A stretch of 64,000 bases of DNA. It comes from a bacterium. Its GTDB lineage: Bacteria > Planctomycetota > Planctomycetia > Planctomycetales > Planctomycetaceae. A program made the position numbers and the translations under genes. Location: NCBI GenBank assembly GCA_016125225.1, contig WGME01000034.1:1-64000 (forward strand). The letters run 5' to 3'. Positions 1 to 64,000 of this stretch are shown here, piece by piece. Each line of letters opens with the position of its first letter. Positions within the stretch are counted from its first letter, which is position 1. The notes under the pieces are model-generated. The model was not told the DNA's origin and made no database searches. It saw only the letters and a program-made list of their open reading frames with translations.

Positions 1-140
1 CTCGTCGCAGCCTGTTCGAATACATCGAAGTCTTCTATAACCGAAGCCGAAGACACTCCGCACTCGGATACCTCTCACCACAACAATTCGAACTTGTCGC
101 CTGACGATTTCCCAGCGCCCACCAAATGTGGGTAAGTCCA
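1..140 (+). mobile_element. Right end of an IS3-family insertion sequence (truncated by window edge)
   Basis: The element enters from the left edge and carries only the tail of its transposase. After the stop codon (102-104) there are about 36 bases before a plausible terminus ending in CA near base 140, as IS3 ends usually do. The terminus is inferred: the left inverted repeat is outside the window, so it cannot be compared, and no target duplication can be checked. Confidence 0.5.
3..104 (+). CDS. IS3-family transposase OrfB, C-terminal fragment
   Basis: The frame starting at base 3 reads as the last 33 residues of an IS3-type DDE transposase (rve integrase core). It contains the stretch [19 protein letters not shown] followed by LSP and QQFE, which is very typical of the OrfB C-terminus. 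The protein would catalyse cut-and-paste or copy-out transposition of its element. Only the tail is present, so it cannot be judged intact or broken. It lies about 120 bases beyond the stop codon of gyrB, pointing towards it. Confidence 0.8.
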
Positions 141-225
141 ATGCACCCCGTCTCTTTCACTCTTATACCCTGACACTCTTACACTCTATTACTTCGCGTT
201 TTCGTGCTGACGTGCGCCGTTCGGC

Positions 226-2754
<2,529 letters not shown>

Positions 2755-2756
2755 TC

Positions 2757-2819
2757 AGGTGTCAGGCCCAAGGTATCAGGAGGCATTTCCTGAAACCTGA
2801 TGCCTGATCCCTGACACCT
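2757..2819. repeat. Imperfect inverted-repeat element between gyrB and the dciA-like gene
   Basis: The arms AGGTGTCAGG (2757-2766) and CCTGACACCT (2810-2819) are perfect reverse complements. Between them lie further TCAGG/CCTGA units, including TCAGGA...TCCTGA, so the whole 63 bases can fold into a branched hairpin. It fills the space between the two genes. It could be a REP-like repeat or an RNA structure within the operon; there is no U tract that would make it a clear terminator. Confidence 0.6.
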
Positions 2820-2822
2820 TTA

Positions 2823-3128
2823 TCAAGTACCAACCAACCGAAACTTGATCGATTTCACTTTCAGGTGCGGGGCAATCTGCTGGAATTTCTGCGTGAGTTC
2901 CGGGGCATGAAAGGCGGTGAGTTGGCCCAGCAGAGCCGAGGACTGCACTTCCACATGCAATACCCCCCGGGTGATGCGTAGCGGCTTGGTTGCTTTCGAC
3001 CAGGTCGGACCACTCGTCTGGTTCCAGAACTGTTCCAGATCGGAGGCGGCTCGTGTTCGCGCGAACCCCCGCACCGCAATCAACTCGGCGATGGCTTGAG
3101 ACAGCAACTGGGGTTCACGAGCAGACAT
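2823..3128 (-). CDS. dciA: DUF721 / DciA-like protein
   Basis: This small protein (101 residues from ATG 3128) has the DUF721 fold. The helical N-terminus LLSQAIAELIAVRGF is followed by a region FWNQTSGPTWSKATKPLRI, then RGVLHVEVQSSALLGQLT, then a basic end, KSIKFRLV. DciA is the replicative-helicase loader or operator of bacteria that lack DnaC/DnaI. The gene lies 10 bases downstream of dnaN and 86 bases upstream of gyrB, the position where DUF721 genes are often found. The reading frame is open up to 3212, but ATG 3128 fits the spacing after the dnaN stop. The sequence is short and diverged, so the helicase-loading role is inferred from family and context. Confidence 0.75.
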   Translation of the reverse strand: MSAREPQLLSQAIAELIAVRGFARTRAASDLEQFWNQTSGPTWSKATKPLRITRGVLHVEVQSSALLGQLTAFHAPELTQKFQQIAPHLKVKSIKFRLVGT

Positions 3129-3138
3129 GAGCGACGCG

Positions 3139-4251
3139 TTACCGATCTCGTGACAACGGCATGATGACGTAGGTGTAATGATCTTCGGTGACCAGTACCG
3201 CCGCACTTTCATGGTCGATCAGCTGCAGCTTCACCTGCGAACTGGAATCGAGCACTTTGAGGAAGTCGGCGATGTACCGGGGGTCGAAGGTAATCGTGAG
3301 ATCGTCCGCGTCGTAACTGATCGGGACTTCGATTTTTGATTGACCCACATCAGCGGCCTGGCTGCTCAACCGCAGCGTGCCATTCGTGAAGGTGAAATCG
3401 ACGCCCCGACTTTCTTCGTTGGTGACGATTTGCGCCTGGCGGACGGCGGAGTAAAACGGGCTGACGATGAGGTCGACGGCATGCTGGAAGGAAGCGGGAA
3501 TGACCTTCTTGTAATCCGGGAAACGACCTTGGACCAGTTGGCTGGCGATCGTCACACCGCCAGCCTGGACGACGATGTCGTTGTTGTGGATCGCGATCTT
3601 CACGAGGTCTTCGGTGTCACCAATGACGCGTTCGATGAGCGACATGGCTTTGGCAGGGACCACGGGAGGAGAGGACGGTGGCGCTGGCTGACCGACCGCC
3701 TGGCACATCGCACTGGCCACTGCCAGCCGACGGCTGTCGGTCGCGGCGAGCGTGGCCCGTTCCGGCGTCAAGTCGAGCAGCACGCCACCCAATGCGTATC
3801 GCGTGCTTTCGACATCGGTTGCAAAGACCGTGCGTTTGATGAGCTGCTTGAGAGCCGAGGCCGTAATGGTGAAATAGGCATCGTCTTCAAACGAGGCAAC
3901 GGGTGGGAACTCGGCAGGGTCTTCGGCTGAGAGACGAAACTCGCTGCGTTCGCCACGAATCCATACGGCATCGCCCTGGATGTCGAGTTTCACGGTCTCG
4001 TCGGTCAATTCCCTCAAGATCGAGAGCATGCGATTGGTGGGCAGCAGGGTCTGACCGCCGGAATCGGTGGTGACGTCGGGAACTTCGCAGCGGAGGCTGA
4101 TTTCGCTGTCGGTTCCAATGAGCGTTGCCTTGCCATCACCCGCGATGAGCTTCACGCTCTTGAGAATTTCTTTCGTGGTTCGGCTGGGAACCACCCCCGC
4201 GACGGCGCTGAAAGCTGCCGTCAATGCGTTGCGGGAACAGGTCAACTGCAT
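3139..4251 (-). CDS. dnaN: DNA polymerase III beta subunit (sliding clamp)
   Basis: This 370-residue protein forms the ring that tethers DNA polymerase III to its template. It begins MQLTCSRNALTAAFSAV, a typical clamp start. SRTTKEILKSVKL follows, then the sites TDSRRLAVA (mid-protein) and FNPRYI-like TFDPRYIADFL, and the C-terminus YVIMPLSRDR matches the conserved YVIMPMRL-type end. The frame is open further upstream to 4305, but the ATG at 4251 is the conserved start. It heads the dnaN - dciA-like - gyrB block. dnaA is not adjacent, a common arrangement in planctomycetes. Confidence 0.96.
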   Translation of the reverse strand: MQLTCSRNALTAAFSAVAGVVPSRTTKEILKSVKLIAGDGKATLIGTDSEISLRCEVPDVTTDSGGQTLLPTNRMLSILRELTDETVKLDIQGDAVWIRGERSEFRLSAEDPAEFPPVASFEDDAYFTITASALKQLIKRTVFATDVESTRYALGGVLLDLTPERATLAATDSRRLAVASAMCQAVGQPAPPSSPPVVPAKAMSLIERVIGDTEDLVKIAIHNNDIVVQAGGVTIASQLVQGRFPDYKKVIPASFQHAVDLIVSPFYSAVRQAQIVTNEESRGVDFTFTNGTLRLSSQAADVGQSKIEVPISYDADDLTITFDPRYIADFLKVLDSSSQVKLQLIDHESAAVLVTEDHYTYVIMPLSRDR

Positions 4252-4403
4252 GACCGACCGCCGTGTCTTCTGGAGGAATCCTAAAAGCCCGTTGCACCAC
4301 TGCAAGCCTGGCTTTCCGGGGGACGAAATCGCCCTGCCGCGGAAGCCGCAATTCTAGCAGAATTGAACGGGAAAATGGAGTCCAAATGTCGACCAGATGC
4401 GGC

Positions 4404-4422
4404 TGTTTTCCGTGGGAAAACA
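4404..4422. promoter_or_regulatory. Perfect 8-bp inverted repeat upstream of dnaN
   Basis: TGTTTTCC and GGAAAACA are exact reverse complements separated by GTG. The element lies 16 bases after the stop codon of the upstream gene (4438) and about 150 bases before the dnaN start. It could end the upstream transcript (no U tract follows) or be a protein-binding operator in the dnaN promoter region. It does not match a DnaA box. Confidence 0.45.
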
Positions 4423-4437
4423 TGCCCCGAGACGCCA

Positions 4438-5307
4438 TTAGAAGATGATTTCAATGGTCTGCTCTTCGTCGAGGACTTGCGAGCGAATCTGAATCGTATC
4501 TTTCACCAGTTGAGCGGCCCCGGGAATTGTGATCGCAATCTGTACAACACCCTCTTTGACCGCTTTTCGCTCGGTCGATTTGAAGGTGATCTGTTTCCGA
4601 TATCCATCGGTTCCAACCACCATCCCGGTCAGATCGCGTAACCGGTACTGTTTGACCGAAGGGGGGAGTTTCACCTGGATGACAATCTCATATTTCGAAC
4701 GCGGCTTGGGGTCTTTCGGCTCGGTCCAGACCGTGAAGCTGCCACGGGTGATAGCCGAGGGGGGAACTTTGATGTTCGAGCCAAGTTCCCCTAGTTTATC
4801 TCCTTCGCCAGCGTCGTGACCTTCCCCTTCGAGTTGTCCCAGAAGGCTTTCCGCGGCACTCATCGATGCGGCGTTGTCGCCCAGGGCGGTGACCGCCGTG
4901 AATTGCAAGGGGGCGGCTTCCTCGCCTTGTGCGGCATCGAGTCGCGAATCGACGGGGATATCAAGTTCGTCGGTCTCCTGTCCTTCTGAAAACCCGGCGG
5001 TCACGGGCAAACCTATGCGGGATTCCTGCGTGAAATAGGTGATTGCCAAAGTGGAGACGACGAGGGCATGGATCGCCAGTGAGGTTGTCATTCCCCAGCC
5101 CAGGTACATCCCCCGCCAGAACAGCGAGATTGACAGCATCCAGCGTTGCCACCACGAACGTGGAGGAGCGGGCTGTGAATCGGTGGTCTGTACTTGAGGC
5201 AGAGGGGGAGGCGTAGGTGCCGCCGCCGAAGAACGTGATTTGAGCCACTTCGGTCGGCTGGAGGGAACAGCCGCAGAGGTCTCGTCGGTGGCAGCAACGC
5301 GGGACAT
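4438..5307 (-). CDS. Membrane-anchored protein of unknown function
   Basis: This 289-residue protein is not recognised. It has a proline-rich cytoplasmic N-terminus (about residues 1-50, with PTPPPLP and PAPPRSWW) and one hydrophobic segment near residues 60-92 (ISLFWRGMYLGWGMTTSLAI and the following LVVSTLAI). An acidic linker rich in E, G and D follows, then a C-terminal domain of about 110 residues with alternating beta-like segments (SKYEIVIQVKLPPSV, VVQIAITIPG). The layout suggests a single-pass inner-membrane protein with an extracytoplasmic C-terminal domain. It lies upstream of dnaN on the same strand, with a 186-base gap, and is probably a separate unit. Confidence 0.6.
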   Translation of the reverse strand: MSRVAATDETSAAVPSSRPKWLKSRSSAAAPTPPPLPQVQTTDSQPAPPRSWWQRWMLSISLFWRGMYLGWGMTTSLAIHALVVSTLAITYFTQESRIGLPVTAGFSEGQETDELDIPVDSRLDAAQGEEAAPLQFTAVTALGDNAASMSAAESLLGQLEGEGHDAGEGDKLGELGSNIKVPPSAITRGSFTVWTEPKDPKPRSKYEIVIQVKLPPSVKQYRLRDLTGMVVGTDGYRKQITFKSTERKAVKEGVVQIAITIPGAAQLVKDTIQIRSQVLDEEQTIEIIF

Positions 5308-5389
5308 AGATCGCCTGAAGGGCTGACAGACAGTCTTTAATACTATACGTCGGCAGGTCTACGGGTTACACCACAATTTCCTTCAATGC

Positions 5390-5422
5390 AGAAAGCCCAG
5401 AGCGGGAGACCCTGGGCTTTCT
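5390..5422 (-). terminator. Rho-independent-type terminator after the DUF1559 gene
   Basis: An 11-bp perfect stem (AGAAAGCCCAG / CTGGGCTTTCT) with an 11-base loop lies 42 bases beyond the stop codon of the minus-strand DUF1559 gene. The transcribed right arm ends in CUUUCU. It should end that transcript and separate it from the next gene downstream. Confidence 0.75.
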
Positions 5423-5463
5423 GTGTCCATCAGATCAGATAACGAAAACCTTTGCCAGTCGTG

Positions 5464-6684
5464 CTAGTTCTGGAAGTCCGACTGATTGACGATGGGTTGG
5501 CCGGTGCGTTGGCCATCCCACGACATCAGGTGAACAAACACAGAGCCGTTGATGCTGGCGTTCAAGCCTTTGGCGCTGCCATCGCAGAACGAAACGTTGA
5601 AGGCCCCGGCATGGTTGGATGACGGCCGCGGAGCCGAACCGGGGGCGCTACCAAGCGCGAAATTCGGTGTCAACTGATTGCTGGCGCCGCCGGCTGACGT
5701 CAGGTTAAAGCCCGACTGCAATTGCAGTGAAGTCGACAGAGCCGCACCTGACCCCGTGGCACCAATCAGACCGCTGTTTGTTGTTCCCGGGGCGCCCGGA
5801 GTACCAAATGTGCCACCCCCAGCGACGGGCAGAGCAAAGGCCACGTCGTTCAAGCTGCGAGAGATAAACGAGCGAGATTGGATGTTTTCAGCCAGCATCA
5901 GGGTTTGCCCCAAGCCATCGCCTTGCGAAATCTCATCAAGTGTCACAGCCCGTTCATCAACTCCATCCACCAGACGACCGAACACGCCCGTCCGGCGACC
6001 CACGGCGACATTGTCCGCAGTCGATGTCGAACCGTCATTCCAATCGATCGAGGTGCGAGCGAATGGAGCCGATCCCGAATAGGGATTGTCCTGATCCGCA
6101 CCAGCAACTTGACCCCAGTTACCGACAGGGACATAACCCGCGTTCGCGGCGTAGCTCAAGCCAGTTGGCTGACGATAGTTATTCTGGTCTTCCGGGCAGG
6201 TATACACTTTCAACCAAGTATTCAGTTGCAGGGCGGCCGAGTTGGTACCACCGATGCTGGTGTAGCCTGAAGGAGCCGTCATGTAGGACGGGCTGAAATA
6301 AACGCCGCCTTGAGACGAAGTATCGAACAGACGTTGCATATCCGCACGGTCAAGGTATTGCAGCAGCGCGACCGGCCAGCCATATCCCGGCGAAGAAGCA
6401 AAATCGCCAGCCGTGAATCCAGCGGAACCATCGGTATCGCGAACTAGGGCACCATCGAATGGGGGAATCTTGCCACCATTGGCCGTGGCCGAGTTGTGAA
6501 TGGCCAGCGTAATGTTTTTGAGGTTGTTCAGACATTCGAGGTTACGGGCGGCTCGACGGGCCGACTGCACAGCCGGTGCAATCAGCGAAATCAGCACAGC
6601 GATGATCGAAATCACCACCAGCAGTTCGATGAGGGTAAAGCCCCGGCGGGACTTCGAGGTCAACAGACGATGCGGGCGTTTCAT
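5464..6684 (-). CDS. DUF1559 domain protein with prepilin-type N-terminus
   Basis: This is a 406-residue planctomycete-specific DUF1559 protein. Near residue 15 the type IV prepilin signal [20 protein letters not shown] provides a peptidase cleavage site after Gly and a hydrophobic stalk. The C-terminus carries the H-X9-DG motif ([12 protein letters not shown]). Family members are abundant, secreted and thought to sit at the surface or in pili; the exact role is unknown. ATG 6684 is chosen because it is preceded by GGAGAAAG at good spacing, although the frame is open to 6801. It lies downstream of the pseudopilin genes but has its own 428-base upstream region and a strong terminator. Confidence 0.9.
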
Positions 6685-7112
6685 GGGTTTCACTTTCTCC
6701 GATGGACTCACGCCGACAACCAGCACGGCAAGGAAAGGAACGAATCTGGCAACGTCTCGGCCCTGAACGCGCCCCCGGGTTGGTTGTCCCCCCGAGTCCA
6801 ACGAATTTTCAAATCCTGATGGTGAGACCCCAGTCTTGGGGGCTCGTGATCGCTACTCGACAGGTTTCATGAACACACCACACTAACGGCCCAGCCCGCT
6901 GGCAGCCATGAGCAGGTTGAGACGAGCAATTTCCGCCAGTGTGTTGCATTTTCCCTCTCTATTATGCCAATCCTGGCCGGGTTGTCACTCAGAAAGGGTA
7001 TGTCAGCGAAAGAGAAACGCAAACCGCTTGCCAGATTCAACAAAATCGATCAAAGCATTTCTCATTCGATGCTTGATGTGTCTGTGTGTACAGTTTTTTG
7101 GGTTCGCAACTC
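6685..7112. other. Intergenic region upstream of the DUF1559 gene
   Basis: 428 bases without a credible gene. It must hold the DUF1559 promoter and the end of the pseudopilin transcript. A hairpin at 6824-6845 (GAGACCCCA / TGGGGGCTC, one mismatch, GTCT loop) is the only clear structure and may be a weak terminator. Short open frames here have no ribosome binding site or recognisable product. Confidence 0.5.
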
Positions 7113-10100
7113 CTAGTTCAACGTTTGACGGTCAATCACCAGATCTTCCCAACGGATACCGTTCGGGCTCGCAGGACTATTGGACGTATCTTCCGTGTAA
7201 CTGAAGGTCGAAGAACTGCGGATTGTAGAGATGGTCGAACCATTCTTGATCAGCCATCGGACCTGGTCAACAACGCCCGAACGATCAATCAGAAAGACGC
7301 TGCGATATTCAGGGGTATCTTCGAGGCGTCCGCCAATCCGGTAGGCGGTTTTATTGTTGCCCGTCACGGCAGCGGCCTCGAAGAATTGCACGCCGACATA
7401 GACCACGAAGGTATTGCTACGGGTCGTTGTTGAGTTCGGCAATTTCTTCAACAACCGATTTTTGATGAGTGATTCATACTGGGCATTCTGATGTTCGACA
7501 GAGGTGCCGACTTCCAAAAGTTGCCGCGGATTGGTCAGCGTATCATCAGTAGGCAATGTTCGCCCAAAGATGCTGTCCCGAAGACTTGTAGCTCCATTGT
7601 GGAAGTTAAAACTCGAGGCACGGAAGGGCCGTGCCCCTGGTGCCCCCGGTGTGTGATAGTTGGTGACCGGGTCGATCGCCATCGTGGGGCCTCCCGTCGT
7701 GTTGCGATAAGAATCGCGGGCCGCCATGAACTCATACCACCAGAACCGCGATGCGTCATCTTTCCCGACTAGCAATGTCCCGGTGGGAGGAGCATGTAAC
7801 AGGCCTGGATCATCCAGGAGGCCCGCCCAAACCTGGGGATGACGGATCGTATTCACATTCAACAGTCCCTGAGTGAAAGGGACGCCGAAGCCATGATGGG
7901 GAAGATTGGTGGTATCACTCGTTCCCGGAGTGCCAAACCCGGTAAAGGCTCCGTTGGAATCATAAGCCAGAGTCTGCCGAGAATACGTTAACGCATCAGG
8001 ATGGCGGTGTTGCATCGGCTGGCGTTCGAAGAACTCGAGCACGCGGTGCCAGCGGTTCTGCTCTGCTGAAAAATCCTGACCCAAAAGCGATGTTGCAATC
8101 GGCTGATCTTCTGGCAAGGCCTTTAAATCAGGAATACGAAGCGTCGTGACATCTGGACCAAAGACTGGAATCAGGAGCAGTTCATCGACAGAGGTCAAGT
8201 CACGATCAAGATGATACTGCCAGTAGTTGTTGCCAGTTCCGGCACTCGGGGCATTTTCATTATCGTCATTCAAGGTGTTCTTACGCAGCGTGTTTTCCAT
8301 GCTCGCATCGTAGGAATAGGTGCTGTTGTTGGCAGCTTCGTTGATGCGATCAAAGGGTTCAGGACGTTCTTGAGACTGCAGATTCGACAGTCGATTATTG
8401 GGATTATTGGTCGCGATCTCTGCTGTCCCATCCGTCTGTTGGAGGGCAAAAGTCTGTACGGGAATTGAGGCCATCTGATCAACCTGAATCCAGGGGTTTT
8501 CAGTGATCGAGAGTTGCGGTAGAGACGGGTTCTGCCTACGCCACAAACGCACATTGATCGCCGTGGCGGTGTTCGTGCGCGGCAAGAGATCGCCGGGAGC
8601 CGTCCCGTTCTCAAGTTCAAACCGATTCGCATGCCGGGAATCGACCAGGTCGAGATTACAACGGGTGGGATAATCAGTGGCCATTGACCCTGATGTTGGA
8701 GGCGTATCACTCGCGAACGCAGGGGCGATCAGTTCAAAATTACTGTCGCCGTCTGTGTCGACGCGAAAATCACTCGGCCGATTTCCGCCACCCGAAAACG
8801 TTGTCACCGCGGTCGTGGAGCCAATCGTGTAACGCGCTCCAGGATTGACCGTGCCAGAATTGGTGTTGAACGAGAAGGAATCGATCGGAACCTGCGCGGC
8901 GGACGGGCCTTCCGTCAGTTCGACCCGCCAGATGCCGGTTTCATATGACGTGGAGACAGACGTTGTGAGGTTGACAGTAAGCGGTGAGGGGTTCTTCAAT
9001 TCGATGAAGACAAAGTTATGGGAATTCGTGCTCATGTCATCATCGTTCCACAACGTCCGCATGTTGTCGCCACCCGCCGGTGGCTCCCGGATGACAAGCG
9101 CTTCATTGATGGTGAGATCCTGCCGTTCGATGCCATAGACCGTCCGCTCCGCATCGTTGATTGGCGTAGTCCAGCCATCAGAAAGATCGCTGTCGAACTC
9201 GAATTTGCTGATCACATGATCGGGGTCCATCGCATCGACATAATTCACCGCGAATTGAGCCATGCGACGTGCCAAAGCAAGAGCAGTATCAGGGTCCGAA
9301 TCCAACGCGGTGATGGTGGGATTCTTCGAAACCGGCTGACCCAGCAGGTAGAGCAGCACATACATGTCTCGCGCCATGGCCTGGCGGTCGGCCCGGGCAT
9401 TGGTTTCGGTCGTGTTGAGGGCTGTCAGCGAGGTATCCGTCGAATGATCCCGCAAACGTCTGAAATACAATGTGGTCCCGCTGATATCGATCAAATGATT
9501 CAGGCTGAGCTTCCATTGATTGGAAGGCGGGTTGCCGCCGTACACTTTTCCGGGATCAAGATGCAACAACCGCCGTGTCGCATTGCGGAAGGGGTCGGTG
9601 TTGTTATCGAACAGAGTGCTGCTGCCGAAGCGTGGTGGGAAAAAGACTTCCGGCAAGCCATCCCCTGTCACATCGTCAGCCGACGAAATCTGTCCATCGG
9701 AATTACTGTCCCAGTAAGTTTCCAGGAACTGCGAAGTGGAAACTGCGGACTGCGGCCAGCGGCGCACGGGAAGACTGTATTCGCGACGATCGCTGCTGAG
9801 TGTGGTGAAACGCTGGCGGATATCACGAGCATTGGACGCCGCCCGAAAGTTTGCCGGGGCCAGGTCGAGCACACGTGCCGTGGTGGCGGTCCGAGTCGCA
9901 TCAGTTGTCGAGAGCTGCAGGGCCAGAGTGTCGTGCGGGGCCAGCACACTGTCGTTATTGACGGCATTCGTGAGTTGTGGCTGAGCGGTTCCCGTTTTAG
10001 CGTAAGCAATCACGCGCGGATCGCTGATCAGTTCCGAATCATCATCGGTGAGATGATCAGCCGTAGAACCAATCGGCATCAGTGTCGACTGGTAGGGATT

Positions 10101-11873
10101 GTTGGCCGACTGGGCGAGTTGCACATCATACGCACCGGTGCCAGTGTTCAGACGGGTATGGAAATTGTTGTAGATCAGCCAGCGATCATTGTTCGCGGTC
10201 GCTGAGTTCCAGAAGTAAAGCGTTTTGCCATAGGAATCGCTGGCCAGATTGAAGTATGAGGTGAAACCGCGGTAGTCGAGCGGGAGTCCGAACGCGGGTG
10301 ATTCATAAAGGTTTTGATTGAGCGTGAAGTTACGGTGATTGTCATCGAGACCAGTCACCGCAGGCCACGGAAGATCACTGACCGCACCCGAAGTAAAAAA
10401 AGTCTGTCCATCGGTTTCAGCACCAAATTTACCCCTCATCACCGAGGTAATCGCGCTGCTTAGACCAGTGCCTGAACTCATGCCCTGAGCAATCTGAATG
10501 GCAAAATTGGGTCGGCCCATAGTCAGGTAGAAACGTTCGATATTTGCTAATTCCTGAATGTTATTGGGCGGTCGACTGGGGTCGACACCCATCCATCGCA
10601 GAAACTGAGTATGTTGCTGCAAGTCACTGCTGGACATTGTTGTCGGGTCGGCTGACAAAGCATACACGGGGTTAATCTCATGCGGCCCAAGACCCAGGTC
10701 GGAACTCTTCAGAAAGCTATTGTTCCCGAAGGAGTTTGCCGGAGGAGTGGGCATGGGATTGGTATTCAAGGTGCCCTGCGAGGCGTTCAGATTGATCAAC
10801 CCGTTGGCATCAACGAGATGGATCGCGAAAAGCGGCACCATCAGTTTGCCATCACCGCGCCGTTGCGGAGGAAAATCCATGTCCATCAGGATGGATTCTT
10901 TGATACCGTCACCATCGAGGTCGACATCCAGATTCCATGTTTCGGCAGTCGCATTGGTGGATGAGTTAGTCCAGATTCCCATGGCTCCGGTTGAAGTGGA
11001 ACCGTCGGCATTGAGCGGTTGGAAAGGAAACGGTTTCCGCAATCCCAGACTCTGATAATCTGCGCTGCCGACAAAGCGTTTCACTGCGCTGCCTGAGACA
11101 GTGACAGTATTGCCATCGGGACCGACATAGACATGATCGGGATGCGGCCGCATCGTTCGGGCGGGATAGGTTGAATTGTTATACCAATCAGAAACCGTTC
11201 CCCCCCCGTTGCGCAAATATGCTGGACGATGGAATGAGGGGATGATTACCAGCCGCTCGGAACCCCCGGCGGTTGCTGGTTGAGCCATCCCCCGGTACGA
11301 CAGAAACAGGTGATTGATATCGGGGTAGGTGTAATCAACATCGGGGTCTGGCAGGGTATTAAAACCTTTGGATGTGCCCCAGTTCGTCCCACTATTAGCG
11401 GACGGAGAGTCATTGAATTCCAGCAGAAAGTTGTCATCAGCGGTACCGTTGTAGTCTTGATCGACACCCGGTTGGCCCGTCATGGTGTTACTGAGATAAA
11501 CATGCACGCCGGTGCCATTAAAGGGCACGCCATCGCGGCCAAGCATGTTGGGGACGAGCGAATGACGGCCACCCCAAAGCGCACTGTTGAACTGGGAATC
11601 ACTGGGGCCAAGAAGCAATTGCTTCAGTACGAAATCGTTCAGGCCATCACGTTCTAATGCCGGCGCAGTAAGCACCCGCGTTTCCGAACTGAATGCCGTC
11701 GCCGACGCTTGTTCCTGGGCCGAGAAGGTATAGAACAGCACGCCGAGCAATGCGAGCAGGCCCATCAACGTGAGCACGATGAGCAAGGTAGACCCGCGAC
11801 GATCGGCGTGAGATGTTCGTGAACTCTGCCGCCGTGAATGCAGCACTTTTTGATATCGTTGGTTCGCAGTCAT
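7113..11873 (-). CDS. Giant GspK/PilX-like pseudopilin protein
   Basis: At 1586 residues this is several times longer than the usual GspK (about 330). The N-terminus RRGSTLLIVLTLMGLLALLG (about residues 25-45) is a pilin-like hydrophobic stalk that lacks the usual Glu at mature position 5, as GspK and PilX do. The rest is a long extracytoplasmic region rich in Asn, Thr, Asp and Ser, with repeated calcium-site-like DxDGD stretches such as DVDLDGDGIKES and DSNSDGQISSADD. It is the last gene of the pseudopilin series, 87 bases after the J-like gene, with GAGG five bases before its ATG. By analogy GspK sits at the tip of a pseudopilus. The large size suggests a tip adhesin or scaffold, but that is inference. 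Confidence 0.75.
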   Translation of the reverse strand: MTANQRYQKVLHSRRQSSRTSHADRRGSTLLIVLTLMGLLALLGVLFYTFSAQEQASATAFSSETRVLTAPALERDGLNDFVLKQLLLGPSDSQFNSALWGGRHSLVPNMLGRDGVPFNGTGVHVYLSNTMTGQPGVDQDYNGTADDNFLLEFNDSPSANSGTNWGTSKGFNTLPDPDVDYTYPDINHLFLSYRGMAQPATAGGSERLVIIPSFHRPAYLRNGGGTVSDWYNNSTYPARTMRPHPDHVYVGPDGNTVTVSGSAVKRFVGSADYQSLGLRKPFPFQPLNADGSTSTGAMGIWTNSSTNATAETWNLDVDLDGDGIKESILMDMDFPPQRRGDGKLMVPLFAIHLVDANGLINLNASQGTLNTNPMPTPPANSFGNNSFLKSSDLGLGPHEINPVYALSADPTTMSSSDLQQHTQFLRWMGVDPSRPPNNIQELANIERFYLTMGRPNFAIQIAQGMSSGTGLSSAITSVMRGKFGAETDGQTFFTSGAVSDLPWPAVTGLDDNHRNFTLNQNLYESPAFGLPLDYRGFTSYFNLASDSYGKTLYFWNSATANNDRWLIYNNFHTRLNTGTGAYDVQLAQSANNPYQSTLMPIGSTADHLTDDDSELISDPRVIAYAKTGTAQPQLTNAVNNDSVLAPHDTLALQLSTTDATRTATTARVLDLAPANFRAASNARDIRQRFTTLSSDRREYSLPVRRWPQSAVSTSQFLETYWDSNSDGQISSADDVTGDGLPEVFFPPRFGSSTLFDNNTDPFRNATRRLLHLDPGKVYGGNPPSNQWKLSLNHLIDISGTTLYFRRLRDHSTDTSLTALNTTETNARADRQAMARDMYVLLYLLGQPVSKNPTITALDSDPDTALALARRMAQFAVNYVDAMDPDHVISKFEFDSDLSDGWTTPINDAERTVYGIERQDLTINEALVIREPPAGGDNMRTLWNDDDMSTNSHNFVFIELKNPSPLTVNLTTSVSTSYETGIWRVELTEGPSAAQVPIDSFSFNTNSGTVNPGARYTIGSTTAVTTFSGGGNRPSDFRVDTDGDSNFELIAPAFASDTPPTSGSMATDYPTRCNLDLVDSRHANRFELENGTAPGDLLPRTNTATAINVRLWRRQNPSLPQLSITENPWIQVDQMASIPVQTFALQQTDGTAEIATNNPNNRLSNLQSQERPEPFDRINEAANNSTYSYDASMENTLRKNTLNDDNENAPSAGTGNNYWQYHLDRDLTSVDELLLIPVFGPDVTTLRIPDLKALPEDQPIATSLLGQDFSAEQNRWHRVLEFFERQPMQHRHPDALTYSRQTLAYDSNGAFTGFGTPGTSDTTNLPHHGFGVPFTQGLLNVNTIRHPQVWAGLLDDPGLLHAPPTGTLLVGKDDASRFWWYEFMAARDSYRNTTGGPTMAIDPVTNYHTPGAPGARPFRASSFNFHNGATSLRDSIFGRTLPTDDTLTNPRQLLEVGTSVEHQNAQYESLIKNRLLKKLPNSTTTRSNTFVVYVGVQFFEAAAVTGNNKTAYRIGGRLEDTPEYRSVFLIDRSGVVDQVRWLIKNGSTISTIRSSSTFSYTEDTSNSPASPNGIRWEDLVIDRQTLN

Positions 11874-11960
11874 GAGTCCCTCCTCGCGGCCCGCAAGGAC
11901 AAGGCGTTTGGGTCAAGGGGTATAGCGATGTGTCGGATCACAGGCACTATGCATCATCGA

Positions 11961-13736
11961 TTAATTGCTCGGCGAGTCCTGTAGCGACTGCACGATGGTG
12001 ACTTGCCGAATGCGACCATCGACTTGGCTTTGGTAAACAATCGTAATTTGGATGGCCGTGATGGGCAGGGCATTTCCCGAACCATCGACGGGTCGGAACG
12101 GTGGATCACTGTCCGTTTCACCGCTATCAATCATGCCGTTGCCGTTCAGGTCGGCTGAAATGGTCGTGTTGGGATGCCAGGTATCAAATCGATAGCGATT
12201 GTCTGTGGTGTTGGTACTACCGGTGTTGCCATCCTGAGCATAGACAGCGTTCAAGCGGTCACTGGCATTGAAGGAGATGTTGTTCGCATCGAGATCATCT
12301 CCCAGATCGACGAATGAATTCGAATTCGGGTCGAGAATCTGCACATCGAACGCCAACACATTGGGGAGGACAATATCATCGCCGCGGCGGACTGCAGGAC
12401 TGTCTTCATAGTCATCAATCACATGCGACAATCCCGAACTGGCTGTCAGAGTGCTCGTGTAAGGATTGTTCGTAGGCATGTAACCTGGATAGGCAAAGGC
12501 CGTGCTCGCTGTTTCCTGTGTCAGGAAACGACCGATGAACCCAGAATCATCCGTCAAATTATGTGTTGTGGAATTCAGGTCAAAGTACTCTCGCGGTAAA
12601 CCAGTATTGGGGTTATGGCCAAATCGCAGGGCGGGAATGCCCAGGCTGATGGGAATGGTGGTTACCGGTGAGGTGGTGTCATTGATCACCAACTGTTCGC
12701 CATCGCTTCCGTTGTAAAGAGATGGTTCAGTGCTATGAAAGTAAACCCCGGCTCCTTCGGTTCCCGACGAACTGGTCTTGCCGGGGAAGTAGAAAGCCGA
12801 GTAATCAAAATCACGCCAGAAGGTAGAGTTCGTATCGCTGTTGCGGGGATAGTTGCCGCTGCTGGAACTCGACGTGTAGATCGTCCGCGATCCGTCCCGG
12901 TAATGGGGTTGGGCGGCATCAAGGGAATTCGCATCACGAATCAAGAGCATCCGGCGATAGAGCGTACCTGATCGCAGAAAGTAGCAAACCTCGGCGGCAG
13001 AACTGGCTCCCAGCAGATTTCCTCCCGTACCATCATCGAACTCGGGTTCATTCACGAAAGAGACGTAACCATCCGTTTCCGCTGTATCAGGGATATCAGG
13101 CACGACATTGAGCGTGGAGCCCGAGACGCTCGATACCTGATAAAGACCGTTATTTGTGTAGCCATCGCCATCACTGTCGGAGGAGTCACTAACCCAGATC
13201 CAGTCACCCATTGAGATTTGACTCGCGGTTGGATTCGACCCCAGGTTGATCGAGCTGGTGTTGAAACCACTGATGCTCAACCGCGAAGCCGTGCCGAGAT
13301 AGTTCGAAACACCGACGCGCGAATCGGCCCGACCGATGTAGGGAGCTTCTCCCGACTGCTGTTCATTGCGTGTGACGCGCACGGTGAATTGCAGCACATC
13401 GTCGGTCTTGTCGGCGGGATCATTCTCGGCGTAATAGAAGTAGCCCTGTCGCAAGTCGAGACGAGCATTGGGCGAGCGGGTGTCTTCGCCATTGAAGAAT
13501 GGCAGGACGAGCCGCATCGACCGCTTGTCCAAATCGCCGCGGATCATACCGGTAATCATGCGGGCCTGTTGATCGTTTTCAGCGATGCCCTGCTGCACGC
13601 TGATCGAACCTGCCGCCATCTGAAAGATTTGGGCAAACATGGTCATGATCAGCAGGACGAGTGCCACTGCAACGAGCATTTCAACAAGTGTAAAGCCCGC
13701 AGTCGGTCGGTGATGTTGGCTTTGACGTGGGGTCAT
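11961..13736 (-). CDS. GspJ/PilW-like pseudopilin, enlarged
   Basis: 591 residues from ATG 13736, which overlaps the stop of the preceding gene as ATGA. The prepilin signal TAGFTLVEMLVAVALVLLIM lies near residue 13, with Glu at mature position 5. GspJ and PilW proteins are normally 200-350 residues; the extra length is an extracytoplasmic domain with Asp-rich loops (SDSSDSDGDGYTNNG, LNGNGMIDSGETDSD) that look like calcium-binding turns. Its place as fourth pseudopilin before the K-like gene fits J. The expected role is a minor pseudopilin near the tip of the fibre. Confidence 0.75.
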   Translation of the reverse strand: MTPRQSQHHRPTAGFTLVEMLVAVALVLLIMTMFAQIFQMAAGSISVQQGIAENDQQARMITGMIRGDLDKRSMRLVLPFFNGEDTRSPNARLDLRQGYFYYAENDPADKTDDVLQFTVRVTRNEQQSGEAPYIGRADSRVGVSNYLGTASRLSISGFNTSSINLGSNPTASQISMGDWIWVSDSSDSDGDGYTNNGLYQVSSVSGSTLNVVPDIPDTAETDGYVSFVNEPEFDDGTGGNLLGASSAAEVCYFLRSGTLYRRMLLIRDANSLDAAQPHYRDGSRTIYTSSSSSGNYPRNSDTNSTFWRDFDYSAFYFPGKTSSSGTEGAGVYFHSTEPSLYNGSDGEQLVINDTTSPVTTIPISLGIPALRFGHNPNTGLPREYFDLNSTTHNLTDDSGFIGRFLTQETASTAFAYPGYMPTNNPYTSTLTASSGLSHVIDDYEDSPAVRRGDDIVLPNVLAFDVQILDPNSNSFVDLGDDLDANNISFNASDRLNAVYAQDGNTGSTNTTDNRYRFDTWHPNTTISADLNGNGMIDSGETDSDPPFRPVDGSGNALPITAIQITIVYQSQVDGRIRQVTIVQSLQDSPSN

Positions 13737-15073
13737 GGTACGTTCCTCAGACCCAGGGGATAAACTTCCAGAACGCCCCGGTAAAAGACCAGTCGTGGGC
13801 TGCTGAGATTCGCTGGTGGTGGCACGAGGTCGCGATCGACCACGATGGCCGCCGTCCCCGCGTCCAGGTTTTCTGTGTACAACACGATGCGATACCACTG
13901 CCCCTGGACCACATCGAGTAGATATCCGCCATTCTTCAGGAACGGATTGGGGTCACTCCCGGCTGACCAACTGACGGCGATGGTCCGCTTGTCATCGGAA
14001 CCGGGCCACCCGAGTTCGCTGTTATTGTCGGTTGTGCCATCCTGATCATCATCGACTCCGGCGACGCCATTGTTGGTGTCGTATCCTGTACTAGTCGCCT
14101 GGCCGCTGGAATTGACCGAGTAAGTCACTGATGTCCCGGCATTGCTGGGGTCGCCATAGACGAACTCGTCTTGTGGTCGGAAGGAACGTTCAAAGAACGT
14201 CACCACATCGACGGCAGCGGTTCCTTCCCGATTTTTACGCACCGTGAGCAGCCACGTATAGCGGCGCTCCTGCACTTCAACTTTCACTTTTGAAGCGGTG
14301 AAGTTGGTCGGCAGCGGCAGCACGTTACTGCCCGTTGTATCCTGCCAGATCAATTCGTCGTTTGAGCCATTGTTATCGGTAACTTGCTGAAGACCTTTGA
14401 TAGCGGCCTGTTTGCCCGTGGCATCGACCAGAATCATGCGATACCGCGGGTTGTTCGGGTTGGCTGCATTGCGAAGTTGGCCTGTGGTCAGATTGGTTAG
14501 ATCGGTCCCATCAGGAATGAAAACCCGGGTGGCGTTCTGTGAAGCGACGCGGCTTTCAAAAACGGGCAGCCAGACATCGGGCAACATCGCCAGATTCTCA
14601 AATTGCGCGACGGTCGGAGCCGAGTTTCCGATTCCACTGAAGCGAGGCAATAGACCTAGACTGGTTTGAGAGGTCGCCAGAGCTCGACCGATAGGATCAA
14701 CCAGATACGCTCCGGTATCGGGGATGCTATCACCCAGCCAGTCATTGCCCCAGCCTTGTTCGCTGGTGTCGGAGACATCGCCATCGGCGTTCAGATCAAT
14801 GTCGGCCCGATGTTCCTGCTCGTCGCTATCCTGATCGGGATCGTGAATCAAAGCCGGAGCGATTTCGATCATCGCTTCGGCGTTCTGCCGGAGCAATGTG
14901 GAGTTGGTCAGTTGCGTCGCCTGAATGGAACGCAGCATCGCGATCGGGAAAAGCGTGGCCAGCGAGACCACACCAATACTCATCACCAGTGTGGCAACCA
15001 GCACTTCGCTGAGCGTGACACCAGTGCGAGTGTCAGGCCAAGAGGCTGCAGACCGGGAGCGTGAGGTTATCAT
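13733..15073 (-). CDS. GspI/PilV-like pseudopilin, enlarged
   Basis: A 446-residue protein with a prepilin signal RTGVTLSEVLVATLVMSIGV near residue 17 and a following hydrophobic stalk. The V-T-L-S-E form of the cleavage site resembles PilV/GspI. The remainder is an extracytoplasmic domain with Asp-rich turns (DADGDVSDTSEQ-like and DDDQDGTTDNNSE). Both ends overlap neighbours by four bases (ATGA at 15070-15073 and at 13733-13736), so translation is probably coupled. The role is inferred from gene order: a minor pseudopilin of the same fibre as its neighbours. Confidence 0.72.
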   Translation of the reverse strand: MITSRSRSAASWPDTRTGVTLSEVLVATLVMSIGVVSLATLFPIAMLRSIQATQLTNSTLLRQNAEAMIEIAPALIHDPDQDSDEQEHRADIDLNADGDVSDTSEQGWGNDWLGDSIPDTGAYLVDPIGRALATSQTSLGLLPRFSGIGNSAPTVAQFENLAMLPDVWLPVFESRVASQNATRVFIPDGTDLTNLTTGQLRNAANPNNPRYRMILVDATGKQAAIKGLQQVTDNNGSNDELIWQDTTGSNVLPLPTNFTASKVKVEVQERRYTWLLTVRKNREGTAAVDVVTFFERSFRPQDEFVYGDPSNAGTSVTYSVNSSGQATSTGYDTNNGVAGVDDDQDGTTDNNSELGWPGSDDKRTIAVSWSAGSDPNPFLKNGGYLLDVVQGQWYRIVLYTENLDAGTAAIVVDRDLVPPPANLSSPRLVFYRGVLEVYPLGLRNVP

Positions 15074-16110
15074 GGTGTGGCCACCTCCCCGACTTCGGCG
15101 AAGAGATACGGGTCATCGGCCTGCAGGTTCGCCGGGGCCGTGGTATTTGTCACATTGACAGGATGCGAGGTCACTCGGCCCGTGAGTGCCGCCACCGAAA
15201 CCAGAATCTGGTCGTTCTCGACGGTGAGCGTATCCGGCGTATTCGGATTGTTCGCCGGGACAAAGGGCGGATTGTATGTGCCGGAATTGCGACCCGTGAT
15301 CTGGGTCCATTTGTCGGAATCCCCCTGATCGGCGATCAGCAGGTGAATCTGTCCGACGGCGGCGACATCGCCAATAGCTACCCCGCGGGCGGAGAAGAGG
15401 ATGTCCATCAAGCCGCTATAGCTGCCGGTGAAGGAACTCGGTGTCCATGCGCTGGGAAGTTTTGAGCCATCAAGGTCGATGACCACACCGGCAGGAAGTG
15501 AAACCGGTTCGGCACCAGGCAAGACACCGGGGGCCAATTCCAAGGCATACTTCACCCGCACGCTACTCCCCGCGAGATCAGCACAGGGATGATCGAGCAC
15601 CACGAGCGAATGCGAGCCGCTGGTGATCGGAGTTGAAGCAAACCGATACCAGTTGCCTGAGTAGCGGGGGATCTCCACACGACTGCCGGGCCCGACGAGG
15701 CCACGGCCAGCCCACGTCACCCAATCGGTACTTCCTGCCAGCATGACAACACGGCCAGTGACGTCACCGGTGAGTGAGGAATCAAACGTCACCTGACCAT
15801 CGGTAAAGAGTTCCGGCGACCCGATGTAGATCATCCCTGTGGCTTGATGGGGATTATTCGGGTCGAGCAGTAACCGCACACCATAAGGTTGACGGGAATA
15901 GATGGCCCGATCACGCGCACCGGCCAGATAGGATTGCACCTGGCGTGCCCCCCCCTTCACGCGGTCAGACGTTAAGGCAAAGTTCACGGAAAGCAGTGTG
16001 ATCACCGTCAGCAACAGGAGAATGCTGACGGCTACCAGCAACTCGATCAGCGTAAAGCCGCGCGGCTGACGCGATTGCCTGCTCAGCGGGATGCAGGGAG
16101 ATCCACGCAT
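15070..16110 (-). CDS. GspH/FimT-like pseudopilin
   Basis: A 346-residue protein with the prepilin signal [20 protein letters not shown] near residue 17. The next segment, VKGGARQVQSYLAGARDRAI followed by YSRQPYGVRLLLD, is typical of GspH/FimT, where the helix packs against the beta sandwich. Its start overlaps the stop of the upstream gene by one base (TGATG at 16110), and its end overlaps the I-like gene. It is longer than the usual 160-200 residues. It is expected to be a minor pseudopilin exported through the Sec pathway and cleaved by a prepilin peptidase that is not in this window. Confidence 0.78.
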   Translation of the reverse strand: MRGSPCIPLSRQSRQPRGFTLIELLVAVSILLLLTVITLLSVNFALTSDRVKGGARQVQSYLAGARDRAIYSRQPYGVRLLLDPNNPHQATGMIYIGSPELFTDGQVTFDSSLTGDVTGRVVMLAGSTDWVTWAGRGLVGPGSRVEIPRYSGNWYRFASTPITSGSHSLVVLDHPCADLAGSSVRVKYALELAPGVLPGAEPVSLPAGVVIDLDGSKLPSAWTPSSFTGSYSGLMDILFSARGVAIGDVAAVGQIHLLIADQGDSDKWTQITGRNSGTYNPPFVPANNPNTPDTLTVENDQILVSVAALTGRVTSHPVNVTNTTAPANLQADDPYLFAEVGEVATP

Positions 16111-17171
16111 CAGTTCCCTCCCCCGGCTTGAGTGTTCAGGTTCGTGAGGTTATCGGTGATCAGTTCAATATCGGCCGCAGTCTCGTTCTTAAGCTGCGCT
16201 CGCCGTGACTTGGCCGCTTGAGCATCCTGGCCCGACGAGAACGAGTTCATGGGGCTGGCGAGTCCCAATTCCTTGTCAGGACCCGCTGACAGAATGAGTG
16301 GCGTGGAAAAGGTATCGACGGTTTGGAAGTTGAGTTCGAACTGCGTCCACGTGTTCTGATACTGCGAGGCAGTCAGCGAACCCCAGGAACGATTCAAGCG
16401 CCCGAGACGATCATCGGAATCGATTCGCAGGGGATGCACGCGAACGCCAGCCGTAGAGAAACGGACGTTTGGAGCGAGGATGAGACGGGCCTGAGCATAC
16501 AGACTGGCCACCGTGGAGGTCGGTGTAACGGCCATATTGCCATCGACATCGGGTTCACCAGAATCGAGCGAACCATTCCCGTTCAGATCTTCACCCTGCC
16601 AGAAGAGTCGCGTCGGCGAGCGGTAATACCGCAACGGTTCGCCCCAAGCATCGACGAAATAAGTGATTCCGTTCTCGGTCTTTGTCTCTGAAGAAGTGAA
16701 GCTCGTTTCATCCACGGTGGGAGTTCCGAAGGTGGCTCCCCGTGTGATGATGGAATAGAGGTAAGCGGCGCTCTCAGCATTCGGCTCGGAACTGGTGAGT
16801 GTCGAAATCTGATCAAACGGAGGTTTACTGTTATCTGCCGATTGCTGTGGGAAATAGAACCGATAAGCCTGTTTTATCGCGAGTGTTTTGCCAATGTCCA
16901 AATTGCCTGCTGTCCCACTGTCGACCAGACGCTGAGCGGCGTCGGTGAAATCTTGCTTGCGTAAACCCTGCAGGCGGTCTTTCAGGATCGCATCGATTTT
17001 GGAAATGGTGGCTCGCGTCGCAGAGACCCGTGCAGCCTGCACGTAATTAGCAAGGACCATCGCAAACGTACTCAGCACAAGGGCGATGATGCCGATCACG
17101 GTCAGCAATTCCAGCATCGTGAACCCCTGCCGTTTGAGGGCATGGCTTGTGCCGATCTGCAGTTGTCTCAT
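16110..17171 (-). CDS. Prepilin-type pseudopilin, subtype unclear
   Basis: A 353-residue protein with the prepilin signal RQGFTMLELLTVIGIIALVL near residue 15 and Glu at mature position 5. The C-terminal two thirds has no motif I recognise beyond one Asp-rich turn (DLNGNGSLDSGEPDVDGN) that resembles the calcium loop of GspG. It sits between the G-like and H-like genes, so it is either a second major-type pseudopilin or an additional minor one. It is the extra member compared with the classical G-H-I-J-K order. Confidence 0.7.
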   Translation of the reverse strand: MRQLQIGTSHALKRQGFTMLELLTVIGIIALVLSTFAMVLANYVQAARVSATRATISKIDAILKDRLQGLRKQDFTDAAQRLVDSGTAGNLDIGKTLAIKQAYRFYFPQQSADNSKPPFDQISTLTSSEPNAESAAYLYSIITRGATFGTPTVDETSFTSSETKTENGITYFVDAWGEPLRYYRSPTRLFWQGEDLNGNGSLDSGEPDVDGNMAVTPTSTVASLYAQARLILAPNVRFSTAGVRVHPLRIDSDDRLGRLNRSWGSLTASQYQNTWTQFELNFQTVDTFSTPLILSAGPDKELGLASPMNSFSSGQDAQAAKSRRAQLKNETAADIELITDNLTNLNTQAGGGN

Positions 17172-17219
17172 GTGTCGCCTCCTCGCCGGTTGACCCTGTT
17201 CGAACCGTGAGTGTCGAAA

Positions 17220-18254
17220 TTAGGGACGCAGCATGCCGCCGTCGTGGAAGTTGGTGATATTGTCATACTCGCCAGAGCGTTCTGTTAACGTTGTTTCGGA
17301 AACGTAAGTCGACGAACTCGGCGTGCCGTTAAACAATTCAAAAGCAGGCAATCGATCATCACCAGTCGCGCTGGCATCAAACGGTCCGCCGGTGCCATAG
17401 ATTTTGTCAAATCCCGGCGAGATGATCTGAAAGCTTTTGTTCTTATAGGGGACCGGTGCCGAGAGTGTGACATTCTTATAGTCGGTCCCACCCCCCCCGT
17501 TGAACGCGGTGGATTCGTTGGGTTGCCCCTGGCTGTACCAGACCACAAAGCCTGGACTACCAAATTCCGCCGTGTTGTACCCGGCGCCGTCATAGCTGCT
17601 GAAATATTGATAGGGATTGGTCTGGCTGGGAATTGGGTCGATATATTCGGGGAAGTCGTCGGAATCGAGATCACTGAAGCGTTCGGTTTTGAATTCAAAG
17701 AACGGACCCTCGCGGTTTCCACCCGAAGCAAAGGGATCCAGCGGGTTCTTGGAAAAGCCGTTGGGTGCTGCACCACCACTGCCGTCTCGCAGCAGGATGC
17801 CTCCCAGGAAAAAGACCAGGCACTCACCCCCTGTCAAAGTCAAGGTGTTGTCGGTCATATCGCCATCACCATTCAGGTCACGGTTTTTCGTGAAATCAAA
17901 CTGCGGCCACATTTCGCGAATCAAAGCACGGCTGGCAATGGCATCAGAACTCGGACTGGTGGCGGCCCAACCGTTGTTAGCATCGGGGTCTTCCCACAAC
18001 ACAATGCGGCTCGGTGGGTCCATCTTGAAGCGGTTACGGAACTGCGCAATCGCAGCTTCCATTTGACCAATGTCCGTTTTCACTTGAGTAACCACAACAT
18101 TACGGCGAGCGGAAGCAATCGCAGGGAGCAACAGGCTGATCAGAATCGTGATCACCACAATCACAATCAGCAGCTCAATCAGGGTGAAGCCTGCCTGAGC
18201 GTGGCGGGCACCACGGCAGGGGTCTGAAGCCGGGTTGTGACGTGATCGCAACAT
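17220..18254 (-). CDS. GspG-like prepilin (major pseudopilin candidate)
   Basis: A 344-residue protein with a classical prepilin signal [20 protein letters not shown] near residue 20. After the stalk, TDIGQMEAAIAQFRNRFKMD followed by PPS is the GspG-type helix in which a repeated sampling of residues leads to a conserved Pro. An Asp-rich insertion (RDLNGDGDMTDNT) follows. It is the first pseudopilin after the GspF-like gene (125-base gap), the place where GspG is usually found, so I take it to be the main fibre subunit. It is more than twice the usual GspG length (about 140). Confidence 0.75.
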   Translation of the reverse strand: MLRSRHNPASDPCRGARHAQAGFTLIELLIVIVVITILISLLLPAIASARRNVVVTQVKTDIGQMEAAIAQFRNRFKMDPPSRIVLWEDPDANNGWAATSPSSDAIASRALIREMWPQFDFTKNRDLNGDGDMTDNTLTLTGGECLVFFLGGILLRDGSGGAAPNGFSKNPLDPFASGGNREGPFFEFKTERFSDLDSDDFPEYIDPIPSQTNPYQYFSSYDGAGYNTAEFGSPGFVVWYSQGQPNESTAFNGGGGTDYKNVTLSAPVPYKNKSFQIISPGFDKIYGTGGPFDASATGDDRLPAFELFNGTPSSSTYVSETTLTERSGEYDNITNFHDGGMLRP

Positions 18255-18378
18255 GATGTCATTCCATCCTGACAGTGGGCTGAGACCGAAGTTAAGGAAA
18301 CACTCTCTCCGTCAGACACCCGGCGAGGGGTTCGTCGGGGTCGACCAATCCGGATTTGCGTGGGCCCGCGGGTACTGA

Positions 18379-19644
18379 TTACGACAAGTCGTTCAGCAGC
18401 TTAATCAGGGGCATGAACAACGCGATGACGATGAAGCCGACGATGAGACCCAGCACCACCACCATCAGTGGTTCGAGCAGGTTCACCAACGCTTCCACCA
18501 TCACCGACACTTCTTCGTCGTAGACATCGGCCACCTTGTACAACATGTTGTCCAAGGCCCCGGTCTCTTCACCGACGTCGACCATATTGACGACAATGTC
18601 GTCAACCGTGCGGGTTTCTTTCAGGGGAACCGCCATGGTTTCCCCTTCGCGAATCGCCGCCGAGATATGTTCAAAGGCGTTGTAGAACACACGGTTGCCT
18701 GCGGTGTCCCGCGTGATGTTCAAGGCTTCGAGAATTGGCACACCCGAGGCGATCAACGTGCCGAGCGTTCGACACGTTCTGGCCACAATCGATTTTCGTA
18801 AGATGGGCCCTAACAGCGGGAAGCGCAGGGATATCCAGTCGACAATATAGGCCCCCGTTTTGTTCTTTTTGACAATCTTGACAATGAGCCATAATGCGAA
18901 TGGGATCGCCGGCCCCAGGTACCAGTAATTCACGACACCATCGCTGATGCCGATCAGCGCGACCGTGATGCCCGGCAGATCAGTATCGAAATCTTCGAAG
19001 ATCTTTTTGAACTTCGGAATGATGTAATACATGATGAAGCCCACGATCAACGTGGCGACCGTGATGACCGCACACGGATAGATCATGGCCCCTTGCACTT
19101 TGCGCTTCAGGCTTTGCTGACGTTCCTGAAACTCGGCGAGACGTTGCAGAATGACTTCGAGTGCACCCCCGGCCTCACCGGCTTTCACCATGTTGACGTA
19201 GAGATTGTCGAACGCTTTAGGTTGCCGCGACATCGCTTCCGAAAGCGTGCTGCCCGATTCAATGTCTTCGATGACCCCCATCAGCGAGTTCTTAAGGGCA
19301 CCCGGTTTGGCCTGGCCTTCCAGAATTCGCAAGCTGCGGAGAATTGGCAGACCGGCGTCCTGCAGGGTGGAAAGCTGGCGTGTGAAGGCCGTCAGCTTTT
19401 TGCCACTCACGCCGCCGATGGTAAAGGTCTTGCCCTTCTTCTTGGCGGCGGCCTTTTTCTTGCTGGCATCGGCCTTGGTGGCTTCTTTGGTTTTCTTCTT
19501 GGCGCGACCCTTCTCGGCGATCTTCGTGACGAAGAACCCCTTTTCACGGATCTTGGCCTGGGCTTCCTGCTCTGACCCCGCGTCGATTGTGTCTTTCACT
19601 TCGAGGCCGGTGTTGTCCATCGCCTCGTATTGGTAAGTCGGCAT
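18379..19644 (-). CDS. pilC: Type II secretion/type IV pilus inner-membrane platform protein (GspF/PilC)
   Basis: A 421-residue platform protein that couples the assembly ATPase to pilin polymerisation. It begins MPTYQYEAMDNTGLEV, typical of GspF/PilC. A lysine-rich stretch (residues 43-72, AKKKTKEATK and KKKAAAKKKGK) links to the first T2SSF domain (FTRQLSTLQDAGLPI, about residue 85). Three membrane segments lie near 185, 240 and 395, and the second T2SSF domain contains RTLGTLIASGVPILEAL. The end GLIVGFIVIALFMPLIKL is the usual C-terminal membrane helix. The gene lies 92 bases after the GspE-like gene and 125 bases before the first pseudopilin. The lysine-rich linker is unusual. Confidence 0.93.
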   Translation of the reverse strand: MPTYQYEAMDNTGLEVKDTIDAGSEQEAQAKIREKGFFVTKIAEKGRAKKKTKEATKADASKKKAAAKKKGKTFTIGGVSGKKLTAFTRQLSTLQDAGLPILRSLRILEGQAKPGALKNSLMGVIEDIESGSTLSEAMSRQPKAFDNLYVNMVKAGEAGGALEVILQRLAEFQERQQSLKRKVQGAMIYPCAVITVATLIVGFIMYYIIPKFKKIFEDFDTDLPGITVALIGISDGVVNYWYLGPAIPFALWLIVKIVKKNKTGAYIVDWISLRFPLLGPILRKSIVARTCRTLGTLIASGVPILEALNITRDTAGNRVFYNAFEHISAAIREGETMAVPLKETRTVDDIVVNMVDVGEETGALDNMLYKVADVYDEEVSVMVEALVNLLEPLMVVVLGLIVGFIVIALFMPLIKLLNDLS

Positions 19645-19736
19645 CGCGTTCTCCCGCGGAAAGCTCGTCGCACAAAGCCAAAAGTGTCGCAGCGTCTGGC
19701 ATTCCGCTTACTGCGTTCTGCCGTTCGCCTGGTCCC

Positions 19737-21440
19737 TTATTCCATATCATCCACCACGGTTTCACGCACGATTTCGTCAATCGTGGTGACGCCGTCAAAG
19801 ATCAATTTCAGTCCCGATTCCCGCAGCGTGATCATGCCTTGGGTACGGGCAAAGTTTCGCAGATCATCGACATTGGAATTCCCGGTGATCATGTCACGAA
19901 TTTCATCGGTAACATCGAGCAGCTCATGAATCCCTGTCCGGCCTTTGTAGCCCGAGTTATTGCAACGCGGGCAACCGCGGCCGTAGTAGAATTTGTATTG
20001 CCGGGCCTGTTGCACGGGCAGTTGCAGTTCCATCAGCAGGTCATCGCTGGGGTCGAACTGCGTCCGGCATTCCACGCAAATCTTCCGCACCAGCCGCTGT
20101 GCCAGAATGCCTTCAAGGCAGGCGGTAATCAGGAACGGTTCGATCCCCATGTCCCGCAAGCGAGTAATAGCCGACGGGGCATCGTTCGTGTGCAGCGTGC
20201 TGAACACGAGGTGCCCCGTGAGCGCACTTTGCACGGCGACTTCCGCTGTTTCATAGTCACGAATCTCGCCGACGAGAATGGTGTCCGGATCGTGCCGCAG
20301 AATCGCCCGCAACACGGTCGCGAAGGTCACGTCGATATCGGGATTCACCGGAACCTGAATCAGGCCGTCGATGTCATATTCCACGGGGTCTTCCGTGGTG
20401 ATAACCTTGGTTTCGATATCGTTGATTTCGTTGAGAGCCGAATACAACGTAGTGGTTTTGCCCGACCCGGTGGGACCCGTCACCAGCACAATACCGTTCG
20501 GCCGCTTAATCATATTGCGGAATTGCGACAGGTTGTGGGCATCCATCCCGATCTTGTTCAAATCGAGTTGCACCACAGTCCGATCAAGAACCCGCATAAC
20601 CACGGATTCGCCGAACATGGTCGGCAGCACACTCACCCGCAAGTCGACTTGGTTACCACCGACGTTGAGCTCGATGCGACCGTCTTGAGGCAACCGGCGT
20701 TCGGAAATGTCGAGTTCCGACATGATCTTGATACGGCTGATGATGGAGTTCGCCAGATGCCGTGGCGGCGGGACCATCTCGTACAACATGCCGTCCGCTT
20801 TCACGCGGACTTTGAATTCGTCTTCAAAGGGCTCAAAGTGAATGTCGCTCGCCTGGTCTTTAATGGCGAGCAGCAGAATCATGTTGAGCAATTTACGGAT
20901 CGGGGCCGCATCGGTCATTTCGGCTTCAGCCGACAGGTCGAACCCGCGCTGTTCTTCGTCTTCCTGACCCTCTTCCAGGCCGGCAATGACCGATTCGATG
21001 CTCTCTTCGGAATCGGCGTAGTAACGGCGAATCGCCGCTTCCACGTCTTTGTGATTCGAAACGGTGCCGCGGACATCGACCCCCAGGAAGTTTCTTAGGT
21101 CATCGAGGGCGCCGACATTCTGCGGGTCGGCCATGGCGATTGTCAGCACATCGTCTTTCACGGCGATGGGCATGATTTTGTACAACTCGGCCATGGTCAT
21201 GGGGACCAGTTCCAGGGCCTTCGGAGTGATCGTGGTCTCACCGAGATTCACGATCGGCATGCCCCACTGTTCTGCCAGGGCTTCCGTCACCTGGGCGTCG
21301 GTCACCATCCCCATGCGGATGGCCACCTGACCGATGACTTCGCCGGGACTCTGCTTCTGCTCTTCGAGCACGTCCCACAGCTGATCTTCGGTGAGATAGC
21401 CAAGATCGACGAGAATCTGTCCGAGCTTGCGTTGCGCCAT
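19737..21440 (-). CDS. pilB: GspE/PilB-type assembly ATPase (copy 1)
   Basis: A 567-residue hexameric AAA-type ATPase that powers pilin or pseudopilin assembly. An MshEN domain occupies about residues 1-140, with LGQILVDLGYLTEDQLWDVL at the start. The Walker A VTGPTGSGKTTTLYSALN lies near residue 320, the Asp box and Walker B DTILVGEIRD near 387, and the His box with HTNDAPSAITRL follows. The zinc tetracysteine CVECR ... CPRCNNSGYKGR lies near 455-490. It directly precedes the GspF-like gene. A second ATPase of similar design is encoded at 23335-25029. Confidence 0.93.
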   Translation of the reverse strand: MAQRKLGQILVDLGYLTEDQLWDVLEEQKQSPGEVIGQVAIRMGMVTDAQVTEALAEQWGMPIVNLGETTITPKALELVPMTMAELYKIMPIAVKDDVLTIAMADPQNVGALDDLRNFLGVDVRGTVSNHKDVEAAIRRYYADSEESIESVIAGLEEGQEDEEQRGFDLSAEAEMTDAAPIRKLLNMILLLAIKDQASDIHFEPFEDEFKVRVKADGMLYEMVPPPRHLANSIISRIKIMSELDISERRLPQDGRIELNVGGNQVDLRVSVLPTMFGESVVMRVLDRTVVQLDLNKIGMDAHNLSQFRNMIKRPNGIVLVTGPTGSGKTTTLYSALNEINDIETKVITTEDPVEYDIDGLIQVPVNPDIDVTFATVLRAILRHDPDTILVGEIRDYETAEVAVQSALTGHLVFSTLHTNDAPSAITRLRDMGIEPFLITACLEGILAQRLVRKICVECRTQFDPSDDLLMELQLPVQQARQYKFYYGRGCPRCNNSGYKGRTGIHELLDVTDEIRDMITGNSNVDDLRNFARTQGMITLRESGLKLIFDGVTTIDEIVRETVVDDME

Positions 21441-21598
21441 GGAGAACGACTTAAGGCTAAAGGAAACAAATGACAGACAGGCTACAGTCGTATGACGAAA
21501 TTCCAGTGAAGAAACCGGTAATGGTTTCCCAGTTATCGATGGTTAAACGAGGTTTGCCGGAGTGTTCGTCAATCATCACGCGGCCCCTCTCACCACGG

Positions 21599-22720
21599 TT
21601 ACTCGTCGTCATCCTCCTCATCTTCATCTTCCGGCTCATCATCAAGCAGGCCTTTCTTGGCCCGCATGATCCGGGCTTTGAGTTCACCGGGATTATTAGA
21701 CTTCATGACGACCGACTCTTCCTCGCACAACCCGTTCTTCCAGAGGCTGAACAAGGCATCGTCGAGCAGTTGCATCCCGAACTTCCGCCCGGTCTGAATC
21801 GACGAGTTAATGCGGTACGTCTTGGCTTCACGAATCAGGTTCGCAATAGCAGGAGTAACCACGAGCAGTTCGTAGGCGGCGACCATCCCTTTCGGAATGC
21901 GTCCCAGCAGGGCTTGCGACAGGATGCCGATGATCGCCACGGACAACTGCGTTCGAATCTGTTCCTGTTGGTTAGTGGGAAACACGTCGATGATACGGTC
22001 GACCGTCCCTTGTGCCCCGGTGGTGTGCAGCGTGCCGAACACCACGTGGCCGGTTTCGGCGGCGGTGATTGCCGAGGAAATCGTCGCCAGGTCACGCATT
22101 TCGCCGACCAGAATCACGTCGGGGTCCATACGCAACGCACGGCGAAGTGCTTCCGGGAAGTCGGGAACATCCACCCCGATCTCCCGCTGGTTAATCGTGC
22201 ACTTCTTATGCTTATGGTAATACTCGATCGGGTCTTCGAGTGTGATGATGTGGTGATCGATGGTGTCGTTCAGGTAATTGATCATGCTGGCCAGACTGGT
22301 CGTCTTTCCCGATCCCGTGGGACCGGTCACCAGAAACAGACCGCGTGGTCGTTTAATCAGGTCGCCGATAATGGGCGGCAAACCGAGTTGTTCAAACGAC
22401 AGAAACTCGTTCGGAATACGCCGCAGCACCATGCCGATATGGCCGCGTTGCTTAAACACGGCCACACGGAAACGAGCTTTATCGCCGAACGCAAAACCAA
22501 AGTCGGTACCCCCGACCTCCTGAAGTTCCTGCTGATTCCGTTCCGGCGTGATGGACTTCATCAGCGAAACGGTGTCTTCGGGCTCCAGAACCTTGGTTTC
22601 CAGTCTCACCATATGACCGCTAACGCGGACCACTGGAGGTTGACCCGTGGTGATGTGCAAGTCGCTGACGCGCTCACGCACCACTGTCTCCAGCAGCTTA
22701 TCGATCTGAACTGTCGCCAT
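21599..22720 (-). CDS. pilT: PilT-type twitching/retraction ATPase
   Basis: A 373-residue ATPase of the PilT family, which retracts type IV pili. From ATG 22720 it begins MATVQIDKLLETVVRERVSD, followed by LHITTGQPPVVRV, the PilT N-terminal PAS-like domain. The Walker A VTGPTGSGKTTSLASMINYL lies near residue 137, the Walker B ILVGEMRDLATI near 200, and the PilT signature AIANLIREAKTY near 290. The tail is a run of Asp and Glu (about 15 of the last 17 residues), which is unusual. The frame is open to 22786 but lacks domain support there. It lies between the two GspE-like genes and makes retraction possible, which a pure type II secretion system would not need. Confidence 0.93.
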   Translation of the reverse strand: MATVQIDKLLETVVRERVSDLHITTGQPPVVRVSGHMVRLETKVLEPEDTVSLMKSITPERNQQELQEVGGTDFGFAFGDKARFRVAVFKQRGHIGMVLRRIPNEFLSFEQLGLPPIIGDLIKRPRGLFLVTGPTGSGKTTSLASMINYLNDTIDHHIITLEDPIEYYHKHKKCTINQREIGVDVPDFPEALRRALRMDPDVILVGEMRDLATISSAITAAETGHVVFGTLHTTGAQGTVDRIIDVFPTNQQEQIRTQLSVAIIGILSQALLGRIPKGMVAAYELLVVTPAIANLIREAKTYRINSSIQTGRKFGMQLLDDALFSLWKNGLCEEESVVMKSNNPGELKARIMRAKKGLLDDEPEDEDEEDDDE

Positions 22721-23334
22721 CTCGTATGATCTCGCCCGCTGAGTTCTCTCGATTCGGCGGTCACCAGGAGAGCTCTGATGCCGCACTCAGAATAGATGTG
22801 CGGCACTAGATATAACCCACGCAGGGACCGAAGTCATGTCTCCCGAAGGCTCTTCCGCCCGATGACGGCGAGAACCCTGTGATTCTTAACGTTGAACTCA
22901 CCAGCCGTTCCACCGTAACGATGAGACGCACTGGCCATGATGGTGAAGAAAGTCACGACGGACGGGAACGGGCGGGCAGACCTGATTTCCGCAATTGACG
23001 GCTGATGAGGAGTATGAGGAATACCGTCTGCGAGCATTTCGGAATCAGGCGTGCTGCTCGACGACATTCTTCGGAAGAGATTTCGCGAACTCAAGCACGC
23101 GCACAAAAAACGGAACATTGTGCGTCAATAGCAATTCCGCTCTGCACCCTGAAATCACCGTGAGCGACCGCCGGGAGATCTCTGAATAGACCCCGGAAAT
23201 GTTACCCGGACGACGAAGCCTGATGTGTTGCAAAATGAGTCAGCGAGAGTGCGAGGAGATGTGTACTTATGAATATGTCTCTCGGCTGAGATGCCAGTCG
23301 AGTCAACATATCCCTTTGATCACATCCCCTGAAA
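22721..23334. other. Intergenic region between pilT and the second GspE-like gene
   Basis: 614 bases, the largest gap in the pilus locus. Short open frames on both strands (up to 94 codons) have neither a recognisable product nor a convincing ribosome binding site. It should hold the pilT promoter and the end of the transcript of the upstream ATPase gene. I see no clear terminator or repeat. Confidence 0.45.
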
Positions 23335-25029
23335 TCAGTGGCCACCCTTATCGAGTCGTGACACTTCCAGCAGGGTTGTGCGACCCACCAGTGCCTTATC
23401 CAGAGCATCTTCCACGATCGTGCGCATCCCGAAAAGACGGGCCTGACGACGCAGGTTTTGTGCGGGCTCACTGCGGAAGGTCATCTCACGAAGCGTCGAG
23501 TTCATGATCAGCAATTCAAAGACCGCCTGCCGTCCACGGTAGCCCGTGTGCTGACAATTACTGCACCCTTTTCCACGCAGCATTTGTGCAGTTTCCAGTT
23601 GCTCGGGAGTGATGCCGAACTGTTGAATTTCGCTCGCATCGGGGCTGTAGGGGGCCTTGCATTTCGCGCAAACCACCCGCACCAGACGCTGGGCCATGAT
23701 CGCCATAACTGATGAAGCGACCAGGAAAGGCTCGACGCCCATGTCGATCAAACGTGTCACAGAACTGGGCGCATCGTTCGTATGCAGCGTACTGAAAACT
23801 AAGTGTCCAGTTAAAGAAGCCTGAATTGCCATCTCAGCAGTCTCGGTATCCCGAATCTCACCCACGAGGATCACATTCGGTGCCTGACGGAGCATCGCGC
23901 GAATGATCCGGGCGAAATTCAGACCGATATCGGACTTCACTTCGACCTGGTTGATCCCCGGCAGCAAGTATTCCACAGGGTCTTCTGCGGTAATGATCTT
24001 CCGATCAGGCCGGTTGATTTCCCCAAGAGCACTGTACAACGTTGTCGTTTTTCCGGAGCCCGTCGGTCCCGTCACCAGAAAGATGCCGTTCGGGCGGCGG
24101 ATCAGCGTCTGGAACTTCCGGTAGTTGTCTTCGCTGAAACCAAGATTGCGGATACCGACCTTGATGTTGTCGCGGTCGAGAATCCGGAGCACCACGGCTT
24201 GGCCATGATTGGTGGGAAGAATACTGACGCGTAGGTCGTAGTCTTTGCCCCCCGCTCGGGTCTTGATCCGGCCGTCCTGAGGACGCCGTTTTTCGGAGAT
24301 GTCCATACGTGCCATGATCTTCATACGGGAGACAAGCGCGGCGAGCAGCCGCTTCGGTGGGCTATCCCGCTCGACCAGTACGCCGTCAATCCGGTAACGC
24401 ACCCGCACGCGATCTTCGAAGGGTTCAATGTGAATATCCGAGGCGCGCATGTTCACTGCCTCGCTGATGATCAGGTTCACTAGCCGGACGATGGGAGCAC
24501 TGTCGTCTTCTTCCTGGGGTCCGCCCCCGCCCCCTTCTGTTTCGGTGAAATCGATGGCGGTTTCCGTGAACTCCGCCAGCATCGAGTCGACCGATTCGGT
24601 TTGCGAATCGCCATAATGCCTGTTGATGGCCGCTTGAATCGACTCTTTGGAAGCCACCGCAATTTTGATTTCGCGGTTCAGCACGAACCGCAGTTTGTCG
24701 AGAACTTCATAGTCCATCGCATTGCTGACGGCGACCTGGATGGTTTCGTCATCGAGACCCAGGGGAATCACGACGTTTTCGCGGGCCACCGATTCCGGCA
24801 CGAGTTCAATGACTGTCCGGGGGATTTCCATGGCATCGAGATTGACGAAGTCGTAACCATATTGTGAGGCTTGACGTTCGGTCAATTCGCTGGCGGAAAC
24901 GTAACCCAGTCGGACCAGGGCGTCTTCAGTGCTGACACCCAGGCTGGAGGCCAGATCCCGTGCCTCTTCCAACTGATCTTCGCTGATGATGCCATCTTTG
25001 ATCAGCTTCTTCAGATAGTCCTCAGCCAT
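23335..25029 (-). CDS. GspE/PilB-type assembly ATPase (copy 2)
   Basis: A 564-residue ATPase closely related in design to the product at 19737-21440. An MshEN N-terminus (MAEDYLKKLIKDGIISEDQL) is followed by a glycine-rich linker (TEGGGGGPQEEDD, about residue 165), Walker A VTGPTGSGKTTTLYSALGEI near 323, Walker B VILVGEIRDTETAEM near 390, and zinc cysteines CAKCK ... CSNCQHTGYRGR. ATG 25029 is three codons inside the longest frame and starts the conserved domain. It is the first gene of the locus, separated from pilT by 614 bases, so it may be regulated separately. Two assembly ATPases may serve two fibres or two stages. Confidence 0.92.
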   Translation of the reverse strand: MAEDYLKKLIKDGIISEDQLEEARDLASSLGVSTEDALVRLGYVSASELTERQASQYGYDFVNLDAMEIPRTVIELVPESVARENVVIPLGLDDETIQVAVSNAMDYEVLDKLRFVLNREIKIAVASKESIQAAINRHYGDSQTESVDSMLAEFTETAIDFTETEGGGGGPQEEDDSAPIVRLVNLIISEAVNMRASDIHIEPFEDRVRVRYRIDGVLVERDSPPKRLLAALVSRMKIMARMDISEKRRPQDGRIKTRAGGKDYDLRVSILPTNHGQAVVLRILDRDNIKVGIRNLGFSEDNYRKFQTLIRRPNGIFLVTGPTGSGKTTTLYSALGEINRPDRKIITAEDPVEYLLPGINQVEVKSDIGLNFARIIRAMLRQAPNVILVGEIRDTETAEMAIQASLTGHLVFSTLHTNDAPSSVTRLIDMGVEPFLVASSVMAIMAQRLVRVVCAKCKAPYSPDASEIQQFGITPEQLETAQMLRGKGCSNCQHTGYRGRQAVFELLIMNSTLREMTFRSEPAQNLRRQARLFGMRTIVEDALDKALVGRTTLLEVSRLDKGGH

Positions 25030-25456
25030 AGATCGCATTCCTCAGGCGTGTTGCGCAAGGTATTGCAGCAACTCTTTATGGAGATGGATGTTGTGAGTCG
25101 ATTCAGAGCACGGGAACCCTCACGGGTGCGTGGGGTCAGTCGAGCGGCGATGGGTTTGGCGCGGGTCTCGGCCAACTCGACCCGAACGGAACCGGATTCG
25201 GTTGCTAATTACCCGCTCTGGGCATTCTGGGTTGACCGATGGCGCCTGTCAACGCTGTCTACGTAAGTCGAAGCGTGAATTTTGATTATGTCATCAATCG
25301 TATCTGACTGGGAAGAGTTCCGGTCCCTGGGGAGGGGACCCTAAACGTATTATCGACTCCTTGTATGCGGGCCGAACCCATGATTCAGAAGGGCTGTCCC
25401 TTTGCAGAGCCTGTGCGACCTCCTAGAATAAGGCCCGCGACGAGCATTCGTTGCCT
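25030..25456. other. Intergenic region between the GspE-like gene and tRNA-Ala
   Basis: 427 bases between divergent units. It must contain the promoter of the minus-strand ATPase gene and that of the plus-strand tRNA. I see no gene, no long repeat and no terminator here. Confidence 0.45.
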
Positions 25457-25529
25457 GGGGCGGTAGCTCAGTTGGGAGAGCGCTGCGTTCGCAATGCAGA
25501 GGTCGAGGGTTCGACTCCCTTCCGCTCCA
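25457..25529 (+). tRNA. tRNA-Ala (anticodon CGC)
   Basis: A complete 73-base cloverleaf. The acceptor stem GGGGCGG pairs with CCGCTCC (one G-U), the D arm has GCTC/GAGC, and the anticodon stem CTGCG/TGCAG holds the loop TTCGCAA with anticodon CGC, which reads GCG (Ala). The T arm carries GGTTCGACTCC. CCA is not encoded. A strong hairpin follows at once. Confidence 0.96.
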
Positions 25530-25533
25530 CTCA

Positions 25534-25572
25534 AACTGGTCCGGTTGCATCAGTGATGTAGCCGGACCAGTT
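25534..25572 (+). terminator. Terminator after tRNA-Ala
   Basis: A perfect 11-bp stem (AACTGGTCCGG / CCGGACCAGTT) with a 17-base loop starts five bases after the tRNA 3' end and is followed by GTCTTT. It should end the tRNA transcript 58 bases before the methyltransferase gene. Confidence 0.75.
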
Positions 25573-25630
25573 GTCTTTAGCCTCCCGGTTTGGCCGCGTG
25601 GCCCGCTCACTTGTGCACAGTTAGATTTCA

Positions 25631-26785
25631 ATGGCCCGACTGGAACTGATTGCCACGGCTGCCTTCGGCCTGGAGGCCGTGGTTTCTCGTGAACTGACCG
25701 AACTCGGTTATCCCGATCAAACCGTGGAAGACGGTCGCGTTACGTTCTGGGGTGATGAGCTTGCCATCTGCCGCGCGAACCTGTGGCTGCGATCGGCGGA
25801 TCGGGTGCTGCTGCGCGTGGGTGGTTTTCCGGTCACCGACTTCGATCAGCTCTTCGCACAAACACAAGAGTTGCCTTGGTCGCAGTGGATTCCGGTCGAT
25901 GGCAAATTTCCCGTGGAAGGGAAGTCGGTCCGTTCGGCATTGCATCACACTCCCAGCGTGCAGCGCGCCGTCAAAAAGGCGATTGTGGAATCGCTGAAGA
26001 AGACACATCAGCGACATCGCTTTCAGGAGGATGGCGTCGAGTACCCGATTGAAATCTCGATTCTTCGTGATCTGGCGACTTTCACCATCGATACCAGTGG
26101 GGCCGGTCTGCATAAACGCGGTTACCGTCAACTGGTCGGGCCGGCACCGTTGCGGGAAACGACAGCCGCGGGACTGGTGTTGCTGAGTTACTGGAATCCC
26201 GATCGGCAACTCATCGACCCGTTTTGCGGATCGGGCACGATCCCCATTGAAGCGGCCATGATTGGTCGAAACCGGGCACCGGGATTGGATCGCGATTTCC
26301 TGAGTGAACAGTGGTCGCAAGTCCCGCGTGAGTTATGGAAGCAGGCCCGGGAAGAAGCCCGCGATCTGCAGCGGGGACGGCTGGTGTTGCCCATCATCGG
26401 TAGCGATCTCGATGGCAGCATGGTGAAAATGTCAGAAAAGCATGCCCGAGCCGCTGGCGTCGCTGGCGACATTCAGTTTCGCGAGATGGATGTCCTGGAA
26501 CTGAAGACAGCGCGCGAGTATGGCGTGGTCATCTGCAATCCGCCGTATGGGGAACGTCTGGGAGATCATGAATCGGCCGAAGCAATCTATGATGATATGG
26601 CCGATGCGTTCGGACCATTAAAAACGTGGTCGTTGTATGTGTTGACGTCTCATCCCGGGTTTGAGCGCTGTTTCCGTTGCCAGGCCGATCGTCGTCGTAA
26701 GTTGTACAATGGCCGCATTGAATGCACGTACTATCAATACCTCGGCCCGCGTCCGCCGGGAGTCGAGTCACAGCCATTGATTTGA
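25631..26785 (+). CDS. THUMP-domain 23S rRNA guanine-N2 methyltransferase (RlmL N-domain/YpsC-type)
   Basis: A 384-residue SAM-dependent RNA methyltransferase. A ferredoxin-like plus THUMP region covers residues 1-165 (ATAAFGLEAVVSRELTELGY at the start). The methylase domain carries PLRETTAAGLVLLSYWNPD and the SAM motif LIDPFCGSGTIPIEAAMIGR near residue 195. The catalytic motif CNPPYGERLGD near 300 is the N-P-P-Y form used for N2 methylation of guanine. The C-terminal RRKLYNGRIECTYYQY is typical of the RlmL/YpsC group. It follows tRNA-Ala and is probably transcribed on its own. Confidence 0.9.
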   Translation: MARLELIATAAFGLEAVVSRELTELGYPDQTVEDGRVTFWGDELAICRANLWLRSADRVLLRVGGFPVTDFDQLFAQTQELPWSQWIPVDGKFPVEGKSVRSALHHTPSVQRAVKKAIVESLKKTHQRHRFQEDGVEYPIEISILRDLATFTIDTSGAGLHKRGYRQLVGPAPLRETTAAGLVLLSYWNPDRQLIDPFCGSGTIPIEAAMIGRNRAPGLDRDFLSEQWSQVPRELWKQAREEARDLQRGRLVLPIIGSDLDGSMVKMSEKHARAAGVAGDIQFREMDVLELKTAREYGVVICNPPYGERLGDHESAEAIYDDMADAFGPLKTWSLYVLTSHPGFERCFRCQADRRRKLYNGRIECTYYQYLGPRPPGVESQPLI

Positions 26786-26824
26786 GTGATGGAGATTGGC
26801 GCAGACGTCCGGAGGCAACCAAAC

Positions 26825-27196
26825 ATGACGAAGCGTGTGCTGAGTGTGGGTCAATGTGGCCCCGATCACGGGTCCATCTCCCGGTTCCTGAAGTCGACGT
26901 TCGATGTCGCTATTGAAACTGCGGCGACGGCTACCGAAACATTCGACGTGCTCGCAAAGCAGCACTACGACCTGGTGTTGATCAATCGCAAACTTGATGA
27001 AGATTACAGCGACGGTGACGAGATCATTCGCCAGATGAAAGCCGATGCGAATCTGTCCGCCATTCCCGTCATGCTGATCACAAATTACCCCGAGTATCAG
27101 GACAATGCTGAACAACTCGGGGCGGTTCGTGGATTTGGCAAGAACGATCTCGGTCGGAGCGATGTGATTGCGCGGCTGGAACCGTATCTGGGCTGA
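26825..27196 (+). CDS. Stand-alone receiver-like protein lacking the phosphoacceptor Asp
   Basis: A 123-residue protein with a CheY-like fold. Beta strands VLSVGQ and DLVLIN, the later PVMLITNY and a KND segment follow the receiver order. At the phosphorylation position the sequence is DLVLINRKLD, so Asn54 replaces the usual Asp, and the acidic pair after strand 1 is also absent (GQCGPDH). It is therefore probably not phosphorylated and may act as a binding module, as pseudo-receivers such as FrzS do. ATG 26825 is preceded by GGAGG; the longer frame from 26786 has no such site. It follows the methyltransferase gene by 39 bases. Confidence 0.75.
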   Translation: MTKRVLSVGQCGPDHGSISRFLKSTFDVAIETAATATETFDVLAKQHYDLVLINRKLDEDYSDGDEIIRQMKADANLSAIPVMLITNYPEYQDNAEQLGAVRGFGKNDLGRSDVIARLEPYLG

Positions 27197-27247
27197 TCGT
27201 CTTCACGCTCCGGCGAACCAGCATCGGTGTTGAAGCTCGAGCCAGTC

Positions 27248-27451
27248 TTACCGGGGCTTCTTGGTCTTGTCAGCTTTCTGCTTTTCCAGCATCTGCTGAT
27301 GACGCTCCATTTCCGATTGTTCGACTTCCTGCATATGTTGCTTCATGGCGTCTTCACCTTCAAATTTGGTGCCGGTGACCGTGGGTCCGCAACCGGCGAA
27401 ACTGACGATGGAAACCAGAGCAAATAATGTGGCAAAGCGACAAGAAAGCAT
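27248..27451 (-). CDS. Small lipoprotein
   Basis: A 67-residue protein with a signal peptide ending in the lipobox SFAGC (Cys near residue 21). The mature part is a charged helix (MKQHMQEVEQSEMERHQQML) ending in lysines. Short lipoproteins of this kind are common in planctomycetes beside DUF1559 genes; here it lies downstream of one on the same strand. Its function is unknown. Confidence 0.75.
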   Translation of the reverse strand: MLSCRFATLFALVSIVSFAGCGPTVTGTKFEGEDAMKQHMQEVEQSEMERHQQMLEKQKADKTKKPR

Positions 27452-27491
27452 AATTCAGATTCTAGTGGCTGAAGGAATTCGGGTGGGTCAA

Positions 27492-27538
27492 TTCGAAATG
27501 CCTGCCTGAATTTGTGAGCTTCAGACAGGCATTCCGAA
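27492..27538 (-). terminator. Long imperfect hairpin between DUF1559 gene and lipoprotein gene
   Basis: TTCG-A-AATGCCTG-C-CTGAA pairs with TTCAG-A-CAGGCATT-C-CGAA, giving about 17 pairs with two mismatches. With the second hairpin at 27562-27582 it forms a tandem pair between two same-strand genes. It may attenuate or end the DUF1559 transcript; there is no strong U tract. Confidence 0.5.
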
Positions 27539-27561
27539 CAGCATTTGTCGGTAGGCAAGCC

Positions 27562-27582
27562 GCCTGTTGTGAGACAACAGGC
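27562..27582 (-). terminator. Perfect hairpin downstream of the DUF1559 gene
   Basis: GCCTGTTGT and ACAACAGGC form a perfect 9-bp stem with a 3-base loop, 59 bases past the DUF1559 stop codon. It is likely to be the primary terminator or mRNA 3'-end stabiliser of that gene. Confidence 0.55.
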
Positions 27583-27641
27583 AATCTCAGGCACGAGTTG
27601 GTTTCGTCCGAGACGTTTTAGATCTCGTCGACGGAGCGAGA

Positions 27642-28520
27642 TTAGAACTCACCCACAATTTGACCATCGTTTCGCACGCAGAGACGGCGGAAAGTTTCCG
27701 CGTCAACATTGAACGAAATGGTCCGGGTTGAGCCATCGCCCAGCAAAGCGTTAAACATGCCGGCATGGGAAGACCCAAAGCGACCACTCCAGAATGCCGG
27801 AGGTTCTGCCGGATGGGCCGAATCTGGAGCTGGTGTGTTTGTCAAACCACCCCAGCGAATTTCATCCTGATCCCAACCTGAGTTCACCCAGGGTTCGTTG
27901 TCGCCACCACTGCCACCAAAATTGAGCGGGTTGGTTTGCTTCTCTGCGATGAGGATGGTGTTGGTGAGTCCGTCCGTGATCAAAGCGAAGTTAACAGGAC
28001 GATTGCAGCTACGACGGACAATCGCACCGTTGTAAGCCGTCTGGCCGTCACCAGCGTTCCCGGCATAGTCCGACTTCGCGGAGCTGCCATAAATCCCGGG
28101 CGGGCGGCGTGATGGGCAGAAATAGACACCCACCGGTGTGTTGTAAACTGTGGTGTCACTCGTGACGTTGTAGAGATTGGCTTGTTCGATCAGCGGCAGA
28201 ATCTGGTACATCCAGTTCCATTCGCCACGGTTGTTGGCATTGCAGCAGGCGCTACAGGGATAGCCGCTGCCCGTGTCAGTGCCCCCATCGGGCAGCACGC
28301 GGTAGTTATCATGGTAGTTGTGGAAGGCCAGACCAATTTGCTTCAGGTTGTTTTTGCATTGTGTCCGTCGAGCGGCTTCACGCGCCTGTTGGACCGCGGG
28401 CAAAAGCAAAGCCACCAGAATTGCGATGATGGCAATGACCACCAGCAATTCAATCAGCGTAAATCCCAAGGCTGTCGGCCTTGATCGTCGAGGGATGCGG
28501 TTTTCGGCGGGAATCGGCAT
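27642..28520 (-). CDS. DUF1559 domain protein with prepilin-type N-terminus
   Basis: A 292-residue DUF1559 protein. The prepilin signal [20 protein letters not shown] lies near residue 18. The DUF1559 core starts with [20 protein letters not shown], then [13 protein letters not shown], and the C-terminus has the H-X9-DG motif ([12 protein letters not shown]). Four cysteines around CSACC (about residue 90) could form disulfides. ATG 28520 is preferred to an upstream TTG at 28553. It lies divergently from the sigma-54 activator gene and is followed by two hairpins and a small lipoprotein gene. The role is unknown; surface or pilus-associated location is inferred from the signal. Confidence 0.9.
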
Positions 28521-28964
28521 TACGTTCACGAGGAATCCTTCTGACAAATTCAATGAGGCGGGATGCCTGCGCGCACCGCACCTGTCGCGGTGTGAGAGGC
28601 AGGGCGGATTTCAACGAGCTTCCAACAAGATTCATGGAGGGAAATGTATATTTCGTGTGAACTTCGAATGTCACTAGGATATCTACCGAGAATGTCAGCT
28701 CTGCCTTGCTGTCGATGCCAGTTGTCGGTGAGCATTTGAACCTGTTGGTTCCGCTAGTTTGTTATCTTGACCGATAGCAAAAGACGGCATTGCGACAGTG
28801 ATCCCACAAGTGAACCGCGGGAACGTGCTGTCCACGGAGATCCCACCAAAAGCAGAGAATTGGTAGACTAAATTGCTTGATGCGAATGTGCTGCAAGAGT
28901 GTTGGATAAGCATCAGCCATAACAAAAGTTCGCTTCCCTCCTGCGTTGTGGAACAGGTCGCGCT
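28521..28964. other. Divergent intergenic region between DUF1559 and the sigma-54 activator
   Basis: 444 bases that must hold promoters in both directions. No gene is supported. One stretch near 28861-28877 resembles a sigma-54 promoter, but the GG-to-GC spacing is one base too long. Confidence 0.4.
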
Positions 28965-30905
28965 ATGAGTGTTGGACCGGATCACTCGCAGGCAGACAGA
29001 ACCAGTGACCAGAACATCATTCCCGATACCGCCGGTCACTGGCAGCAGGAATTCGCAGCCCTGCGGGCCATCGCCGAGGGAACGGCAGCCCATGTCGGTG
29101 ACAAATTCTTCCCATCATTGATTCGGCATCTGACGCAAGCCCTGGGAGTTCAATACGGCTTTGTGGCCGAGTTCGCAGGAACCAAAACACGCGCCCGGAC
29201 GTTGGCTTACTGGTCTGACGGTCAGATGATCGAGAACATCGAATGGGACCTCGCAGGGACACCGTGTGAAGAGGTTGTCCGTGGTCACCTCTGCCATTAT
29301 CCACAGGGCGTTTGGCAGCGGTTTCTGCAAGATGAGTACATGGTTCAGGAGAAAATCGAAAGCTATCTTGGTGTGCCATTGATGGCGGCCAATGGAGAAA
29401 GTCTTGGCCATCTGGCGGTCTTTGATAAGCAACCGTTACTCGAGGAACCACGGTTGCTTTCCATCTTTCGCATCTTTGCTTCCCGAGCCGCGGCGGAACT
29501 CGACCGGGTCCGCATGGAACAGCAATGGAAAGCCAGCGAAGAACGCTTTCGCGATCTCTTTGAAGAGGCACCAATTGCCTACGTTCATGAAGGGCTTGAT
29601 TCGAGGTTTCTCCAGGCCAATCGTGCGGCGCTGCGGATTCTGGGCATCACCTCCGCTGATGTCCCGGGGACCTATGGCAAAAGCTTTGCACCACAGACTC
29701 CCGAGGCACAACGGCGGATTGAAGAGGCGTTTGCATCGATTGGCCGGGGCATCGATACCAGTGGCGTCGTGCTGGAGCTCCGTCGCAAAGACACTGGTCA
29801 ACCGATCTGGATTCAATGGTGGTCAAAGCCCGATCCCGGCGGACAATTCACCCGGACGATGTTCATCGATATTACCGACCGCGTGTTAATGGAGCAGGAA
29901 CAGCAACGATTGCGGGCTCAGAACGCTTACCTGCAGGACGAAATCAAGGAAGCACACAATTTCGAAGAAATCATCGGCCGTAGTCCGGCGATACTTCATC
30001 TCCTGACTAATGTCCGACGAGTCGCCATCACCGAGACCTCCGTGCTGATTCGTGGTGAAACCGGCACGGGTAAGGAACTGATTGCTCGGGCGATTCACTC
30101 CGCCAGCCCTCGTCGCGACAAGCCCTTGATCAAAATCAACTGTGCGGCATTGCCGGAAGGGTTGGTCGAAAGCGAACTCTTCGGCCATGAAAAAGGGGCG
30201 TTCACCGGTGCTCTGGGCCGTCGGGCCGGTCGATTCGAACTGGCCGATGGCGGCACGATCTTTCTGGACGAGATTGGCGAAATCCCATTGGAGGCTCAGG
30301 CGAAACTGTTGCGGGTTCTGCAGGAGCGAGAGTTCGACCGCGTTGGGGGCACATCGACTATCAAGGTCGATGTGCGCGTCATTGCCGCGACCAATCGAGA
30401 TTTGTTGAAAGCCGTGGCCGATCGAACTTTTCGAGAAGACCTGTACTATCGCTTGAACGTCTTTCCGCTGGTGCTGCCACCCTTGCGCGAGCGGGGTGAT
30501 GACTTGCCGTTGCTGGTACAGTTTCTGATCAACCGTTTTTCGAAGCGACTCGGCCGAGCGATCAGCGGCATTGATGACGCATCACTGGCACTCCTGCAGT
30601 CCTATCGCTGGCCTGGCAATATCCGCGAACTTGAGAACGTCATCGAACGAGCCATCATTCTCTCCGATGGTCCGGTGCTTGAGATCGATCCTGAAATGTT
30701 GCCCGGTTCAGACCTGCCGACCTCCGATGCGATGGGGCAGAATCCGATGAGCCTGGAGGCCTTGGAGTGCCAGCACATTTTGAAGGTGTTACAGGAAACC
30801 GACTGGGTGATTGAAGGCGCGGGAGGAGCGGCACGAATTCTCGATCTGCACCCCAATACGCTGCGTAGTCGCATGAAGAAATGGGGCATCGTCCGCCCTT
30901 CATAA
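28965..30905 (+). CDS. Sigma-54-dependent transcriptional activator with GAF and PAS domains
   Basis: A 646-residue enhancer-binding protein. Residues 25-190 form a GAF-like sensor ([20 protein letters not shown] and later [19 protein letters not shown]), and 193-310 a PAS domain. The AAA+ domain follows: Walker [20 protein letters not shown] near 363, the sigma-54 contact loop GAFTGA near 410, and Walker [20 protein letters not shown]. The C-terminal 30 residues are a Fis-type helix-turn-helix ([20 protein letters not shown]). It opens transcription from sigma-54 promoters in response to a signal sensed by GAF or PAS. It has no receiver domain, so direct ligand sensing is likely. Targets are not evident. 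Confidence 0.93.
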
Positions 30906-31160
30906 AACCTGGGTGGCAACTCGCAATACTGTTGCATCAACCCGCGTCGCTCACCACGACCAATCGTGGCGGCCACGAAATGTCGTGGCGGCACACTCTG
31001 TCACGACGTAATTGTGCTGCGGGGCTGTTGCAGGCAGTTTGCTGCAAGCCATTCTGGATAAAGCAGATGCAGCAATTCTTGTAAGACAGGAATCGCATGG
31101 CATGCGGCTCGCTATCTCGGATTTCGATCCAGAGAAATCAAGGCCGACGATGAGCCTGCG

Positions 31161-31421
31161 ATGTTGCGTATCACTCCAGTTGTTGCTCCCGATGAACCGC
31201 TGTGCCTGCGGCTGGAAGGCCGTCTTGTCGGCCCGTGGGTAGCGGAGCTGGATGCGGCCGTGGTGGCAGTCAGTGGACGAGCCATAACGTTAGATCTGTC
31301 GCGGGTGCAATTCGTCGATGGCTCGGGTGTCGCGTTGCTACAGCGACTACAGAACCACGGCGTCGTGCTGCAGCATCCCACGTGTTTTATCCAAGAACTT
31401 CTGCGAGTAAGGTCGGACTGA
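31161..31421 (+). CDS. STAS-domain protein
   Basis: An 86-residue protein that fits a minimal STAS fold: LCLRLEGRLVGPWVAELD followed by TLDLSRVQFVDGSGVALLQR, the usual strand-helix with the conserved D-x-S-G turn where anti-anti-sigma factors carry the phosphorylated Ser. Its stop overlaps the start of the sigma-factor gene (TGATG at 31419-31423), so the two are translationally coupled. This suggests it tunes the sigma factor, although STAS proteins normally act on an anti-sigma factor, and none is in view. Confidence 0.7.
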   Translation: MLRITPVVAPDEPLCLRLEGRLVGPWVAELDAAVVAVSGRAITLDLSRVQFVDGSGVALLQRLQNHGVVLQHPTCFIQELLRVRSD

Positions 31422-32005
31422 TGAGCCTGTTAACGATGTCCCGCCGTGTTCCTGCGACGCAATCTTCCCATGTTGATGAAATCCCCGAGTGCACGGTGAC
31501 CCACCGCACCCCATTGGATTTTGAAACGACGGTCCGGAATTTTGGTCCGCGCTTTCTGGCGGTCGCCCGACGTTACCTGACCTGTGAAGAAGAATGTGCG
31601 GATGTCGTGCAGGATGCGTTGCTGCTGGCCCTGCAGCAACAGCAGAGGTTTCGCGGGCTGTGCCGATTGGAAACCTGGCTGCATCGGATTGTCGTGAATG
31701 CCTGCCTGATGCGGTTGCGGGCGAAGTCTCGGCGACCCACCTCGATGTTAAGCATCGAATTGGTTGCCGATCAGGTAGCGACCAGCGATGTTCAGAAAGC
31801 CGTGGACAGGCAACGCGATTTGCGGACAGCCTTGGGGCAATTGCCGGACACTCAGAAGACCGTCATTCAGTTGCGGTACTTCGAGGGCTTCTCCACCGAC
31901 GAAACCGCGAAGCTGTTAGGAACGAATGCTTCCGTGGTGAAGACCCGTTTGCATCGCAGTTGCCGGGCCTTGCGTCAGATTCTTGAACAGGATGAAGGTG
32001 ATTGA
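31421..32005 (+). CDS. ECF-like sigma-70 family RNA polymerase sigma factor
   Basis: A 194-residue sigma factor. Region 2 is FGPRFLAVARRYLTCEEECA followed by DVVQDALLLAL, RFRGLCRLETWLHRIVVNAC is the 2.4/linker part, and region 4 is LPDTQKTVIQLRYFEGFSTD followed by ETAKLLGTNASVVKTRLHR. A 30-residue N-terminal extension precedes region 2. The ATG at 31421 overlaps the STAS stop. The gene is convergent with the phosphonate operon, whose last stop is 29 bases away. No anti-sigma factor gene adjoins it, which is unusual for ECF sigma factors. Confidence 0.88.
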   Translation: MSLLTMSRRVPATQSSHVDEIPECTVTHRTPLDFETTVRNFGPRFLAVARRYLTCEEECADVVQDALLLALQQQQRFRGLCRLETWLHRIVVNACLMRLRAKSRRPTSMLSIELVADQVATSDVQKAVDRQRDLRTALGQLPDTQKTVIQLRYFEGFSTDETAKLLGTNASVVKTRLHRSCRALRQILEQDEGD

Positions 32006-32013
32006 TTCATGCG

Positions 32014-32038
32014 GTGACATAGATTTTCGCGATGTCAC
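32014..32038. terminator. Weak hairpin between the convergent sigma-factor and phnX genes
   Basis: GTGACAT and ATGTCAC form a 7-bp stem around an 11-base loop containing TTTT. It spans the 29-base gap and overlaps the phnX stop codon. It may act as a shared terminator for both directions. Confidence 0.4.
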
Positions 32039-32871
32039 ATCGGCAGTGCATCCGGCAGTTCACCCTGTGCCAGCCGTGCATTGAACTGATGGAGTACGGG
32101 CACGATCTCCGCGACCGACTCGATGATCACGTGGGCACCAGCTTGTCGCAGCCGATCTGCCGCCTGCTCCATCAACGCCGCACGTTCGAGTGGTGGCAGT
32201 GCAGCGACCTCCTGGGCCGAGAGACCAACACAGTTGCCCGTGCGGGTAATACCGACCGTCCAGCAGCCCGCATTGCGACCTGCTTCGATACCCACGGGCG
32301 TATCGTCGACTTTGACAATCGTCCACAGCGGAAAAACTTCCATCTGCTTGGCCGCTTCGAAGAGGAGATATGGATAAGGCCGCCCACGGGGTGCATCTTC
32401 GACGCACAAGACACAGTCGGGACTGTAACCCTGTTGGCGGGCGATTGGTACGACGACTTCCATCAATTCTTGGGTGTAGCCGGTCGATGACCCGATCTTG
32501 AGACCCATCTCGCGACATTGTGCGACCGCTTCCGCCGTCCCGGGGATGACATCGGAATGCTTCGCCAGTACCGATTTCTGCAACGGCAGAAAATCGTGAT
32601 ACATGGCGTCGATGTCTTCGGAACTACAAGGCCGTCCGTAGCGCACTTGCCAGGCGGCAGCGACTTCGGGCATGTGGGTGATGGCCGCGATGTGATCGCG
32701 TTTGGCTCGGCCCATGGGTTCGCGGGCTTGTGCCATCGTGATGTCGATTCCCCGCCCTCGGAAGATTTCGCGAAAGACCAGGGCCGGACCGCAGCAACCA
32801 TGATCCACCATGGTGCCAGCCCAATCGAGGACCAGGGCCTGCAACTGTCGCGGGCGATTCAGCGGGTTCAT
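32035..32871 (-). CDS. phnX: Phosphonoacetaldehyde hydrolase (phosphonatase)
   Basis: A 278-residue HAD-superfamily enzyme that splits phosphonoacetaldehyde into acetaldehyde and phosphate. The nucleophile motif is VLDWAGTMVDHG (Asp16, with the Ala of the D-x-A form typical of PhnX). Lys57 in PMGRAKRDHI matches the Schiff-base lysine of phosphonatase. The motif 2 region is KIGSSTGYT, and the acidic metal loop is VKVDDTPVGIEAG. These features point to true PhnX rather than a generic HAD. It is the last gene of a five-gene minus-strand operon, 49 bases after the FAD oxidoreductase, which is the likely source of its substrate. PhnW transaminase is absent. Confidence 0.93.
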   Translation of the reverse strand: MNPLNRPRQLQALVLDWAGTMVDHGCCGPALVFREIFRGRGIDITMAQAREPMGRAKRDHIAAITHMPEVAAAWQVRYGRPCSSEDIDAMYHDFLPLQKSVLAKHSDVIPGTAEAVAQCREMGLKIGSSTGYTQELMEVVVPIARQQGYSPDCVLCVEDAPRGRPYPYLLFEAAKQMEVFPLWTIVKVDDTPVGIEAGRNAGCWTVGITRTGNCVGLSAQEVAALPPLERAALMEQAADRLRQAGAHVIIESVAEIVPVLHQFNARLAQGELPDALPM

Positions 32872-32920
32872 CGTTTCCAGTCCTGCCTGTGAAAAAACGA
32901 AAGTGACGCGGGCTGAACGG

Positions 32921-34048
32921 TCAGGTCCATTGCTGCCAGGCCCGGTCGGCTAATCCGAACGACATCGTCATGCCTGCGCCGCCGGGGCCGACAAAAATCT
33001 CGGTGCCACCCGCCGTGGTGGCCTCAAAGACCGGCAGTTCTGGATGCTTGGCATAGATGCCATGCCAACGCTCGCGAATGGTCCAGTCATTCAACGAGAA
33101 GACCTTGCGGCATTCTCGCAGCATCAGATCATCGATTTCCGTGCGGTCAAACGGGGAGATGTCGGTGTCGTATTCGTGCGAGTCGCCCAGCACCACTTCT
33201 CCATTCGCAAATTGTGATGCCATGACGTGAATGCCGTAGCGATCGAGTTCCGGAGCTTCCGCGGCGATGCGCTGCTGCAGGGATCGCAGGGAAGAACATC
33301 CGCGAAACGAGTTGTAGTGCCGTAATGTTAAACCACTGGCCAGATGGGGTGGTGCCGTGGCGTCTTGAGCCTGACTCGTCGAACGCAGCATCTGCAGCTT
33401 GCAGAGTTTGAGTCCGGATGTGGCAAAGACCGCCGGATGCAGCGACTGCAGATCGCTCCCGCTGCAAACGATGATTTTCTCAGCCCGCCAGGTGCGGCCA
33501 TCCGATGTCTGGACGCGACCCTTATCGGCGGCAACGACATGCGTATTGAAGTGAAGATCAACCTGGGAAGTCTTGCGGAGCCAGGCGGCAATGCGTGCGG
33601 ATGTGGTCCGTGGGTCAACCCGCAACTCCGTGTCACTCCACAGGCCTCCGAGCAAACGATCGCCATTCACCAGACCCGATCGCCGCTGGGTTTCAGCAGC
33701 GGTCAGCATTTGTACCTGATACTGACCCAGGGCCGCGAACTCTTCGAGGACGGCCAGTTCATCGGTTGCATGAGCGAGGTGGATGGACCCACACGTTTTG
33801 ACATCGAGCACGTGTTGTGCACCGAGTTCAAGCCACAGCTCGCGCGATCGCAGAGCCACATTGTACAACTCGCCAGCCGGTTGACCGACCGGCCAGATCA
33901 TGCCGAAGTTGCGGACGGAGGCCCCGCACGCGGCGGGCGAGCGTTCCAGCAACAGCACTTTCAATTGGCGTCGCGCGGCCATCCAGGCATGGGCCAACCC
34001 CACAATGCCTCCCCCAATGACTGCGACATCGTAGGCGTCGGCCATCAT
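32921..34048 (-). CDS. Phosphonate-associated FAD-dependent amine oxidoreductase (HpnW/TIGR03364-type)
   Basis: A 375-residue DAO-family flavoprotein. The FAD fold is DVAVIGGGIVGLAHAWMAAR (about residue 7), then SVRNFGMIWPVGQ, a motif typical of the phosphonate-linked subgroup, and the C-terminal FVGPGGAGMTMSFGLADRA closes the FAD site. Members of this group have been reported to oxidise 2-aminoethylphosphonate or its N-methyl form to phosphonoacetaldehyde (recalled, not checked). That would feed PhnX directly and replace PhnW. Its start overlaps the stop of the HD oxygenase gene (ATGATG around 34045), so the two are coupled. The exact amine substrate is inferred. Confidence 0.85.
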   Translation of the reverse strand: MMADAYDVAVIGGGIVGLAHAWMAARRQLKVLLLERSPAACGASVRNFGMIWPVGQPAGELYNVALRSRELWLELGAQHVLDVKTCGSIHLAHATDELAVLEEFAALGQYQVQMLTAAETQRRSGLVNGDRLLGGLWSDTELRVDPRTTSARIAAWLRKTSQVDLHFNTHVVAADKGRVQTSDGRTWRAEKIIVCSGSDLQSLHPAVFATSGLKLCKLQMLRSTSQAQDATAPPHLASGLTLRHYNSFRGCSSLRSLQQRIAAEAPELDRYGIHVMASQFANGEVVLGDSHEYDTDISPFDRTEIDDLMLRECRKVFSLNDWTIRERWHGIYAKHPELPVFEATTAGGTEIFVGPGGAGMTMSFGLADRAWQQWT

Positions 34049-34596
34049 GCATCAGCCTTTACGCTTTGCTGCAGATAAGGCACAAAATGGTCAAGCGGGG
34101 GCGTGGGTTCTCCCGGAACCTTTGCCTCGTCATCCCAGCGGCGGAGTTGAATGGCCGCTTCAAAATGAGGCATCTTTGTGAAGTCAGCGACTTCCGCCGG
34201 CGACATATCACCGCCTTGAAGTTGCAGGCTTTGCAGCGAGGGGGCACTGAGTGTCGCCCGGTAAGCCGGATCGACCGCACACAGATAACGTTTAGCCGCC
34301 ACATGCATGCGAATCGGGTCGGTCACGCTTCCCGGGAACCAGCGACACAACAGATGCTCGGCCGAACATTCATGGTGATCGTCGATACCACGGTCCGGGG
34401 CGTCATCCGACAAGTGATGTAATAAGTGGCCGACATCGTGCAGCAAAGCCGCGGTGATTAACTGCGGGGACGCGTGTTGTTGCTCAGCAAGGGTAGCGGC
34501 TTGCAGCGCATGCTCCAACTGAGTCACGGCTTCGCCGCCATACTGCGAATCGCCGCGCTTGCGGAACAGGTCGATCAGTTCTTCCCAGGTTTGCAT
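34045..34596 (-). CDS. PhnZ/TmpB-like HD-domain diiron oxygenase
   Basis: A 183-residue HD protein. From ATG 34596, Tyr19, Glu22 and His29 (YGGEAVTQLEH) match PhnZ Tyr24, Glu27 and His34 with constant offset. His53-Asp54 and His57 (LLHDVGHLLHH) form the HD core, His75 the fourth ligand, and HVAAK (His98, Lys102) and RRWDDEA complete the set. PhnZ is a mixed-valent diiron oxygenase that cleaves the C-P bond of 1-hydroxy-2-aminoethylphosphonate to glycine and phosphate; TmpB acts on the trimethyl form. A TTG at 34629 could start a longer version, but the ATG agrees better with PhnZ length. No PhnY/TmpA hydroxylase is present, so its substrate is open. Confidence 0.87.
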   Translation of the reverse strand: MQTWEELIDLFRKRGDSQYGGEAVTQLEHALQAATLAEQQHASPQLITAALLHDVGHLLHHLSDDAPDRGIDDHHECSAEHLLCRWFPGSVTDPIRMHVAAKRYLCAVDPAYRATLSAPSLQSLQLQGGDMSPAEVADFTKMPHFEAAIQLRRWDDEAKVPGEPTPPLDHFVPYLQQSVKADA

Positions 34597-34629
34597 AATC
34601 TGAAACTTCCACCGTGATTCGTTCAACAA

Positions 34630-35757
34630 CTAAGTTATCAAATTCGGCCGTATTGCCACGCGGACTGGTCGCTGAGCCAGCGCATATTCCACCGCTTCGT
34701 TGACGTTCTCTAAAGGGAACGTCCGTTCCACCAAGGATTCCAGCGGGTAGCGATCGTGTGCCCGTTCCAGAAACGCCACGGCCTGGATCAGATCTTCGGG
34801 AGCGTAGTTATGCACTCCCCGCAGTGTCAGCCACTGACGCACAAGACGTTCAGGGTCGACACTAAGCGAAGGCGTGGGCATCACGCTGCCCGCGAGGACA
34901 ATCGTCGCCCCCAGATCGGCAATGTGATAGGCGAATTCGATGGCTGAAATGGCCCCTGAAAGTTCGAGAATCACATCGAACGCGGAAATCTGTGCCTCGT
35001 GCTGAAGCGAATGCTGCATCTCGGCCGTGCTGCGTCCACCGATCAGTTGGTACGTGGCACCAAATTGATTAGCCGTGGCCAGGCGTTGCGGCGAGATATC
35101 CGAGATGACGACGGCGGCGGCCTGCTGTTCGTGAGCGTAAGCGACGGCGGTCAAACCCAGCATGCCGGCACCAAGGATCAGGACGCGCTTTCCGGCCAGC
35201 GGTCCCACCATGCGGTAGCAGGCCATCACCGTCGCCGTGGCACAGTTCACGGGGGCCAGCAGTTCGGCCGAGAGAGAGTCTGGCACTCGACAGAAAATCG
35301 TGCCGCGGCGTAACAGCATCTGTTCCGCCATGCCGCCACACAACGCATACCGACCCTCTGCGAGACCGTGGCCATATTTGGTGACGGTCCGACACTTCTG
35401 CGGAAATCCCATCCGGCAGCGGTCACAGTCTCCACAAGCTGTCGCCACCGACCAGGTCACACGCTCGCCAGTTTGCAGGGGCTGGCCTGCGAAATCACAC
35501 GGGGCCGGTGTCCCGACCTTGCGAATTCGTCCCACGGCTTCATGACCAAGAATCGTCGGAACGGCTTCGTTGCGGAGACCACGAATCGTGTGGAGATCGC
35601 TGCCACAGACCGTACAGCATTCAATCTGCACGATGGCTTCCGAAGGGCCTGGGTCTGGCACCGACAGATCGACCAGCGCGAGAGGCTGACCCGTTCCATA
35701 AAACAGGGCAGCACGACATTGGGTCGTTGGTTCCAAAGTGGCGCTGGGTTCCGTCAT
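34630..35757 (-). CDS. Phosphonate-associated zinc-dependent alcohol dehydrogenase (TIGR03366-type)
   Basis: A 375-residue MDR-family dehydrogenase. The catalytic zinc site has CCTVCGSDLHTIRG and TILGHEAVG, and the structural zinc site has CGDCDRCRMGFPQKC. The Rossmann motif is VLILGAGMLGLTAVAYA. The family is recurrently found in phosphonate catabolism loci. Its ATG at 35757 overlaps the stop of the permease gene (ATGA), which fixes the start although the frame is open to 35847. It may oxidise or reduce an aldehyde or hydroxyphosphonate in the pathway, for example acetaldehyde from PhnX, or a 1-hydroxyphosphonate; the reaction is not established here. Confidence 0.85.
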   Translation of the reverse strand: MTEPSATLEPTTQCRAALFYGTGQPLALVDLSVPDPGPSEAIVQIECCTVCGSDLHTIRGLRNEAVPTILGHEAVGRIRKVGTPAPCDFAGQPLQTGERVTWSVATACGDCDRCRMGFPQKCRTVTKYGHGLAEGRYALCGGMAEQMLLRRGTIFCRVPDSLSAELLAPVNCATATVMACYRMVGPLAGKRVLILGAGMLGLTAVAYAHEQQAAAVVISDISPQRLATANQFGATYQLIGGRSTAEMQHSLQHEAQISAFDVILELSGAISAIEFAYHIADLGATIVLAGSVMPTPSLSVDPERLVRQWLTLRGVHNYAPEDLIQAVAFLERAHDRYPLESLVERTFPLENVNEAVEYALAQRPVRVAIRPNLIT

Positions 35758-37067
35758 CCCGCCACACTTTCGGAAGGCAACGTCGCCGGAGGGTTCACGC
35801 TTTGTGGCACGGTCGCCGTTGCAAACAACCTGCGTTCGAAATACCACGTTGCCAGGCCTAATGCGATCAGCGATCCGATACCCACAAAGTTCAACAGCGT
35901 CAGAAACTGCGGCAGCAACGTTTGGGGATGACCGATCCAGGTTGCTGCGATCATGACAGCCGCGTATCCCAAGTATCCCATTGCATCAGCCAGATACATC
36001 AGAAAGCCCAGGTTGCATTCGCGGCTGGAAGCGGCAATCAGTCGTTCAAACAGCGACGTATGAAAGGCCACATAGGGAATATACAACCCAATGCCGCACA
36101 TCACCATAAACGCGAACGGCTCCAGATGGCCCAGCGATCTTGTCATCGCGGCGACCAGTGTTAACGAGAAGGCTCCCATCATCATCGCGATGGTGACTCG
36201 TAACGCCTGGCGATTGTCTTGAATCCATATGATGAAGGCCATCAGTCCGGTGACACAGATGGCGACCAACGTTTCGGAACGGGCAAAAACCGAGGGCGTG
36301 TTGGAGACCCCCATGTCGCGCCAGAGTTCCGTACCGAAGTCGTCACGGACCGTGCGCACTACAGTCAGGGCAATATACACCAACACGAGCAGGCTCAAAC
36401 CCGGCCAGTAAGCGGCCATGAAGTCGTAGCGCTGTGCTCGGCTCATCGGCTTGCGTTCGCGGCGAGCGGCGACATCTTTCCCATTGGGTGGCGGTGTCCC
36501 GTGCAGCACCCACACTGCCAGCAACAGGCCGGGCAAAAACATCAGTCCGACCAGCATGGGCATCTGGTACTCGCTGATTCCCTGGGCTTGCAATAACCAT
36601 TGGCCGACAGACTTCACCACGCCCGAAGCAGAAATGAAGCTGCCGCATAAAGCCGCCGATAAGGCTTCGGTCTGTTGCCGCCCTTCCAGATACCCCAGCA
36701 CCAGGCCGAAGACCATTCCCAGTGGCAAGCCATTCAGGAAGAGCATGAAAGGTTTGACGGGCAGCGGGGCGAAGGCAAACCCCACAAGTGCCAGTTCAGC
36801 GGCAATGATGAGGCCCACAATCGTGATCGCTCGCCGCCGGGGATCGATCTCAGCGATGACCTTGATCCCGATGAACTTGGACAGCATGTAGCCAAACAGT
36901 TGTGCGACCACCAACCACGTTTTCAGCCCGATTCCGGCCAGCTCCAGATCCGTAAATGTGGCGGCGGTAAAGGGCTTACGGAAGGCGTACATGCAGAAGT
37001 AGGTGCAAAACGCCGCCGCCGCCGTGATCAGCAGTCGCTGAGAAGAAGTCTGCGTTGAGGACCGCAT
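35754..37067 (-). CDS. MFS-type transporter of the DUF5690 family
   Basis: A 437-residue protein with about 12 hydrophobic segments, starting with LLITAAAAFCTYFCMYAFRK near residue 10. The FRKPF segment is shared with organophosphate:phosphate antiporters (GlpT/UhpT), and KTWLVVAQLFGYMLSKFIGI follows. It is the first gene of the operon and overlaps the dehydrogenase gene by four bases. I infer it imports the phosphonate substrate, in place of the ABC importer PhnCDE or PhnSTUV. Similarity to GlpT-like antiporters, which carry phosphorylated compounds, supports this. Confidence 0.8.
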   Translation of the reverse strand: MRSSTQTSSQRLLITAAAAFCTYFCMYAFRKPFTAATFTDLELAGIGLKTWLVVAQLFGYMLSKFIGIKVIAEIDPRRRAITIVGLIIAAELALVGFAFAPLPVKPFMLFLNGLPLGMVFGLVLGYLEGRQQTEALSAALCGSFISASGVVKSVGQWLLQAQGISEYQMPMLVGLMFLPGLLLAVWVLHGTPPPNGKDVAARRERKPMSRAQRYDFMAAYWPGLSLLVLVYIALTVVRTVRDDFGTELWRDMGVSNTPSVFARSETLVAICVTGLMAFIIWIQDNRQALRVTIAMMMGAFSLTLVAAMTRSLGHLEPFAFMVMCGIGLYIPYVAFHTSLFERLIAASSRECNLGFLMYLADAMGYLGYAAVMIAATWIGHPQTLLPQFLTLLNFVGIGSLIALGLATWYFERRLFATATVPQSVNPPATLPSESVAG

Positions 37068-37369
37068 GTCCCGTTCCGAACAGGTGTGAGATCAGACATT
37101 CGCGAACGGCTGGCCGTGATGTTAAGCCGAGCCAGCGGCGAAAACAACGCACATCAACTCTGGCTGGTTGTCGATCGCAACTCTGTCGTCCGTCGATCAG
37201 GCAGCTTACCCGGAGATGATGAAGATTGTGAGTGGAGCAGGTCTCCATCGTATCCTCGAATCGTCGCACCTTTCCGAGACATTTGTGCCAACCCCTCTCG
37301 CCGATTGCTCACTCAGCGGGTACGTTAATCATGGAACCCCTAGGTAAGATCCTTTGCGGCAATAGGCAT
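37068..37369. other. Divergent promoter region of the phosphonate operon and the GMC gene
   Basis: 302 bases between divergently transcribed genes. It should contain the operon promoter and any phosphate-responsive operator. I cannot identify a convincing Pho box (two tandem CTGTCAT-like 7-mers). An alternative GMC start lies at 37331. Confidence 0.4.
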
Positions 37370-39004
37370 ATGGCGAAAACCGATTTGAACGACTGGGATT
37401 ATCTCGTCATCGGTTCGGGATTTGGGGGGAGCGTTTCGGCTTTACGGTTGCGTGAAAAGGGCTACCGGGTTGCCGTGATCGAACGCGGACGGCGACATCG
37501 CCCGTCGGACTTCCCGCGCACCAATTGGAATTTGCGGCGGTATCTCTGGCTCCCGTCGCTCGGATGCTACGGCATTCAAGCCCTCACCTTGTTGAAGCAC
37601 GTCTTTGTGTTGCACGGCTGTGGAGTGGGGGGCGGCAGTCTTGTGTACGGGGCCGTACTGAAAGAGCCCCGTGCGGAGACCTGGAATCATGCGATTTGGC
37701 AACGGCTGGGACTGAACCGGGAGACGTTGTTGCCCTACTATGACACCGCCCGGCGTATGCTAGGTGTGAATACCGCACCCATCACGGCAGTCACCGACGA
37801 ACACCTGCGAAATGCGGCCAGCGAACTGGGACTGCAGGGCACCTTTCATCCGCTTCCCGTGGGGATTTATTTCGGAACACCGGGGGAAGTCGCCGAAGAT
37901 CCCTTCTTTCACGGAGAGGGGCCGTCGCGGATGGGCTGCCGATTATGCGGGAGTTGCATGGTCGGCTGCCGTTATGGATCAAAGAACAGTCTCGACCAGA
38001 ACTATCTCCATCTGGCGGAACAACGGGGTGTAGAAATCCTCCCCGAAACACTGGTCGTTGATGTGCAGGCCACAGGAGATGGATATGCAGTCACGGTGCG
38101 GGATTCGCTGCGCTGGTGGTCTCGCAAGCGGGTCTTGTATGCCAAGGGCGTGGTCTTTTCCGGCGGGGTATTGGGAACCGTGCCGTTGCTGTTGAAGTGT
38201 CGCGACCGAGGGAGTCTGCCACGGCTTTCCGACCAGTTAGGAGCGGTCATCCGGACCAACAGCGAATCCATCACGGGGGCCATTTCGCATGACCGGACCA
38301 TGGATGGCACGCATGGCGTCGCGATTGCCTGTGGCATCGAAGCAGCCGACGGAACATCGATCGAGATGGTCCGCTATGGGAAAGGACAAAGTGCCCTCTC
38401 ATGGCTTGCGGGTCCGTTCTTTGCCGGGAAGCAGGGCCAATCATTATCATTCTTCGCCTGGTTCGTGGCGATGCTGCGGCATCCTCGACTTTGGTTCTCT
38501 TTACTCGATAAACGCCGCTGGGCGGAACGGAGTGGCATCCTGCTGGCCATGCAGGCGGCTGATGGGGAATTGAAATTGTCGCGGAAACGCCAGTGGTGGC
38601 AGTTGGGACGGAAGGCTTTGCAGACCGAGGTGACGGTGGGGCAACCCCCCGCGGCGAATTTGCCAGCCGCTGACGCCGTCGCGGAGAAGTTGGCTGTATC
38701 GATGCGGGGAGTTGCTCAGGGGTCGATCATCTCGATCTTGCTCAAACGCGCGACTACGGCCCATATTCTGGGAGGGTGTCGCATGGGGCCGGATGCATCC
38801 AGCGGTGTTGTCGATCGTCAGGGCCGTGTCTTTGGCTATGAGCGCATGTACGTGGTCGATGGCTCGATCATCCCTGCCAATCTGGGCGTGAACCCCAGCC
38901 TGACCATTACCGCTCTCGCGGAGTGGATCATGTCGCAGGTTCCAGAGGCCCAGGCAATGACATCACTGCCGCCGCAGAGGGCCAAGGCCGTTACCGACGA
39001 ATGA
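37370..39004 (+). CDS. GMC-family oxidoreductase (cholesterol-oxidase-like)
   Basis: A 544-residue flavoprotein. The FAD motif DYLVIGSGFGGSVSALRLRE lies near residue 11 and GCGVGGGSLVYGAV near 85. A cysteine-rich segment, CRLCGSCMVGCRYGSKNSLD, near 188 is seen in the ChoD-like subgroup. The C-terminal catalytic region has AHILGGCRMGPDASSGVVD followed by MYVVDGSIIPANLGVNPSLT. It oxidises an alcohol, probably of a lipid or sterol-like molecule. ATG 37370 starts at the conserved N-terminus; 37331 is an alternative. Its last 14 bases overlap the end of the convergent P450 gene. The context suggests it modifies the product of the P450/sulfotransferase cluster. Confidence 0.88.
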   Translation: MAKTDLNDWDYLVIGSGFGGSVSALRLREKGYRVAVIERGRRHRPSDFPRTNWNLRRYLWLPSLGCYGIQALTLLKHVFVLHGCGVGGGSLVYGAVLKEPRAETWNHAIWQRLGLNRETLLPYYDTARRMLGVNTAPITAVTDEHLRNAASELGLQGTFHPLPVGIYFGTPGEVAEDPFFHGEGPSRMGCRLCGSCMVGCRYGSKNSLDQNYLHLAEQRGVEILPETLVVDVQATGDGYAVTVRDSLRWWSRKRVLYAKGVVFSGGVLGTVPLLLKCRDRGSLPRLSDQLGAVIRTNSESITGAISHDRTMDGTHGVAIACGIEAADGTSIEMVRYGKGQSALSWLAGPFFAGKQGQSLSFFAWFVAMLRHPRLWFSLLDKRRWAERSGILLAMQAADGELKLSRKRQWWQLGRKALQTEVTVGQPPAANLPAADAVAEKLAVSMRGVAQGSIISILLKRATTAHILGGCRMGPDASSGVVDRQGRVFGYERMYVVDGSIIPANLGVNPSLTITALAEWIMSQVPEAQAMTSLPPQRAKAVTDE

Positions 39005-40346
39005 CACGAACCCAGTAACCATCCTTTGGTTGCAAGGTGATGGCAAAGCTCGGCGTGATGGGGCGGGTTGTATCGGATTCCAGGCGAAACTCGGAAAAGA
39101 GAGTCGACCAGGCCGAGAGCACCAGCAGTTTGGTTGCTGCGGCTCCCACGCACGATCGGGCTCCAATCCCAAAGGGGAGATACGTTCCCTCCAGTGGACT
39201 GGCAGTGGTCAGAAAACGTTCCGGCTGAAAGCGCTCCGGTTGAGGCCAGTACCGGGGATCGCGTTGCACGGCATAGGGCAATACGATTACCTGAGTTCCC
39301 CGGGAAATCTTGCTGCCTGCGATCGACGTGGCTGCCGTGGTCACACGGGGAATGGCCCACACTGCAGGGTACAGTCGCAATGTCTCTTGATAGACAGCCG
39401 TCATGAAGGGCAACTGCGGCAGACTCTCCAGGCTCAAGGACATCGATGGATTCAGCTTCCGCCGTTCCTGCGCCACCTGTTCCGCAACTTCGGGTTGCTG
39501 GGCCATCAACCAGCAGCCCCAACTCGCAACCGCGGCAGGAGAAACCTGGCTGGTTAATAGCACCGTCAAGGCTTCATCGCACAGTTCGACATTTGCCTGT
39601 GGAGAATCGGGCCAGACATCGACCAGCCGTTGTAGTAAATCGTGATGGGTTCGGCTGCGGCGGGCACGAATCTCGGACATCAGCAAGTCGACAAAGCGTT
39701 GCCATGTTCGTCGTGGTCCCCGGGCGATCAGCGGCAAAGAAACGCGCACGACTTTCCATCCGGCAACTTGACTCCGTGCCTGCAACAGTGCCTGTCCGAT
39801 CTCATCGGTCGGGTCGGAAAGATCGCGACTGAACGTCATCAAGCTGACCGCACTCAAAGTGAATTCGAGCAGCCACTGATGCAGATCAACGGGCGACCGG
39901 TGTTCGCTTGCCGTTCGCAACTGTTCTCGTAATCGCTGGCTAGCCATCTCGCAGGCCGGAACCAGATACCGTGGAGCCTGACTCATCACCGCCGGGGCGA
40001 CGAGTGGCCGCCGCATGCGCCAGTTCTCACCGGTGGCCGTCAGCAACCCCTGGCCAATGAAGGGCCGCAACAGACGATAATCCCAGGTATCGTGAGAGTA
40101 GGTTTCATCATCTAACAGCACCGCACGAATCGTCGCCGGGTCGGCAACCAGCAACCCATTCGCGAAACCCAACCGCAGCTGCAACAGTGCGGGATGACTT
40201 TGATACAGGCGCCGGCAGATGACATCGGGTTGACGCAGAAGTTCACGGACCGACCACCAGGAACGCGGTGGCCAGTCTGTCGCAATGGCTGGACATTCAC
40301 TCGGCGCAGAGGCCACGGGTCTAACGAATGGCGTAGGTTGATCCAC
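38991..40346 (-). CDS. Cytochrome P450 with non-canonical I helix
   Basis: A 451-residue P450 in the CYP4/CYP102-like style. The heme loop FGIGARSCVG (Cys near residue 396), ExxR in YQETLRLYPAVWAIPR (near 318), and the PERF motif (PERFQPERF) are intact. The I helix, however, reads LLTSQVSPAAVASW (near 263) where the second P450 of the cluster reads MLAGHDTTAHHLAW. The acidic residue is Val and the oxygen-activating Thr is Ser or Pro. Such P450s often use peroxide, carry their own substrate-assisted chemistry, or do not oxygenate at all. It is divergent from the sulfotransferase gene and overlaps the end of the GMC gene. Confidence 0.9.
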   Translation of the reverse strand: MDQPTPFVRPVASAPSECPAIATDWPPRSWWSVRELLRQPDVICRRLYQSHPALLQLRLGFANGLLVADPATIRAVLLDDETYSHDTWDYRLLRPFIGQGLLTATGENWRMRRPLVAPAVMSQAPRYLVPACEMASQRLREQLRTASEHRSPVDLHQWLLEFTLSAVSLMTFSRDLSDPTDEIGQALLQARSQVAGWKVVRVSLPLIARGPRRTWQRFVDLLMSEIRARRSRTHHDLLQRLVDVWPDSPQANVELCDEALTVLLTSQVSPAAVASWGCWLMAQQPEVAEQVAQERRKLNPSMSLSLESLPQLPFMTAVYQETLRLYPAVWAIPRVTTAATSIAGSKISRGTQVIVLPYAVQRDPRYWPQPERFQPERFLTTASPLEGTYLPFGIGARSCVGAAATKLLVLSAWSTLFSEFRLESDTTRPITPSFAITLQPKDGYWVRVIRR

Positions 40347-40506
40347 ACGCGACTTTCGGACTTGCGTAATGCCAGAGCAGGCGGGGTTTTTAGCAAGTCT
40401 CTGAAATCTCCCCGCTCCAGAATTTCACGCGGCGAGTATATCATCACTCCGGATGGTGTGACATATTGTGCACTTCTGGATTTCTGTTGACCGTGAGGCC
40501 CTGTCT

Positions 40507-41745
40507 GTGTCGCAGCCCGATCGCACGCTGGAATACCGCTGTCTGAACGCCTTGTTGTCGGGCGTGGAACGCTGGTTGCCCGATCCCTTGTCAGCCGAAC
40601 GACTGTTGAATCGTGCACGTCAGGTGACCGGCCTGAACGACTTTGGTGACGAGGAGTTTCTGGAACCCTATCACCTGTTGATGCGAGATCTGCGTCAGTC
40701 GGCTCAGTTGACCCCATTGGGGCGACAGATTCTCAGTCAGTCGGTCTCAGGATTTCTGGAGAACCGGCTCTGCTTGCAGGCCCAATGGACGGCTACTCCA
40801 GTTTCATTGTCTGAGGAATTGCGTCAGCCGTTGTATGTCGTCGGTTTTCCACGTTCCGGGACCACGTTGCTGTTCAATCTGCTGGCCCAGCATGCCGATG
40901 CCCGGCCGTTGTACCTCTGGGAAGCGATGCAGCCGGCACCGCGTTATCGACAGGGTCGACCCTGTCGCCGTGATGGTCGTCTGGCACAAGCCCGGCAGGT
41001 GGCCTGGTTCGTCAACCGTCAGGCCCCGCGACTGAAAACGCAGCATCCATTGATCGCCCAGGAACCCGACGAATCGACATGGTTGCTTGGCAACACGTTC
41101 ATGTCGCCGGCATTTTCGATGCAGGCGCATGTGCCCAACTATCATACTTGGCTCCTCGATCAACCGAGAGAACGCTGGGAGCGGAGTTATCAGTACTATC
41201 GGCGAACGTTGTTGAGTCTGCAGGGGCGGGCGATGTCGCAACATTGGGTGTTACGATCACCGGCCCATCTGCGGAATCTCGGTCTCTTCCTGGAGACCTT
41301 ACCGGAAGCCCGCGTGGTGTTGCCGATTCGTGACCCGGTTAAAGTGGTCGGATCGTGCTGCAGTCTGTTGGCGACGGTCCGTGGTCTTTCCAGTCAACAT
41401 GTCGATGCTACTTCGTTTGGACCGCTGGCGTTAGAAGGCCTGGCAGCCGCGTGGGAGATGGTGGCATTGGCACGGCAGAGGTTTCCGGAACGCATTGCTG
41501 TCGTGCGATATGACGATCTGGTGCAACGTCCGGCGACCACGGCGATGGCAATTTACTCCCGGTTCGGCTACCGCATCCCGGCGAACTATGAGGTGCGAAT
41601 CACCGAATGGCTGTCGACACACGCGGCAGATCGTTTCGGGGCCCATCGTTATCGGCTGGAGGACTTCGGCATCACGCCCGAGGAAGTCCGCGAACGCCTC
41701 GGTCATTACACGAAAACCGCAGAAACGGCCTTATCTGCTGCATAA
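40507..41745 (+). CDS. PAPS-dependent sulfotransferase
   Basis: A 412-residue sulfotransferase (Sulfotransfer_3-like). The 5'-phosphosulfate loop VVGFPRSGTTLLFNLLAQHA lies near residue 112, and the 3'-phosphate loop PIRDPVKVVGSCCSLL near 272. WVLRSPAHLRNL and the later VVRYDDLVQRP are also typical. It transfers sulfate from PAPS to a hydroxyl or amine. GTG 40507 is chosen because GAGG lies nine bases upstream; a GTG at 40468 is the longer alternative. Clustering with P450s and a GMC oxidoreductase suggests the acceptor is a hydroxylated lipid or secondary metabolite. Confidence 0.87.
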   Translation: MSQPDRTLEYRCLNALLSGVERWLPDPLSAERLLNRARQVTGLNDFGDEEFLEPYHLLMRDLRQSAQLTPLGRQILSQSVSGFLENRLCLQAQWTATPVSLSEELRQPLYVVGFPRSGTTLLFNLLAQHADARPLYLWEAMQPAPRYRQGRPCRRDGRLAQARQVAWFVNRQAPRLKTQHPLIAQEPDESTWLLGNTFMSPAFSMQAHVPNYHTWLLDQPRERWERSYQYYRRTLLSLQGRAMSQHWVLRSPAHLRNLGLFLETLPEARVVLPIRDPVKVVGSCCSLLATVRGLSSQHVDATSFGPLALEGLAAAWEMVALARQRFPERIAVVRYDDLVQRPATTAMAIYSRFGYRIPANYEVRITEWLSTHAADRFGAHRYRLEDFGITPEEVRERLGHYTKTAETALSAA

Positions 41746-41884
41746 AACAGCATCGCCAATTTGACGAAAGATTTTCCGTGAGCGGTAAGTTTTGCTGGCG
41801 AAACGGGGGCCTGATCTGGCATACTTTGGCAGCCAGAGCGCCGGTGGTCAGGTGTTAACTTTGCTAGAGGACAGGAGCAGTAGA

Positions 41885-42979
41885 GTGCTCGAAACACTCT
41901 TTCATCCCCAGGGGACGATCATCGTCACCGGGGCCACCGGTCTTGTGGGCCGCGCCATTGCCGAAACCTTGTCCGAAGAGACGGCTGCTTCGCTGGTGCT
42001 GCCAGTGCGCGGGGAGTCCTCCGCTCAACGCCTGTTGGAGAGTTGGGAGGGCGAGGACGCACCGCTTGTACTGCCGATGGACTTCCAGCAAGATCCCGTA
42101 TCAGCCGCCGATCAACTGCGAGCCTGTGGGATCACGGCGATTGTGCATGCGGCGGGGTGTTGCCACTACACCGATGAAGTCGAGTTGAACCGTGGTAATC
42201 AGCAGCTCACGCAGTTCTGGCTGAACGTGGGACGAGAACTGGGTGTGCAACGCTTCGTCTATATCTCGACCGCGTTCTGCAGTGGCAGCCGGAACGAAGT
42301 GATACCGGAAACGCTGCATGACCATGATCTCGGCGAAGACCTGACGCCTTACATGCGTTCCAAGCGAGAGACGGAACATCTCGTTGCGGCGAGCGGGTTA
42401 CCTTACGTCATTCTGCGTCCCAGCATTCTGATTGGTGACAGTCGCACGGGAGTTTACAACGGTAAGCTCTATGGGCTGTATCAACTCTGGGGGGCTGCAC
42501 ATCGGTGGCTCACACCGGAAGACACCCGGGCGGTGGGTGCCGTTCTGTCGAATATGGGCTCATTGCCAATCCTGCATCTCGATATGTTTCTGCATGTGTT
42601 TCTCGGGGCGTTACGACATCTGCCCGATAACACGGTCATGCATATTGTGTCTCCCGATGCCGACGTGCTCAGCGTCAGCGATTTTGCCGAGTTATGGGGC
42701 CGATCGGCGGTGGTCTCTCCGCTTCCGGGCAAACAGCGTTCGGCGGAATCCCGGTTTCGGATGTGGGCGAAACATTCCCGCGTGAACCTGGAGATATCGC
42801 AACGTCGCTGGCAGTTCGAGCATGGCTGGCTGGACCGACTGGCTCCCGTGCTGGAGGTCCAACCTTATGTCTCCTCCGACACACTCTTGACCTGTCAGGA
42901 CTGGTTTCGCAGACAGTGCCTGCAACAAAAAGTGTCTGAAGAACAAGCGGTGGAAATCACCGGCACCTCATCGGTCTGA
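41885..42979 (+). CDS. Thioester-reductase-like NAD(P)-dependent SDR
   Basis: A 364-residue extended SDR of the NAD-binding 4 type (fatty acyl-CoA reductase / NRPS terminal reductase). The cofactor motif is VTGATGLVGRAIAETL near residue 14. HAAGCCHYTDEVELNRGNQQ follows, then VYISTAFCSG and the catalytic YMRSK, and VILRPSILIGDSRTG is typical of this subgroup. GTG 41885 has AGGAG seven bases upstream. It may reduce an acyl-CoA or acyl-carrier thioester to aldehyde or alcohol, or act as a sterol-type dehydrogenase. It lies 139 bases after the sulfotransferase gene on the same strand, probably in one unit. Confidence 0.78.
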   Translation: MLETLFHPQGTIIVTGATGLVGRAIAETLSEETAASLVLPVRGESSAQRLLESWEGEDAPLVLPMDFQQDPVSAADQLRACGITAIVHAAGCCHYTDEVELNRGNQQLTQFWLNVGRELGVQRFVYISTAFCSGSRNEVIPETLHDHDLGEDLTPYMRSKRETEHLVAASGLPYVILRPSILIGDSRTGVYNGKLYGLYQLWGAAHRWLTPEDTRAVGAVLSNMGSLPILHLDMFLHVFLGALRHLPDNTVMHIVSPDADVLSVSDFAELWGRSAVVSPLPGKQRSAESRFRMWAKHSRVNLEISQRRWQFEHGWLDRLAPVLEVQPYVSSDTLLTCQDWFRRQCLQQKVSEEQAVEITGTSSV

Positions 42980-43021
42980 AGCTCGCATGATGCATCGCGT
43001 TGATGCTGTGACCCGTGGCCC

Positions 43022-44086
43022 TCAGTTCGTTTGAATTTGCCAGACCACGCCGCGTGGTTCGAGCTGTTTCAGGAAGCTCGCGGCTTCCACGACTTCATGA
43101 CCCCACCAGACACCGGGCTCTGGATGCTTTGCTTCGAACAGATCGATCGAGACCGCGAGCGCGTGCGCGGTGAGCTGCGACATTTCCGGATGATACAACT
43201 GGCCGATCACCGTGCGGCCATCTCGTTCGGCTTCAATGGCAACCGCGATGCCATCGGCTCCGCAACGGGAAAGGAAAAGTCCCCGACAGAACAATGCCAC
43301 CGTCGAACTCCAGAACCGCGACACGCCCCATGGCGTCATCCCCAGTTGCTGCAGGAATCGGAAATAGGCATTCAACCAGCCGAAGCTGAGTCGGGCACCG
43401 GCATACCAGGCTTTCACGCCCGGCCAGGTATCGAGCAGAATCGTTTCCGGCACCGGATATTTTCGGATCTTTTGCGGTCCAAACGGTTGCGGAAATTTCA
43501 TCAACGGACCGACCGTCCAGAGATCGGTCGGTTGATCGTGCGACATTAAACCCGAAATGCCACGGGAAACCGTCTGCACGGCGTTCGGTCCATAATGGTT
43601 TAAGCCCAGGATGTAGCCCATGCGGAGTTGCACGTCGGGTCCAGCGGCTTCCATCACCTGCTGCAACAGCGAACACGATGTCTGTGGTGCTGTTCCACCG
43701 CCAATCACCAGGGGAACTCCCACAGCGACGGCTCGGTCATGCAGGCCCCGCAAAGCGACCATGGCTTTGGGTTCGTCACAGATATCGAACAGCATGGTCT
43801 TGGCCGCCAGGCAGGCTTCGGCGACTGTCATGGCGGTGGTCGTATAGTTTCCCGCCACATTCACCACAATATCGGGTTTGAACGCTTGCAGGACCGCATC
43901 TAGAGTTGACGACTGGCTGACATCACATTGATAAACGGCCGCCGGGGGACTGAACGTCGCAGCCAGATTCGTTAACGGGGCCACAGTCCGCCCGGCTAAT
44001 GCGATGGTGAGCTGCGGCCGCTTCCGCAGTTCTGCACAAAGCAACTGCCCGACAACCCCACTGGCACCAATGATCAGCAGACGCAT
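43022..44086 (-). CDS. Saccharopine-dehydrogenase-like / trans-acting enoyl-reductase-type protein
   Basis: A 354-residue Rossmann-fold protein. It starts MRLLIIGASGVVGQLLCAEL, then IALAGRT and PDIVVNVAGNY, the pattern of the saccharopine-dehydrogenase NADP domain family. In bacteria this family includes trans-acting enoyl reductases of lipid and polyketide synthesis and many uncharacterised lipid-associated reductases, rather than lysine enzymes. No lysine-pathway genes are near. It is convergent with the SDR gene (43-base gap) and divergent from the second P450 gene (176 bases). I assign it to the accessory cluster by position only. Confidence 0.75.
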   Translation of the reverse strand: MRLLIIGASGVVGQLLCAELRKRPQLTIALAGRTVAPLTNLAATFSPPAAVYQCDVSQSSTLDAVLQAFKPDIVVNVAGNYTTTAMTVAEACLAAKTMLFDICDEPKAMVALRGLHDRAVAVGVPLVIGGGTAPQTSCSLLQQVMEAAGPDVQLRMGYILGLNHYGPNAVQTVSRGISGLMSHDQPTDLWTVGPLMKFPQPFGPQKIRKYPVPETILLDTWPGVKAWYAGARLSFGWLNAYFRFLQQLGMTPWGVSRFWSSTVALFCRGLFLSRCGADGIAVAIEAERDGRTVIGQLYHPEMSQLTAHALAVSIDLFEAKHPEPGVWWGHEVVEAASFLKQLEPRGVVWQIQTN

Positions 44087-44262
44087 AACTAACGGCCTTA
44101 AACCAATGAATTAAGTGGAAATGAATAACCTGGAACGCGATTGTCGTTCACGTTGGCCCGTGTCGCCAACGGTCTGCGGCAGTATAATCGATCAAAGATC
44201 GTTCGCCATGACAATCGCGGACTTACTGCCGTTCGCCCCGGAAATGCCGACAGGAGTGTTGC

Positions 44263-45603
44263 GTGACTGAGTCCAGACGCCGACAACCCCCCGGATTGAA
44301 CGGCCCGATCAGCTGGAAATTTCTGACGCAGAGCCCGTTAACTTTCATCAACGGCTTAGCCGAGCAGTATGGCCCGGTCGCACGTTTTGATGTCGCTTGG
44401 TACCGCTATCATGTCTTAAGTCATCCCGACCATGTGCTGCGTGTTCTGCAGGAACGGGCTGGTAATTATACCAAAGAAACGCACGACTATTGGCTGATGA
44501 AGCAGATCATGGGAACCAGTCTGCTCACGGGCGATGGGAACCTGTGGAAGCAACGTCGTCGGCTGATTCAACCTTTGTTTCAGCGACGCCAGCTCGAACA
44601 CATGGCGATTCAAACCGTCGCCGCGACCGACGCCATGCTCGAACGATGGTTAAAACAGACAAGGGATGGTGCACCGCTGGAGATGGTGTCCGAACTGGTC
44701 CAGCTCACCCTGCGTGTGGTCGGCCGCACACTCTTCAGTACCGACCTGGTCGATGAAGCCCCAGCCGTTGGTACCGCCGTTCATTCCATTAACGAACTGG
44801 CGAATTGGAATTGGAAGACTCTGGTGGCGATGATTCCAGTGCTGAATTATCCCTATCAGCGGGCCAGTGGCGTCTTGAATCAACTGATTCAATCACTGGT
44901 GACGGCACGCAAATCCGACCTCGAACCGAGTGGTGATCTGCTGACGGCTTTGGTGCAGGCACGCGATGAAGAAACCGGACAGCCCCTGACGGATATCGAA
45001 ATTCGTAACGAAGCCATGACGTTGATGCTCGCGGGCCATGATACTACAGCACACCATCTCGCATGGACGATGATTCTGCTGGCACAGCATCCACAGGTGA
45101 TGGAGAAATGGCAGGCAGAACTGCAAACCGTGCTGGGAGACTGCCCGCCAACGCTGGCTGATCTTCCGCGACTGAGTTACACCCGCATGATTGTCGAAGA
45201 GTCGATGCGGCTCTATCCCCCCGTCTGGGCAATTCCCCGCGCTGTCACCGAAGACGATGAACTGAGCGGGTATCATATCCCAGCGGGAAGTTATGTCCTG
45301 CTGGCGATCTATCATCTGCAGCGTGATCCCCAATGGTGGACGAATCCCAATGAGTTCCGACCCGAGCGGTTTGATCGGGCCATCGAACCCGCACCGCGAC
45401 CCGGGGCATATGCCCCTTTCGGATGGGGACCAAGGACCTGTGTAGGGGCCCAATTTGCAACGGCGGAATCGCAAGTGATACTGGCACGACTGGGACAGCG
45501 GTGCCAATGGAAGCTCGTGCCCGGTCAACAGATCGTTCCCGAAGGATTGATCACATTGATGCCCCGCAACGGCGTCCGTATGCAGGTGCAGCCGCGGGTG
45601 TGA
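44263..45603 (+). CDS. Cytochrome P450 (canonical monooxygenase)
   Basis: A 446-residue P450 of the bacterial CYP4/CYP102-like class. The I helix is MLAGHDTTAHHLAW (acid Asp and Thr present, near residue 256), ExxR is EESMRLYPPVWAIPR near 311, PERF is RPERFD, and the heme loop is FGWGPRTCVG (near 385). The GTG start at 44263 has AGGAG seven bases upstream. Compared with the other P450 in the cluster it keeps all catalytic residues, so it should hydroxylate or epoxidise its substrate with ferredoxin or a reductase encoded elsewhere. No redox partner gene is in the cluster. Confidence 0.93.
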   Translation: MTESRRRQPPGLNGPISWKFLTQSPLTFINGLAEQYGPVARFDVAWYRYHVLSHPDHVLRVLQERAGNYTKETHDYWLMKQIMGTSLLTGDGNLWKQRRRLIQPLFQRRQLEHMAIQTVAATDAMLERWLKQTRDGAPLEMVSELVQLTLRVVGRTLFSTDLVDEAPAVGTAVHSINELANWNWKTLVAMIPVLNYPYQRASGVLNQLIQSLVTARKSDLEPSGDLLTALVQARDEETGQPLTDIEIRNEAMTLMLAGHDTTAHHLAWTMILLAQHPQVMEKWQAELQTVLGDCPPTLADLPRLSYTRMIVEESMRLYPPVWAIPRAVTEDDELSGYHIPAGSYVLLAIYHLQRDPQWWTNPNEFRPERFDRAIEPAPRPGAYAPFGWGPRTCVGAQFATAESQVILARLGQRCQWKLVPGQQIVPEGLITLMPRNGVRMQVQPRV

Positions 45604-45757
45604 TTCAGCTGCATGTTCTTCTTTAAACCTTGGACGAACCGCAAAATGTTTCTGATTCGACCAGGATCGTGGGAACGGAAGACCTCTGTTCGGCGTCGTA
45701 GAACGCGGTACCATGTCCGGATGACTTCCGCAGGTGGCATTATCCCGGAGTTCAGCC

Positions 45758-47203
45758 ATGCGATTCTGTTCCAAACTTCCAGGAATTCTTCGTCGTTTCT
45801 GCCGTAGTGCTCTCTGTCTCAGCATGGCATTTTGGCTGATTTTATGTGTCGATGCCTGGGCACTCATTACGGGGGGCGAAGGAAATACGCCGCTGGAAGA
45901 CCCGGGTTGGACGCCGGGAGCCGCGGCGGTGTTCAACCATCCCTCACGGATTGCCTATTGGGAGGGTCCCCCGTTTGGTGGTGGGCAATGGCATGCCGAA
46001 TGCCGCGGTGATTCCGAGGCTTTAAACACCGTTCTAACCCAGTTCGCCCAGATCGATACCGATCAAAAGCGGATTGTGCTGCACGATGGCATCGGCCGCA
46101 GCTTCTGGCTTAACTCGAATCGGGAGCCTGAGCGGAAAGCTGCCGCCGCGATCAACTGGGCGTTCACCGTCTGGCAACCCGATCGCCTGCAATTTCAGCA
46201 ACGGTTGCCTGTCGATGCCCGTGCAGTTGGTCCCGAGGAGAAGACTTTGGCCCAGCTCGATATTTACACGGGGGGCGACATCAACTTCTCCTCGCTGACC
46301 TTGCCCAAAGAAATTCCGGTTGAAGATCGCAGACTCGAAGCTCATGGTTTTCAACCCACAGATGGCGTGGTTTGGGAAGGGCTTGTCACCGATCTGGCAA
46401 CACACAAGCCACTCGCTGCCACTGTGATTCTGCAAAAGATCGAGCCGCGCAAGTCACATGGCTATGAGTATCAAACCGTGAAGGAAATCACGGCCGATGC
46501 TCAGGGCCACTGGGTGATCAAGCAGGCCCCAGTGGGTTGGCATCGCGTGTTTCTCAAAGCCGATGGTTATGTGCCTCGTGTGATTGCCCACGAAGTGATT
46601 GATGATCAGCCGCGCTGGTCACGACATGATGCCACTTTAGCACCCAGTGTCTCAGTGTCGGGGCGAGTTCTGGATGATGCCGGGCAACCGCTGTCGGACG
46701 TGCAGGTGCGACTCACCACGGTGCAGACCCCAGGTTCCGAGCGTTACCTTCTGGTGGATGACGAACCACTGAAGACCGATGCAGCCGGACATTTCCAGTT
46801 CGATGCCGTCCCACGAGGCCAGGCGACAATTTCTTTGCATAAGCCGGGCTATTTCCGCAAAGAGCCTCGGGCCTCGTTTGAAACTCCTGCGAAAAATCTG
46901 GAGTACCGGCTGGGATTAGCCGCAACGTTGCAAGTAAAGATAGATTTCTCGCAGAGTCAACGTCCGGAAAATTACATTGTGCATGTGAAAGCGGAAGGGG
47001 GCGAGCGGGTCGGGCAATGGGGCGGCAGCGGTCATTTGGACGCGAATGGGCAAATCACCTTCGAGAATGTCCACCCAGGCCGCTATGTCATCACCAGCAT
47101 GCCGAACCCAGGCCGGATGGATGATGAGACCCCGCCGGTGACGGTGGAACTTAAAGGGGGCGAGTCTCAGAAAATCTCGATTGCCGCCAAGCCGGCTCGT
47201 TGA
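45758..47203 (+). CDS. Exported protein with carboxypeptidase-regulatory-like repeats
   Basis: A 481-residue protein with a signal peptide (basic LRRFCRS, hydrophobic LCLSMAFWLILCVDAWA, about residues 12-36). The middle and C-terminal parts contain at least two carboxypeptidase-regulatory-like beta sandwiches: VSVSGRVLDDAGQPLSDVQV and, less clearly, WEGLVTDLATHKPLAATVI, each followed by a GHF/GHW-type turn (DAAGHFQFDAVPRG). The last part, GQITFENVHPGRYVITSMPN, resembles a third. It likely sits at the cell surface or periplasm as a structural or carrier protein. ATG 45758 has GGAG eight to nine bases upstream. It follows the P450 gene by 154 bases, and a link to that cluster is not shown. Confidence 0.75.
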   Translation: MRFCSKLPGILRRFCRSALCLSMAFWLILCVDAWALITGGEGNTPLEDPGWTPGAAAVFNHPSRIAYWEGPPFGGGQWHAECRGDSEALNTVLTQFAQIDTDQKRIVLHDGIGRSFWLNSNREPERKAAAAINWAFTVWQPDRLQFQQRLPVDARAVGPEEKTLAQLDIYTGGDINFSSLTLPKEIPVEDRRLEAHGFQPTDGVVWEGLVTDLATHKPLAATVILQKIEPRKSHGYEYQTVKEITADAQGHWVIKQAPVGWHRVFLKADGYVPRVIAHEVIDDQPRWSRHDATLAPSVSVSGRVLDDAGQPLSDVQVRLTTVQTPGSERYLLVDDEPLKTDAAGHFQFDAVPRGQATISLHKPGYFRKEPRASFETPAKNLEYRLGLAATLQVKIDFSQSQRPENYIVHVKAEGGERVGQWGGSGHLDANGQITFENVHPGRYVITSMPNPGRMDDETPPVTVELKGGESQKISIAAKPAR

Positions 47204-47643
47204 GACTCACCGTGATCCATGTACCGTGGGTTTTATCGGAAGGTAGGTGAACTTACTTGTGATGTAATGTTCACAACATGTGGTTCTGAGATCTCATTTA
47301 TCACATGGAAAACTGTCGTATTGGCCGGTGATAATTGCGTAAACTATGAAATTGATTGAACTTACTAATAAGACTTTTCCCTCCCTATTATCCATGAGTA
47401 GCGACTTAAACACTTGTGCCAACTGCTGTATGCAAGGCGAGTGGTTTACCTCTGAAATCACATTTTCACCTCATTGCTGGCGAAAAACTGTCCGAATTGA
47501 AAGGTTGCGATAAATCCAACTTTCTGGGCCGGAAAGTGGGTTCGCTGGCAAGTATCGCATCTTGGAACTTCACTGAGATCCTCATCCACGTTGGCTGAGG
47601 AGCAAAGTGAGGACGATCTGCCGAGAGTGCCAAGGGGTGTTTT
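47204..47643. other. AT-rich intergenic region
   Basis: 440 bases clearly poorer in GC than the flanks in its first half. It contains an operator-like palindrome at 47247-47276. One short frame from ATG 47347 (about 54 codons, with CANCC) lacks a ribosome binding site and is not called. The region should carry the promoter of the receiver-like gene at 47644. Confidence 0.45.
47247..47276. promoter_or_regulatory. Nested palindrome, possible regulator-binding site
   Basis: TTGTGA (47257-47262) and TCACAA (47271-47276) form an inverted repeat with an 8-base spacer. GTGAAC (47247-47252) and GTTCAC (47269-47274) form a second, overlapping one. It resembles a CRP/FNR-class site except that the CRP spacer is 6 bases. 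It lies about 370 bases before the next start codon. Confidence 0.35.
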
Positions 47644-48243
47644 GTGCAAATCCTGGTCGTCAGCCATGTGCCGCCGTTGCGACGCTCATTGCGTGCCACA
47701 CTCGAGCGGGCTCAGCATCGAACTATGGTGGCAGAATCGTTGGATGAGGCGGTCAAAATACTGTCGGTCAATTTGAGTATTGATGTCGTCATTTCCGAAT
47801 GGAACTTTATTACCGGCACGGCGATGGAATTGCAGATCCGCTGCAACCAGATCGATCGCCTGGCAGATACTCAACAATCCGTGGCGATCCCCCATTTTCT
47901 GGTCCTCGCCACACCACGCCTGAATGGGAACATATCGGAAGGCCGCGGTGCTGTCCCGGAAATCCAGGCTTTCGGATTTACCGACGTCTATGAGAAACCC
48001 ATCGATCATGCACGCATTTTATCGCGGCTGGAGAGCATCCATCGTGAGCGTCTGCGTTCTGGAAAAATGAAAGCAGACCCTACCGAAGAGTCTGTCGGTG
48101 AGACCGAATCGAAAGCCCCAGCGCCAGAAGTCGCAGCACGTCTGATGCAGCTCGAAGCCGAGATCGCGAGTCTGGGTAACAGCCTGCGTGAACAGAATCA
48201 GGTTCTTGAGCAGTTGCAGATGAAGATCACTACGAAAACCTGA
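47644..48243 (+). CDS. Receiver-like protein with Glu at the phosphorylation site and a coiled-coil tail
   Basis: A 199-residue protein. Residues 1-135 follow the CheY fold: ILVVSHV, VVISEWNF, FLVLATP and VYEKPID. At the phosphoacceptor position stands Glu52 (DVVISEWNF, where active receivers read D), and the acidic pair after strand 1 is missing. The Glu could mimic permanent phosphorylation. Residues 162-196 are a predicted coiled coil (MQLEAEIASLGNSLREQNQV), suggesting self-association or partner binding. GTG 47644 follows AAGGGG at good spacing. It is the second non-phosphorylatable receiver in this window. Confidence 0.75.
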   Translation: MQILVVSHVPPLRRSLRATLERAQHRTMVAESLDEAVKILSVNLSIDVVISEWNFITGTAMELQIRCNQIDRLADTQQSVAIPHFLVLATPRLNGNISEGRGAVPEIQAFGFTDVYEKPIDHARILSRLESIHRERLRSGKMKADPTEESVGETESKAPAPEVAARLMQLEAEIASLGNSLREQNQVLEQLQMKITTKT

Positions 48244-48376
48244 AGCGGTCGGAAATCTGCCTCGCAACGACTCGAACCCTTTACGTGGTTGGTGTACTCT
48301 CAATATCAACGGGATACGCTATCCACGACTGTGACCATCCACAGCCGGACACACTGGGTTTGTGCGGATCGATCGC

Positions 48377-49210
48377 ATGGCCGAGACCACCTTACCATGT
48401 GGCAACGTTGCAACGGAGTCACCTGCATGGATGACTTGGTTTGTTGATCTCTGGTACTTCACACTGAAAGAAGCCCAGGCCTGTTTATTTGCGGGGCTGT
48501 TCTTTGTCTCTGTTTTCCTGGTTCCGCGAGCCGGTGTTTGGGGGATTCCCCGTTACGACGTGCTGCTGCTGATTGCGGTGGGAATTCAGATCTGGATGGT
48601 CTGGTCGGGCCGTGAAACCTGGGACGAACTCAAGGCGATCTGCCTCTTCCACATCCTGGGATTCATGCTGGAGTTGTTCAAAACATCGAGCGGCATTCGG
48701 TCCTGGTCTTACCCGGAATTCGCCTACACGAAAATTGGCGGCGTGCCTTTGTTTTCGGGTTTCATGTACGCCGCAGTGGGCAGTTACATCATCCAGGCCT
48801 GGCGGTTGTTTCAGTTGCGGATTATCCATCATCCTCCGTACTGGATGGCCGGGCTGATGGCTATGGCCATCTATGCCAACTTCTTCACGCATCACTTTAT
48901 TGGTGATTATCGCTGGTACCTGGCGGCCGGAGCGATGGGTTTGTATGCCCGCACCACCGTGATCTTCCGACCGCATCTGATCGATCGCCGAATGCCGCTG
49001 CCGTTGTCGTTTCTGCTGATCGGCTTCTTCATCTGGCTGGCCGAAAACATCAGCACCTTTTGCGGACTCTGGGCGTATCCACATCAGTTGGGAGCCTGGG
49101 CGACCGTGCATGTGTCCAAGTGGAGCGCGTGGTCACTGCTGGTGCTGATGAGTTTCACCATCGTGACCAATTTGAAGCACATCAAGCAGACCATCTCTGT
49201 GCCCGAGTGA
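48377..49210 (+). CDS. DUF817 integral membrane protein
   Basis: A 277-residue hydrophobic protein with about seven or eight membrane segments (for example CLFAGLFFVSVFLVPRAGVW and VLLLIAVGIQIWMVW). The motifs FHILGFMLELFKTSSGIRSW and FIWLAENISTFCGLWAYP, ending in WSAWSLLVLMSFTIVTNLKH, are characteristic of DUF817, a family of unknown function. Starts at GTG 48362, ATG 48377 and ATG 48431 are all possible; none has a strong ribosome binding site. It converges with the radical SAM gene, 12 bases apart. Confidence 0.85.
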   Translation: MAETTLPCGNVATESPAWMTWFVDLWYFTLKEAQACLFAGLFFVSVFLVPRAGVWGIPRYDVLLLIAVGIQIWMVWSGRETWDELKAICLFHILGFMLELFKTSSGIRSWSYPEFAYTKIGGVPLFSGFMYAAVGSYIIQAWRLFQLRIIHHPPYWMAGLMAMAIYANFFTHHFIGDYRWYLAAGAMGLYARTTVIFRPHLIDRRMPLPLSFLLIGFFIWLAENISTFCGLWAYPHQLGAWATVHVSKWSAWSLLVLMSFTIVTNLKHIKQTISVPE

Positions 49211-49214
49211 CTCT

Positions 49215-49237
49215 CTTGTCCTCTATGCAGGGACAAG
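49215..49237. terminator. Hairpin between convergent DUF817 and radical SAM genes
   Basis: CTTGTCC and GGACAAG form a 7-bp stem with a 9-base loop, starting five bases after the DUF817 stop and overlapping the stop codon of the convergent gene. It could serve both directions, but there is no clear U tract. Confidence 0.4.
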
Positions 49238-50296
49238 TCCCCCTTGGCAACTCGATCCATGACCCGCCGTGCAACCAAAGCAGTGTCGTCCCGTGTGAAT
49301 GGGCCGGCCCTTAATTGTCTGGGTTGCGAGATCGAAGATTGTCGCAGCGGCGGGGTTCAGTACGGGTAAGTCGAGCATCTGGTTGAAGTCGCAATCGAAG
49401 AGCCGGCCGGTCCAATCGACGGAGAGAGTATTCCGACACATCAGACTTGGCAGAGTCGCGGGATTAAAGGCGTCGACAAGTTTGTCCATGTACTCCACCA
49501 GCCGGTCCTGACGGAGCAGATCCTCCAGAAAGCGGCTGATCGGCATGTTGGTGATCGTAAAGAGCTGCGTGAATTCAATCCCGAACCGAGAGCGGAGTTG
49601 TTCACGATAAGCCGTCTCTAAAGAGCTTTGCGGCGGGGGCAGCGAAGGCCCGCCGGGATTATAGACGAGCGTCAATTTCAGCGAACTTCCGGGTTGGCCA
49701 TAGCCGAGCGCGCTGAGTTGTTGCAAGGCGGCGATGGACTTGTCGAATACACCATGGCCCCGTTGCCGATCGACATTGGCTTCCAGATAACAAGGCATCG
49801 AAGCCACAATTTCGACATCGTGCTCTGCAAGGAATTCCGGCAGGTCGTCATAGCCCGGCGCGAGCAAGATAGTCAGATTGCAGCGGTCGATCACCCGGCG
49901 ACCCTCTTGTCGGGCTGCGGTGACCAATTCGCGAAACTGCGGATGCATTTCCGGGGCACCGCCGGTGATATCGAGCATGGAAATATCATGGACCTGTAAC
50001 GCTCGCAGGCAAGCCGCGATGGTTTCCGGAGACATCTGTTCGCGACGATCGGGACCGGCATCGACATGGCAATGGTGGCAAGTCTGATTGCAGACCTTTC
50101 CCACATTGATCTGCAGGATCTCCAGCGGACCGGCGGTTAACGGCGTTTCCGATTGTGCCATGACCACATCGGCAAAGGCAGGAATTCCCTGTTCGCCCAG
50201 CTGACTCAACACGGCCCGTTGTGCGGCTGGTGTTGCGAGAGGATGCTGTTGTCGCAGAAGAGACAAACGGGGCTCGGGAGCTACCGAGGTTGTCAT
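49223..50296 (-). CDS. arsS: ArsS-like radical SAM protein
   Basis: A 357-residue radical SAM enzyme. The iron-sulfur motif CNQTCHHCHVDAGPDRRE lies near residue 73, followed by ITGGAPEMHPQFRELV (substrate/SAM side) and, in the C-terminal DUF3641-type half, PTLPSLMCRNT-like and LFDCDFNQML, then HCFGCTAGHGSSCQGG. This pattern is that of ArsS, proposed to build arsenosugars, possibly by adding a 5'-deoxyadenosyl or ribosyl group to a methylated arsenic. ATG 50296 is chosen since GGAAAG lies upstream and the conserved part starts soon after. No arsM is adjacent, so the arsenic role rests on family only. Confidence 0.85.
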   Translation of the reverse strand: MTTSVAPEPRLSLLRQQHPLATPAAQRAVLSQLGEQGIPAFADVVMAQSETPLTAGPLEILQINVGKVCNQTCHHCHVDAGPDRREQMSPETIAACLRALQVHDISMLDITGGAPEMHPQFRELVTAARQEGRRVIDRCNLTILLAPGYDDLPEFLAEHDVEIVASMPCYLEANVDRQRGHGVFDKSIAALQQLSALGYGQPGSSLKLTLVYNPGGPSLPPPQSSLETAYREQLRSRFGIEFTQLFTITNMPISRFLEDLLRQDRLVEYMDKLVDAFNPATLPSLMCRNTLSVDWTGRLFDCDFNQMLDLPVLNPAAATIFDLATQTIKGRPIHTGRHCFGCTAGHGSSCQGGLVPA

Positions 50297-50377
50297 CGTG
50301 CCACTTTCCACAGAGAAATCGACATCTCTGATGGTGACGGAATACGCTGGTCGACGCAATTCCGACAGCGTATGTGG

Positions 50378-51826
50378 CTATTTCAATACCGTCCGCAAGA
50401 CCACGGGTTGGTAGCCCCGTACGACAATCACATCGGCCTTCAATTCCTCGCGAAAATTTCGCTCGCCGATGATGCCCATGGCCTGATTGGTGGCCGGGCC
50501 AATATCTACGCCCGGAGCAATTTCCAGGTAGGCCAGCAGTCGGCCATCGGGAGTTGTGAGCATGTAAGGTGGCACGCCCGGGGCAGAGATGCTCGAGGCT
50601 TTGACGATGCCTGCCCCGCTGAACTTCGACGGCCGTTGTGCTGCGGGGGCAGGTCCGGTCGGCAGCGCACCCGGTGGTGTGAGGTTCGCAGCATCATTCG
50701 CCGGCAAGGGCATCGGGATCGCGTTCGGAGCTGTCGAAATCGGTGTCGGTGCCAAGGGTTGGGCGACGGGGCGTTGAGTCGGGTTATTTAAGGGCGTCGG
50801 TTCGGCAGGCGTGGCGTTTTGACGCTGCATCGACAGGAGTTGTGCGTCACGGGCCTGTGTTTCCGATGTCAGCCGATAAAAATCGGCGTAGTCCTGCTGG
50901 AGTTTGGCATACCGTTCCAGTGTCCCCAGCCGCTGTTTCACATGATTGGTAAAGGCCGGGTGATTCGCCGCCTGATCCAACTCCTTGTAAGCCGTTCGCA
51001 ATGGGTCGAGGTTCCAGGTCTGCGGTTCGGAAAGCAACGTTGTGCGGAACTCCTGATCGAGTTGGGCCAATCGCAATCGAAGGCCTTCCAGCGAATCGAG
51101 CGGGACTTCCGGCATGGGGACACCATTCGTGGAAGCAATGGCCGGGGCATCGAGCGGAAGGGGTGACGAAGCCGGTTCTAGACCGAAGGGGTTTTCCGCG
51201 ACCGGTGTTTCATCGAGCATCGGGAATTCGGCTGCAATATCCGATTCCTTCTCGGTGGCAATCGGGCCTTGAATCGAGGGGGACGGTTGCAGCGGCGACA
51301 GCGGTTTGGGTCCCCCCGCGGGCAATCCCCCCTTGGCGGGAATGAGTGACTTGGATTGAATCCACCGGTACTCGCGAGCCGGGGGTTTGATTTTGTACAT
51401 GGTCACTTCGCCCCGCTCGGTCACGAAGGCCTGCTCGCCGATCACTTCGACCGTATCGCCTTTCGACAACGTGCGCTGATAGACACTGCGCATGTCATTC
51501 AATGTGCTGCCCACATGGACAATCACATTGTTAGCCGTCAAAGAGGCTTTGCCCGAGGCGAGTTTTTGCACATATTCAGCCTGAATCCAACTGAAACTGC
51601 CCGCCGGTGGGGCAATCATGGCCCAGCCACCCGGATCGTGTCGATGCACCGTCACCCGGTCGCCGCGTTTCAATTGCTGCGTGACATAATACTTGGGGCC
51701 GGGGCCGCAGCGGACGTCATCGTGTTCGACATCGATGACCGCCTCGTACGGAAACTTGCGTTCCTGGGCATCGGTAGCCGGTAGTCCGATGAAGATCAGA
51801 CTGACAAGCAGCCCCACGGGACGCAT
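50378..51826 (-). CDS. Secreted protein with two bacterial SH3 domains
   Basis: A 482-residue protein with a signal peptide (MRPVGLLVSLIFIGLPATDA). Two SH3b-type domains follow: DDVRCGPGPKYYVTQQLKRG (about residue 36) and VIVHVGSTLNDMRSVYQRTL (about residue 102), each the usual R-x-G-P turn or its relative. A long proline- and alanine-rich linker with a helical part (about residues 220-330) leads to a C-terminal segment, VPPYMLTTPDGRLLAYLEIA, that resembles a small beta domain. SH3b domains usually bind cell-wall or surface polymers. The start has AGGGG eight bases upstream. The gene is divergent from the lipoprotein gene at 52034. Confidence 0.75.
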   Translation of the reverse strand: MRPVGLLVSLIFIGLPATDAQERKFPYEAVIDVEHDDVRCGPGPKYYVTQQLKRGDRVTVHRHDPGGWAMIAPPAGSFSWIQAEYVQKLASGKASLTANNVIVHVGSTLNDMRSVYQRTLSKGDTVEVIGEQAFVTERGEVTMYKIKPPAREYRWIQSKSLIPAKGGLPAGGPKPLSPLQPSPSIQGPIATEKESDIAAEFPMLDETPVAENPFGLEPASSPLPLDAPAIASTNGVPMPEVPLDSLEGLRLRLAQLDQEFRTTLLSEPQTWNLDPLRTAYKELDQAANHPAFTNHVKQRLGTLERYAKLQQDYADFYRLTSETQARDAQLLSMQRQNATPAEPTPLNNPTQRPVAQPLAPTPISTAPNAIPMPLPANDAANLTPPGALPTGPAPAAQRPSKFSGAGIVKASSISAPGVPPYMLTTPDGRLLAYLEIAPGVDIGPATNQAMGIIGERNFREELKADVIVVRGYQPVVLRTVLK

Positions 51827-52033
51827 GGCAAAATCCCCTGATGAATAGAAACAAGAGTGGCAGATCGGCCGGGTTTGCCGGTAGACCTGGTCGGTTCGCC
51901 GCGAGGTCTAGCCGATTTTGCCGATCGTCTCAAGAGGGGTTTTCGACTCCACGGCTCGTGACAGGCTTCCTCTTGACCTTGATGGCCGTTTCGCACTACA
52001 AGCCGGGGTGTTTCGGATTTCAAGGAAGCCTGT

Positions 52034-52483
52034 ATGACCTCGACACCCCTTTTGTATCGCGTGCCGTCGCGCACCATGTGGTTGTGGGTGACGACGTTAC
52101 TAGTCTTGGCTGGCAGCCTGTGCGGTTGTCAGTTGACTCCGGCGCCGGGTCTTATCGCCTGCCCTTTGCCAGTCACTGAGCAGGTGCAGACCGTGCTGGA
52201 AATCGTACCGCTGGGCACCTCGCGCGATGATGCGTTGAAAGCTTTGGATAAAGCCGGGTTCGCCGGGGGCTTTGGCAGCAACCAGTCCATTTATTACTGC
52301 GATATCTGGGATCAGGGCAAAGGAGAGCGTTGGCATATGAACGTGCAGTTGCTCTTCGATGACGAAGGCAAATTGTACGCCACCCGCCCCGATACGACGG
52401 GAGAACTCGACCCGACGCCACGGGCCGGTAAAGCGACGCTGGAATCCACTTCACCTGTCGATCCGTTTGCCGATTTCCAGTAA
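52034..52483 (+). CDS. Small lipoprotein of unknown function
   Basis: A 149-residue protein with a signal peptide and lipobox LAGSLCGC (two possible lipidated cysteines near residue 30-32). The mature part, VPLGTSRDDALKALDKAGFA, is reminiscent of SmpA/OmlA-type BamE-like lipoproteins, in which a Gly-Thr/Met-Ser motif begins a helix-helix-beta fold; this is a weak resemblance. The acidic C-terminus ends VDPFADFQ. It lies 97 bases before the next plus-strand gene. Confidence 0.7.
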   Translation: MTSTPLLYRVPSRTMWLWVTTLLVLAGSLCGCQLTPAPGLIACPLPVTEQVQTVLEIVPLGTSRDDALKALDKAGFAGGFGSNQSIYYCDIWDQGKGERWHMNVQLLFDDEGKLYATRPDTTGELDPTPRAGKATLESTSPVDPFADFQ

Positions 52484-52580
52484 TCGCGTTCGGTTTCCAC
52501 CGACCAACTCTGCTACCGCTCTCACCCGTTCGACGCTACCATCGACAGATCGTAAAGGTCTTCGTCGAGGAAGTGTGAAC

Positions 52581-53447
52581 ATGGCGAGTCGATGTCTCGG
52601 TAGTATGGTTGTCATTCTGGGCGCACTTGCCTCGCACGCCTGGTCTGCCGATGTCTTCGACCGCCATACGATGGCCGAATTGCGACAGGCGGTCGATCAG
52701 GGCACACCAGCGGCTCAGATTACTCTGGCCGATGTCGCCAAGATCAAGCCACTCGGCAAAAATCTCAGCAGCCCGTGCGTCGCGGTGAAAACCAACAATG
52801 GCAACTATGCCAAGGCGCTCCTCGGATGGGGACTCCGCAAAGGGGGCGAGAAACCAACGCCGGTCGTTGTTCTCGAACGTTATGTCACCTATCGCATCGA
52901 TCGGCCGGAACTCACCTCGGCGGCCGGGAAAGATGTGATGTTATTTCCGGGGTTCGGCTTCAACTTTGATATCGGTCAGGTCGTCCCGGTCGGTCATGGG
53001 GCTGATGTCGAATTCACGGCCGAAGGGGCACTCAAGCCCGTGGGTGACGCCGTGATCTCGCCGATCAATGGTTCCATGTTGCCCGCACCCACGGAGACAG
53101 CGAAACACGATCCCAACGACCACGAAGGGGTTCTCCCCGCCGACTTCGCGGGGACATGGCTGGTCGACGCCGATGGTCGGTGGAAGGGCGAATGGGAATT
53201 GAAGGTTGATGCCAGCGGCCGCATCGATGGCACTTTTATTTCCGATGAACTCCAGAATCGCTATGAAATGCTCGGCCAGATTGGCTCCACGCCGCAGCAT
53301 CTGAAGCTGACGGTCACTCTGGCCAATGCCCAGATGAATGTCGATGCCTATCTGTGGACCACGGACAAATCGAAGATGGCCGGGACCGTCGATCTCGTTG
53401 GTCGCAAATTTGGTTTCGTGGCGACACGCGTTGCTGAGTCGGAATGA
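52581..53447 (+). CDS. Exported protein of unknown function
   Basis: A 288-residue protein starting MASRCLGSMVVILGALASHA, a signal peptide cleaved after WSA. GAGGAAG lies about eight bases before the ATG, which settles this start within a longer open frame. I recognise no family for the N-terminal half (residues 25-170, with LERYVTYRIDRPELTSAAG and MLFPGFGFNFDIGQVVPVG). The C-terminal 100 residues begin FAGTWLVDADGRWKGEWELK and resemble lipocalin-like beta proteins that measure free energy-poor sugars or lipids; this is a weak resemblance only. It converges with the epimerase gene, 22 bases apart. Confidence 0.65.
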   Translation: MASRCLGSMVVILGALASHAWSADVFDRHTMAELRQAVDQGTPAAQITLADVAKIKPLGKNLSSPCVAVKTNNGNYAKALLGWGLRKGGEKPTPVVVLERYVTYRIDRPELTSAAGKDVMLFPGFGFNFDIGQVVPVGHGADVEFTAEGALKPVGDAVISPINGSMLPAPTETAKHDPNDHEGVLPADFAGTWLVDADGRWKGEWELKVDASGRIDGTFISDELQNRYEMLGQIGSTPQHLKLTVTLANAQMNVDAYLWTTDKSKMAGTVDLVGRKFGFVATRVAESE

Positions 53448-53469
53448 GTCTCAGCGACGGCTGGCAGCA

Positions 53470-54855
53470 TCAATCACCGATGAACAGCGGCTTCAAATGG
53501 CGCTCGTAAATGTTCTGGGTCACATTCTTGCCCACGACATCGCTGTTCGTCTTCAGCAGGTCAAGGTAACGCTGGCCCTGCTTGGCAGCCACTTTGAATG
53601 ACACATGCACCAGTTGCCGCACATGGGCATTGAACTCCGGATGGCCCGGGATATGCCGCAGGGCATTGGCAAACTGTGTGCCTGACCAACCTGCGACGAC
53701 ATCAGCGGCCGGTAACTTCGATCTGTCGATATCGATCACCGAGGCATAAGGAGCACAGAACTCGTCGACATGGGCGAGCGCATAGGCATAGATTTCTTTG
53801 GCCAGGGCCAAGCCATCGCCACCCGCTTCAGCCAGGCCGATCATCTCTTCCAGCCAGGTGGTTCCGGCGGTTTTGAGATGCAGGCCCGCACCCGTCTCTG
53901 TCAATGCTTTGCGGATGATGGGATAGAGCGAGAACTTGTCGCTGCCGCTATGCACGCTCAGCTTGAGATTCGCTGGAAGCCCGTAGGTTTGTACCGCACG
54001 CGTGATCACCGCGAGATCGTCTCGGAACTCCTTTTCGAATTGCACCAGATCGCCGACGTAATCGACACCTTTGTTAAATCGTCCCGTGAACTTGGGTGCG
54101 ATCGTCTGCACACGAACACCTTCATCGGCGAGGAGCGCAAGGATCACCAGGAGTTCCGGGGGTGTCTGCGGGGCATCGGTTTCATCCATCGAGACTTCGG
54201 CAATGAACTGGTCCTCGCCCCCTTTGGCCGTAGCAATGTGCCGATATATCTTGCCCGCATCCTGCACGGCGAGCAGGTACTTGCGAACACAGGCCTCGAG
54301 AGCGGCCGGAGTGATCTGCAGCGGCTCGGCAATCCCCGCAATTGAGAGCGTTCCGGTCAATTCCGGATGCTTCTGCAGAAAGGCGTTCACATCGGCGTCA
54401 GCCGGCGGCTGACCAATACTGTCCGCGACATCAATGGTGAAGAAATCGGAACAGGGCACGAAGCGGTCGACCGTTTCCAGGCGAATATGGTCCGCGTCCA
54501 CATGCCAGCCGTTGTTCCAACCGGCATCACGAATCGCCACAGCGGCGGCATCATAAACACTTTGCGGTTCCGAGCCGACGAACAGGTGTTCGCGGTTCGA
54601 TTTGTTCCAGACCGGAACGACTATCACGCCCTGCATTTCGAGATGTTCAAACGCACGCAACTGAGCCCGCGCCTGATGGGCAAAGCGGTCGCCAACACCG
54701 AACGTGAATCGTTCCAAAGTGAGCATCTGTGGAAGTTCCATTGCAAAGAGAGAACCGGAGTCCACCAGAATAACGCCCGATGTGTCTCGCGACGAGTCTT
54801 GCGGCAACTCCGGGCTACAGTCAGGTGTTTGATATGCGGTGCCAATCTCAGCCAT
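53470..54855 (-). CDS. uxaE: UxaE-like tagaturonate epimerase family protein
   Basis: A 461-residue protein of the UxaE family, whose founding members interconvert tagaturonate and fructuronate in uronate breakdown. Characteristic segments are LERFTFGVGDRFAHQARAQL near residue 29, EVSMDETDAPQTPPELLVIL (mid-protein), KFTGRFNKGVDYVGDL, LSVHSGSDKFSLYPIIRKAL and LHLKTAGTTWLEEMIGLAE, which include the expected metal and substrate residues. The start at 54855 overlaps the stop of the flavoprotein gene as TGATG; the frame is open upstream but that part is unlikely. No other galacturonate genes are in the window, so a different ketose may be the substrate. Confidence 0.85.
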   Translation of the reverse strand: MAEIGTAYQTPDCSPELPQDSSRDTSGVILVDSGSLFAMELPQMLTLERFTFGVGDRFAHQARAQLRAFEHLEMQGVIVVPVWNKSNREHLFVGSEPQSVYDAAAVAIRDAGWNNGWHVDADHIRLETVDRFVPCSDFFTIDVADSIGQPPADADVNAFLQKHPELTGTLSIAGIAEPLQITPAALEACVRKYLLAVQDAGKIYRHIATAKGGEDQFIAEVSMDETDAPQTPPELLVILALLADEGVRVQTIAPKFTGRFNKGVDYVGDLVQFEKEFRDDLAVITRAVQTYGLPANLKLSVHSGSDKFSLYPIIRKALTETGAGLHLKTAGTTWLEEMIGLAEAGGDGLALAKEIYAYALAHVDEFCAPYASVIDIDRSKLPAADVVAGWSGTQFANALRHIPGHPEFNAHVRQLVHVSFKVAAKQGQRYLDLLKTNSDVVGKNVTQNIYERHLKPLFIGD

Positions 54856-55991
54856 CAACAATGCGAGAAGCGATTCAACGACAGGAACTCGATTGGCAGA
54901 TCCGTGCGTTGTTCGGTGGCCAGGTCGGCGAGAACTTCCCCCAGAACCGAGGCGAATTTGAAGCCATGGCCGGAGAGCCCGCAAGCGATGCTCACGTGTG
55001 GCGCATCCGGCAGCGTATCGACGATGAAGTGATGATCGGGGCTCAGGGTATACAGGCAGATGGAATGCTTCAGCAGCGTTGATGACACTCCCGGCAGAGC
55101 GTGACGGGCAAAACCGACCAGTGGCAGGATGTCATCGGGCGAGATATCGCGATTCACAGCGGACGGATCGGCCACCGGCTCAACGCCACTATGTTGGGCG
55201 ATCTTCATCGACTGGCCATCGAGACTCGGAAAGCCATAAAACAACCCTTCAGGCAGTTCAAAGAAATAGCACGGCATCCCTGCATCCACATGGTAGGTCG
55301 GCTCGTGCGTGCTGAACCAGGCCAGCACTTTGCGTGAGACAACTAAGGGGACCTGAAGCGCCGTCAGCAGTGACGCCGTCCATGCCCCGGCGGTCACCAC
55401 CAATCGTGCGGCGTGAAAGGTTTCGTCGTCGGTGGTCACGCTGACAGAATTCGGTTCGATCACCAGAGATCGCACGGGCGTGTTGAACCGGAGTTCGGCC
55501 CCATGAGCCTGGGCCTCGGTGATATGTGCGTCCACGCATCGTTCGACATGCAGGAACCCGGCATCAGGTTCGAGGATCACCGCGTGATCTTCCGGAATGA
55601 TGATCCCGGGGAAACGGCGGGAGACATCATCGGCAGTCAGTTGTTCAATGGTCAGTTCGTGTTCAAGGGCAGCCCGCAAAGCACCACGGATGGTCTCACC
55701 CTCGGCTGGCCCTGAAAGCAAAAGTTGCGATTTGCGGAACAGGTGTGTTGAGCGGGATTTTTCCAGTTCGTCCCAAAGTTGATAGCTGCGTCGCAACAAG
55801 GGGACATAGTCGGGATGCTCGAAGTAGGCGAGACGAATGATGCGCGTCTCGCCATGCGAACTTCCCCGATCATGAGCGGGGCCGAATTGTTCGAGGCCTA
55901 GCACACGTACTCCGCGCCGGGCGAGATGGGCACAGGCCGCACTCCCGCAACCACCGATCCCCAGCACGATGATATCGAAAGCTTGTGGCAT
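54855..55991 (-). CDS. Monomeric sarcosine oxidase / N-methyltryptophan oxidase-like flavoprotein
   Basis: A 378-residue DAO-family flavoprotein. The N-terminus DIIVLGIGGCGSAACAHLAR binds FAD, SSHGETRIIRLAYFEHPDYV is the MSOX/MTOX signature, and Cys near residue 313 in SICLYTLSPDHHFIVDTLPD is the position that holds FAD covalently. The end GLSGHGFKFASVLGEVLADL is also typical. It should oxidise a secondary amine such as sarcosine or an N-methyl amino acid, releasing formaldehyde and hydrogen peroxide. Its stop overlaps the epimerase start by one base, so the pair is translationally coupled, an odd combination. Confidence 0.9.
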   Translation of the reverse strand: MPQAFDIIVLGIGGCGSAACAHLARRGVRVLGLEQFGPAHDRGSSHGETRIIRLAYFEHPDYVPLLRRSYQLWDELEKSRSTHLFRKSQLLLSGPAEGETIRGALRAALEHELTIEQLTADDVSRRFPGIIIPEDHAVILEPDAGFLHVERCVDAHITEAQAHGAELRFNTPVRSLVIEPNSVSVTTDDETFHAARLVVTAGAWTASLLTALQVPLVVSRKVLAWFSTHEPTYHVDAGMPCYFFELPEGLFYGFPSLDGQSMKIAQHSGVEPVADPSAVNRDISPDDILPLVGFARHALPGVSSTLLKHSICLYTLSPDHHFIVDTLPDAPHVSIACGLSGHGFKFASVLGEVLADLATEQRTDLPIEFLSLNRFSHC

Positions 55992-56030
55992 AGGTAGTGG
56001 TGGGGGTTAGGGATCAAACGAGTGGGGGCT

Positions 56031-57464
56031 TCAGTTCCCTGTCGCTTCCAGCACGAACGGTTCGGTGATGATCATGCCCGGTGAAACATGGTTCTGAAGT
56101 TCGGCCGCCGAAGTTGCCACCAGCGGGCTGATCTCCACGGGCACATCATCGCCAATCGTGCAGCCACAGTCCCGCAACCAGCACCGTTGTCGTGCCATCA
56201 TCGCAGCACGGGCGGTTTGGGGAGAATCTGGTCCATCGGCGTTTTTGATCGGCAGAAACTCGTCGGCCCGTCGACCTTCTACGACTAAGGCCGTCTTGGC
56301 CCACGGCAGGACATCGAAGATGAACCGCTCGAATTTGAAGGCATTAGCGGTCTCCGGAGTCACCGTCTGCCGCGACTCGCAATCCCAATAGGGAGACACT
56401 TTCCGCGCGATATGAAATGGCATGGCATGTTCATCGATCAGGGCGTGTTCCAGAAACTCGCGCTGAAAGAGGTGAATGGCCGTGTTGCCCGCCCACAGTC
56501 GCAAGCCCCCTTGGGCATCGGTTTGAGCAGCGGCATCGGCCGGGAGATCGCTGTATTCAATGATGCGCGTCAGACCATCCACGGAAACGGCAAGACCCAT
56601 CTTCTCCTGAGCAGAAGTCTTGGAGACAACCTTGGTGCTCACGTCCGCCTGACGATCCAGATGCCAGCCGATGAAGGCGGGATCGCACAGCGGTGTCGCG
56701 GGGTTATCGACCTGATGATAGAACAGCGTTTCAATGCCCCGGCTACGCCAGTCGTTCAGAATGTTCTCCCGTGCCAGGGCTATGAGCATCCCGCCATGAC
56801 CATCGGGACTTAAGGCCAACTGATCGGGACCGGCCAGCAAGACCTGCCGCGTGGCGATATCGACCGCAGGCAACGAACCTTGCTGGAACAGCCGCAGATC
56901 CGATTCCGGCAAACCGAAATGATTGTGTTGTGCAAAAAAAGCGGCCGAGTCGGCATGAGTGGCGTCGCTGGTCATGACGGCGTAGGGAATCGGCTGGCCA
57001 TACCGCTGACGCAAGGCCCGCAGATGTTCGCAAAACCACTGGTATAGCGATTTGCCTGTGATCGTCCCGAAAGGAAACATTCCCTTGGGGGCATCAAAAC
57101 CGAGACGCGAACCTTGTCCGCCGGCTACTACCACGACGCCAACTTTGCCAGCCCGCAGCCAATCCTCACCCCGCTCCCGCATCGCCTGCCACTGCTGACG
57201 ATCGGCTTCTGTTTGCGGGAGACAGACCAGATGATCAGGAGGCTGGGCCCGGGCAGCCAGTTCGCGGACCGACTCGGTCGAGTCCTGCTGGCTGGCTTCG
57301 GCTGTGGCGATGAGTTGTGTTACCAGTTCCCAGTCAACTTCCAGCAACTGCTTCACCCAGGCAGTCTGCGCCGAGACTGGTAATCTGCGGGCATGCTCGA
57401 TGAGATGCGTCTGACCTGCCGCGGTCAATTGCTCAGCCAGATAGGGAGAGATCAGGGCAGACAT
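56031..57464 (-). CDS. UDP-sugar pyrophosphorylase, UDPGP/UAP1-like
   Basis: A 477-residue nucleotidyltransferase that makes UDP-N-acetylglucosamine or UDP-glucose from UTP and sugar 1-phosphate. The nucleotide loop VVVVAGGQGSRLGFDAPKGM (near residue 113) has the L-G-x-x-x-P-K-G form typical of UDPGP type 1 and of eukaryotic UAP1. QGSLPAVDIAT, SPDGHGGMLIAL, YHQVDNPATPLCDPAFIG and FKFERFIFDVLPWA are the other UAP1 signatures. UAP1-type motifs (GHGG, NP-type metal site) favour UDP-GlcNAc over UDP-glucose. ATG 57464 is chosen, since the conserved N-terminus begins there. It is divergent from hemL with a 171-base gap. Confidence 0.88.
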   Translation of the reverse strand: MSALISPYLAEQLTAAGQTHLIEHARRLPVSAQTAWVKQLLEVDWELVTQLIATAEASQQDSTESVRELAARAQPPDHLVCLPQTEADRQQWQAMRERGEDWLRAGKVGVVVVAGGQGSRLGFDAPKGMFPFGTITGKSLYQWFCEHLRALRQRYGQPIPYAVMTSDATHADSAAFFAQHNHFGLPESDLRLFQQGSLPAVDIATRQVLLAGPDQLALSPDGHGGMLIALARENILNDWRSRGIETLFYHQVDNPATPLCDPAFIGWHLDRQADVSTKVVSKTSAQEKMGLAVSVDGLTRIIEYSDLPADAAAQTDAQGGLRLWAGNTAIHLFQREFLEHALIDEHAMPFHIARKVSPYWDCESRQTVTPETANAFKFERFIFDVLPWAKTALVVEGRRADEFLPIKNADGPDSPQTARAAMMARQRCWLRDCGCTIGDDVPVEISPLVATSAAELQNHVSPGMIITEPFVLEATGN

Positions 57465-57635
57465 CGAAAATCGGATGCATCCATAGCTGGTAGGGTGAGC
57501 GGCTTGTCTCACGATTATGACGGTTGCCTGAACCGGACGGTAGGGCAGATCGGCGCAGCAGATGCCACGCTCCCGCGAATTCGTTATGATCCGTGTTCTT
57601 TATCGGAACATGAACCTGCAGCAAGTGTTTCTTCC

Positions 57636-58934
57636 ATGCCCCGCAGACACGAACGCAGCCAGACCGAATTCGCCCGTGCCCAGAAGTCCATCCCCGGCGG
57701 CGTAAACAGCCCCGCCCGTGCCTTCGGCGGAGTCGGTGGGACCCCCGTCTTCATGCAGAAGGGAGAGGGTGCCTCTCTCTACGATCTCGATGGTAATCGG
57801 TACATCGATTACATCGGCTCTTGGGGGCCACACATCCTCGGGCATCGTCCGCCGGAGATTATCGCCGCAATTCTCGCCGCGCTCGATCGGGGCACCAGTT
57901 TCGGGGCACCGACGGAACTCGAAAGCGAGCTCGCGGAACTCGTCATTGCCGCGGTCCCTTCCGTTGAAATGGTCCGCATGGTGAACTCCGGTACGGAAGC
58001 CACCATGAGTGCCATCCGGGTGGCCCGGGGTTATACCGGCCGCGATAAGATCATCAAATTTGCCGGGTGTTATCACGGCCATGTCGACAGCCTGCTGGTG
58101 AAAGCCGGTAGCGGTGCCCTCACGCATGGCAACCCCTCCAGCCCCGGCGTTCCCGCCGGTTGCACGCAGGACACCATCGTTCTCGACTACAACGACCCGC
58201 AACAACTGACAGACGCTTTCCAGGTGCATGGCGATCAACTCGCGGCGGTCATTCTTGAACCGGTCGTTGGCAACATGGGCCTCGTCATTCCGCACCGTGA
58301 GTTCCTCACAATGCTCCGCGAATTGTGCGATCGCCACGGCACGGTCCTGATCTTTGACGAAGTGATGACCGGGTTCCGGTTGTCCTACGGCGGTGCTCAG
58401 CAGTTGTTCGACATCACGCCCGATATGACGACGTTGGGCAAGATCATCGGCGGTGGCATGCCCGTCGGTGCATACGGGGGGCGAGCTGACATTCTGAAGT
58501 GCGTGTCGCCGATGGGGCCGGTTTATCAGGCGGGCACATTGTCGGGCAATCCGGTCGCGATGGCGGCTGGCATCGCCATGCTCACCTTGTTGAGGGATCG
58601 TGACCCGTATCCCGAACTCGCCGATTACACGCGCCGCCTGGCGATGGGCCTCTCTGAGATCGCCAAGCGGAAGGGCATTCCGCATACGTGTCCGCATCTC
58701 GGCAGCATGATCACGTTGTTCTTCAATGCGGACCCAGTCACTAGCCTGGCGGTAGCGATGAGGTCCGATACAGCCCGCTTCGCGAAATTCTTCCATGCGA
58801 TGCTGGATGAAGGAGTCTACCTCGCGTGCAGTCAGTACGAAGCGAACTTCGTTTCGACGTGCCACACCGAAGCCGACCTCGAAGCCACCCTCGCCGCCGC
58901 CGAAATCGCCATGGGGAAACTTGTGGAAGCATGA
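57636..58934 (+). CDS. hemL: Glutamate-1-semialdehyde 2,1-aminomutase
   Basis: A 432-residue PLP enzyme that converts glutamate-1-semialdehyde to 5-aminolevulinate for heme synthesis. The start MPRRHERSQTEFARAQKSIP is followed by GGVNSPARAFGGVGGTPVFM, a hemL hallmark. The GSEATMSAIR-like NSGTEATMSAIRVARGYTGR, the carboxylate/Asp motif LIFDEVMTGFRL and the PLP lysine in TLGKIIGGGMPVGAYGG (near residue 268) are present. The frame is open upstream to 57393, but the conserved protein starts at 57636. It is followed by three hairpins before pyrF. Confidence 0.96.
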   Translation: MPRRHERSQTEFARAQKSIPGGVNSPARAFGGVGGTPVFMQKGEGASLYDLDGNRYIDYIGSWGPHILGHRPPEIIAAILAALDRGTSFGAPTELESELAELVIAAVPSVEMVRMVNSGTEATMSAIRVARGYTGRDKIIKFAGCYHGHVDSLLVKAGSGALTHGNPSSPGVPAGCTQDTIVLDYNDPQQLTDAFQVHGDQLAAVILEPVVGNMGLVIPHREFLTMLRELCDRHGTVLIFDEVMTGFRLSYGGAQQLFDITPDMTTLGKIIGGGMPVGAYGGRADILKCVSPMGPVYQAGTLSGNPVAMAAGIAMLTLLRDRDPYPELADYTRRLAMGLSEIAKRKGIPHTCPHLGSMITLFFNADPVTSLAVAMRSDTARFAKFFHAMLDEGVYLACSQYEANFVSTCHTEADLEATLAAAEIAMGKLVEA

Positions 58935-58946
58935 ATCACCATTTAG

Positions 58947-58970
58947 CCCCTGGTTGCTCGCAACCGGGGG
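58947..58970 (+). repeat. Hairpin 1 of the hemL-pyrF intergenic region
   Basis: CCCCTGGTTG and CAACCGGGGG pair over 10 positions (one T-G wobble) around a CTCG loop. It begins 13 bases after the hemL stop. Together with the next hairpin it looks like a REP-type repeat pair. Confidence 0.65.
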
Positions 58971-58998
58971 AATGTGAAATCGAGGTCAATCGTAGCCC

Positions 58999-59016
58999 CC
59001 CGTTGTGCACAACGGG
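58999..59016 (+). repeat. Hairpin 2 of the hemL-pyrF intergenic region
   Basis: CCCGTTGT and ACAACGGG form a perfect 8-bp stem with a 2-base centre. It is preceded by TAGCCCC as is hairpin 1 (both flanks read TAGCCCC), suggesting that the two are copies of one repeat family. Confidence 0.65.
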
Positions 59017-59032
59017 ATGTTAATTGAATAGA

Positions 59033-59056
59033 CCGCCACACGGCGGTGGCGGCTTT
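59033..59056 (+). terminator. Terminator between hemL and pyrF
   Basis: CCGCCAC and GTGGCGG form a 7-bp GC-rich stem with a 6-base loop followed by CTTTT. It is the best terminator candidate for hemL and would separate it from pyrF. Confidence 0.65.
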
Positions 59057-59063
59057 TGAATCC

Positions 59064-59091
59064 TCAACTCTTAACTCTCAACCCTTAACGA
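59064..59091. repeat. Two tandem 14-base repeats before pyrF
   Basis: TCAACTCTTAACTC and TCAACCCTTAACGA lie head to tail and agree at 11 of 14 positions, ending four bases before the pyrF start codon. They occupy the place where a ribosome binding site is expected, and no good one is seen. Confidence 0.6.
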
Positions 59092-59095
59092 CTAA

Positions 59096-60046
59096 ATGAC
59101 CCCCTACTCCACCCGCCTGCATAACGCGATCCGCGCCAAGCAAACCATCGCTCTTGTGGGGCTCGATCCCCGGCTCGACTGGTTGCCTGCGGAGATTCTG
59201 AACTCGGCACGCGAACAACTCGACGATCCGCAGGCCATCGCCGCCCAAGCGTTCGAAGAATTCTGCATTCGGATCATTGATGTCGTTGCACCGCTGGTCC
59301 CGGCGGTCAAACCACAGGCGGCGTTCTTCGAGGAGCTCGGTCCCGATGGTTGTCTCGCCCTGTGCCGCGTGATCCGCTATGCCCGCGAACAGGGGCTGAT
59401 TGTCATCTGCGATGCCAAGCGGGGTGATATCGGCACCACGGCGGAAGCTTATGCCCGGGCTTATCTCGCCGGAGACGATCCCTATGCCGCGCCGTGGGCC
59501 GCTGATGCGCTCACGGTGAATCCGTATCTCGGCCGCGACACGCTCGACCCGTTCGTCAAAGTCGCGAATGAACGGGGGGCGGGAATCTATGTGCTGGTCC
59601 GCACGAGTAACCCTGGCGCGGGGACATTCCAGGACCGCACGATGGACGGACAGACGGTCTATCAAACGGTCGCGGACGTTGTCGAATCGCTTTCCGCCGC
59701 GAACAAGAATGCGGACGGTTACGGCTGCGTGGGTGCCGTGGTGGGTGCGACCTATCCCGCTGAGCTTGCCGAGCTACGGGAGCGGATGCCGAGCGTACCG
59801 TTGCTCATTCCCGGTTATGGCAGTCAGGGGGGCACAGCGGCCGATGTGCGAGCGGCATGCCGGGCCGATGGTCTGGGAGCGCTGGTTAACAATTCGCGGG
59901 GCATCAACTTCGCGTATCGCAGTGGAGCACTCGCCGAGGAATTCGGCGAGCAACGCTGGGAAGCCGCCGTGGAAGCCGCGACGAAACGGATGATCGCCAA
60001 TCTGGCAACTCATCTGCCAAAGATCACTCACGTGGAAAACGGTTGA
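59096..60046 (+). CDS. pyrF: Orotidine 5'-phosphate decarboxylase (type 2)
   Basis: A 316-residue enzyme that decarboxylates OMP to UMP in pyrimidine synthesis. The N-terminus [15 protein letters not shown] and the catalytic [19 protein letters not shown] (Lys near 106) are characteristic of the longer type 2 form. Later [18 protein letters not shown] and [17 protein letters not shown], then [20 protein letters not shown], complete the barrel. At 316 residues it is longer than the classical type 1 (about 240), as expected for type 2. It lies downstream of hemL after a terminator-like hairpin and is probably transcribed alone. Confidence 0.94.
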
Positions 60047-60270
60047 GCGCCGCGTTGGCCATGCTCTATTTCCGAAAAATACCCATGCTTCATGGCAATC
60101 GGAACCATCTCACGATTTGTTAGAGTGAGATTCCCACGGGCATTCCGTTGTCCTCATGGGCGGGAAATCCAGGGGGGCTGTTGCCATGCACCAGAAGGAA
60201 TATGTAAAAACAGTGTTCTACAGTTCGCGCTGCTGGTAACAAGCCGTCGCACACCATTCTGGAATGCTCT

Positions 60271-63200
60271 GTGACTGTGACGACATTACCCGAATCGTTT
60301 GGCCGCTACCGTGTTCTCAAGTTACTCGGTCGCGGTGGAATGGGAGCGGTTTATCTGGCGGAAGATACCCAGCTTCATCGTCAGGTTGCGCTCAAGATTC
60401 CCACGACTGAGGGAACACCGTCCTCTGAACTGCTGGAGCGGCATTATCGCGAAGCGCGCCTCGCTGCAACGCTACGAAATTCCCATATCTGTCCGGTCTA
60501 CGATGTGGGAGAGATCGACGGCATTCACTTTATTTCGATGGCCTATATCGAAGGAGAGCCGCTCTCGAAACGCATCCCGGAGAATGGCTGGACGTCCGAA
60601 CGCCAGGTCTTGTCGCTGATTCGAAAACTCGCTTTGGCGTTACAGTCGGCACATGATCTGGGAATCCTCCATCGGGATCTGAAACCAGCCAACATTATGC
60701 TCGATCGCCAGCGCGAGCCGGTCATCATGGATTTTGGCCTGGCACGACAGATGAACGAGACTGCGGCACGGCTGACCCAAAGTGGCGTCATCGTGGGTTC
60801 TCCTGCCTATATGTCCCCGGAACATGTCGAAGGACAACCAGATAAGCTGTCAGGAGCTGCGGATCAATACAGCCTGGGTGTCATCTTGTATGAACTGTTG
60901 ACCGGACGGCTCCCTTTTCGAGGCAGTATCAGCGCTGTCATTGGTCAGATCCTATCGCAACCTCCTCCCTCACCACGTGACATCCGTGCGGACCTCGATC
61001 CCCGTGTTGCGGGCTTGTGTCAGCGGATGCTGGCAAAATCACCACACGACCGATATCCCTCTTTGAAGTCTGTTGCGGAGGAAATCACACGCATTCTGAA
61101 GTCTCCGGTGAACAGCTCTCCGAGCGCGACTCCTGAGTCCGTCAGCTCGACCTCTCGCAAAGCAGACACACAGAAGTCTGCAGAACTCTCTGTCCTCAAC
61201 CGTGAGCGTTGGAATCAGGAAATCCCGGCGCTGTTGAAACTGGCCGAGAATCTGTTCCGCAAGCACGACTACTCCGAAGTATGCCGGGTCCTTGGTCAGA
61301 TTCCCCCTGGATTCCGAAATCAGGATGTCGAGCAACTGCTGACGAAAGCCTCAGAATATGACGACGAATGCTGCCTGCTATTGAACGACATCGAACAGGT
61401 CATTAAGCAGGAAAGTGCCGTTGAACTCGGGCCGATGCTCAAGCGGCTGCTGCAGTTGAAGCCGGGGCATAAAGGGATGCAGGAACTGGCGCACGATGTC
61501 GCCCGTTATGGTGTCGAGCGTGCCCTGAGAATCCGTCGAAAAGACCATCAGTATCTGGACCCTGCCGGTCGCACGATTGAACCCAAGCATGTAATTATGG
61601 CGTTTGGCGGTTTGGTGGCTCTGTGTGCGGCCGTCTATTTCGGCACACTGGCATATGTCCAACCGACAGGCACTGTACTGATCGAAGTCAAGAACCCGGG
61701 CATTGCAATCTCCTTTGCGGATGCGAACGTCTCCAGCGAGAACACCGGTCAAAGAATTCGCGTCCCCGTCGCAGAGAACATTCCGTTGTCTGCTTCCGTC
61801 GATGGCGTGCCGATCCATGCTGCCTCGCAAACCCTCTCGGTCAATAAACAGGAAACGAAGACCATCACGGCCCGTCTTCTGCCAGATCACTCACTCGAAG
61901 TCACCATTGCTGGACGTACCCATGTCTTCGCCACGCCACAATCCGTGGCTGGTGGCGATCAGCCAGAAAATCCAGACAACAAGCTTGCAGCGCCACAAGC
62001 AGACCCTTGGATATCGCTGTTCAATGGTCAGGATTTGTCTGGGTGGAGAACAAACGGACAAGCCTGGCAGGTCCAAAATCAGGTTCTGGAGATTCTGCCG
62101 GTACGCATGACTGGCAAAACACACTTGGAAACTACTGAAAGCTACAGCGATTTCGAGCTGCGACTGCAATTCCGATTGCTCAATCAGGGGGCCATCTCAT
62201 TGGGCTTTCGCTTCGGACGGGACGATGTCGGCTGGAACCTTGGCCCACAACTCAACCTGGGCTATTTTGGCAAAAATGACTTTGGAAAGGAGAACGAGAC
62301 GGGGAACTTGTTCGCGTTGCTCAACCGCACGCCAACGACCCTCGTGAAAGCCACCGACAAGCAACGGGATGTTTACCAGCCAGCTTTGCACCGCGGTGAT
62401 TGGATCGATGTCTATCTGCGCTGCGAAGGACCACGCATCATCGCGGAAATTAACGGGCAACGGACTGTCGACTACACCGACACCGCAAGCCAGCTGCCTC
62501 TCTCGGGCACCATCGATTTTTACACGCCGGGGTCTCAGCCCGTCTCGGCCGAGGTGCGTGATATCCGTCTCCGCGAACTGAAGACATCCGCGACACCGGT
62601 GGCTCCTCTTGCAATGTCAGCTATGCCGCAGATTCCCACTGATCAATCGGATTCCTCATCCTTGCCAAAAGGACCTCGGATTCTGTTTGAAGACGATTAC
62701 AGCAGTCCCAAGCCATATTGGTCGAACACCACCGCGGAACAATTGAAAGAGAATCCCGACCACTCCTGGGGATTTCGTGACGGTGTCTATTTCGATGAAG
62801 TTCGAGCCACCTCGTGGTACTTCGGCTTTCTGCCCGGAGGGCCGTACAAAGAATGTTCCTGGGAAATGGCGGCCCGTGTGACTGGCGATAATCCCTCCAG
62901 TCGTGGTTCGCTCGTAGTGCACCTTATTCAGTCTGGTCGCGGGATTCAGTTGCGCCTGGATGGGCATGGACTCTTATGGATTGCTCCCAGCAGCGTCACG
63001 TTCGATACATTCTCCGCTGGTCCCTGGTTAGGTCCGATCCAGCATACTGCGATCAAATCGGGTGGCGGAGCCTACAACAACATTCGACTGGAAGCCCGCA
63101 AGCGTCGGCTGGATGTGATCGTGAACGATGTCGCCGTGATTCCCCCGTTGGAATTCGAGTGGGATCTGACGCCGTTTTCGATCGGGCTGGGAGTCGATTG

Positions 63201-63774
63201 CCAGAGTCCGGCAGTCCGCGCGGAATGGGATAAGAACGTGATTCGCGAACTCGATTCGCTTCCAACAGACAGCGCAGAAACGAAGGCGCAGATCGTTCGA
63301 TTTCTGTCCAACGGAGCCGCCCGCCTGCCTGATGGCACCGTGTGCTATGAAGGAGCGTCGCTCAAGCGGGTGGAAGTCAATGGTGGCAGCGCGAATCCAC
63401 AGTGGGATCTGCAGGCGTTCCAGGGCGTCTGGACCAATGACATGCAAGTCCTCTGGACCGCAGAGAAGGCAGGCCACTCGCTCACGTGGGAATTGCCGGT
63501 TGCCACTGAAGGTCTATACGACATCGTCGCCGGGTTCACTCTGGGACCAGACTTCGGTCGCTTCCGCTTCACACTGGATGATCAGCCGTTGCCCAATGGA
63601 AAAGCGGTCGAACTGTTTGATCCTCGTGTGCAACCGGCCAAGCCGATTTCGCTCGGCACACTGCCATTGACTCCCGGCAAGAAGCGATTGACCGCAACAG
63701 TCATTGGCAAGCATCGGGCATCGACGGGCTTCTTCCTGGGATTGGACGAACTGCGTTTGGTCCCCGCAAAATAG
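60271..63774 (+). CDS. Membrane Ser/Thr protein kinase fused to DUF1080-type beta domains
   Basis: A 1167-residue protein. Residues 8-275 are a Hanks-type kinase: GRYRVLKLLGRGGMGAVYLA, catalytic lysine in VALKIP, HRDLKPANIMLD, DFGLAR and APE-like SPEH. Residues 315-435 are a helical linker. One membrane segment lies near 440-460 (MAFGGLVALCAAVYFGTLAY). A PEGA-like strand-rich part follows, then a DUF1080 (3-keto-disaccharide hydrolase-like) domain from about 578 (WISLFNGQDLSGWRTNGQAW), and another concanavalin-like region near 800-990. The kinase would act inside and the beta domains outside, suggesting carbohydrate or surface sensing. GTG 60271 has GGA about eight bases upstream. Confidence 0.9.
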   Translation: MTVTTLPESFGRYRVLKLLGRGGMGAVYLAEDTQLHRQVALKIPTTEGTPSSELLERHYREARLAATLRNSHICPVYDVGEIDGIHFISMAYIEGEPLSKRIPENGWTSERQVLSLIRKLALALQSAHDLGILHRDLKPANIMLDRQREPVIMDFGLARQMNETAARLTQSGVIVGSPAYMSPEHVEGQPDKLSGAADQYSLGVILYELLTGRLPFRGSISAVIGQILSQPPPSPRDIRADLDPRVAGLCQRMLAKSPHDRYPSLKSVAEEITRILKSPVNSSPSATPESVSSTSRKADTQKSAELSVLNRERWNQEIPALLKLAENLFRKHDYSEVCRVLGQIPPGFRNQDVEQLLTKASEYDDECCLLLNDIEQVIKQESAVELGPMLKRLLQLKPGHKGMQELAHDVARYGVERALRIRRKDHQYLDPAGRTIEPKHVIMAFGGLVALCAAVYFGTLAYVQPTGTVLIEVKNPGIAISFADANVSSENTGQRIRVPVAENIPLSASVDGVPIHAASQTLSVNKQETKTITARLLPDHSLEVTIAGRTHVFATPQSVAGGDQPENPDNKLAAPQADPWISLFNGQDLSGWRTNGQAWQVQNQVLEILPVRMTGKTHLETTESYSDFELRLQFRLLNQGAISLGFRFGRDDVGWNLGPQLNLGYFGKNDFGKENETGNLFALLNRTPTTLVKATDKQRDVYQPALHRGDWIDVYLRCEGPRIIAEINGQRTVDYTDTASQLPLSGTIDFYTPGSQPVSAEVRDIRLRELKTSATPVAPLAMSAMPQIPTDQSDSSSLPKGPRILFEDDYSSPKPYWSNTTAEQLKENPDHSWGFRDGVYFDEVRATSWYFGFLPGGPYKECSWEMAARVTGDNPSSRGSLVVHLIQSGRGIQLRLDGHGLLWIAPSSVTFDTFSAGPWLGPIQHTAIKSGGGAYNNIRLEARKRRLDVIVNDVAVIPPLEFEWDLTPFSIGLGVDCQSPAVRAEWDKNVIRELDSLPTDSAETKAQIVRFLSNGAARLPDGTVCYEGASLKRVEVNGGSANPQWDLQAFQGVWTNDMQVLWTAEKAGHSLTWELPVATEGLYDIVAGFTLGPDFGRFRFTLDDQPLPNGKAVELFDPRVQPAKPISLGTLPLTPGKKRLTATVIGKHRASTGFFLGLDELRLVPAK

Positions 63775-63860
63775 TTCGATAGACCGGATCTTACGCCGTT
63801 CACCGGCCATCCGACAGGTTGCTTCTGAATCGACGTGAAAAACGGAATTGAAAGAGCGTG

Positions 63861-64000
63861 ATGCAAAAACGAATCATCGTGATCTGCCTTTGTCTTTGGC
63901 TGGTCTCCGTAGCTGTTGTCAAAGCGGCAGAGCAGCCCAACTTCATCGTCGTTTATTGCGATAACCTCGGGTATGGCGATATCGAGCCGTTTGGTTCCAC
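63861..64000 (+). CDS. Sulfatase, N-terminal fragment (runs off the window)
   Basis: The first 46 residues of a secreted arylsulfatase-type protein. A signal peptide (MQKRIIVICLCLWLVSVAVV, cleaved after KAA) is followed by QPNFIVVYCDNLGYGDIEPF. This is the formylglycine-sulfatase start: the N-F-I-V-V-Y-C-D-N-L-G-Y-G-D pattern supplies the first metal ligand pair. In the majority the metal aspartates are DD; here DN is seen, a common variant. The catalytic C/S-x-P-x-R lies beyond the window. It is 86 bases after the kinase gene on the same strand. Planctomycetes encode many such sulfatases for sulfated polysaccharides. Confidence 0.88.
   Translation, partial: MQKRIIVICLCLWLVSVAVVKAAEQPNFIVVYCDNLGYGDIEPFGS

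What the first reader, a model, noticed from the sequence alone, without database searches (positions are those of the whole stretch)
7113..18254. Pseudopilin series with oversized subunits, ending in a 1586-residue GspK-like protein
Seen: six consecutive prepilin-type proteins of 344-1586 residues in G-(extra)-H-I-J-K order, with TGATG/ATGA overlaps across I, J, H and the extra gene, and repeated Asp-rich DxDGD loops. Established: classical pseudopilins are 140-350 residues; GspK lacks Glu5 and caps the fibre. Inference: a planctomycete variant of the type II secretion pseudopilus, possibly with an adhesive or calcium-dependent tip, similar in spirit to the Verru_Chthon cassette of related phyla.
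Basis: partly seen in the sequence, partly recalled or inferred. Interest (0 to 1): 0.55.

Follow-up and report, generated by a model that had tools for sequence, protein, structure and literature searches.

The report
Giant pilus-tip protein of planctomycetes
Nearly all bacteria of one planctomycete class carry a pilus-building gene cluster that ends in a giant version (about 1,300 to 3,200 residues) of a normally small pilus-tip protein, a candidate for the fibres with which these bacteria are thought to catch large molecules.

Summary
On the minus strand, six prepilin-type genes (G, extra X, H, I, J, K; 344, 353, 346, 446, 591, 1586 residues) follow two PilB/GspE-like ATPases, a PilT and a PilC, with TGATG/ATGA overlaps X/H, H/I, I/J. 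It is not this genome's type II secretion system, which lies elsewhere with smaller subunits; PilT is well above its curated cut-off. I read it as a retractable type IV pilus with oversized subunits. The 13 K proteins scanned match no curated GspK or Verru_Chthon model, yet a predicted model of a short relative aligns with two GspK structures (Z 9.5, 9.0; next entry 3.8) across its length: a GspK fold swollen by insertions, one resembling a lamin-tail Ig domain. K occurs in 173 of 198 class genomes, reaching 3217 residues; ten negatives inspected were divergence or contig ends. A genome with the recalled replicon lengths of Planctopirus limnophila has the cluster. Tip position and ligand binding are inferred; catching polymers is my functional guess.

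The parts
23335..25038 (-). E1: PilB/GspE-like assembly ATPase, 567 aa
   Evidence: TIGR02533 614.9 bits (cut-off 630.25), TIGR02538 612.5 bits (cut-off 675.65)
21599..22786 (-). PilT-like retraction ATPase, 395 aa
   Evidence: TIGR01420 434.7 bits against cut-off 319.1; orthologue (65-92% identical) in 26 of 41 K loci examined
19737..21440 (-). E2: second PilB/GspE-like ATPase, 567 aa, with N-terminal c-di-GMP motif
   Evidence: TIGR02538 626.5 bits (cut-off 675.65), TIGR02533 616.3 (cut-off 630.25); NF053729 c-di-GMP motif 55.5 bits (cut-off 38)
18379..19644 (-). F: PilC/GspF-like platform protein, 421 aa
   Evidence: TIGR02120 392.6 bits (cut-off 424); upstream of K in 9 of 12 fetched loci, 71-80% identical in 8 and 54% in L042
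17220..18254 (-). G: oversized GspG-like pilin, 344 aa, probable major subunit
   Evidence: TIGR01710 3.7e-9 and N_methyl 1.2e-7, N-terminal part only
16110..17171 (-). X: extra pilin, 353 aa
   Evidence: TIGR02532 21.3 bits (cut-off 16.3); found between G and H in many relatives
15070..16110 (-). H: GspH-like pilin, 346 aa
   Evidence: TIGR01708 1.4e-7 and TIGR02596 1.4e-7, N-terminal part only, both under their cut-offs
13733..15073 (-). I: PilV/GspI-like pilin, 446 aa
   Evidence: TIGR02523 8.1e-6, under its cut-off
11961..13736 (-). J: GspJ/PilW-like pilin, 591 aa
   Evidence: N_methyl 8.5e-6; start set by the ATGA overlap with I
7113..11873 (-). K: giant GspK-fold pilin, 1586 aa, no Glu5, probable tip subunit
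   Evidence: Profile family in 173 of 198 class genomes; model of a relative aligns to GspK chains 6utu_C and 9a1f_T, Z 9.5 and 9.0
8289..9206 (-). Inserted Ig-like domain of K (residues 890-1195), lamin-tail-like
   Evidence: Model pLDDT 84.2, pTM 0.84; ranks 2-12 of the structural re-alignment are lamin entries; PF00932 weak matches in 10 of 54 members
10908..10928 (-). Asp-rich loop of K (DVDLDGD, residues 316-322)
   Evidence: D316, D318, D320, D322 invariant in 13 of 13 aligned K proteins; DxDxDGD in 31 of 54 K, 50 shuffles mean 0.54, at most 3

Best explanation
The cluster builds a retractable type IV pilus with unusually large subunits. Two PilB-type ATPases (one with a c-di-GMP-binding motif) and the PilC platform polymerise the 344-residue G pilin, and PilT draws the fibre back (inferred from the families). 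X, H, I, J and K are minor pilins. K, which lacks Glu5 and has a GspK-like fold, would be the first subunit in and so the tip, on an I-J-K initiation complex as in GspIJK. Unlike ordinary GspK, K carries roughly 1,000 to 2,900 extra residues inserted between the elements of that fold, including a lamin-tail-like Ig domain and Asp-rich loops; these would stand out at the tip and bind what the pilus catches, most likely extracellular polymers or surfaces. Shown: gene order, families, class-wide conservation, fold similarity in predicted models. Inferred: retraction, tip position, ligand binding, and any link to the pili-like fibres of crateriform structures.
For: PilT over its cut-off beside two PilB/GspE-like ATPases and a PilC; PilT orthologue in 26 of 41 K loci, most of the rest ending before it. 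A separate T2SS operon in the same genome. K in 173 of 198 class genomes; at least two pilin genes upstream on the same strand in 33 of 33 and 48 of 52 loci with 5 kb upstream. K fold: 6utu_C Z 9.5, rmsd 3.5, 186 residues aligned; 9a1f_T Z 9.0; next entry 3.8. Five profile stretches shared with T2SS GspK lie in the same order in both. Insert: lamin entries at ranks 2-12. A PilM gene in 79 of 79 class genomes. The cluster in the genome that I take for P. limnophila, a species with 12-nm pili-like fibres to which gold-dextran binds (PMC5394234, section 10 read).
Against: No curated GspK model matches the 13 K proteins scanned, and plain Foldseek found no significant PDB match for either model (best E 1.8 and 0.05). 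The model that matches GspK is of a Gemmatales relative (L195, 26% identical to the window K), mean pLDDT only 58.2 with 563 of 1200 residues under 50. Of the five stretches shared with T2SS GspK only the N-terminal helix is significant (3.7e-6; the others 0.08 to 0.4). Only one of the eleven lamin rows exceeds Z 8. The two ATPases score as well against GspE as against PilB, and F is nearest GspF. No secretin and no PilM lies on this contig. In L039, L040 and L121 no ATPase was found although several kb upstream of the pilins were held, so pilins and motor are not always together. No experiment seen ties these genes to a fibre.
Confidence: 0.66

Rival explanations
1. A second type II secretion-like system: the oversized pseudopilus is a periplasmic piston for exporting proteins, and PilT is an accessory.
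For: GHIJK order; the model of a K relative has a GspK fold; F is nearest GspF and the ATPases score close to GspE.
Against: The genome has another T2SS with smaller subunits; PilT over its cut-off is not a T2SS part (general knowledge); no secretin on this contig. GspC, L and M were not searched for.
Confidence: 0.16
2. A DNA-uptake (competence) pilus: the giant tip binds DNA. This would be another use of the same machine.
For: Type IV pili with PilT commonly take up DNA (general knowledge); nothing here tests it.
Against: The tip protein varies widely in size (1276-3217 aa), which seems unusual for a DNA receptor (inference). Competence genes were not looked for.
Confidence: 0.1
3. K and its partners form a static wall or membrane-spanning structure, for example part of the crateriform 'press studs', and not an extruded fibre.
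For: Crateriform structures join outer and inner membrane (PMC5394234, passages); presence in most of the class fits a structural part.
Against: PilT implies retraction; the prepilin leaders and ATPases imply assembly from the inner membrane (inference from the families).
Confidence: 0.07

Closest known systems
GspK / XcpX, tip pseudopilin of the type II secretion system
   Same: Prepilin leader, no Glu5, last gene of the G-H-I-J-K series; the model of a relative aligns over 186 of 261 residues of XcpX, Z 9.5; shared stretches lie in the same order
   Different: 1276-3217 aa against 540 aa in this genome's own GspK; no match to T2SSK or NF037980 in the 13 members scanned; beside PilT
Type IVa pilus
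   Same: PilB-like, PilT and PilC-like genes together with a pilin and minor-pilin set; PilM elsewhere in the genome
   Different: Subunits two to three times the size of this genome's T2SS subunits; GspK-type last minor pilin; PilM in a separate locus followed by two proteins that match no family
Verru_Chthon cassette (TIGR02596, TIGR02599, TIGR02600)
   Same: A prepilin cassette with a giant member (TIGR02600 has 1296 positions); weak N-terminal matches of H to TIGR02596 and J to TIGR02599; the K of one class relative (G281, locus L045/L067) matches the first 61 positions of TIGR02600, 24.0 bits
   Different: All far under the cut-offs (TIGR02600: 332.3 bits); no TIGR02600 match in the 13 K proteins scanned; 11 of 59 relatives match it at E 0.001, none over the cut-off and all in the first 52-69 positions
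Modular pilins (PilB, PilC of Streptococcus sanguinis; CofB)
   Same: An extra functional module carried on a pilin for display by the pilus (PMC8179133, passages)
   Different: In PilB, PilC and CofB the module hangs at the C-terminus, and the most extreme multi-domain case named in that survey has 860 residues; here the insertions appear to lie inside a GspK-type core
Lamin tail domain (PF00932)
   Same: Ig-like fold of residues 890-1195; lamin entries Z 6.8-8.4
   Different: Under the Pfam cut-off in the window protein (18.9 against 34.3 bits); inserted into a pilin

Membership tests
GspK | Prepilin leader with hydrophobic helix and no Glu5 | tested here: met
   Window K has Ile5. Of 57 K proteins, 43 read automatically have V, I or L at position 5; 13 more show no Glu there in the printed N-terminus (read by eye); in one (L121) the motif was beyond the printed part
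GspK | Match to curated GspK models (Pfam T2SSK, T2SSK_1st; NF037980) | tested here: not met
   None at E 0.1 in 13 of 13 members; this genome's T2SS GspK does match T2SSK_1st and NF037980
GspK | Pilin sheet with inserted alpha-domain (GspK fold) | tested here: met
   On relative L195, not on the window protein: 6utu_C Z 9.5, 9a1f_T Z 9.0; low mean pLDDT 58.2; plain Foldseek gave no significant match
GspK | Last gene of a G-H-I-J-K series | tested here: met
   Window and many relatives; in L194, L199 and L210 a J-like gene lies after K
Type II secretion system | Secretin GspD encoded with the pseudopilins | tested here: not met
   Nine secretin matches in this genome, none on the window's contig
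Type II secretion system | GspC, L, M with the pseudopilins | not tested
   No search for these families was made
Type IVa pilus | PilT retraction ATPase | tested here: met
   TIGR01420 434.7 bits, cut-off 319.1; orthologue in 26 of 41 K loci
Type IVa pilus | PilB assembly ATPase and PilC platform | tested here: inconclusive
   Strong matches, all under equivalog cut-offs; the ATPases tie with GspE and F is nearest GspF
Type IVa pilus | PilM, N, O and secretin PilQ | tested here: inconclusive
   One PilM locus and seven secretin matches over the cut-off elsewhere in the genome; the two proteins after PilM match no family; PilN and PilO models were not searched genome-wide
Type IVa pilus | PilY1 tip adhesin | not tested
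   No search made
Verru_Chthon cassette | Match to TIGR02600, TIGR02599, TIGR02596 over the cut-offs | tested here: not met
   Window K none; J 21.8 of 256.5 bits; H 31.8 of 70 bits; K 0 of 13; 0 of 59 genomes over the TIGR02600 cut-off, though one relative's K matches its N-terminal 61 positions
Verru_Chthon cassette | Fold of protein A the same as K | not tested
Lamin tail domain | Pfam PF00932 over its gathering score | tested here: not met
   Window 18.9 of 34.3 bits; 10 of 54 members match at E 0.1, best 1.1e-4
Lamin tail domain | Lamin-tail Ig fold | tested here: met
   Ranks 2-12 are all lamin entries, Z 8.4-6.8 (only the first over 8); rank 1 is a DUF4876 protein, Z 8.7; the next other row is 5.8

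The most novel reading that the evidence does not exclude
G to K are the molecular identity of the 12-nm pili-like fibres of planctomycete crateriform structures: an oversized, PilT-retracted pilus whose giant GspK-fold tip, with a class-wide core and lineage-specific insertions of up to about 2,900 residues, catches polysaccharides and pulls them into the enlarged periplasm.
Probability: 0.3. Interest if true: 0.86.

Novelty: new variant of a known kind. Interest (0 to 1): 0.62.

Why it matters
How planctomycetes bring large polysaccharides into their periplasm is open; [quoted passage not shown] This cluster is a specific candidate, present in most of the class and in a genome that I take for the tractable model P. 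limnophila, so the question becomes directly testable. It would also be an extreme case of module insertion in a pilus-tip subunit, up to 3217 residues, in which the additions seem threaded into the GspK core instead of appended.

Tried and rejected
Rejected: K as an artefact or read-through ORF (one open frame in relatives). Rejected: the cluster as this genome's T2SS. Uninformative: PDB sequence search with the K profile (one ribosomal protein, E 0.8), and a lone NCBIfam match of one K member to a beta-lactamase model (0.024). A first GspK profile comparison scored high because a K protein (L045) had slipped into the GspK set; I discarded it and repeated it without L045 and L051 (and without L053, a copy of this genome's own GspK). 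The motif-order count (16 of 54 K, 2 of 7 GspK, none in 20 rounds of shuffled or in reversed K) used patterns that I drew after seeing the alignments, and misses the window protein; I give it no weight.

Foldseek alone returned no significant PDB match for either model; the GspK and lamin matches come from re-alignment by VIA-align 2 of Foldseek's ranked list (296 chains, 997). In one search rank 1 is a DUF4876 protein (4q1z, Z 8.7, rmsd 6.1), not a lamin. K of the loci L054, L056, L057 and L066 shares with the class profile only the N-terminal helix significantly (4.9e-8) and a weak colinear C-terminal stretch (6.4e-4), so homology along the length is likely but not shown. My ORF picker hides some genes under longer antisense ORFs; the window PilT was itself left out of the comparison set for that reason, and repeats the ATPase comparison with all ORFs. 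In one search J was taken one residue too long.

Literature: searches gave no listing or passage that describes this cluster or giant GspK-like proteins in planctomycetes. They cover open-licence PubMed Central papers only; of the papers listed I saw passages of six and one whole section, and did not open others that mention type IV pili and planctomycetes, such as PMC11131199 and PMC6461901. The Verru_Chthon comparison did not go beyond the curated models.
Full report
Where it lies. The window is the first 64 kb of one contig of a planctomycete genome of 6.35 Mb. On the minus strand, reading from 25,038 down to 7,113, come a PilB/GspE-like ATPase, a PilT, a second PilB/GspE-like ATPase, a PilC/GspF-like protein, and then G, X, H, I, J and K. 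A DUF1559 pilin (5464-6801, 445 aa) follows K.

Check of the observation. The J start that makes the last overlap is at 13736, giving 591 residues. Sizes are about 1.7 to 2.9 times those of this genome's own T2SS subunits (G154, H203, I155, J292, K540). In the loci held the medians are G 327 (53 proteins), X 364.5 (40), H 414 (48), I 465.5 (46), J 580 (67); these are proteins matching a window subunit at E below 1e-15, not freed of duplicates, some cut by locus ends or with a wrong start. Asp-rich loops are clearly enriched in K and X, weakly in I and J, not in G or H.

What machine. PilT scores 434.7 bits against a cut-off of 319.1. Both other ATPases score about equally for PilB and GspE, under both cut-offs, and F is nearest GspF, also under its cut-off. 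The second ATPase has an MshE-type c-di-GMP motif (55.5 bits, cut-off 38). Of 41 K loci examined for it, 26 have a PilT orthologue (65-92% identical), lying between the two ATPases where both are in the stretch; in most of the other 15 the held stretch or contig ends first, but L039, L040 and L121 show no ATPase although several kb upstream of the pilins are held. The genome has its own T2SS operon on another contig, with a GspK recognised by T2SSK_1st (2.6e-18) and NF037980 (4.6e-25). PilM occurs once, on another contig, as a 740-residue protein, and 79 of 79 class genomes have a PilM. None of the nine secretin matches lies on the window's contig. I therefore read the cluster as a type IV pilus whose secretin is not identified.

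How common. With the single K sequence 13 of 245 phylum genomes matched; with a 13-sequence profile 28 of 245, in 14 of them only an N-terminal stretch of another long frame. In the class 173 of 198 genomes matched, 104 of 109 genera. A genome of the window's own family has the contig length 3,024,170 of Thalassoglobus neptunius KOR42, which NCBI places in class Planctomycetia. Of the 25 negatives 20 are listed by name; 17 of these 20 have an orthologue of F at 58-81% identity (in G354, G367, G382 and G404 over part of its length), as have 20 of 20 K-positive genomes searched beside them at 57-85%. I fetched 10 of the 17: three have a giant K that the first profile missed (1655, 1676, 1362 aa) and in seven the contig ends before K. 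Of 35 unnamed-genome loci, 33 have K with 5 kb upstream; 33 of 33 have at least two pilin genes upstream on that strand and 27 an ATPase or PilC. Of 77 named loci one has no recognised K and 52 have K with 5 kb upstream; 48 of 52 have the pilins and 43 an ATPase or PilC (any prepilin of the comparison set counted). The 57 distinct K frames over 1200 residues span 1276 to 3217 residues; four of them (L033, L054, L057, L066) come from genomes outside the class, and L033, the shortest, lacks the C-terminal part. L054, L056, L057 and L066 have the two ATPases and PilT (66-67% identical) upstream of a K of 1546-1601 residues; their K shares with the class profile a significant N-terminal helix (4.9e-8) and a weak colinear C-terminal stretch (6.4e-4).

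What K is. No Pfam family beyond a weak lamin-tail match, no relevant NCBIfam family and no PDB sequence explains it. Compared by profile with six planctomycete T2SS GspK, five stretches align, in the same order in both: helix (15-62), a stretch with the INLN motif (334-368), an ELL motif (1223-1241), an INxN motif (1333-1352) and a C-terminal stretch (1475-1500); only the helix is significant (3.7e-6), the others have E 0.08 to 0.4; the reversed K profile gave two stretches, E 0.2 and 0.9. A short complete relative, from a Gemmatales (L195, 1278 aa), was folded without its first 78 residues, with 59 sequences: mean pLDDT 58.2, pTM 0.68. Foldseek alone gave nothing significant, but re-alignment of its list put two GspK entries on top, 6utu_C (Z 9.5, rmsd 3.5, 186 of 261 residues, model 5-1200) and 9a1f_T (Z 9.0, 184 residues), with the next entry at 3.8. 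So the GspK core appears spread over the whole giant chain, with the extra residues inserted between its elements. This is the main structural finding, and it rests on a predicted model of a relative.

The insert. Residues 890-1195 of the window K fold with pLDDT 84.2 and pTM 0.84. Foldseek alone found nothing significant (best 0.05); on re-alignment rank 1 is a DUF4876 protein (Z 8.7, rmsd 6.1) and ranks 2-12 are all lamin entries (Z 8.4-6.8, one of them over 8), the next other row 5.8. PF00932 is also the only Pfam family that more than one member matches (10 of 54, best 1.1e-4; window 0.002, under the cut-off).

How it likely works (inference beyond the families). K, without Glu5, would start the filament together with I and J as GspK does, G would be polymerised beneath it, and PilT would retract it. 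The insertions would be displayed at the tip. Boedeker et al. 2017 describe 12-nm pili-like fibres on large crateriform structures of P. limnophila, and gold-dextran found primarily on such fibres of P. limnophila and G. obscuriglobus (PMC5394234, section 10 read whole, other passages seen). A genome whose two contigs have 5,423,075 and 37,010 bases, which I recall as the replicons of P. limnophila, carries the cluster from K (1611 aa, 498,927) up to an E1 that runs past the fetched end at 517,400, with a PilT 92% identical to the window's. In P. limnophila single deletions of three putative pilQ genes were viable (PMC11958385, passage), so deletion work is feasible. Whether these genes make those fibres is untested.

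Novelty. The idea of a giant last pilin is not new in the PVC group (TIGR02600, 1296 positions; that it stems from Verrucomicrobia is recalled), and module-bearing pilins are well known (PMC8179133, passages). New here, as far as my searches show, are the class-wide family without a curated model, the GspK core with internal insertions, the lamin-tail-like domain, the size range and the link to a PilT-bearing cluster. I rate it a new variant of a known kind.

Noticed in passing
19737-21440: The second PilB-like ATPase carries an MshE-type c-di-GMP motif over its cut-off, so pilus assembly may be under c-di-GMP control.
   Followed up: no
L043:3244-7032 and L079:5424-9668: The T2SS operon of this genome begins with a 1262-aa protein with five Secretin_N stretches but no Secretin domain match; a 1414-aa protein with six Secretin_N stretches and a Secretin domain lies on another contig.
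   Followed up: partly
L078:9869-16191: PilM of 740 aa followed by proteins of 574 and 743 aa that match no Pfam or NCBIfam family; PilM frames of 700-1000 aa are common in the class.
   Followed up: partly
L194, L199, L210: A J-like gene lies downstream of K instead of upstream.
   Followed up: no
L156, L169, L183, L194: K is split into two adjacent ORFs (1030+755, 224+1556, 244+1610, 991+872 aa), by frameshift, sequencing error or real splitting.
   Followed up: no
L039, L040, L121: Pilins and K without the ATPase genes in the several kb held upstream: the pilin and motor genes are not always together.
   Followed up: partly
5464-6801 and whole genome: A DUF1559 pilin often follows K; the genome has 70 N_methyl matches.
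   Followed up: no
226-4305: gyrB-like and dnaN-like ORFs lie next to the cluster on the same strand (named from sequence by eye, not by a family search).
   Followed up: no
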